Part shown: positions 1 through 64,000 of the stretch, one piece after another
Numbering within the stretch: the stretch's first letter is position 1
Layout of the letters: each line of letters starts with the position of its first letter
From: Scylla paramamosain
Lineage: Eukaryota > Arthropoda > Malacostraca > Decapoda > Portunidae
DNA length: 64,000 bases
Assembly: GCF_035594125.1 (NCBI RefSeq)
Contig: NC_087198.1
Location: forward strand, 1,400,599 to 1,464,598
Direction: 5' to 3'
Notes under the pieces: model-generated
Told to the model about the DNA's origin: nothing
Databases searched by the model: none
What the model saw: only the letters and a program-made list of their open reading frames with translations
Program-made: the position numbers and the translations under genes

Positions 1-1156
1 GGTAATGTCATTTTTTTTCCCCACATCAAGGCAGTTTCGCATGTAATTTTGCACTTTCGTAACTAAGAATGTGAAAAACACTCAAAATACACAATTTGGT
101 AAGGTAGTCCTGTTTATCAATTAAAAGTGTTATTCATGCATTTCATCATTTTGGTATGTAAGAAATTTCTCTATATACACGAGTTTTTGCGTTTATTGCC
201 TTGTGGTTCTTTTAAAACTATAAAACACTCATTATACACGTTTCTCGTAATGTCGTTTTGTTTCCTAATATAGAGTGCTTTACATCCATTTTTGCATTTT
301 TTTTGTAGGTAACAAGCTCAAAAATACTCAAAATATATCTTTTTGGTAATGTTATTCTATTTCTTCATAAAGGTTGGTTTGCATCCGCTTTAGAGTTTTT
401 CTACGTAAAACACTGAAAAGACACGTTTTCAGTAATTTTCTTTTTGATTCTCATATTCACTGACTTCCATATTATTTATCGTTTTAGTGCCTAACATGCT
501 GAAAAACACTGAAGGGACAGGTTTCTGGTAAAGTCGTTTAATTTCCCTATAGAGGTGGCTTTGCATGCACTTTAGGGTTTGGTACATAACAATCCGAAAA
601 AAAAGCTATAAATAACTCTTTTGGTAATGTTCTTTTTTCCACATAAATTCCCTGAAATTTGGTAGAATTTTGGCATCTCGGTACCTATATGGATAAATAA
701 CAAAAAAAAATAAATAAATAAAAAAAAAATAAATAAATAAATAAAAAATCCAATTTTTCAAATTTTTGTTAATTATTTTTTTCTAGATAAAGAGTGTTAT
801 ATGTGGGTTTTAGCTTTTAGGTACTGAAAGAACTTTTAGGTACTGAAAGAAAAACACTCATAATACACGTTTCTCGTAATGTCCTTTCGTTTCCCAAACA
901 TAAAGTTCTTTGCATGTATTTAAGCGTTTTTATAAATATCATGATCAAAAACACTCAAAATACATGTATTTGGTAATATTATTCTGTTTCTCCATAAAAT
1001 GTATTTTGCATGCATTTTAGCGTTTTGGTATGTAAGGAGCTCCAAAACACTTAAAGGCAAGTTCTTGGTAAAATTTGCTTTTATTCCCATGTAATGTGAT
1101 TGCCCTTCCTTTTAGTGCTTTATTGCGTAACACGTTCAAAAACACTCAAAAGACAT

Positions 1157-1610
1157 GCAAGGCCTCGCATATGAGGAAATAAGAGACCTTACCAGAAATC
1201 TGTCTTTTGAGTGTTTTCAGCACGTTAGGCACCAAAACGATAACTAATAAAGAACTCACTCTATGTGGGAATCCAAAAGAAAATTGCTGAAAACCTGTTT
1301 TCTCAGTGTTTTACGTGTTTACGCAAACCAACCAATATCAAGAAGCAGAAAAACATTACCAAAAATGTATATTTTGAGTGTTTTTGAGCTTGTTACCTAC
1401 AAAAAAAAAACGCAAAAATTGATACAAAGCACTCTATATTGGGAAACAAAAGGGACATTGCAAGAAAAGTGTATAATGAATGTTTTATAGTTCAAAAAAA
1501 CCACAAGGCAAAAAATGCAAAAACTCGTGTATATGGAGAAGTTTTCTAGATACCAAAATGCAGAAACTCGTGAATAACAATCTTAATTGAGAAACAGACC
1601 AAATGCGTGT
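1157..1610 (-). repeat. Inverted HOR module, copy 1 of 5
   Basis: Inside a + strand array, this stretch reads as epsilon(start)-delta-gamma-beta-alpha on the - strand. The left junction is at AGACATGCAAGG, where the forward delta end and the reversed epsilon core share CAT. The right junction is at AAATGCGTGT followed by CAAAAACACT, returning to the forward gamma end. The same pair of junctions occurs at four other places in the window. Confidence 0.85.
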
Positions 1611-4506
1611 CAAAAACACTAAAAGGCAAGTTCTTCGTAAAAGTTGGTTTTATTCCCATGTAATATGATTGCCATGCTTTTTAGTGGTTTATTGCCTAAC
1701 ACGCTGAAAAACACTCAAAGACACTTTTCTGGTAATGTCATATTTTTCCCACATAAAGCTAGTTTCGCATGGAATTTGGGGTTTTGGTAACTAAGAATGT
1801 AAAAAAACACTCAAAATACACGCATTTAGTGATTTTGTTCTGTTTCTTGATTAAAAGTGTTATTCGTGAGTTTCAGAATTTTGGTATCTTAGAAACTTCT
1901 CCATACAGTCGAGTTTTTGCGTTTTTTGCCTTGTGATTCTGGTGAAACTATAAAACACTCATTATATACGCTTCTAGTTATGTCCTTTTTTTTTCCTTAT
2001 ATAGAGTGCTTTGCATCCATTTTCGCGTTTTTTTTATGTAACATGCTCAAAAACACACAAAATATACTTTTTTGGTAATGTTATTCTATTTATTTATATT
2101 AGTTGGTTTGCATCTGTTTTAGCGTTTCTCTGCGTAAATCTTTTAGAAGACACGTTTCCAGTAATTTTGTTTTGGATTTCCATATAGAGTGACTTTCATA
2201 TCATTTATCGTTTTGGTGCCTAACATGCTTTTTGGTGCCTTTTGCTTCCCAATATAGAGTGCTTTTCATCCATTTTCGCGTTTTTTGTAGGTAACAATTT
2301 CAAAAACACAAAAAATATACCATTTTGGTAATGTTAATCTATTTCTTCATTTTGGTTGTTTTGCATCCATTTTAGCGTTTTCTACGTAAAACACCGAAAA
2401 GACACGTTTTCAGTAATTTTGTTTTAGATTCTCATATAGATTGACTTCCTTGGGTTTTATCGTGTTGGTTCTTAACATGCTGAAAAACACTCATAAGACA
2501 GTTTTCAGGCAAAGACATTTAATTTCCCCATATAGGTGGCTTTGCATGCACTTTAGGGGTTTGGTACATAACACTCCGAAAAAAAAAGCTAAATTTAACT
2601 TTTTTGATAATGTCCTTATTTCATATAATTTCCTGAAATTTTCCCGAATTTTGGCACCTCGTTACCTGTGAAGATGAATAAGAATGAAAAAAAATTTTTT
2701 TTTTCTCAATAAAGAGTGTAATTTGTGGCTTTTAGCTTTTTCGTACTTAATGAATTTAAAAGCACTCATAATACACGTTTCTCGTCATGTCCTTTCATTT
2801 TCCCAAAATGGGGTTCTTTGCATGTATTTAAGTGTTTTTATTGGTAACATGATCAAAAACTCTCAAAATACATGTTTTTGGTAATGTTATTCTGTTTCAC
2901 CATCAAGTGTATTTTGCATGTATTTTAGTGTTTTGGTATATAACGAGCTCAAATACACTTAAAGGCAAGTTCTTGTTAAAAATTTGTTTTATTTCAATGT
3001 AATGTGATTGCCCTGCTTTTTAGTGCTTTATTGCCTAACACGCTCAAAAACACTCAAAAGACATTTTTCTGGTAATGTCATTTTTTTTCCCACATAAAGC
3101 TGGTTTCGCATGTAATTTGGAGTTTTGGTAACTAAGGATATGAAAAGCACTCAAAATACACGCATTAAGTAAGATGGTTCTGTTTCTCAATTAAGAGTGT
3201 TGTTCCAGAGTTTCAGCATTTTGGAATGTAAGAAACTTCTCTATATACACAAGTTTTTGCGTTTTTTGCCTTGTAGTTCTTGTGAAACTATAAAACACTC
3301 ATTATACACGTTCCTCATAATGTCCTTTTGCTTCCCAATATAGAGTGCTTTCCATCCATTTTCGTGTTATTTGTAGGTAACAGTTTCAAAAATGCTCAAA
3401 ATATACCTTTTTTGGTAATGTTATTTCATTTCTTCATATTGATTGGTTTGCATCCGTTTTAGCGTTTTTCTACGTAAAACACCGAAAAAACACGTTTTTA
3501 GTAATTTTGTTTTGGATACCCATATACATTGACTTCCATATTATTTATGGTGTTGGTTCCTAACATGCTGAAAAACACTCATAAGACCGTTTTCTGGCAA
3601 AGACGTTTAATTTCCTCATATAGGTGGCTTTGCATGCACTTTAGGGGTTTGGTACATAGCAGTCCGATAAAAACTTAATTTAACTTTTTCGATAATGTTC
3701 TTATTTCACATAATTTCCTGAATTTTGCCCGAATTTTGGCATGTCGGTACCTGTGAAGATGAATAAGAAAGAAAAAAAATATTGCAATTTTTTTTATTTA
3801 TTTATTGTTTCTCAATAAAGAGTGTTATTTGTGGCTTTTAGCTTTTTGGTAATTAATGAACTTAAAAACACTCATAATACACATTTCTCGTAATCTCCTT
3901 TCGTTTCCCAAAAATAGTGTTCTTTGCATGTATTTAAGCGTTTTTATTGGTAACATGATAAAAAAAAACACTCAAAATACATGTTTTTGTTAATGTTATT
4001 CTGTTTCACCATAAAGAGTGTTTTCAATGCGTTTTAGTGTTTTGGTATATAAGGAACTCAAAAACACTTAAAGGCAAGTTCTTGGTAAAAATTCGTTTTC
4101 CTCCAATGTAATGGGATATCCCTCTTTTTTAGTGCTTTATTGCCTATCACGGTCAAAAACACTCAAAAGACATTTTCTGGTAAAGTCATATTTTTTATCC
4201 CACAAGTCTATTTTTGCATGCAATTTGGAATTTTGGTAACTAAGAATGTGAAAAGCACTAAAAAACACATGCATTTATTAAGGTTTTTCTGTTTCTCAAT
4301 TAGGAGTGTTATACATGAGTTTTAGCATTTTTGTATCTAGGTAACCTCTCCATATACACGAGATTTTGCGTTTTTTGCCTTGTGGTTCTTTTGAACTATA
4401 AAACACTCATTATACACTTTTCTTGCAATGTCCTTTTGTTTCCCAATATAGGGTGCTTTTCATCAATTTTCGCGTTTTTTTTTTTTTTTAGGTAGCAAAA
4501 TATATC

Positions 4507-4565
4507 TTTTTAGTAACTTTTTTAGTAACTTTTTTAGTAACTTTTTTAGTAACTTTTTTAGTAAC
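4507..4565. repeat. 12-bp minisatellite, about 5 copies
   Basis: Five consecutive copies of TTTTTTAGTAAC (the first one base shorter) sit at the end of a beta monomer, where other units have a single TTTTTGGTAATGTT. This is a local slippage expansion of the monomer end. Confidence 0.9.
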
Positions 4566-5596
4566 GTTTTTCTATTTATTGATATTGGTTGCTTTGCATC
4601 CGTTTTAGCGATTTTCTACGTAAAACACTGAGAAGACATGTTTTCAGTAACTTTGTTTTGGAATCCCATATAGAGTGAGTTCCATATTATTTATCGTTTT
4701 GGTGCCTAACATGCTAAAAAAAAACACTCAAAACACAGATTTCTGGTAAGGTCGTTTAATTTCCTCATATAGGAGACTTTGCATGCACTTTAGGGTTTGG
4801 TACATAAGAATCCGAAAAAAAAGCTGAAATTAACTTTTTTGATAATATTTTTTTATCATATAATTGCCCTGAATTTTCCCAGAATTTTGGCATCTCGGTA
4901 CCTATGAATATGAATAACAAAAAAAAAAAAAAAATTCCTATTTTTAAAATTTCTTTTATTTTTTATTTTCTAAATAAAGAGTGTTATTTGTGGGTTTTAG
5001 CTTTTTGGTACTTAAGGAACTTAAAAAAAACACTCATAAAACACTTTTCTCGTAATGTCCTTTTGTTTCCCAAACATAATGTTCTTTCCATGTATTTAAG
5101 CGTTTTTATAGATAACATGATAAAAAACACTCAAAATACATGTTTTTGGTAATGTTATTCTGTTTCTCCATAAAGTTTGTTTTGCATGCGTTTTAGCGGT
5201 TTGGTATCTAAGCAGCTCAAAAACACTTAAAGGCAAGTTTTTGGTATAAATTGGTGTTATTCCAATGTAATATCATTGCCCTGCTTTTTAGTACTTTGCA
5301 TTTTGGATACCAAAATTGCCTATCACGCTGAAAAACACTTAAAAGACACTTTTCTGGTAATGTCATTTTTTTCTCACATAAAGGTTATTTCGCATGCAAT
5401 TTGGGGTTTTGGTAACTAAGAATGTGAAAAGCACTCAAAATACACGCATTTAGTAAGGTTGTTCTGTTTCTCAGTTAAGAGTGTTATTCATGAGTTTCAG
5501 CATTTTGGTTTCTAGGAACCTTCTCCATATACACGTTTTTGTGTTTTTTGCCTTTTGGTTCTTTTGAACTATAAAAAAAAAACTCATAATACACAT

Positions 5597-5941
5597 TTGC
5601 CAAAAACGTGTATTTTGAATGTTTTTCAGCTTATTTCGTATCAATACGCAAAAATTCATCCATTTCACCCTTTATAAGGTAAAGAGACGACATTCCCAGA
5701 AAAAAAATGTTATTTCGGGGCTTTTCAGCGTTAGCCACCAAAACTCTAAAGAGCATGGAAGACACTCTATATAAAAATCAAAACAACATTATCAAAATGG
5801 TGTCTTTTGTGTGTTTTTGAGCTTCTTACATTCCAAAATGCTAAAACGCTTGCACAATAGCCTTTATCGGGAGACATTACCAAAAACGTATGATTTAAGC
5901 GTTTTCCAGCTTTTTAGAAACCAAAACGCCTAAATGGATGT
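5597..5941 (-). repeat. Short satellite block, - orientation
   Basis: At about 5597 the array flips: forward text ending ACTCATAATACACAT is followed by reverse text CCAAAAACGTGTATTTTGAA. About 3.5 monomers are on the - strand, up to CCAAAACGCCTAAATGG, after which the + orientation resumes. The last 85 bp belong to the inverted-repeat arm described at 5857-7415. Confidence 0.8.
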
Positions 5942-7415
5942 GCTAATCACGTGTTTCAGTATTTTATTACCTAAGAAGCTCAAAAACACTTATAATATAC
6001 GTTTTTGGTAATGTTGTTCTGTTTTTTATATATATGGTATTCTGTATAGATTGTTGTACCTAACATGAGGAAAAAACCCATTTGTTTGGTTAATTTGTGT
6101 GCATTTTGGCGTTTTCGTACCCAACAAGCTCAAAAACACTCAAAACACACATTTTTGGTAATGTTCTATTTCACCATAAAGGATGTTTTGCACGCTTTTT
6201 AGAAATTTGGTACGTAAGAGGCTCAAAACATTCAAAAGACACGTTTTCGATGTTTTATATTCTTTTTTTCCTATATAGAGTTCTCCATGTTTTTTTTTTT
6301 TGTGGGGTTGGTTTCTAATATGGTCAAAACACTCAAATGACACATTTCCGGTAATATAATTTCTTTACATCAAATAGTGTGCTGTCTGCATTTTGGCGTT
6401 TTGGTAGCTAATGATCGGGAAAACTCTCAAAACACGAGTTTATAGTAATGTTGTCCTCTTTCTCCAGAAAGGGTTTTTTCATGCGTTTTAGAGTTTTAGT
6501 ACGTAAGAAACTGAAAAACACTCAAAAGACAAGTTTTTGTTAATATTGATTGCTTTTCCTATAAAGGTTCTCTTGCATGCACTTTGGTGTTTTTGTATCT
6601 AACAAGCTCAAAAACACTCAGCATACAAGTTTTTCGTAATGTTGGTCTGTTTTTTTTTTTTTTTTATGTATGGTGTTCACTATGCTTTTAGGCGTGTTGG
6701 TACCTATCATGGGGAAAAAAAACTTATAAAGTACGCTTTTGGTAATGTTGTTTTCTTTCTGCAAATATAGTATTATTTACGTGTTTTAGACTTTTGGTAT
6801 CTATGAAGCTGAAAAAGACATAATACACCTTTATGTTAATATCGTTTCTTTTACCTATATAGGGTAATTTGCATACATTTTGGAGTTTTGTTACCTAACA
6901 AGCTAAAAAAAATCTCAGAACATACGTTTTTGCTAATATTGTTTTGGACGCCTTTTATCGTTTTGGTACGTAAAAAGCTCAAAAACGCTCGATTTTGTTA
7001 ATGTTATCTTGTTTTCCCATATAGGGTGTTTTCCTTGCTTTTTTAGCATTTTGCTGCCTAATACGCTCAAAACACCTAAATGACAAGTTTCTGGTGGTTT
7101 TGCTACTGGTTTTGTTAATGTTTGTTTTTTTTATTTCTCTCATATAGAGTAATATTCACGTGTTTTAGCGTTTTGGTACATAAAAAAAAAATAAAAATAA
7201 AAACACTCATAATGCACGTTTCTTTTAATATCGTTTCGTTTCCTTAAATAGGGTTCTTTGCATGCAATATGGGGTCTAGTACCTAACAAGTTAAAAGACA
7301 CTGAAATAAGAATTTTTTGCTAAAGTTTCTCATAAATGTTTCTTTGCTCATATTTTAGCGTTTTGTACGCTCAAAAACACTAAAAAGAAACGTTTTTGAC
7401 AATATTATTCTGTTT
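5857..7415 (+). repeat. Left arm of a ~1.6 kb inverted duplication
   Basis: This segment reappears reverse-complemented at about 15710-17357. Shared private features, read base by base at several points, include TTTATCGGGAGACATTACC (near 5863 and, reversed, near 17350), the chain GTGCTAATCACGTGTTTCAG, CATCAAATAGTGTGCTGTCT (near 6367 and, reversed, near 16740), and GGTTTTGCTACTGGTTTTGT (near 7096 and, reversed, near 16020). These are diagnostic variants, not general monomer similarity. Small indels separate the arms. Confidence 0.85.
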
Positions 7416-7554
7416 CTCCATGAAGTTTCTTTTCTATGCATTATAGTGTTTTGGTACGTAAAAAGCTGAAAACACTCAAAAGACACGTTTTTGTTTGTTT
7501 CTCCAGTATAACTTACTTTCCATGCATTTTGGCGTTTTCGAAAACATTACTAAT
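5942..7554 (+). repeat. Satellite block, 5-mer HOR, + orientation
   Basis: About 16 monomers of the five types in order on the + strand. They are more diverged from each other than those of the 12-mer zone, and several are truncated (for example around 6930 and 7340). The block ends near 7541-7570 where CATTTTGGCGTTTTCG meets reverse-strand text AAAACATTACTAATACATG. No gene is seen. Confidence 0.8.
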
Positions 7555-9170
7555 ACATGTTTTTGTACCCCAAATGAGGAAAGGAAACGCGATTTCCAGA
7601 AAAGTGCCTTTTGAATGTTTATTGGAGTGCTAGGCACCAAAACGCTAAAAAGCATGGAAAGCACCCTATAAAGGAAAACAAAACAACTGAACCAAAAACG
7701 TCTGTTTTCAGTGTTTTTGAGTTTCTTACCTACCGAAACGCTAAAAGGCATAAAAAAAAAAAACATGAAGAAATAATATTATAAAAAAAAAAAATTAAAA
7801 AAGCATGGAAAGCACCCTATAAAGGAAAACAAAACAACTTTACCATAAACGTGTGTTTTCATTATTTTTTACTTTCTTACGTACTGAAACGCTAAATCGC
7901 ATGAAAAAAAAAAACGGAGAAATAATATCAAAAACAAATATTTCGAGTGTTTTTGAGTTAGTTAAGTAGAATAACGCCAAAATGAATATATAGTATCTTA
8001 AATAGGAAAATGAAAAGACGTTATTAAAATATGTACTATTGGTGTTTTTTTTTTTTACTTATTAGGTACGAAGTCGCTAAAATGCATGAATAACACTCTA
8101 TATGAAATAACATTACCAAAAACGTATATTTTCAGTGTTATCACATTGTTATGAATGAAAACGCCATAATGCATGTAAAACCCCCTATTTGAGGAAAGGA
8201 AACGAGACCAGAAACGTGTCTAAAATGTGTTCTTCAGCGTGTTAGGCACAAAAATGCTAAAAAGCATACAAATCACCTGATATGGGAATACAAAATAACA
8301 TAAATAAAACGTTTCTTTTGAGTGTCCTACGTACCAAAACGATAAAAAAAAAAAAACAGAAAACATCCTTTATGGAGAAACAGAATAACATTACCAAAAA
8401 CAAGTATTTTTAATGTTTTATAAGATTGTTACGTAAAAACGCTTAAATGAATCGAAAATACCCTATATAGGAAAAATGAAAAGACATTACGAGAAACGTG
8501 TATTATGAGTGTTTTCGACCTTCTTAGTATCAAAAGGGTAAAACGCATGAATAACGCTCTATATGGAGAAAAAGAACAATATTGCCAAAAAAAAAAGAAC
8601 GTCATTTTGAGTGTTATGACATTGTTAGTTACCAAAAAGCCAAAATGCATGCAAAGACCCATATATAGATATATGAAACGACATTAAAAACGCATGAGAA
8701 TACCCTATATGGAGAAACAGAATACATTTACCCAAAACGTGTATTTTGAGTGTTTTTGAGCTTGTTATGTACAAAATCGCCTATCATCAAACAAAACACC
8801 CTGCATATGGAAATGAAAGGACATTACGAGAAACGTTTGTTATGTTTTTTTTTTTTTTATTATTACTCTCTTAAGTACCAAATCAGTAAAAAGCTTCAAT
8901 AGTGCTCTGAAGAAAAAGAACAAACTTACCAAAAACGTGTATTTTTTTACACTGATAATTACTAAAATGCCAACATGCATGTCAAGCAACCTATATGAAG
9001 AAATGAAACGAAATAATTAGAAACTTGTCTTTTGTTATATTTTGAGCGTGTTCGGCACCAAATCAGTAAGAAGCAACGAAATCACCCTATAGGGGAATAC
9101 AGAACTACTAAAACGTCTCTTTAGAGTGTTTTTTTAGATTCTTACGAACTAAAATGTCGAAATACACTCC
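7555..9170 (-). repeat. Satellite block, 5-mer HOR, - orientation
   Basis: Monomers read on the - strand with the alpha-beta-gamma-delta-epsilon order. The stretch 7576-9170 is duplicated in direct orientation at about 17479-18845. An internal partial repeat is also visible: GCATGGAAAGCACCCTATAA occurs near 7655 and again near 7803. Confidence 0.85.
7576..9170 (-). repeat. Direct duplication, copy A (partner 17479-18845)
   Basis: Both copies share private text such as AAACGCGATTTCCAGAAAAG, CACCTGATATGGGAATACAA, ATCAAACAAAACACCCTGCA and ATCAGTAAGAAGCAACGAAA in the same order. Copy B lacks about 100 bp (copy A 8577-8680), and copy A carries an extra duplicated monomer piece near 7655-7800. The similarity stops in both at GAACTAAAATGTC..., where copy A passes into 12-mer type repeats. 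Confidence 0.85.
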
Positions 9171-12100
9171 TTTATGGAGAAGCAGAATAACATTAACAAA
9201 AGTAAGTTTTTTTGAGTGTTTTTTTAACATGTTACCTGTAAAAAACGCTGAAATACATGCAAAGATCCCTATATTTGGGAAACGAAAGGACATTACGAGA
9301 AATGTGTATTATGAATGATTTTAAGTTCCTTAAGTACCAAAACGTTAAAACCTACAAATAACACTTTATAGAGAAAAAAAAAAAAAATAAATAAAAAAAT
9401 AGCATTTTTATTTTTTTGTTATTGATGTTCATAGGTACCAATATGCCAAAATTCTGCAAAAATTCAGGGAAATTATTTGGAAAAAAGAACATTATCGAAA
9501 AAGTTAATTTTACCTTTTTTTCGGAGTTATGTACCAAACCATAAAGTGTATGCAAAGCCACCTATTTGGGAAAATTTAAAGACTTTACAAGAAACCTGTC
9601 TTTTGAGTGTTTTTCCGCATGTTAGGCACCAAAACGATAGCTAATATGAAAGTCACTCTATATAGAAATCCAAAACAAAATTACTGAAAACATGTCTTTT
9701 AAAAGATTTACGTAGAAAAATGCTAAAACGGATGCAAACCAACCAATATGAAAAAATAGAATAACACTACCAGAAAAGTATATTTTGTGTGTTTTTGAGC
9801 TTGTTGCATGAAAAAAAAAAAACCGCAAAAATGGATGCAAAGCACTGTATATTAGGAAAAAAAAAAAGGACATTACGAGAAACGTGTATAATGAGTGTTT
9901 TATAGTTTCACCAGAATCACAAGGCAAAAAACGCAAAAATTCGTCTGTGTGGAGAAGTTTCTAAGATACCAAAATGCTGAAACTCATGAATAACACTCTT
10001 AATCAAGAAACAGAACAACGTTACTAAATGCGTGTATTTGAGTGTTTTTTTTTTACATTCTTAGTTACCAAAACCCCAAATTCCATGCGAAACTAGCTTT
10101 ATGTGGGAAAAAATGACATTACCAGAAAAGTGTCTTTGAGTGTTTTTGAGCGTGTTAGGCAATAAAGCAGGGCAATCATATTACATGGGAATAAAACCAA
10201 CTTTTACGAAGAACTTGCCTTTTTTTGTGTTTTTGACACACATTCAGTTTCTCAATTAAGAGTGTTATTCATGAGTTGCAGCATTTTCGTATCTAGGAAT
10301 TTTCTCCATATATACGAGTTTTTGCTTTTTTTGCCTTGTGGTTTTTTGAACTATAAAACATTCATTATACACTTTTCTCGCAATATCCTTTTCTTTCCCA
10401 ATATAGAGTGCTTTGTATCAATTTTTGCGTTTCTTTGTAGGTAACAAGCTCAAAAACACTCAATATATACATTTTTAATAATGTTTTTCTGCTTCTTGAT
10501 ATTGGTTGGTTTGCATCAGTTTTAGCGTTTTTCTACGTAAAACACTGAGAAGACAAGTTTTCAGTAATTTTTTTTTTGGATTCCCACATAGAGTGAGTTC
10601 CTTATTATTTATCGTTTTGGTGCCTAACATGATGAAAAACACTCAAAAGACAGATTTCTGGTAATGTCTTCAATTTCCTCATATGCGAGGCCTTGCATGT
10701 CTTTTGAGTGTTTTTGAACGTGTTACGCAATAAAGCACTAAAAAGGAAGGGCAATCACATTACATGGGAATAAAACCAAATTTTACCAAGAACTTGCCTT
10801 TAAATGTTTTGAGCTCCTTACATACCAAAACGCTAAAACGCATGCAAAATACATTTTATAGAGAAACAGAATAATATTACCAAATACATGTATTTTGAGT
10901 GTTTTTGATCATGTTATCTATAAAAACGCTTAAATACATGCAAAGAACCTTATGTTTGGGGAACGAAAGGACATTACGAGAAACGTGTATTATGAGTGTT
11001 TTTTTTTTAAGTTCCTTCAGTACCTAAAAGCTAAAACCCACAAATAACACTCTTTATTTACAAAAAAAAAAAAAATAATAATAAACAAAAAAATTAAAAA
11101 ATAGGATTTTTTTTTGTTATTCATCCTTATAGGTACCGAGATGCCAAAATTCTGCTAAAATTCAGGGAATTTATGTGGAAAAAAAAACATTACCAAAAAA
11201 GTTAATTTTAGCTTTTTTTTCGGATTATGTACCAAACCCTAAAGTGCATGCAAAGCCACCTATATAGGGAAGTTAAACGACTTTACCAGAAACCTGTCTT
11301 TTCAGTGTTTTTCAGCATGTTAGGCACCAAAACGATAAATAATATGGAAGTTAATTACTGAAAACTGAAAATTACTGAAAACGTGTCTTTTCAGTGTTTT
11401 ACGTAGAAAAACGCTAAAGCGGATGCAAACCTACCTATATGAAGAAATAGAATAACTTTACCAAAAAGATTTATTTTGAATGTTTTGGAGCTTTTTACCT
11501 ACAAAAAAATGCAAAAATGAATGTAAAGCACTCTATATTAGGAAACAAAAGGACATTACGAGAAACGTAAGTTTTAAAAGAACCACAAGGCAATAAACGC
11601 AAAAACTTGTGTATATAGAGAAATTTCTTACATAGAAAAAAAAAGATGAAATGCAAGAATAACACTTTTAATCGATAAACAGAACTACCTTACCAAATTG
11701 TGTATTTTGAGTGTTTTTCACATTCTTAGTTACGAAAATGCCAAATTACATGCGAAACTATCTTCATGTGGGAATAAAAATGACTACCAAAAAAGTGTCT
11801 TATTAGTGTTTTTGAGCGTGATATGCAACAAAGCACTAAAAAGCAGAACAATCACATTACATGGGAATAAAACCAACTTTTACGAAGAACTTGCATTTAA
11901 GTGTTTTTTAACTCCTTACATGCCAAATCGCTAAAACGCATGCAAAACACCCTTTATGGAGAAACAGAATAACATTACGAAAAACATGTATTTTGAGTGT
12001 TTTTCATCATGTAACCTATAAAAACGCTTAAATACATGTAAAGAACCCTATGTTTGTATAACAAAAGGACATTACGAAAATCGTGTATTATGAGTGTTTT

Positions 12101-14714
12101 TAAGTTCCTTCAGTACCAAAAAGCTAAAACCCAGAAAAAAACACTCTTTATAGAGAAATTTTTTTTTTTTTGTTATTCATCTTCATAGGTACCGAGATGC
12201 CAAAATTCTGGCAAAATTCATGGAAATTTTATAAAAAAGAAATCATCATAAAAAATAATTTTAGCTTTTTTTCCGGAGTTATGTACAAACCTTGAAGTGC
12301 AGGAAAATCCTCCTATATGGGGAAATTACACGACTTTACCAGAAACCTGTCTTTTGAGTGTTTTCAGCAATTTCAAAAATATTACTGAAAACGTGTCTTT
12401 CAGTGATTTACGAAGGAAAACGCTAAAATGGATGTAAACCAACCAATATGAAGAAATAGAATAACATTACCAAAAAGATATATTTTGATGTGGTTTGAGC
12501 TTGTTACCTACAAAAAATGCAAAAATGGATGGAAAGCACTTTATATTGGCAAAGAAAAAGACATTACGAGAAACGTGTATGAGTGTTTTATAGTTTGAGA
12601 AGAACCACAAAGTAAAAAACTCAAAACTCGTGTACATAAAGAAGTTTCTGACATACCAAAAAGCTGAAACTCATGAATAACACTTTTAAATTTGAAACAG
12701 AAATACTTTAGCAAATGTGTGTATTAGAAAAGTTTCTTACATACTAAAATGCTGAAACTCATGAATAACACTTTTAATTAAGAAATAGAACAACCTTACT
12801 AAACGCCTGTGTTTTGAGTTTTTTTCACATTCTTAGTTACCAAAACCCCAAATTCCATGCAAAACTAGCTTTATGTGGGAAAACAAATGATATTACAAGA
12901 AAAGTGTCTTTTGAGTGTTTTTGAGCGTGTTAGGCAATAAAGCACTAAAAAGCAGGGCAATCACATTAGATGGGAATAAAAACATTTACCAAGAACTTGC
13001 CTTTAAGTGTTTTTGAGCTCATTACATACCAATACGCTAAAACGCATGCAAAACACTTTTTATGGAGAAACAAAATAAGATTACCAAAAACATATATTTT
13101 GAGTGTTTTTGATCATGTTATCTATAAAAACGCTCAAATACATGCAAAGAACCTTATGTTTGCGAAACGAAAGGACACTACGAGAAATGTGTATTATAAG
13201 TGTTTTTAAGTTCCTTAAGTACCAAAAAGCTAAAACGCACAAATAAGACTCTTGATTTAGAAAAAAAAAGTAAGAAAATGAAAAAATAGGATTTTTTTTT
13301 TATATTCATCTTCATATGTACCGAGATGCCAAAATCCTGGGAAAATTCAGGACTATTATATGATAAAAGAAAATTATCAAAAAAGTTAATTTTAGCTTTT
13401 TTTTTTTCGGACTGTTATATACCAAACCCTAAATTGCATGCAAAGCCTCCTATATGAGGAAATTAAACGACCTTAAGAGAAATCTGTGTTTTGAGTGTTT
13501 TTTTTCAGAATGTTAGGCACCAAAACGATAAATAAATAAGGAACTCACTCTATATGGGAATTCAAAACAAAATTACTGAAAACGTGTCTTCTCAGTGTCT
13601 TACGTAGAAAAACGGTAAAACGGATGCAAGCAAACCAATATAAAAAAAATAGAAAAACATTATCAAAAAGGTATATTTTGAGTTTTTCTGAGCTTGTTAC
13701 CTACAAATAACATGAAAATTGATGCAAAGCACTCTATATTAGGAAAGAAAAGGACATTGCAAGAAAAGTGTATAATGAGTGTTTTATAGTTCAAAAGAAC
13801 CAAAAGGCAAAAAACGCAAAAACATGTGGATAAGGAGAAGTTTCCTACATACCAAAATTTTGAAACTCATGAATAACATTCCTAATTGAAAAACAGAACA
13901 ACTTTACTAAATGCGTGTATTTTGAGAGCTTTTCACATTCTTAGTTACCAAAACCCCAAATTGCATGCGAAACCAGCTTTATGTGAGAAAAAAATGACAT
14001 TACCAGAATAATGTCTTTTGAGTGTTTTTGAGCCTGATAGGCAATAAAGCACTAAAAAGCAGGGGAATCACATTACATTTTAATAAAACCAATTTTTATC
14101 AAGAACATGCCTTTAAGTGTTTTTGAGCTCCTTATATACTAAACCACTAAAACGCATGTAAAACAAACTTTATGGAGAAACAGAATAAAATTACCAAAAA
14201 CATGTATTTTGAGTGTTTTTGATCGTGTTATCTATAAAAACGCTTAAATACATGCAAAGAACCTTATGTTTGGGAAAGAAAAGGACATTACGAGAAACGT
14301 ATATTATGAGTGTTTTTAAGTTTGTTAAGTACCAAAAACCTAAAACCCAATCTTTATTTAGAAAAATAAATAAATAAAAAATAAAAAAAATAGGATTTTT
14401 TTTTTTGTTATTCATCTTCATAGGTACCGAAATGCCAAAATTCTGGGAAAATTCAATGCAATTATATGATAAGAGAAAATTATCAAAAAAATTGATTTTA
14501 GCTTTTTTTTCGGACTGTTATGTACCAAACCCTAAACTGCATTCAAAGCTTCTTATATAAGGAAATTAAACGACCTTACCAGAAATCTGTCTTTTGAGTG
14601 TTTTCAGCATGTTAGTCACCAAAATGATAAATAATAAGGAACTCACTCTATATGGGAATCCAAAACAAAATTACTGAAAATGTATCTTCTCAGTGTTTTA
14701 CATAGAAAAAACGC
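9171..14714 (-). repeat. Satellite block, 12-mer HOR, - orientation
   Basis: The same 12-monomer unit as at the left end, read on the - strand. Marker text on this strand includes GTTAGGCAATAAAGCACTAA (second delta), CATAGGTACCGAGATGCC followed by A/T runs (second alpha'), and AACCACAAGGCAAAAAACGC (first alpha'). About 4.5 units are present, several with internal deletions. It contains one inverted module (10236-10695). The join to 5-mer type repeats is near 14715. Confidence 0.87.
10236..10695 (+). repeat. Inverted HOR module, copy 2 of 5
   Basis: A + strand segment inside a - strand array. It runs from TTTTTGACACACATTCAG through alpha, alpha', beta, gamma and delta to CCTTGCATGTCTTTTGAG. 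It is the reverse complement of the arrangement at 1157-1610, and both junctions correspond. Confidence 0.85.
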
Positions 14715-17280
14715 AAAAAATGTGTCGAGTGTTTTTCAGCTTACGTACTAAAACGGTAAAACGCATGGAAAACACTGTTTGTGTTGAAAAAAAAATACCA
14801 ACAAGGTGTATTTTGAGTTATCAGCGTAATAAGTAGTAAAACGCCAAAATGCATGCAGAGCGCCTATATGAAGTAACGAAACGACATTTCTAAAAACGTG
14901 TCATTTAGGTGTTTTTTTTTTTTTTTTTTAGGGTATTAGGCACCAAAACGTTAAAAAAAAAAACATGGAAAATACCCTATATAGGAAAATTAAACAACTT
15001 CAACAAAATCGAGTACTTTGTGTACTTTTAAGCTTCTTACGTAACAAAACGATAACTAAACTAAACAAAAACTTGTGTTTGAGTGTTTTTGAGCTTGTTA
15101 GATAAGTAATCGCCAAAATGCATGCAAAGTTTCAGATATGGAGAAAAGAAAAGATATTAACGCTGTTTTTCATCTTCTTATGTAACGAAACGCTAAAACA
15201 CGTAAATAGCATTCTATATGAAGAAACAGATCATTATTACGAAAAACGTGTATTATGGGTGCTTTTCCCCATGTTAGGGACCAAAACGCCAAAATACATA
15301 TAAAGCATCCTATATGAAGAAACAGGACGATATGATCAGAAACATGTATTATGAATATTTTTGAGTTTGTGAGTTATCAAAACGCCAAAGTACATGCAAA
15401 GCACCCTATAGAAGAAGAAAAAAAAATATTACCAAAAACATATCTTTTGAGTGTTTTTCAGCTTCGTACGTACCGAAACTCTAAAAGGGATTGAAAACGC
15501 ACTTTACTGAGAAATAGAACATTAAAAAAAAAACGTGTGTTTTAAGTGTTTTTAAGTTAGGTACCAAAACGACAGAATGCATGTAGAATACCTTGTCTGG
15601 AGTAACTAAAAGATAGTACCTGCAACGTGCCATTTGGAAATTTTCGAGCAAATTAGGCAACAAAAAAGCTAAAAAGCATGGAAATAGCTCTATATGAGAA
15701 AAGAAAACAACATTGTCAAAAACGTTTCTTTTTAGTGTTTTTGAGAGTACAAAACACTAAAATGTGAGCAAAGAAACATTTATGGGAAATTTTAGCAAAA
15801 AATTCTTATCTCAGTCTTTTAACTTGTTAGGTACCCATATTGCCCCATAAACCCCATATTGCATGCAAAGGACCCTATTTGAGGAAACGAAACGATATTA
15901 ACAGAAACGTGTATTATGAGTATTTTTATTTATTTTTTTTTTTTTTTATGTACCAAAACACTAAAACACGTGAACATTATTCTATATGAGGGGAAAAAAA
16001 AACTTTAACAAAACCAGTAGCAAAACATCACCAGAAACTTTTCATTTAGGTGTTTTGAGCATATTAGACAGCAAAACGCTTAAAAAGCAAGGAAAACACT
16101 CTACATGGGCAAACGAGATAACCTTAACAAAATCGAGTGTTTTTGAGCTTCTTACGTAACAAAACGATAAAAGATGTCCGAAACAATATTAGCAAAAACG
16201 TATGTTCTGAAATTTTTTTTAGCTTGTTAGGTAACAAAACGCCAAAATATATGTAAATTACCCTATATAGGTAAATGAAATGATATTAACATAAAGGTGT
16301 ATTATGTCTTTTTCAGCTTCATAGATACCAAAAGTCTAAAACACGTAAATAATACTATATTTGCAGAAACAAAACAACATTACCAAAAGCGTACTTTATG
16401 AGTTTTTTCCCCATGATAGGTACCAAAACGCCTAAAAGCATAGTGAACACCATACATAAAGAAACAGACCAACATTACGAAAAACTTGTATGCTGAGTGT
16501 TTTTGAGCTTGTTAGATACAAAAACACCAAAGTGCATGCAAGACAACCTGTATAGGAAAAGCAATCAATATTAACAAAAACTTGTCTTTTGAGTGTTTTT
16601 TCAGTTTCTTACGTACTAAAACTCTAAAACGCATGAAAAACACCCTTTATGGAGAAAGAGGACATTACTATAAACGTGTTTTTTGAGAGTTTTCCCGATC
16701 ATTAGCTACCAAAACGCCAAAATGCAGACAGCACACTATTTGATGTAAAGAAATTATATTACCGAAAACGTGTCATTTCAGTGTTTTGAGCATAATAGAA
16801 ACCAACCCCAACAAAAAATATATATACATATATAATATCGAAAACGTGTCTTTTGAATGTTTTTGAGCTTCTTACGTACCAAATTTCTAAAAAGCGTGCA
16901 AAACATCCTTTATGGTGAAATAGAACATTACCAAAAATGTGTGTTTTGAGTCTTTTTGAGCTTGTAGGGTGGGAAAACGCCAAAATGCACACAAATTAAC
17001 GGACATTGACAAACTAAAAGTTATTAAGAAAAAATATTATTATGAGTGTTTTTTAACTTCTTATGTACGAAAACACTAACATACGTGAATATCACTCTAC
17101 GAGTATATGGAGAAAAAAGCATTAACCAAAAAAATGGGTGTTTTCCTCATGTTAAGTACGACAATCTACACAGAATACCATATATGAAAAACAGAAAAAC
17201 ATTACCAAAAACGTATATTATAAGTGTTTTTGAGCTTCTTAGGTAATAAAATACTGAAACACGTGATTAGTACATATATT
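14715..17280 (-). repeat. Satellite block, 5-mer HOR, - orientation
   Basis: Diverged - strand monomers in 5-mer order. From about 15710 onward this is the right arm of the inverted duplication with 5857-7415. T-runs of 15-20 bases occur at alpha monomer ends (for example 14918-14939 and 15928-15947). No gene is seen. Confidence 0.8.
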
Positions 17281-17357
17281 ATGGCGTTTTGGTTTCTAAA
17301 AAGCTGGAAAACGCTTAAATCATACGTTTTTGGTAATGTCTCCCGATAAAGGCTATT
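15710..17357 (-). repeat. Right arm of a ~1.6 kb inverted duplication
   Basis: Reverse complement of 5857-7415, identified by shared private variants listed for the left arm. The last 77 bp (17281-17357) lie on the + strand relative to monomers, exactly matching the reversed 5857-5941 part of the left arm, so the copied block already contained that strand switch. The arm ends 15 bp before the (TA)n tract. Confidence 0.85.
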
Positions 17358-17371
17358 TATCGTTTTAGCAT
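17281..17371 (+). repeat. Single + strand monomer piece next to (TA)n
   Basis: About 90 bp reading GGCGTTTTGGTTTCTAAAAA on the + strand between - strand arrays. It is the inverted copy of 5857-5941. Confidence 0.75.
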
Positions 17372-20410
<3,039 letters not shown>

Positions 20411-20469
20411 ATATTTCGTTGATAAATTACATTCAGGACAGTTAGGGAACATCACTTAGAGAAGAATAA

Positions 20470-22052
20470 GATCACAGAAAAATGGTCCTAAATGGATGAC
20501 TGAGGTTAAAACACTACATAGGGCGAAAGAGAAGTATATATGAGATTAAAGACAGGGGAAGTGGTTTTAAGGCCATAATATAATGAATTAGAAAAGTCAG
20601 GAGTTTAACAAGGAAAGCTAAAAATAGTTAAGCATTAAAGGTAGCCAGCCAAGCGAAGATGGACCCCAAGGGATTTTATCAGGCATATAACACGAAGAAT
20701 AGAGAAACAATAGTTCCTTAAAGACAACAGAATGGGACCTGCTTAGTTGTTGAGAGGAAATTAGTAAAGTTGTGAATGAGTATTTTTTAACTGTCTTTGC
20801 CCAGGAAAACATGCAGGATTTGCCGAATAGTGAGAAGATATTTAGAGTAGAAGAGAATGAGAAGCTGACAGATATTACCATAAAAAAAAGAGACAGTGGA
20901 ACAGGAGATAGATAAGCTGAAAAGTTCAAGTCACCAGGACCAGATGAAATATATTTCAGAGTATTTAAGAGTTGGAAAAAGGTTATAAGTAATCTGGATA
21001 AGGTCATGGCCAAGCGGCAGGCGACAGAGTGTTGTAATAAACGGCTCTAAATCCGAGTGGGGTCAAGTAATTAGTGGGGTGATAAAGGGATTATTAGTAT
21101 TAGGGCCGATGTTCTTTGTAATATATGTCAGTGACTTGGATAGTGGAATTAGTAGTGCTGTTAGTAAATTTGCGGATGACACGAGAGTATGTAGATTAAT
21201 TAGGTCAGAATCGCATACCATCGATGGCCTTGCAGGCAGATTTGGATAGGATGAACGAATGGACAGACAGACGGCAAATGCAGTTTAATATCAAGAAATG
21301 CAAAGCACTTAGCGTACGTAGAAGAAACCCACACAGTAGTTACACAATGAACAACCAAGTTCTGGTAGGTTCAGGGTAAGAAAAAGATTTGAGATTTAAA
21401 GTTAGCTCTGAACTCCGTCTAAGAAAGCAATGCAAAGAGGCCAGAAACAAAGCAAATAGTGTATTATGATTAATTTTCAGGAGTGCTAAATGTAAAACTC
21501 CCGAAGTAATATTAAAGTTACATTTAGCGCTGGTCAGACTTCATCTAGACTACGCTGTCCTATTCTGGTCACCACATCACAGGAAGGATAAAGGTCTATT
21601 AGAATCACTTCAAAGGAGAATGACTAAAAGGATACAGGGGATGAGGAGTATTCCTTACGAAGCGAGATTCAAGCTGTTAAATTTACATTCTTTAGAGAGA
21701 CGTAGGTTAAGAGTGTACCTGATAGAAGTCTTTAAGAGGTATATGGGTTATAACAAGGGCAACATAAGGAAAATTCTTAGAATCTGTAACCATGATAGAA
21801 CAAGAAAAATAGAAACATTAAGTTTTTAGGCTTGAGACTGAAAACTTGATATTCAAAAAGGAAACAGGAAGGAATTGGTTTTCAAATACAGTAGTAGATG
21901 ATTGGAACGGACTTAGTAATCAAGCTGTTAGTGCTGAGGCATTTGGCACTATAAGAGAAAATTACACATTTATAGATGGGGATGAAAAGTGGAAATACGT
22001 AGGCATATTTCATACAAGTACTGCCACGTGTAGGCCTGATGCCTTCTTGCAT
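20470..22052 (+). pseudogene. Reverse transcriptase remnant of CR1-like LINE, copy 1
   Basis: Pieces of a LINE ORF2-like protein in several frames. In order: the linker before RT (NEYFLTVFAQENMQDLP, with stops before it); an RT part with LGPMFFVIYVSDLD and the catalytic-type box FADD (21169-21180); a frameshift near 21225; DLDRMNEW and MQFNIKK further on; then the post-RT tail KRIQGMRSIPYEARFKLL (21620-21829) and NWFSNTVVDDWNGLSN (21846-22050). The RT core with DFSKAFDKV, present in copy 2, is deleted at 20996/20997. It cannot encode an active protein. The assignment to the CR1/L2 group rests on motif order and 3' tail as I know them, not on a search; a related jockey-superfamily clade is possible. 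Confidence 0.8.
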
Positions 22053-22062
22053 ATTTACTTAT

Positions 22063-22085
22063 TTCTTATGTTCTTATGTTCTTAT
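22063..22085 (+). repeat. LINE 3' tail microrepeat, copy 1
   Basis: Two full TTCTTATG units and a partial third at the end of the CR1-like element. Copy 2 has the same length with one changed base (41193-41215). Confidence 0.85.
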
Positions 22086-23859
22086 TACCAAAAGCGTGTA
22101 TTTTCAGTATTTTCAGCTCTTCCGTGAAAAAAATAAAATGCCAAAATGCATGCAAAGCACCCTAAATGAAGAAAAAAAAGCGACATTACGAGAAACGTGC
22201 ATCATAAGTGTTTTTGAGATTCTTAGATACCAAAACGCTGAAACTCATGAATAACACTCTTAATTGAGAAACAGAACAACCTTACCAAATGCGTGTATTT
22301 TTTGTGTTTTTCACATTTTTGGTTACCAAAATCCCAAATTGCATACGAAACTAGCTTTATGTGGAAAGAAAAAAAAAAAGACATTTCCAGAAAAGTGTCT
22401 TTTGAATGTTTTTGAGCGTGTTAGGCAATAAAGCACTAAAAAGCAGGGCAATCACATTACATGGGAATAAAACCAACTTTTACCAAGAACTTGCCTTTAA
22501 GTGTTTTTCAGCTCCTAACATACCAACACACTAAAACGCATGCAAAACACCCTTTATGAAGAAACAGAATAACATTACCAGAAACATGTATTTTGAGTGT
22601 TTTTGATCATGTTAACTATAAAAACGCTTAAATACATGCAAAGAATCTTATGTTTGGGAAACGAAAGAACATTTCGAGAAACGTGTATTATGAGTGTTTT
22701 TAAGTTCTTTAAGTACCAAAAAGCTAAAACCCACAAATAAGACTCTTTATAGAGAAAAAAAAAATCAATCAATCAATAAAAAAAATAGGATTTTTTTATT
22801 CATCTTCATAGGTACCGAGATGTCAAAATTCTGCCAAAATTTAGGGAAATTATGTGAAAAAAGAACCTTATGAAAAAAGTTAATTTTAGCTTTTTTTTTC
22901 GGACTATTATGTACCAAACCCTAAAGTGCATGCAAAGCCACCTATATGGGAAAATTAAACGACCTTACCAGAAACCTGTCTTTTTTTTTTTTTTTTTTCA
23001 GCATGTTAGGCACCAAAACGATAAATAATATGGAAGTCACTCAATGTAGGAATCCATCACAAAATTACTGAAAAGGTGTCTTTTCAGTGTTTTACGTAGA
23101 AAAACGCTAAAACGGATGCAAACCAACGAATGTGGAGAAATAGAATAACATTACCAAAAAGGTATATTTTGAGTGTTTTTGAGCTTCTTACCTTCAAAAA
23201 ACGCGAAAATGGATGGAAAGCACTCTATGTTGGGATACAAAAGGACATTACAAGAAACGTGTATAATGAGTGTTTTATAGTTTCACATCAGCCACAAGGC
23301 AAAAATCGCAGAAACTCGGTGTATATGGAGAAGTTTCTTAGATACCAAAATGCTAAAACTCAGAAATATCACTCTTAATTGAGAATACAGAACAACCTTA
23401 CCAAATGCATGTATTTTGAGTGCTTTTCACATTCTTAGTTACCAAAACCAAAAATTGCATGCGAAACTAGCTTTATGTGGGAAAAAATGATATTACGAGA
23501 AAAGTGTCTTTTGAGTGTTTTTGAGCGTGATAGGCAATAAAGCACTAAAAAGGAGGGCAATCACATTATTTGGGAATAAAACCAACTTTTACCAAGAACC
23601 TGCCTTTACATGTTTTTGAGCTTCATACATACCAAAACGCTAAAACGCATGCAAAACACCCTTTATGGAAAAACAGAATAACATTACCAGAAACATGTAT
23701 TTTGAGTGGTTTTGATCATGTTACCTATAAAAGCTTCTAAATACATGCAAAAAAACCCTATGTTTAGAAAATGAAAGGGTATTACGAGAAACGTGTATTA
23801 TGAGTTTTTTTTTTAAGTTCGTTATGTATGAAAAAGCTAAAACCCACAAATAACACTCT
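22086..23859 (-). repeat. Satellite block after LINE, 5-mer passing into 12-mer HOR, - orientation
   Basis: One beta monomer and part of an alpha of 5-mer type follow the LINE. From about 22216 the array is 12-mer type (CTCATGAATAACACTCTTAA, then GTTAGGCAATAAAGCACTAA). About 1.4 units are present. The block ends at the hairpin at 23852-23871. No gene is seen. Confidence 0.85.
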
Positions 23860-23871
23860 TTATAGAGTGTT
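23852..23871. other. Perfect 8-bp inverted repeat at a strand switch
   Basis: AACACTCT-TTAT-AGAGTGTT. The left half is the end of the - strand alpha monomer. The right half starts + strand text that continues with AATGTGAAAAACACTCAAAA, an epsilon end. The monomer orientation changes inside this hairpin. Confidence 0.85.
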
Positions 23872-24066
23872 TTCTTAACAATGTGAAAAACACTCAAAAA
23901 GCACATTTTTGGAATCTTGTTCTTTTCTCCATATAGAGTGGTCTTCAATGTGTCAAAATAGGTCTTGGTACCTTAGAAATAAAAAAAAAAAACACTCATA
24001 ATAAAAGTTTCTTCTAATGTCTTTTCGTTTCCCCTTGCAAAGTGTTTTGCATGCAGTTATGTTTCA
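23872..24066 (+). repeat. Satellite fragment, + orientation, interrupted by LINE
   Basis: About two monomers (alpha and part of beta) on the + strand, broken at GCATGCAGTTATGTTTCA by the poly-A end of the minus-strand LINE. Confidence 0.8.
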
Positions 24067-24806
24067 TTTTTTTTTTTTTTTTTATGTAGGAAGGATACTG
24101 GCCAAGGGCAACAAAAATCTAATAAAAAAAAATGCCCACTGAAATGCCAGTCCCTTAAAAGGGTCAAAGCAGTGGTCAAAAATTGGTGGATAAGTGTCTT
24201 GAAACCTCCCTCTTGAAGGAATTCAAGTCATAGGAAGGTGGAAATACAGAAGCAGGCAGGGAGTTCCAGAGTTTACCAGAGAAAGGGATGAATGATTGAG
24301 AATACTGGTTAACTCTTGCGTTAGAGAGGTGGACAGAATAGGGGTGAGAGAAAGAAGAAAGTCTTGTGCAGCGAGGCCGCGGAAGGAGGGGAGGCATGCA
24401 GTTAGCAAGATCAGAAGAGCAGTTGGCATGAAAATAGCGGTAGAAGACAGCTAGATATGCAACATTGCGGCGGTGAGAGAGGGGCTGAAGACAGTCAGTT
24501 AGAGGAGAGGAGTTGATGAGACGAAAAGCTTTTGATTCCACCCTGTCTAGAAGAGCAGTATGAGTGGAACCCCCCCAGACATGTGAAGCATACTCCATAC
24601 ATGGACGGATAAGGCCCTTGTACAGAGTTAGCAGCTGGGGGGTGAGAAAAACTGGCGGAGACGTCTCAGAACACCTAACTTCATAGAAGCTGTTTTAGCT
24701 AGAGATGAGATGTGAAGTTTCCAGTTTAGATTATAAGTAAAGGACAGACCGAGGATGTTCAGTGTAGAAGAGGGGGGCAGTTGAGTGTCATTGAAGAAAA
24801 GGGAAT
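24067..24806 (-). mobile_element. Jockey-superfamily-like LINE, 3' fragment
   Basis: About 740 bp of markedly higher G+C than the array. Read on the - strand it holds the end of a reverse transcriptase ORF, a short 3' UTR, and a 17-base poly-A tail (the T-run at 24067-24083). It is 5' truncated within the RT ORF, typical of incomplete target-primed reverse transcription. Satellite in + orientation resumes near 24810-24835. I see no clear target-site duplication, but the monomer context makes short ones hard to judge. Confidence 0.85.
24176..24800 (-). pseudogene. LINE reverse transcriptase C-terminal end
   Basis: The open part (24176-24598, 140 residues) starts MEYASHVWGGSTHTALLD and contains FRLINSSPLTD, LSHRRNVAYLAVFYRYFH, PFSGKLWNSLPASVFP and SFKREVSRHL before the stop. 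Upstream, in another frame, NDTQLPPSSTLNILGLSF and LGVLRRLRQFF can be read (about 24625-24800), so one frameshift in a C-run near 24630 separates the two parts. This is the region following the RT catalytic core; the core itself is absent. From memory, near-identical tails are abundant in decapod crustacean genomes, where they are annotated as jockey-like mobile elements. Confidence 0.85.
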
Positions 24807-27800
24807 TTTATATGTAAAAAGAAAAATAATTGTTTATGGTAATAAAGGGTGTTTTGCATACATCTCAGCGTTATGGTACGTAAGCAGCTGAAAATACCCA
24901 AAAGATAAATTTTTGGTTGTCTTCTTCTCTCATATAGGTAGCTTTCCATGTTTTTTTATAACTTTGGTACCTACCACGTTCATCAACACTCAAAAGACAT
25001 GTTTCTGGAAATGTCGTTTTATTTTCCCATAGATGGTGCTCTGGAGGCATTTTGACGTTTTGGTACATAAAATTGTGAAAAACACTCAAAATAAACGTTT
25101 TTGGTAATGTTCTGTTTCTCCATATACAGTGGTACTAAATAGTTTTCGCGTTTGGTACCTAAGACGCCGAAATAAACTAATAATACATCTTTCTCGTAAT
25201 GTCCTTTATTTTATCCATATTGGGTGATTTCCATGCATTTTGGCGTTTTGTTACGTAAAAATGTGAAAAAAAACACTCAAAATATACGTTTTCGGTAATG
25301 TTTTTTTATTTCCTCATTATAATGTTATACATGCGTTTATGCATTTTGCTACCTAAGAATCTCAAAACACTGATAAATGAAGTGTCTTTTTATTTCTTTT
25401 CGTATCGCCATTTAGGATACTTTGCATGCATTTTTGCTTTTTTTTATACGTAAGAAGCTAAAAAAAAAAAATCAAAATACACGTTTCTGGTAATGTTATT
25501 CTGTTTCTCCATAAAATGTGCTTTGCATGCATTTTAGCGTTTTGGTACGTAAGTAGCTGTAAAAACTCTCAAGACACGCTTTTGGTAATGTTTTGCTTTT
25601 CCAGATAGAGAGCTTTTGTTGCTTTTTAGCGTTTTGGTATCTAATATTGTTGTGTTTCTCCAAAGAGAATATTATTCATGCATTTTCGCGTTTTGGTACG
25701 TGAGAAGCTCAAAAACGCTCTTACTATAAGTCTCTCATAATGTCTTTGGTTACTTTGGTTACGTAACAAGCTCAAAACATTGAAAATACACGCTTTTTTT
25801 TGGTAATGTTATTAAGTGTTTAAAAAAAAAAAGGCGTTTTGGATGTGTTTAAGTGTTTTTGTATATACGTAGCTTATAAGCACTGAAAAGAAAAGTTTTT
25901 GTAATCTTTTGTTTTCTCCTATAGGGTGCTTTCCTTGGTTTTTAGCTACTTGGTACCTAACTCGCTCATAAACACTGAAAGGACATGTTTCTGGAAATGT
26001 TTCCTCTCCCCATATAGTATGCTTTGTATGCAGTTTCGCGTTGCGGTACCCAATAACGTCAAAAAGGCCTTAAAACACAAGTTTTGGTTAATCTTCTTCT
26101 GTTTCTCCATATACAGTATTGTTAATACGTTTTAGTGTTCTGGTACCTATGAAGCTCAATAGCACTCAAAATATACGTTTCTTTTAATGTTTTATTTTCC
26201 CCTTTTAGGGTTATTTCCACGAATTTTATCGTTTTTGTATGTAACAGGCTCAAAATCTCTCAAAATGCATGTTTTTGGTAAAGCTGTTGAATTTCTCCAT
26301 AAAGTGTGTTTTGCAACCGTTGTAGCAGTTTGGTACGTAAGTAGCTTAAAACACTTAATGTTTTCCCATTTACGGTACTTTCCATGCTTCTTAAGAGCTT
26401 TTTGTGCCTAACAAAATCATAAACTCTTAAAAGACATGTTTCTGGAAATGTCGTTTATTTTCCCCATATCGGGTGCTTTGCATGCATTTTGGCGTTTTGA
26501 TACCTAACAAAGCTAAATACACTTAAAATACGCGTTTTCTTCATACAGAATGCAAATCATACGTTTTATCGTTTTGGTACCTAATAAGCTAAAAAAAAAA
26601 ATCATAATACTAGTTTCTCTTAAAGTCTTTTCGTTTTCTTATATAGGGTACTTTATATGGATTTTGACGCTTTTGTACATAACAAGCTAAAAAATCGCTA
26701 AAAATGCTCGTTTTTGGCAATGTTTTTGTTTCTGCATGAAGGGTGTTTTGCATGTTTTATCGTTTTGGTACATTATGAATTTAAACACTTCCAAACACGT
26801 GAAAAGTCACGTTATTTTTTTTCCCCTTCCAACATAGTGCTCTTTTCATACTTCTTAGTGTTTTGGTGCCTAACACGTACAAACACTCTCTAAAGATAGG
26901 TTTCTTTTAATGTCGTTTTGTGTCGTCTTTTAGAAGTCTTTGCATGTATTTTTGCGTTTTGGTACCTAATAATATGAAAACCACTCAAAATATATATCTT
27001 CATTCGTGTTGTTTTGTTTCTCCATATAGAATACTATTAAGGTGCCTTTGTGTTTCGTACCTAAAAAGCTGAAAAGCTCTTATAATACACGTTTCTCGAA
27101 ATGTCTTCGTTTCCCGGCATAGGGAACTTTGCATACATTTCGGCGTTTTTCTACTTACATACCTCAAAAACACTGAAAATATAGTTTTTTTTTTTTGTAT
27201 TGTTATTTTGTTTCTCCATAAAGCATGTTTTGCGTCTGTTCAAGCATTTTGATATAAAAATAGCTCAAAAACACTAAAAAAAATACTATTTTTTGGGTAA
27301 TTTTGTTTTGTATTCCCATATAGGATGCTTTCCATTTTTATTTTTTTAGAGTTTGGTGCCTAACACGCTCAAAAACACTCAAAATTCACGTTTCTGGAAA
27401 TTTCGTTTCGTTTCTCCCATAGATTGCACTTTGCATGAATTTCGACGTTTTGGTACATAACATTGTGAAAACAAACAAAATACACGTTTTTATTAATGTT
27501 GCTCTGTTACTCCATATAGAGTGGTATTCATGCATTTTTGTATTTTTCAACCTAATAAGGTCTAAAACACTTACAATATACGTTTCTCGTAATGTCTTTT
27601 CGTTTCCCCATATTGGGAACTTTACATGAATTTTGACAATTTTTTACGTAATTAGCTTAAAACGTTAAAAATACACGTTTTCCCATTTCTCTATAAAAGG
27701 TGTTTTGCATGCGCCTTTGCGTTTTAGTATGTAAGTAGCTCTAAACAATGAAAAGACTTTTTTGTAATGTTTGGTTTCCCATGTATGGTTCTTTCCCTGC

Positions 27801-28270
27801 TTTTTAGCGTTTTGGTACCTAATACGCTTACAAACACTGAAAAGACACGTTTCTAGAAGTGTCGTATTTTCCCTCATGTGTGATGCTTTGCATGCATTTT
27901 AGCGTTTTTGTTTCTCCATATAGAGTGCTATTCATTCGCTTTAGCGTTTTGGTACCTAATAAGTTGAAAACACTCATACTGCACGTTTCTCGTAATGTAC
28001 TTTCGTATCCATATATAGTGCACTTTGCACGCATTTGGCGCTTTTGTACGTGACAAGCTTAAGAAATAAAATGAAATACTAGTTTCTGGTAAGGTTATTT
28101 GTTTTTTCCATGAAGGGATTTTTGCAAGCATTTTAGCGTTTTTGTACGTTAGTAGCTGAAAAATACCCCCAAAAATACGTTTTTTGGGGAATGTTGTTTT
28201 TGCTTTTCCAGTATAGGGAAGTTTTCATGCTTTTTACTGTTTTGTTGTTAACAAGTTCATATACACATAT
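24807..28270 (+). repeat. Satellite block, 5-mer HOR, + orientation (reference zone)
   Basis: The clearest view of the 5-mer. Alpha monomers start near 25653, 26098, 26535, 27015, 27503 and 27908, spaced 445, 437, 480, 488 and 405 bp, with beta, gamma, delta and epsilon between them. Type marks: alpha, ACCTAAGAAGCTC and ACTCATAATACACG; beta, GTAACAAGCTC; gamma, CTCCATAAAG and GTAAGTAGCTC; delta, CATGCTTTTTAGCG and GTGCCTAACACGCTC; epsilon, AACAATGTGAAAA. Some monomers are shortened (delta near 25640, beta near 25750, gamma near 26300). No gene is seen. Confidence 0.88.
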
Positions 28271-29141
28271 ACTTGGAAATTATAAAAAAAAAAGTGCCAA
28301 AAACGTGTCTTTTGAGTTTTTTTTTCAGCTTCTTACGTACCAAGAAGGTAAAATGCATGAAAAACACCCTTTATGGAAAAACAGAATAATATCACCAAAA
28401 AGAAATCGTTTGAGAGTTTTTGAGCTTGTTAGGTAGAAAAACGCCATAATGTATGGAAAGTATTCTATATGAAGAAAGAAAAAGACATTACGAGAAACGT
28501 GTATTATGAGTAAATTTGAGCTTCTTAGGTAGTAAAATGTGAAAACGCATGAATAGCACTCTGTATGGATAAACATAACAACATTACCAAAAACGTGTAT
28601 TTTCAGTGTTTTTTTCATATTGTTAGGTGCCAAAAAGCCAAAATGTATGGAAGCCCACTAACTAACAAACAAAACTAAATTTAATGAAACGTGTCTTTTG
28701 AATGTTTATGAAACTGCTTTCCATGCTAAAAAGCATGGAAAGATCACCATATGGGAATAAAAAACTTTATCAAAAACATGTCTTTTCAATCTTTTTGAGC
28801 TTTTTACGTACCAAAACGCTAATACGCTTACAAAACACTCTTTATGGAGAAACAGAATAAAATTGCCAAAAACAAGTATTTTATGTGTTTATGAGCTTGT
28901 TACGTAGAAAACGCAAAAATGCATGCAAAGTAACCTTTATGAGGAAATGAAACGATGTTTCCAGAAACTTGTCTTTTGAGTGTTTAGATACTAAACCGAT
29001 ATAAAGCTTGGAAATCACTTGATTTGAACAACAAAACAACACTAAGGAAAACGAGTCTTTAAAGTGTTTTTGAGCTTATTACATACCAAAAACCTAAGCC
29101 GGATGCAAAAAAAAAAAAAAATCTTCATGGAAACATAATAA

Positions 29142-29209
29142 CATTACCAAAAACTTGTAATTGCATTACCAAAAACTTGTACCAAAACATTACCAAAAAC
29201 TTGTAATTC
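29142..29209. repeat. Local triplication of an 18-bp monomer piece
   Basis: CATTACCAAAAACTTGTA occurs three times within 68 bp, separated by ATTG and CCAAAA. It is a slippage-type expansion inside one monomer. Confidence 0.85.
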
Positions 29210-30847
29210 TTATTGTTAAGTACACATGCAAAGCATGCGAAAGGAAATGAGTTTTCCAGAAAGGTGTCTTTTCAGTGTTTATGAGTGTTCTAGCTCCAAA
29301 ACGATGAAAAGCATGGAAATCACACTGTAATGGAAAACAAAACATTAACAAAAATGTCTCTTTTCAGTATTTTTGATCAACTTATGTATCAGAACGCTAA
29401 AACGCATGCAAAACACCCTTGATGGAGAAACAGAATAACATTACCAAAAACAAGTTTTTTTTTTTTATTGTTTTGAGGCTGTTACGTGAAAAACGTCAAA
29501 ATACATTCCAAGTACCCTATTTGGTTAAATGAAAAAAAATATTACGAGAAAGTTTTTTTTTTTTTAATTCTTAGGTAACAAACCGCTAGAGGGCAATAAC
29601 TAGCTAGCACTCTATAGGAAAAAAAAAAGAACAATATTTCCAAAAACATGTATTTTGAGTGTATTTCACATTGTCAGGTACCAAAACTCCAAAATGCAAA
29701 CAAAACACCCTATATGGTGAAAGAAAACGAGATTTCAAGAAAAGTGTCTTTTGTTAATGAGTGTTGTTAGATACCAAAAGGAAAAAAAAAAGCACCCTAT
29801 ATTGGAAAACAACACATTACCAGAAACGTTTTTTCCACTGTTTTTGAGCAACTTATGTACCAAAACTTTGAAACGCATGCAAAATGTTATTAATAACATT
29901 AAGAAAATAAGTATTTTGAGTGTTTTTTCAACTTGTTTCGTAGAAAAACGCCAAAAAGTAAGCAAAGTACCCTAAATGGGGAAATGGATAAACATTACGA
30001 AAAACGTGTATTATGAGTATTTTATTAGTTTCATAAGTACCAAAACGCTATGAATGAGTATGAATAACACTCTATAGAGAGAAACAGAATTACATTACGT
30101 GTTATTTTGAATGTATATCATATTGTTAGGTTTTAAAATCCGTGGAAAGCACCCTATATGGAGAAAGGAAGCGAGATTTCCAGAAACGTGTTTTTTTTCT
30201 AATATTTATGTGCGTGCAAACACCGAAATGATAAAAAAAAAAAAAGGAGGGAAAGTACCCTATATGGGAGAACAAGACATTACCAAAACGTCTCTTTATA
30301 GTGTTTTTGAGCTACTTAAGTACCAAAAACGCTGAAACGCTTGCAAAAAAAAAAAAAAACATGAAGAAATAGTATATCAAAAACGTGTTTTTGTTTGTTT
30401 TTGAGCTTAGTACGTGGAAAAATGCCAAAATGAAGCAAAAGACTTTGTAATGTTAAACGAAAAGACATTAGGAAAAACGTGTATTATGAGAGTTTTAGAG
30501 CTTCTTAGGTAGCAAAATACTAAAACGCATGAATTTTATAGTGCACTTTATATCGACAAATCAGAACAACATTACCAATAATTTGTATTTTGAGTGTTTA
30601 TTTTTAATTATTATTATTATTAGGTACCAAAATGCCATAATGTTTTCACAGTCACCTATATAGGGAAATAAAACTACATTACTAGAAAAAATGTCTTTTA
30701 AGGGTTTTTATTTTACTTATTATTTTTTTTTTCGTATTAGGCATCATAATGCTAAAAAGTATGGAAATCACCCTATATGGGAATATACATGTAAAACAAC
30801 ATTACGAACGTGTCTTTTCAGGGTTTTAGAATTTCTTTAGCAATAAA

Positions 30848-31085
<238 letters not shown>

Positions 31086-31675
31086 TATATATATATATTG
31101 CGAAAAACAAGTATTTTGAGTGTTTTTGAGCTTGTTACGTAAAGAAACGCCAAAACATATGCAAAATCCTCTATTTTGGGAAACGAAAGGACATTATGAG
31201 AGATCTGTTATAATCGTTTTTTTTTTTTTTACCTTTTTAGGTACAAAGACGCTAAAACGCATTGACAGCACTTAATATGAAAAAAACAACAACAAAAACA
31301 TTACCTAAAACATATATTTTGAGTGTTTTTAACAAAACGCCAAAATGCATGCAAAGCAACGTATATGGCAATATAAAACATCATTACGAAAAAAAACGTG
31401 TCTTTTGAATGTTATACACTTTATGGAGAAAAAGAATATTACAAAAAATAACTATTTCGAGTGTTTTTAGCGTGTTACGTACAAAAATGCAAAAATACAT
31501 GAAAATAACGTTATATGGAGAAACGAAAGGACATTACGAAGAAAATCTATTATAAGTGTTTTTGAACATCTTAGGTAACAAAATGCTGAAACTCAAGAAT
31601 AGTACTCGATATCGAGACCAAAGAAACGTGTATTTTGAGTGTTTTCACATTAATAAATAGCAAATCACCTAAATA

Positions 31676-31701
31676 TATGGGTATGGGTATGGGTATGGGT
31701 A
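31676..31701. repeat. (TATGGG)4 tandem hexamer
   Basis: Four perfect TATGGG units plus TA at the TATATGGG position of an epsilon monomer. It is a local expansion of monomer text. Confidence 0.92.
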
Positions 31702-32811
31702 AAACCGAGATTTCCAGAAACGTATCTTTTAAATGTTTTTGAGCGTATTAAGCACCAATACGCTAAAAAGCATGAAAATCACTTTATTTGGGAACACAAA
31801 ACGACTTAACGAAAAACATGACTTTTTGAGTGTTTTTGAACTTCTTATGTACCAAAAAGGTAAAATGCATGCAAAACACCCTCTATGCAGAAACAAAATA
31901 AAATTATCAAAAACAAGTATTTTGAGTGTTTTTGAGCTTGTTACATAGAATAACACTAAAATATATGAAAAGTTTACTATGTGGGGAAACAAAAAAGACA
32001 TTAGAAGAAAAGTGTATTATAAGTGTTTTTGAGCTTTCCAGGTACCGAAATGCGAAAACGCATTAATACCACCTTATACGACAAAACAGAACAACATTAC
32101 CAAAAACCGCGTAATTTGTGTTTTTTTTTTTTTCCACATTGATAAGTACCAATATATTTGGAAACGATAAAATGTGTGTTTTTTAGTGTTTCTTTGTATG
32201 TTTGTCACCAAAACGCTAAAATGCAATGGTAAACACCATAAATGGGAATAAAAAACAACTTTACCAAAAAATGTGTCTTTTGAGTGTTTTCAGCCTCTTA
32301 CGTACCGAAACCCTAAAAAAGCATGCAAAACACTTTTTATGTAGAAGAATATCATTACCAAAAACAAGTATTTTGAGAGTTTTTTGAGTTTCTTGCATAC
32401 AAAAACATTAAAATGGATGAAAAATACTCTTAATAGGTAGACGTAATGACATTACGAAAAACATGTATTATATATATATATTTTTTTTTTTTACATTTTA
32501 GGTATTAAAACGCTAAACCTATAAACATCACTCTATTAAGAAACAGAACTACATTAACAAAAACGTGTGTTTTGAGCATATTTCACATTATTAGGTACCG
32601 AAACGCCAAAATGCATGGAAAGCCCTTGATATGGGGAAATGAAATTGTTACAAGAAAGCATCTTTCGAAACGAAAAGACTTTACGAGAAACGTTTATTAT
32701 GAATGTTTTTGGTTCTTAGGTACAAAAACGCTAAAACGCATGAATAGCACTTTATATGAAGACACATAACATTATTAATAACATATATTTTGAGTCTATT
32801 TCAAATTGTTA

Positions 32812-35800
32812 GGCTTTTTTGTTACCTAATTATGTTAAAAGCAATAAAAATACTCGCTTTTGTTAATGTTGTGTTCCTATATAAAGATTATTTACACCTG
32901 TTTTAGCGTTTTCGTGATGTCTTTTCGTTTTTGCATGAATTTTGGCATTTTTCTACGAAACAAGCTGAAAAAGCACTCAAAACACACAATTTTATTGCAT
33001 ATACAAGATCATAATCACTCAAAAAACATGTTCCTGGAAATGTCTTTTTTTTTTTTTCCTGATATAGGGTACCTTACATGTATTTATGCATTTAATTACT
33101 TAACAGTGTAAAGGAATACACAAAACACGTTTGTTTTTTTCTTTTGATGTTCTGTTTCTCCATTTAGAGTTTTATTACAGGGTTTTCGCGTTTTCGTAGA
33201 CAGGAAACTCAAAAACACTCATAACACACGTCTCTCGCAATGTCTTTTCATTTCCTCATTCTTTGCATGCATTTTGGCGATTTTGTACGTAAACTCAAAA
33301 GCATTTAAATACTTGTTTTTGTTAAAGTTATTCTCTTTCTATTTAAAAGGGTGTTTTCCATTCGTTTTATGGTTTTTGTACATAAATAGCTCAAAAATAC
33401 ACCAAACACACGTTTTTAGAAATGTTGTTTTGCTTTCCCCATAGAGGAACTTTTCCATGCCTTTTAGCTTTTTTGTGCCTAACACGCTCATAAACACTAA
33501 AAAAAAAAAAAAAATACTTGTTTCTGGAAATGTCGTTTCATTTCCCTAGAGAGGGCACTTTGCATGCATTTTGGCGTTTTTGCTATCTTACAATGTGAAA
33601 AAAAATAAAAAATCACGTTTTTTGGTAATTTTCTTTTATTTATTTATTTATTTTTCCATATAGAGTAATACTATTTATGTTTTTTTAACGTTTTGGTACC
33701 AAAAACTTAAAAACACTGATAATACACTTTTCTTGTAATGTCTTTTTCGTTTCCTAATATTAGGTACTTTGCATACATTTTGGCGTTTTCGTAGGTAACA
33801 ATCTGAAAACCCTTAAAATACTTGTTTTTTTTTCGTAATTTTATTGTTTCTCCATAAATCATATTTCACGTGCGTTTTAGCGTTTTGGTACGTAAGTAGC
33901 TCAAAAACATTTTGGTGCCTAACACGATCATAAACACTCAACAGACACGTTTCACGAAATATCATTTTCTTTCCCAACTATAGCCTATTTTTTTCCTGTT
34001 TTTTTTTTTTTTTTGGCTTTTTGGCACCTAATAATGTGTAATACACATAAAACACAAGTTTTTGGTAATGTTTTTTTTTTTTTTTCCATAGAGAGTGCTA
34101 TTAATGCCTTTTAACATTTTGGTACCTAAGAAGCTCAAAAGCACTAATAATACACGTTTCAGGTAATGACCTTTCGTTTCCCATAGTCTACTTTGTGTGC
34201 ATATTGTTGTTTTTGTAACAAACTCAAAAACAATTTTTTTTTTCGCAAATATATAATGTCTCGCCATAAATGTTTTTTTTTTTTTTTTTTGCATGCGTTT
34301 TACCATTATGATACGTAATTACCTGAAAAACACTGAAAAGAGACGGTTTCGGTGACGTTTTGTTATCCATATAAGGTGTTTATTTTTTATTTTTTATTTG
34401 TTTATTTTTTTTTTTCGTTTTGGTACTTAACACGCTAATAAACTCATAAAAGACACGTTACTAGAAATTTAATTTCTTTTCCCTATATAGGGATCGTTGG
34501 ATGCATTTTGGTGTTTTGGTATCAATGAATGTGAAAAAAAAACACTCAAAACACACGTATTTGGTAATGTTTTGTATCTTCATATAGAATGTTATTCATG
34601 GTTTATTACGTGTTGGTACCTAAGAAGCTCAAAAACATTCATAACACACGTTTCTTGTAATGCCTTTTCGTTTCTCCATATAAAATTTTCGTACCTAAGA
34701 AGGATGTATTTTGGCGTTTTTCCACCTAAGCTCACTCAAAAAACTTGTTTTTTGGTAATATTATTCTTTTTCTCCATAAATTGTGTTTTGCATGCATTTT
34801 TTTGCGTTTTTGGTACATAAGATACTGGAAAAAAAAACACTCAGAAGACACGTTTTTTGGTACTATTGTTCTGTTTTTTTTTTTTTTTTTTCATATAGAA
34901 TGCTATTCATGCGTTTTAGAGTTTTGGTACTTAAGAATCTCAAAAAAACAGATTTCTCGTAAAGACTTTTCGTTTCTCAATATCGAGTGCTTTGCATGCA
35001 TTTTGCTGTTATATCTCCTAATAATGTGAAATACAATACACGTTTTTGGTATTAATCTTCTTTTTCTCCAAATAAAGCGCTATTCATGTGTTTTAACGTT
35101 TTGGTACCTAAGAAGCTAAAAAAAAAAAATAATGATAATAAACGTTTTTGTAATGTCGTTTCGGTTCCCCATATAGGATAGTTTGTATGCATTTTGGTGT
35201 TTTCGACGTAAAAAAAAAAAATCAAAAACACTCGTTATTTATTTTCCATAAGGATATAATTCATGTTATTTTTTTTTAACCGTTTTCCTTGCTAATACGT
35301 TAAAAACACTGAAAATATATGATTCTGGAAATGTAGTTCTGTTTCCCCTTATAGGGATATTTCCATGCACTTTGCCGTTTTGATACCTAACAATGTTAAA
35401 AACATTCAAAATACAATTTTTTTTTATAATAATTTATGTTTGTTTTATATAGTGTGATATTCATACATATTTTTTTCTGGTTTGGTACCTAAAAAGCTCA
35501 AAAAACAATCATAATACACGTTTCTCGTAAAGTTCTTTCGTTTCCCCTTATAAACTATTTTCCATGCAATTCAGCGTTTTTGTACGTAAAAAGCTGAAAA
35601 AAATACACATTTTTTGCTAAAGTTATTTTGTTTTTTCCATAAAGCATTTGCATGCATTTTATCATTTTACGACGTAAGTAGCTCAAAAACTCTCAGAAGA
35701 TGTTTTATTAATGTTTGTTTTACATTTTTTTTATTTTTATTTTTGTGCCTAGCACGCTCACAAACACACAAAAGACCCGTTTCTTGAAATCTCGTTTCCT

Positions 35801-36650
35801 ATCCCGATATAAGGTATTTTCCATACATTTTGGCGTTTTGATATCTAACAATGTGAAAAATTACTCTAAATACCAATTTTTGGTTATCTTATTATGTTTC
35901 TATATATAGGGTGCTATGCATACATTTTCTCGTTTTGGTACCAAAGAAGCTCAAAAACAAAAAAAAAATACACGTTTCTTGTAATATGTTTTCGTTACGA
36001 GATATAGGGTAATTTACATACATTTTGGCGTTTTCTACGTATTGAGTTGAAAAGCACTAAAAACACGTTTCTTTTGTAATTTTTACTATTGCTCCATACT
36101 TTTTTTTTTTTTGCATGCATTTTGGCGTTTTGGTACATACCTCAAAAAACACTGAAAAGAGATGTATGTAGTTATATTATTTTGTTTACTCATACAGGAT
36201 GGTTTCCATACATTTTGGGTTTTGGTGCTTAGCACGCTCATAAACACTCAAAAAGACACGTTTCTGGAAATATCGCTTTGCATGCTTTTGGTGATTTGTT
36301 GCCTAACAATATGAAATACAGTCGAAATACATGTCTTCGATAATGCTTTTCTGTTTCTCCATAGTGTTATTCATGCACTTTAACATTTTGGTACCTAAGA
36401 ACCTCAAAATACTCATAATACAAGTTTCTCATGAAGTCTTTTTGTTTCCCTATATACGGTACTTTGCATGCATTTTCGCTTTTTCTACGTAACAAGCTAT
36501 AAAAAAAATAAATAAAAAAATGTATTATTTTGATGATATTACTCTGTTTCTACATTAAAGTTTTTTTGCATGCGTTTTAGCGTTTTGGTACGTAAATAAA
36601 TGAAAAGACTCAAAAGGCACGATTAATGTAATGTTGTTTTGTTTTTCGAA
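32812..36650 (+). repeat. Satellite block, 5-mer HOR, + orientation
   Basis: The array flips to + near 32812 and runs for about 40 diverged monomers. Many T-runs of 10-20 bases occur at monomer ends (for example 34067-34085, 34266-34291 and 34866-34890). The 5-mer order remains readable (delta GGTGCCTAACACG near 33910, alpha near 34090 and 34570). The block ends near 36650 at GTTTTTCGAAATAGAG. No gene is seen. Confidence 0.83.
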
Positions 36651-39384
36651 ATAGAGAAATCATGTATTTTGAGTGTGTTTCACATTGTTACCCGCCAAAA
36701 CGCCAAAATGCATGCAAAGCCCCTTATAATAGGAAAGGAAATGACATTTTTCAGAAAAAAAAATAGTGCTTTGAGGGTTTCTGAGCATGTAAGCATGTAT
36801 GAAAATTCAAAACATTACGAAAAAAACGTATCTTATGAGTGTTTTTCAGCTTCTTACGTACCAAAACTCTAAATTACATGCAAAAACACCCTTCATAAAC
36901 ACAATAACTTTATAAAAAAATATGTGTTTTAAATGTTTTGAGCTTGTTACGTTGAAAAGTAAAAATGAATGCAATTTACTCTATACGGGGAAACGAGAAA
37001 TTACGAGAAGCGTGTATTATGAGTTTTTTTTTTTTTTATCTTCTTAGGTACCAAAATCCTAAAACGAATGAATAGTACTCTATATCGAAAAACTAACAAT
37101 ATTACCAAAAACGTGTATTTTGAGTGTTTTCTCACATTATCAGGTAGCAAAACAGCACGAGGCAATAAAGGTTCATATATGGGGAAACGAAACAGCATTA
37201 CCAGAAACGTGTCTCTTCAGTGTTTTGAGCGTGTTAGTTACCAACACGTTTAAAAGCATGGAAATCACCTTATATAAGAATACAAAACAACGTTACGTAC
37301 ATGTCTTTTGAGTGTTTTTAATCTTCTTACGCACTGAAACGATAAAACCCATATAAAACACAGTTCATGGTGAAACAGAATAATTTTACCAAAAACAAGT
37401 ATTTTGGCTGTTTTCAGGTTTTTTACGTACAAAACCGGCAAAATACATCCAAAGTTCCGTATATGTTTAGACGAAAGGGGATTGCGAGAACCATTTCTTA
37501 GTGTTTTTTTTGAGGGGGGGCTTCTTAGGTACAAAAAACGAGGAATCGCATGACTAGCGATCTCTTTGGAGAAACAAAACAACATTACCAAAAACGTGTA
37601 TTTTAAGTATATTTCACATTGTTAGGTACCAAAACGCCATTGTCTATGTAATGCATCCTAAATGGCGAAACGAGTTTTCCAGAAGTGTCTTTCCAGATAT
37701 TGATGAGCGTGCTAGGCACCAAAACGATAAAAGCGAAAACGCTTTGTGTGTCCAATATATCTGGGAAAACAAAACAACATTACAAAAAAATGTCTCTTTT
37801 CAGTGTTTGTGAGCTACTTACGTTTCCAAAAGCTAAAACGCATATAAATATGTTTTATTCAGAAACACAATAACTTTATTTAAACTTGTATTTCAATTGT
37901 TTTCTGAGTTTGTTACGTACAAAAAAGAAAAAAACCGTGCAAAGTACTCTCTATGATGAAACGAAAAGACATTACGAGAAAGTGTTTTAAGCTTCTTAGG
38001 TACCAAAACGGAAAAAGGCGATAATACAACTATATATGGAAAAACAGAACGACATTACTAAAAACACGCATTTTGAGTGCTTTTTTACATTACTAAAATA
38101 CCTGAAAAGCCTTTATATACGAAAATAAAGCGTGATTACAAGAAACGAGAAACGTGTATTTATGTGTCTTTCAGCACGTTAGGCAACAAAACGCTAAAAA
38201 GCATGGAAAATGACCTTATAGCGGAATACAAAACGCTACGAAAAACGAGTCTTTTGATAGTTTTGTTTTTATTTTTTACGCTAAAACTCATGCAAAAGAC
38301 CTTTTATGGAGAAACAGAATAACATTAAAAAAAAAAAGTGTTCTGAGTGTTTTCGACTTGTTACTTGGAAAACTCAAAAACGCATACAGAGTATTCTATA
38401 TGGGGAAAGAAAAATGCTTTACGAAAAACATGTATAACGTGTATTTAAAAACGTGTATTTTAAGTGTTTTTCGTACTGTAAGATATCAAAACGACAAAAT
38501 GGATGCAAAACTCTTTATATTCAGGAACGAAGCAACATTACAAGAAATGTATTTTTTTGTGTTTTTGTGTATGTTAGGCACGAAAATGCTAAAAAGAATG
38601 GAATACACCTTATATGGGAAAACGAAACAACATAACTTATATTGTACATTTTGAGTCTGTTTTCAGTTTTTTAGGTAACAAAACGATAAAACGCATGAAA
38701 AAAAAACTGTAGAAAAAGATTACCATTATCAAAAAAATAAATAAATAAATAAATTCTAGTGTCTTTTCAACATATTAAGTCAATATGCAGGCAATGTACA
38801 ATGCAATAGAGAATGGAAAAGGCATAACGAGAAACATGTATTGAGTGTTTTTTTTTCAGATTTGCATGAGTAGGACTCTATATAGAGAGAAACAGAACAA
38901 CATTATCAAAAACGTGTATTTTAAGTACATTTCATATTTTGAAGTGACAAAACGCCAAAATGCATTTAAAGCACCCTATATTTGGCAAAGATAACGATAT
39001 CTTAAGAAACGTCTTTTTAGTGTTAATGGAAACAAAACAACATTACCAAAAACGTGTCCTTTCAATGTTTATAAAGTTACGTACTAAAACGCTAAAACGT
39101 ATGTAATAAAAAAATATATATAAATTTACCCCCTTAAAAAAATCGTTGATATTGAGTGTTTTTTGAGTTTCATACGTAGAAAAATGCCAATATCATGAAA
39201 TTACCCTATATGAAAACAAAAAGACATTACGAGAAAAGTGTATTATATGTATTTTTGAGCTTTTTATTTACCAAAAAAAAAAAAAAAAATACAAAACAAC
39301 ATTACTAAAAACGTGTTTTATAGGTTCTTATGTACAGAAACGCTAAAACCCAAGCAAAACACCCTTTATGGAGAAGTGAAATAA
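36651..39384 (-). repeat. Satellite block, 5-mer HOR, - orientation
   Basis: Minus-strand monomers of 5-mer type. The last 95 bp, from about 39290 after an A-run, match the flank of LINE copy 1. The block ends at GAGAAGTGAAATAA, where the CR1-like element begins. No gene is seen. Confidence 0.83.
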
Positions 39385-41215
39385 ATATTTCGTTGATAAA
39401 TTACATTCAGGACAGTTAGGAAACATCCCTTACAGAAGAATAAGATCGCAGAAGAATGATCCTAAATGGATGACTGATAATAAAACACTACATAGGGCGA
39501 AAGAGAAGTATATATGAGATTAAAGACAGGGGAAGTGGTTTTAAGGCCATAATATAATGAATTAGAAAAGTCAGGAGTTTAACAAGGAAAGCTAAAAATA
39601 GTTAAGCATTAAAGGTAGCCAGCCAAGCGAAGATGGACCCCAAGGGATTTTATCAGACATATAAGACGAAGAATAGAGAAACAAAAATTCCTTAAAGACA
39701 GCAGAATGGGACCTGCTTGGTTGTTGGGAGGAAATTAGTAAAATTGTGAATGAGTATTTTTTAACTGTCTTTGCCCAGGAAAACATGCAGGATTTGCCGA
39801 ATAGTGAGAAGATATTTAGAATAGAAGAGAAAGAGAAGCTGACAGATATTACTATAACTAAAGAGAGAGTGGAACAGGAGATAGATCAGCTGAAAAGTTC
39901 AAGTCACCAGGACCAGATGAAATATATTCCAAAGTATTTAAGGAATGGAAAAAGGTTATAAGTAATCTGTTAGTTTCTGTCCTTAGGAAATCACTTTAGT
40001 CATGTGAGGTATCGGTAATGTGGAGGCAGATAATGGTGATAGTTATGGCATCCTATATCAGGACTTTAGTAAAGCATTTGACAAGGTACCCAATCAGAGG
40101 CTACTGAGAAAGGTTAGGGCGCACGAGAGAGATGAGGTGTTTAGATTGGATAAGGTCATGGCTAAGCGGCAGGCGACAGAGTGTTGTAATAAACGGCTCT
40201 AAATCCGAGTGGGGTCAAGTAATTAGTGGGGTGACAAAGGAATTATTAGTATTAGGGCCGATGTTGTTTGTTATATATGTCAGTGACTTGGATAGTGGAA
40301 TTAGTAGTGTTGTTAGTAAAGTTGCGGATGACACAAGAGTATGTAGATTAATTAGGTCTGAATTGCATACAATCGCCTTGCAGGCAGATATGGATAGGAT
40401 GAACGAATGGACAGACAGATGGGAAATGCAGTTTAATATCAACAAATTGAAAGCACTTAGCGTAAGTGGAAGAAACCCACACATTAGTTACACAATGAAC
40501 AACCAAGTTCTGGTAGGTTCAGGGTAAGAAAATGATTTGAGATTTAAAGTTAGCCTTGAACTCCGTCTAAGAAAGCAATGCAAAAAGGCCAGAAACAAAG
40601 CAAATAGTGTATTATGATTCATTTTCATGAGTGCTAAAAGGAGAACTCCCGAAGTAATATTAGTTACATTTGGCGCTGGTCAAACTTCATCTAGAATACG
40701 CTGTCCAATTCTGGTCACCACATCACAGGAAGGATAAAGGTCTATTAGAATCAGTACAAAAAAGAATGACTAAAAGGATACAGGGGATGAGGAGTATTCC
40801 TTACGAAGCGATATTCAAGCTGTTAAATTTACATTCTTTAGAGAGACGTAGGTTAAGAGTGTACCTGATAGAAGTCTTTAAGTGGTATATGGGTTATAAC
40901 AAGGGCAACATAAGGAAAATTCTTAGAATCTGTAACCATGATAGAACAAGAAAAATGGGTTCAAGCCTGAAAACTTGATGCTCAAAAAGGAGACAAGAAG
41001 GAATTGGTTCTCAAATAAAATAGTAGATGATTGGAACGGACGTAGTAATCAAGCTGTTAGTGCTGAGGCATTTGGGAACTGTAAGAGAAAATTAGACATT
41101 TATGGATGGGGGTGATAGGTGGGAATAGGTAGGCATATTTCATACAAATACTGCCATGTGTAGGCCTGATGCCTTCTTGCAGATTTACTTATTTCTTATG
41201 TTCTTATATTCTTAT
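39385..41215 (+). mobile_element. CR1-like LINE fragment, copy 2 (5' truncated)
   Basis: About 1.83 kb, the same element as at 20411-22085 with the same 5' truncation point, the same 3' tail (41193-41215) and the same satellite sequence on both sides. It keeps the 179 bp (39970-40148) missing from copy 1. Confidence 0.87.
39440..41120 (+). pseudogene. Reverse transcriptase remnant of CR1-like LINE, copy 2
   Basis: Broken ORF2-like coding. The order is: the linker region NEYFLTVFAQENMQDLP and ITKERVEQEIDQLK (39746-39900); a frameshift, then SPGPDEI in another frame near 39905; the RT motif YGILYQDFSKAFDKVPNQ (40020-40110); after a further frameshift QVISGVTKELLVLGPMLF; the box VADD (40321-40332), where copy 1 has FADD; and DMDRMNEWTDRWEMQFNI (40390-40440). 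The post-RT tail follows: HLEYAVQFWSPHHRKDKG and KRIQGMRSIPYEAIFKLL (40670-40978), then VDDWNG near 41025. Several stops and shifts make it inactive. Clade assignment is from motif knowledge only. Confidence 0.82.
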
Positions 41216-44200
41216 TACCAAAAGTGTGTATTTTCAGTGTTTTTCAGCTATTACGTGAAAAAAAATGCCAAAATGGATGCAAAGCACCCAAAATGAGTAA
41301 AAAAAAAAAGGGACATTACGAGAAACGTGCATTATGAGTGTTTTTTTCAGATTCTTAGATACCAAAACGCTGAATAAAACTCATGAATAAAACTCTTAAT
41401 TGAGAAACAGAACAACCTTACCAAATGCGTGTATTTTGAGTGTTTTTCACATTCTTAGTTACCAAAACCCCAAATTGCAAATGAAACTAGCTTTATGTGA
41501 AAAAAAAGGCATTTCCAGAAAGGTGTCTTTTAAGGGTTTTTGTACGTGTTAGGCAATAAAGCACTTGAAAGCAGGGCAATCACATTACATAGGAATAAAA
41601 CCAACTTTAACCAAGAACTTGCCTTTAAGTGTTTTTGACCTCCTTACATACCAAAACGCTAAAACGCATGCAAAACATCCTTTATGGAGAACTGAATAAC
41701 ATTACCAAAATGAAACGGATGCAAACCAACCAATATGAAGAAATAGAATAACATTACCAAAAAGATATATTTTGAGAGTTTTCAGCTTGCTACCTACAAA
41801 AAATGCGAAAATGGATGGAAAGCACTCTATATTGGGAAACAAAAGAACATTACGAGAAACGTGTATAATGAGTGTTTTATAATTTCACAGGAACCACAAA
41901 GCAAAAAACGCAAAAACTCGTGTATATAGAGAAGTTTCTTACATACCAAAATGCTGAAATGCATAAAATAACACTTTTAATTGAAAGACAGGACTACCTT
42001 ACTAAATGTGTGTATTTTGAGTGTTTTTCACATTCTTAGTTACGAAAATCCCAAATTACATGCGAAACTAGCTTTATGTGGGAAAAAAAAAATGATATTA
42101 CCAGAAAAGTGTGTTTTGAGTGTTTTTGAGCGTGATGTGCAACAAAGCACTAAAAAGCAGAACAATCACATTACATGGGAATAAAACCAACTTTTACGAA
42201 GAACTTGCCTCTAAGTGTTTTTTTTTAACTCCATACATACCAAAACGCTAAAACGCATGCAAAACAACCTTTATGGAGAAATATTACCAAAAACATGTAT
42301 TTTGAGTGTTTTTGATCATGTTATTTATAAAAACGCTTAAATACATGCAAAGAACCTTATGTTTGGGAAACGAAAGGACATTTCGAGAAACGTGTATTAT
42401 GAGTGTTTTTAAGTTCCTTATGTACCAAATAAGCTAAAACTCACAATTAACACTCTTTATAAAAAAAATAAATAAAATAAAATATTTTTTTTTATTCATC
42501 TTCATAGGTACTAAGATGCCAAAATTCTGGCAATATTCTTTGGGAATCGAAAACAAAATGACTGAAAAAGTTTCTTTTAGTTGTTTTACGTAGAAAAACG
42601 CTAAAACGGATGCAAACCAACCAATATGAAGAAATAGAATAATATTACCAAAAAGGTATATTTTGAGTGTTTTTGAGCTTGTTACTTACAAAAAACGCGA
42701 AAATGGATGCAAAGCACTCCCTATTGGGAAAGAAAAGGACATTACGAGAAACGTGTATAATGAGTGTCTTATTATTTTCCGGCAAAAGAACTTGTGGTTC
42801 ACAAGAACCACAAGGCAAAAAACGCAAAAACTCGTGTATATAAAGAAGTTTCTTAGATACCAAAATGCTGAAACTCATGAATAACAATCTTAATTGAGAA
42901 ACAGAACAACATTACCAAATGCGTGTATTTTGAGTGTTTTTTTCACATTCTTAGTTAGCAAAACCCCAAACAGCATGCGAAACTAGCTTTATGTGTGAAA
43001 AAAAAACTGACATTACCAGAAGTGTCTTTTGAGTGTTTTTGAACGTGTTAGGCAATAAAGCACTAAAAAGCAGGGCAATCATATTACATTGGAATAAAAC
43101 CAACTTTTACCAAGAACTTGCTTTGAAGTGTTTTTTAGCTCCTTACATAACAAATCGCTAAAACGCATGCAAAACACTCCTTTATGGAGAAGCAGAATAA
43201 CATTACCTTAATACAAGTGTTTTTGAGTGTTTTTTATCATGTTACCTATAAAAACACTTAAATACATGCAAAGATCCCTATATTTGGGAAACAAAAGGAC
43301 ATTACGAGAAATGTGTATTATGAATGTTTTTAAGTTCCTTAAGTACCAAAACGTTAAAACCTACAAATAACACTCTTGATAGAGAAAAAAAAAATAGCAT
43401 TTTTATTTTTTTGTTATTCATGTTCATAGGTACCAAGACGCCAAAATTCTACCAAAATTTATGGAAATTATGTGGAAAAAAGAACATTATCGAAAAAGAT
43501 AATTTTACCTTTTTTCGGAGTTATGTACCAAACCATAAAGTGTATGCAAAGCCACCTATTTGGGAAAATTTAACGACTTTACAAGAAACCTGTCTTTTGA
43601 GTGTTTTTTTCGCATGTTAGGTACCAAAACGATAGATAATATGAAAGTCACTCTATATGGAAATCCAAAACAAAATTACTGAAAACGTGTCTTTTAAAAG
43701 ATTTACGTAGAAAAAACGCTAAAACGGATGCAAACCAACCAATATGAAAAAAATAGAATAATATTACCAGAAAAGTATATTTTGTGTGTTTTTGATCTTG
43801 TTACATAAAAAAAAACACAAAAATGGATGGAAAGCACTGTATATTAGGAAAAAAAGGACATAACGAAAAACGTGTATAATGAGTGTTTTATAGTTTCACC
43901 AGAATCACAAGGCAAAAAACGCAAAAACTCGTATGTGTGGAGAAGTTTCCAAGATACCAAAATCCTGAAACTCATGAATAACTTTCTTAATCAAGAAACA
44001 GAGCAACATTACTGAATGCGTGTATTTTGAGTGTTTTTTTACATTCTTAGTTACCAAAATCCCAAATTCCATGCGAAACTAGCTTTATATGGGAAAATGA
44101 CATTACCAGAAAAGTGACTTTGAGTGTTTTTGAGACTGTTAGGCAATAAAGCACTAAAAAGCAGAGCAATCACATTACATGGAAATAAAACTAACTTTTA

Positions 44201-44227
44201 CGAAGGACTTGCCTTTTAGTGTTTTTG
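41216..44227 (-). repeat. Satellite block after LINE copy 2, 5-mer passing into 12-mer HOR, - orientation
   Basis: The first monomers match those after LINE copy 1, including the step from 5-mer alpha into 12-mer first alpha near 41375. The match breaks near 41710, where ACATTACCAAAATGAAACGG joins two different monomers and several are missing. The 12-mer array continues to the inverted module at 44228. The stretch 43170-44227 is one of three copies of a block also at 9171-10235 and about 57420-58390. Confidence 0.85.
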
Positions 44228-44706
44228 ACACGCAGTTAGTAAGGTTGTTCTGTTTCTCAATTAAGAGTGTTATTCATGAGTTTCAGCATTTTGGTATTTA
44301 GGAAACTTCTCCATATACACGAGTTTTTGCGTTTTTTGCTTTGTGTTTTTTTTGAATTATAAAACATTCATTATACACTTCTCTCGCAATGTCCCTTTGT
44401 TTCCCAATATAGAGTGCTTTGTATCAATTTTTTGCGTTTTTTTTTTTGTAGGTAACAAGCTCAAAAACACTCAAAATATACATTTTTGGTAATGTTTTTC
44501 TGCTTCTTGATATTGGTTGATTTGCATCAATTTTAGCGTTTTTCTACGTAAAACACTGAGAAGACACATTTTCAGTAATTTTTTTTTGGATTCCCACATA
44601 GAGTGAGTTCCTTATTATTTATCTTTTTGGTGCCTAGCAAGCTGAAAAACACTCAAAAGACAGATTTCTGGTAAGGTCTTTAATTTCCTCACATGGGAGG
44701 CTTTGC
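44228..44706 (+). repeat. Inverted HOR module, copy 3 of 5
   Basis: A + strand segment in a - strand array, from GACACGCAGTTAGTAAGGTT through alpha, alpha', beta, gamma and delta to GGAGGCTTTGCATG. Junctions correspond to those at 10236 and 10695. Confidence 0.85.
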
Positions 44707-58416
<13,710 letters not shown>

Positions 58417-60320
58417 GTGTTTTTGTAGGTAAAAAGCTCAAAAACACTCAAAATATACCATTTTGGTAACGTTTTTCTATTTCTTGATATTGGTTGGTTT
58501 CCATCCATTTTAACGTGTTTCTACGTAAAACACTGAGAAGACACGTTTTCAGTAACTTTGATTTGGATTCCCATATAGAGTGAATTCCGTATTATTTATC
58601 GTTTTTGTGCCTAACATGCTAAAAAACACTAAAAACACAGATTTCTGGTAAGGTCGTTTAATTTTGCATGCACTTTATGGTTTGGTATATAACAGTCCGA
58701 AAAAAAAAGCTGAAATTAACTTTTTTGATAATCTTCTTTTATCACATAATTACCCTGAATTTTCCCAGAATTTTGGCATCTCTGGCATTCCATTTCTGAA
58801 ATTTTGGAATTTGGCTCCTTTGAAGATGAATGACAAAAAAAAAACTTTTTATTTTATTTTTTATTTATTTTTTTATTTAATTTTTAAATAAACAGTGTTA
58901 TTTGTGTGTTTTAGCTTTTTGGTACTTAAGGAACTTAAAAAAACACTCATAATACACGCTTCTCGTAATGTCCTTTTGTTTACCAAACATAATGTTCTTT
59001 GCATGTACTTAAGCGTTTTTAAAGATAACATGATCAAAAACACTAAAAATACATGTATGATATTCTTTTTCTCCATAAAGTTTTTTTTTCATGCGTTTTA
59101 GCGGTTTGGTATATAAGGGGTTAAAAAATTCTTCGTAAAAGTTGGTTTTATTCCCATGTAATATGATCGTTCTTATTTTTAGTGCTTTGTTCCATATCAC
59201 GCTGAAAAACACTCAAAAAACACTTTTCTGGTAATATCATTTTTTTTCCCACATGAAGCTAGTTTCGCATGTAATTTTGCATTTTCGTAACTAACGATGG
59301 GAAAAACACTGAAAATACACAATTTGGTAAGGTAGTTCTGTTTATCTATTAAAAGTGTTATTCATGCATTTATTCATTTTGGTATGTAAGAAATTTCCCT
59401 ATATACACGAGTTTTTGCGTTTATTGCCTTGTGGTTCTTTTAAAACTATAAAACACTCATTATACACGTTTCTCGTAATGTCCTTTTGTTTTCTAATATA
59501 GAGTGCTTTACATCTATTTTTGCATTTTTTGTAAGTAACAAGCTCAAAAACACTGAAAATATATCTTTTTGGTAATGTTATTCTATTTCTTCATATAGGA
59601 TGGTTTGTATCTGCTTTAGCGTTTTTCTACGTAAAACACTGATAAGACACGTTTTCAGTAATTTTCTTTTGGATTCATATATTGACTGACTTCCAAATGA
59701 TTTATCGTTTTGGTGCCTAACATGGTGAAAAACAATGAAAAGACAGGTTTCTGGTAAAGTCGTTTAACTTCCCTATATAGGTGGCTTTGCATGCTGTTTA
59801 GGGTTTGGTACATAACAATCCGAAAAAAAAGCTATAATTAACTTATATGATAATGTTCTTTTTTCCACATAAATTCCCTGAATTTTGGCAGAATTTTGGC
59901 ATCTCGGTGCCTATGAAGATCAATAACAAAAAAAAAAAATCCCATTTGATTATTTTTTTATTCATTATATTTTTTTTTTCTAAAGAGTGTTATTTGTGGG
60001 TTTTAGCTTTTTGGTACTGAAGGAACTTAAAAATCACCAATAATACACGTTGCTCGTAATGTTCTTTCGTTTCCCAAACATGTATTTAAGCGTTTTTATA
60101 GATAACATGATCAAAAACACTCAAAATACATGTATTTGGTAATGTAATTATGTTTCTCCATAAAATGTATTTTGCATGCGTTTTAGCGTTTTGGTACGTA
60201 AGGAGCTCAAAAACACTTAAAGGCAGGTTCTTGGTAAAATTTGGTTTTATTCCCATGTAATGAGATTGCCCTGACTTTTAGTGCTTTATTGCGTTACACG
60301 CTCAAAATCACTGAAAAGAC

Positions 60321-60710
60321 ATGCAAAGTGTCCCATATGAGGAAATTAAAGACCTTACCAGAAATCTGTCTTTTGAGTGTTTTTCTGCATACTAGGCACC
60401 AAAACGATAAATAATAAGGAACTCACTCTATGTGGGAATCCAAAAGAAAACTACTGAAAATGTGTCTTCTAAGTGTTTTACTTAGAAAAACGCTAAAACT
60501 GATGCTTGTTACCTACAAAAAAAAAGCTCAAAAAATTGATACAAAGCACTCTATATTGGCAAACAAAGGGACATTGCGAGAAAAGTGTATAATGAATGTT
60601 TTATAGTTCAAAAAAACAACAAGGCAAAAAACGCAAAAACTCGTGTATATGCTGAAACTCATGAATAACACTCTTAATTGAGAAACAGATCAACCTTACT
60701 AAATGCGTGT
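60321..60710 (-). repeat. Inverted HOR module, copy 4 of 5 (internally deleted)
   Basis: Left junction GAAAAGACATGCAAAG and right junction AAATGCGTGT-CAAAAACGCA match those of copy 1. Most of the gamma monomer is missing: GCTAAAACTGATG joins directly to CTTGTTACCTAC near 60505. Part of alpha' is missing near 60650. Confidence 0.85.
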
Positions 60711-63445
60711 CAAAAACGCATAAAAAGTTGGTTTTATTCCCATGTATTGTGATTGCCCTGCTTTTTAGTGCTTTATTGCCTAACACGCTCAAAAACATTC
60801 AAAGACACTTTTCTGGTAATGTCATTTTTTCTCCTACTCCATATCCACGAGTTTTTGTTTTTTGCCTTTTGGTTTGTTTGAACTATAAAAAACTCATTAT
60901 ACACTTTTCTTGCAAAGTCCTTTTGTTTTCTAATTTAGAGTGCTTTGCATCAATTTTCCCGTTTTTTGTAGGTAACAAGCTCAAAAACACTCAAAATATA
61001 CCCTTTTGGTAATGTTTTTCTATTTCTAGACACTGGTTGGTTTCAATACGTTTTAGCGTTTTTCTACGTAAAACACTGAAAAGACACGTTTTGAGCAATT
61101 TTGTTTTGGATTCTCATATAGAGTGAGTTCCTTATTATTTATCGTTTTGGTGCCTAATATGCTGAAAAACACTCAAAAAACAGATTTCTGGTAAGGTCGT
61201 TTAATTTCCTCACATAGGAGTTTTTGGATGCACTTTATGGTTTGGTATATAACAGTCCAAAAAAAAAGGTAAAATTAACTTTTTTAATAATTTTCTTTTA
61301 TCATATAATATCCCTGAATTTTCCCAGAATTTTGACATCTCGGTACCTATGAAGATGAATAACAAAAAAAGAAAATCCTATTTTTTTATTTTCTTACTTT
61401 CTAAATAAAGTGTTATTTGTGGGTTATAACTTTTTGGTACTTAAGGAACTTAAAATCTCTTATAATACACATTTCTCGTAATGTTCTTTCGTTTCGCAAA
61501 CATAAGGTTCTTTGTATGTATTTAAGCGTTTTTATGGATAACATGATGAAAACCCTCAAAATATATGTTTTTGGTAATTTTATTCTGTTTCTCCATAAAA
61601 GGTGTTTTGCAAGCGTTTTAGCGTTTTGTTATGTAATGAGCTCAAAAACACTTAAAAGCAAGTTCTTGGTAAAAGTTGTTTTTATTCCCATGTAATGTGA
61701 TTACCCTGGTTTTTAGTGCTTTATTGCCTAACACGCTCATAAACACTCAAAAGACACTTTTCTGGTAATATCATTTTTTTCCCACATAATGTTAGTTTTG
61801 CATGGAATTTGGGGTTTTGGTAACTAAGAATGTGAATAAAACTCAAAACACAGGCATTTAATAAGGTTGTTCTATTTCTTAATTAAAAGTGTTATTCATG
61901 AGTTCCAACATTTTGGTATGTAAGAAACTTTTCTTCTACACACATTTGGTAAGGTATTTCTGTTTCAAAATTAAAAGTGTTATTGATGAGTTTCAGCTTT
62001 TTGGTATGTAAGAAACTTCTTTATGTACACGAGTTTTTGAGCTTTTTACCTTGTGGTTCTTGTCAAACTATAAAACACTCATACACGTTTTTCGTAATGT
62101 CCTTTTCTTCGCCAATAGGAAGTGTTTTCCATCCATTTTTGCATTTTTTGTAGGTAACAAGCTCAAAAACACATAAAAATATATCTTTTTGGTAAGGTTA
62201 TTCTATTTCTTCATATTGGTTACTTTACATCCGTTTTAGCGTTTTTCTACGTAAATCACTAAAAAGACACGTTTTCAGTAATATTGTTAAAATTGCTAAA
62301 AAACGATTAAAAGACAGGTTTCTGCTAAAGTCGTGTAATTTCCCCATATAGGTGGATTTGCATACACTTCAGGGTTTGTACATAACCATAAAAAAGCTAA
62401 ATTATTTTATTATATAATGTTTTTTTTTTACAAAATTTCCATTAATTTTGCCAGAATTTTACCATCTCGGTACCTATGAAGATGAATAACAAAATTTTTT
62501 TTTCTCTCTATAAAGAGTGTTATTTGTGGGTTTTACCTTTTTTGGTACTTAAGTAACTTAAAAACACTCATAATACACGATTTTCGTAATGTCCTTTTGT
62601 TATACATACATGAGGTTCTTTACATGTATTTAAGCATTTTTATAGGTTACATGATCAAAAACACTCAAAATACATGTTTTTGGTAATGTTAATCTGTTTC
62701 TCCATAAAGGGTGTTTTGCATGCGTTTTAGCGATTTGGCATGTAAGGATTTAAAAAACACTTAAAGGCAAGTTCTTTGTAAAAATTTTTTTTTTCCCTTA
62801 TAATGTAATTGTTCTGCTTTTTAGTACTTTGGTGCATATCACGCTCAAAAAAACTAAAAAGATACTTTTTTGGAAATGTCATTTTTTCTTCCCATATGAA
62901 GGTAGTTTCGCATGTAATTTTGCATTTTCGTAACTAAGTATGTGAAAAACACTCAACTTTTTTCGTAATGTTCTTTTTCCACATAAATTCCCTGAATTTT
63001 GGCAGAATTTTTGACATCTCGGTACCTATGAAGATGAATGAAAAAAATTTTTAAAAATCTCATTTTCTTATTTTTTCATTTATTATTATTTTTTTTTTTT
63101 CTAAAGAGTGTTATTTGTGGGTTTTAGCTTTTTGGTACTGAGGGAACTTAAAACTCATAATACACGTTTCTCGTAAAGTTCTTTCGTTTCCCAAATATAA
63201 AGTTCTTTACATGTATTTAAGCGTTTTTATACATAACATGATCAAAAACACTCAAAATGCATGTATTTTGTAATGTAATTCTGTTTCTCCATAAAATGTA
63301 TTTTATATGCGTTTTAGCGTTTTGGTACGTAAGGAGCTCAAAAACACTTAAAGGCAAGTTTTTTGGTAAAATTTGGTTTTATTCCCATGTAATGTGATTG
63401 CTCTGGCTTTTAATGGTTTATTGCGTCCAAAAACACTGAAAAGAC

Positions 63446-63899
63446 ATGCAAAGCGTCCCATATGAGGAAATTAAAGACCATACCAGAAATCTGTCTTTTG
63501 AGTGTTTTTCAGCATGTTAGGAACCAAAACGATAAATAATAAGGAACTCAACTCTATGTGGGAATCCAAAAGAAAATTAGTGAAAACGTGTCTTTTTCAG
63601 TGTTTTACGTAGAAACACGCTAAAACTAACACAAACCAACCAATATCAAGAAGCAGAAAAACATTACCAAAAATGTATATTTTGAGTGTTTTTGAGCTTG
63701 TTACCTACAAAAAAAACGGGAAAATGCATACAAAGCACTCTATATTGGGAAACAAAGGGACATTGCGAGAAAAGTGTATAATAAATGTTTTATAGTTCAA
63801 AAAAACCACAAGGCATGAAACGCAAAAACTCGTGTATATGCTGAAACTCATGAATAACACTCTTAATTGAGAAACAGAGCAACTTTACTAAATGCATGT
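63446..63899 (-). repeat. Inverted HOR module, copy 5 of 5
   Basis: Full-length module with the same junctions (GAAAAGACATGCAAAGCG and AAATGCATGT-CAAAAACACT). It carries the same short alpha' deletion as copy 4 (GTGTATATGCTGAAACTC), so copies 4 and 5 are closest relatives. Confidence 0.87.
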
Positions 63900-64000
63900 C
63901 AAAAACACTAAAAGGCAAGTTCTTCTTAAAAGTTGGTTTTATTCCCACGTAATGTGATTGCCCTGCTTTTTAGTGTTTTATTGCCTAACACACTTAAAAA

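Follow-up and report, generated by a model that had tools for sequence, protein, structure and literature searches.

The satellite DNA studied here keeps three repeat units of increasing size, a 5-mer, a 12-mer and a unit of ~5.87 kb, and each of the later units was in all likelihood built from its predecessor by duplication of neighbouring monomers (we give this reading a probability of roughly 0.87). The window, by which we mean the whole 64-kb stretch analysed (positions 1400599-1464598 of contig C48), comes from an assembly of 1.21 Gb, and all analysis was done on this one genome. Its COX1, on contig C234, has 97% identity to that of Thalamita integra and 96% to that of Charybdis hellerii; among the 120 matches listed, the best are nearly all from crabs and other decapods, which makes the host a brachyuran crab, probably of the portunids. 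A path between two states of a higher-order repeat (HOR) within one window had been proposed from the letters alone, and this is borne out, as the 5-mer is the older state and the 12-mer was built mainly from two 5-mers.

Matches to a monomer of ~96 bp make up 53.6 of the 64 kb and lie on both strands, the commonest match length being 94 bp under a 96-column model. Hits shorter than 40 nt were dropped before monomer comparison, together with monomers in which 70 or fewer model columns were covered. The main gaps in the satellite are long TA runs, pure or near-pure, and pieces which from our own reading of the sequence we would call LINE-like:

17373-17478: TA run
20411-22083: LINE-like piece
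24060-24839: LINE-like piece
30873-31071: TA run
39390-41213: LINE-like piece
52893-53088: TA run

The pieces at 20411-22083 and 39390-41213 are copies of one element; two aligned stretches show 92-95% identity, and the second copy has ~180 bp more. Both copies lie at a boundary between 5-mer and 12-mer material, so the insertion was probably followed by a duplication of this boundary. The fragment at 24060-24839 carries an open frame of 172 codons on the minus strand and adjoins the other end of a 12-mer zone. Elsewhere in the genome, COX1 gives 87 matches (partials counted) on many contigs, several of them full-length on the large contigs C29, C4 and C2, and these are likely nuclear copies of mitochondrial DNA.

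The sequence-only reading placed a 12-monomer repeat at 1731..5355, and it is real: by segmentation and type HMMs the monomers run a-b-c-d-e-f-g-h-i-j-k-l, with three copies at 1707-5330. Monomers of type c start at 1707, 3046, 4155 and 5331, so that the units measure 1,339, 1,109 and 1,176 bp; the expected size of 1.1-1.2 kb fits the second and third copies, but not the first, which holds an extra f-g-h. The units (from segmentation and type HMMs) and the zones in which they lie (from type HMMs) are as follows:

1707-3045, plus strand: 12-mer unit, enlarged copy (c d e f g h f g h i j k l a b)
2239-2481, plus strand: extra f-g-h block within the enlarged copy, a block also present in C47 and C18 units
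3046-4154, plus strand: 12-mer unit, regular copy
4155-5330, plus strand: 12-mer unit, third copy
1-5.5 kb: 12-mer zone with the three-unit interval 1707-5330 inside
9228-14698, minus strand: 12-mer zone (inverted block 10243-10727 on the plus strand)
22220-23920, minus strand: 12-mer zone
41250-58403, minus strand: irregular 12-mer zone, units with deletions (44228-44724 on the plus strand)
58394-64000, plus strand: 12-mer zone with two inverted d-i blocks

In the regular copy the monomers start at 3046 (c), 3143 (d), 3238 (e), 3292 (f), 3388 (g), 3476 (h), 3571 (i), 3662 (j), 3759 (k), 3864 (l), 3964 (a) and 4060 (b), where the bounds of e, j and k were fixed from the neighbouring monomers. 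Monomer e, only 54 bp long, is a 3' monomer fragment, and in k the first ~40 bp are replaced by A/T-rich filler. At the start of g in the third copy there is a 12-bp tandem repeat (4507-4571, 5.4 copies).

When identity between monomers at a given rank offset was taken across the whole window, the zones were mixed and the 12-mer was masked, while the per-zone version worked. Identity at offset 12 reaches 0.73 in 1612-5520 and 0.77 in 10717-14416, against ~0.54-0.62 at most other offsets; it is weaker elsewhere, at 0.65 in the irregular zone (44727-58403) and 0.57 from a single pair in 58440-60208, so the support is clear in two of four 12-mer zones. The monomers are 0.91 identical to the consensus of their own type (n = 282, e and k excluded), and the types are 0.68 identical to one another (e excluded). 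The repeat is an HOR, as diverged monomers in fixed order recur as a block, with a unit that stands out against other periods as a multiple of the monomer. As to the proposal that the 12-mer occupies the flanking zones, it was found also at ~9.2-14.7, 22.2-23.9 and 41.2-64 kb, but it is not the top level of organisation, being nested in the ~5.87-kb unit.

At five places in the window the d-i block of the 12-mer is inverted between two b monomers (for the first, by segmentation and type HMMs; for the others, by monomer search and type HMMs), and such blocks are also present in loci on C47, C132 and C18 and further along C48:

1142-1603, minus strand: inverted d-i block between two b
10243-10727, plus strand within the minus-strand zone: inverted d-i block
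44228-44724, plus strand: inverted d-i block
60314-60711, minus strand: inverted d-i block
63432-63899, minus strand: inverted d-i block

The 5-mer zones of the window, assigned with a cyclic profile model, are these:

6300-9000, plus strand to 7565 and minus strand after it: 5-mer zone
14800-20411, minus strand: 5-mer zone
24840-28257, plus strand: 5-mer zone
28284-32801, minus strand: 5-mer zone
32837-36670, plus strand: 5-mer zone
36685-39100, minus strand: 5-mer zone

Periods 1-12 were compared on 212 monomers with each of seven zones held out in turn, a test run on the 5-mer zones only, which were picked after the 12-mer type map was seen. Period 5 gave the best held-out likelihood, exceeding period 1 by 3.19 nats per monomer, followed by period 6 (2.35), and in order-shuffled controls the gain was negative in all 12 runs (-0.32 to -1.13). 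Taken singly, six of the seven zones have period 5 as best or tied (the tie, with period 7, is in 14800-20411); in the plus-strand part at 6300-7565, which has 13 monomers, periods 12, 11 and 4 outscore 5. Neighbouring monomers advance by one phase in 191 of 213 steps in the 5-mer zones of the window, and on a strict cyclic path in 171 of 189 single steps. Nine other loci in the genome show the same order, with 235 of 281 steps advancing one phase; five of them were fetched with a 5-mer piece of the window and four via a short pattern which itself contains one P3-P4 step; when one of two probable array copies is counted among the pattern-found loci (leaving three loci), 68 of 84 steps advance one phase. 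Monomer-to-consensus identity in the 5-mer zones is 0.80-0.83, a figure that comes from looser zones than those of the phase model, which were later tightened against 12-mer monomers. Between the five types identity is 0.87, compared with 0.68 among the 12-mer types (e excluded). With phases numbered relative to a, the consensus sequences of P2 and P4 (0.93) and of P3 and P0 (0.92) resemble each other, as if the 5-mer had itself grown from an alternating dimer.

Profiles trained on the 5-mer place nine of the twelve 12-mer types by majority (a at P0, b at P1, c at P2, d at P3, f at P4, g at P0, h at P1, i at P2 and l at P4), which gives the order P0 P1 P2 P3 P4 / P0 P1 P2 - P4. Placement is unanimous for b (32/32), f (30/30), h (27/27) and l (25/25), and lowest for c (19/28). 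For k, the cyclic model is divided between P3 and P0 (11/23 each), while the profile HMM gives P3 in 20/23. Smaller training sets shift some types: with 14800-20411 as the sole training zone, d falls to P0 in 19/31 and to P3 in 12/31, and with 24.8-39.1 kb as the sole training region, P0 is chosen for k in 16/23. P0 and P3 are closely related. Among six offsets compared within the 12-mer, offset 6 scores highest (0.738 vs 0.666-0.680), random matchings of the 12 types equal its mean in 0.2% of draws, and a-g, b-h, c-i and f-l are the best of the 105 pairings possible for those eight types. It had been claimed that each half corresponds to one 5-mer with a duplicated alpha; each half does hold the equivalent of one 5-mer plus one extra monomer, but no clear phase emerges for the extras, e and j.

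A consensus tree of 11 types (e left out) and the five phases joins b-h (85%), c-i (65%), f-l (88%) and d-k (68%), with P1, P3 and P4 at the base of their pairs (97, 73 and 99%). Single nodes are weak because the monomers have only 96 bp. P0 stands beside a and g, and these two do not group as a separate clade; P2 groups with f-l-P4 (58%), next to but outside c-i; and all five P tips are on branches of 0.015 or less. The predicted pairing of the halves by type is thus found for b-h, c-i and f-l, and d-k also group, while a-g fails to appear; similarly, the 5-mer types lie on short branches near the base, as expected of older lineages, except that P2 stands away from its own pair.

The direction of change was read from 442 aligned sites (e and j left out). 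Half 2 alone is changed at 45 sites, and the 5-mer holds the majority state at 41 of these; half 1 alone is changed at 40, with the 5-mer in the majority state at 35. At a further 13 sites both halves agree against the 5-mer, which has the majority state at 10. Derived sites shared between the halves number 13, against a mean of 6.0 over all matchings, and a-g has none. This is suggestive of a common ancestor of the two halves; we had considered it as proof and downgraded it, since the matching by type ranks 2 of 120 and not 1. From the tree, and with the derived states mostly on the 12-mer side, the 5-mer is therefore older and outside both halves, and phase order, tree pairing and polarity together lead to a 12-mer in which a doubled 5-mer is accompanied by two extra monomers.

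The opposite direction, a 5-mer left over from the 12-mer through loss of monomers, has hardly any chance of being correct. Deletion variants of the 12-mer do exist, and the 12-mer side holds the majority state at a few sites (2/45, 3/40 and 2/13 of those differing in half 2, in half 1 and in both). At most differing sites, though, the majority state is in the 5-mer, which contradicts what the sequence-only reading had itself named as fatal to its proposal; the 5-mer is about equally distant from both halves (45 vs 40 sites), its types are more alike than those of the 12-mer, and in the tree most pairs have one of them on a short branch at their base.

With the 12-mer taken as derived from the 5-mer, the order of the steps has to be considered. 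The proposed order was that P3 (the alpha of the sequence-only reading) doubled within the 5-mer to give a 6-mer, and that the 6-mer then doubled. Such a route would explain why exactly one extra monomer lies in the P3 region of each half, P3 is the best phase for both e and j (by about one bit, with the profile HMM), and e and k are alike in having no normal 5' half; P3-P3 doubles also occur twice in the looser cyclic path and at three places in the fetched 5-mer loci, although two of these places probably represent the same array on C7. In the strict zones of the window, however, P3-P3 accounts for none of the two doubles found by typing and none of the one on the strict cyclic path. The route also predicts the pairs d-j and e-k. 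Since d-j is the weakest offset-6 pair by column identity, among pairs with enough columns, the pairing of d, e, j and k was tested separately: d has four derived sites in common with k vs two with j, the local score is 72 for d-k vs 44 for d-j, and j attaches to the tree apart from P3. The sequence pairs d with k, contrary to the prediction, and we consider doubling of P3 before doubling of the unit rather doubtful. The extras flank P3 on opposite sides, e after it in half 1 and j before it in half 2, and this placement, like the d-k pairing, is what would be expected if the 5-mer had doubled first to a 10-mer and e and j had been added separately, and j, which of all full-length types resembles the others least, also conforms to this. 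We see about even odds for this order. No 10-mer array was found: when d followed immediately by f was sought as an exact pattern, six places matched, and the four of them examined proved to be 5-mer loci and not 10-mers.

The third unit was found by alignment to an array on C47:

201-6124, plus strand: one copy of the ~5.87-kb macro-unit

Window positions 201-6170 are 94.0% identical to this array over 6,025 aligned positions. The macro-unit comprises 65 monomer matches, 11 of them inverted, and takes in a short segment of 5-mer sequence. Part of the 12-mer interval (1.2 kb), for which 40 of 13,837 candidate places were scored, matches C47 and C18 at spacings of 5,844-5,883 bp or near multiples, plus larger gaps. 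Successive copies are 99.5-99.95% identical where read on C47 and C18, and 98.4-98.5% on C132. Identity thus orders the three states by age, from 0.80-0.83 in the 5-mer zones through 0.91 in the 12-mer to 98.4-99.95% between macro-unit copies. In the tandem array the 5-mer piece is cut at window position ~6124 and joined to ~200, whereas in the window itself the 12-mer order runs on to the left of 200 and monomers run on to the right of 6124. The junction at 5.7-6.9 kb recurs with at least 1,100 of 1,201 bases at 38 of the 40 places scored for it (95-100%, the window included), on many contigs; at the 37 places other than the window, identity is 95-99%. Since the order continues past both points and the junction recurs, the tandem 5.87-kb array is most simply read as a derived form of a window-like arrangement.

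Could the mosaic of zones and the inversions be partly an artefact of assembly? The contig is full of near-identical repeats and switches strand many times, which is where such errors would be expected, but the 5.7-6.9 kb junction is present across many contigs and the inverted d-i blocks recur on C47, C132, C18 and further along C48, and an artefact is in our view very improbable. About 186 kb further along C48 there is a segmental copy of window ~4.2-14.5 kb, 98.7-99.7% identical where sampled (4199-8398, and 12004-14541 at 99.7%). We also considered that the whole 64 kb is one repeat copied there, and rejected it, since four 3-kb samples at the equivalents of ~24, 36, 48 and 60 kb had no match.

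Across the genome, the 120 scored places (three queries, the window counted three times) lie on 34 contigs. Two or more are found on 20 contigs, and in 19 of these they fall within one interval of <2 Mb, C22 being the exception; some of the contigs are short, and on C4 a pattern match lies ~2.2 Mb from the scored place. Such a grouping fits a putative centromeric or pericentromeric block.

The history that we propose would begin with the spread of the ~96-bp monomer as a 5-mer unit. A segment of two 5-mers, in each of which one monomer had been added or changed, would then have become a new unit of 12 monomers and ~1.1 kb, which spread with variants, one of them bearing the inverted d-i block. 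Later, a stretch of ~5.87 kb (about five 12-mers, an inverted block and a bit of a 5-mer zone) would have become the unit of arrays elsewhere. The mechanism was most likely unequal crossing-over or a similar form of amplification, and the older states may persist because they are no longer homogenised.

Layering of HORs is known in kind from alpha satellite, and here it is unusually legible. The human X alpha-satellite 12-mer has also been traced to pentamers. Primate alpha satellite has a pentameric ancestral order W1-W5 for SF3 and layered dead centromeres (PMC2729386, PMC4496801), and the crab satellite is similar in that units arise from a pentameric order, old diverged layers lie beside young homogeneous ones and history can be followed via monomer classes. 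Unlike the ~171-bp monomer of primates, the crab monomer has 96 bp, and an inverted block belongs to some crab units. The CENP-B box pattern has no exact match in the window, where 0.13 would be expected by chance. A very long unit by monomer number is also known from the cascading 59mer HOR of orangutan alpha satellite, for which a copy divergence of ~0.1% is reported, compared with 0.05-0.5% for the macro-unit on C47 and C18; the crab unit differs in its ~65 monomer matches, 11 of them inverted (PMC11276891). As the crab unit consists of about five 12-mer copies, many monomers occur in it more than once. Among arthropods, the ~110-bp satellites of Tribolium madens with macro-dyad symmetries are comparable as short satellites in large regions with many inversions and conserved transition zones, though there two satellites alternate, while in the crab it is the unit sizes of one satellite (PMC13081366). 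In the literature on crustacean, decapod and portunid satellites we found no decapod paper by title, which does not establish absence from print; of decapod repeat papers, PMC10454600 does not use the term "higher-order" in its main text, and PMC7859515 is another, judged by its title.

As far as the surveyed literature goes, layered satellite histories have so far come mostly from primates. It is a tentative and rather unlikely idea that satellites of unrelated animals may share one growth route, from a pentamer to a 12-mer to a much longer unit, with a window-like 12-mer/5-mer junction as the birthplace of the 5.87-kb unit; if true, unit growth would be channelled by mechanism (the register of crossing-over, or kinetochore-linked amplification) and not by sequence. 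What the crab locus keeps side by side is a decayed 5-mer, a 12-mer that is younger and one copy of a ~5.87-kb unit that is younger still, with a polarity that is testable by sequence. It is an independent case of HOR growth, and its junctions are markers with which the steps could be traced in related crabs.
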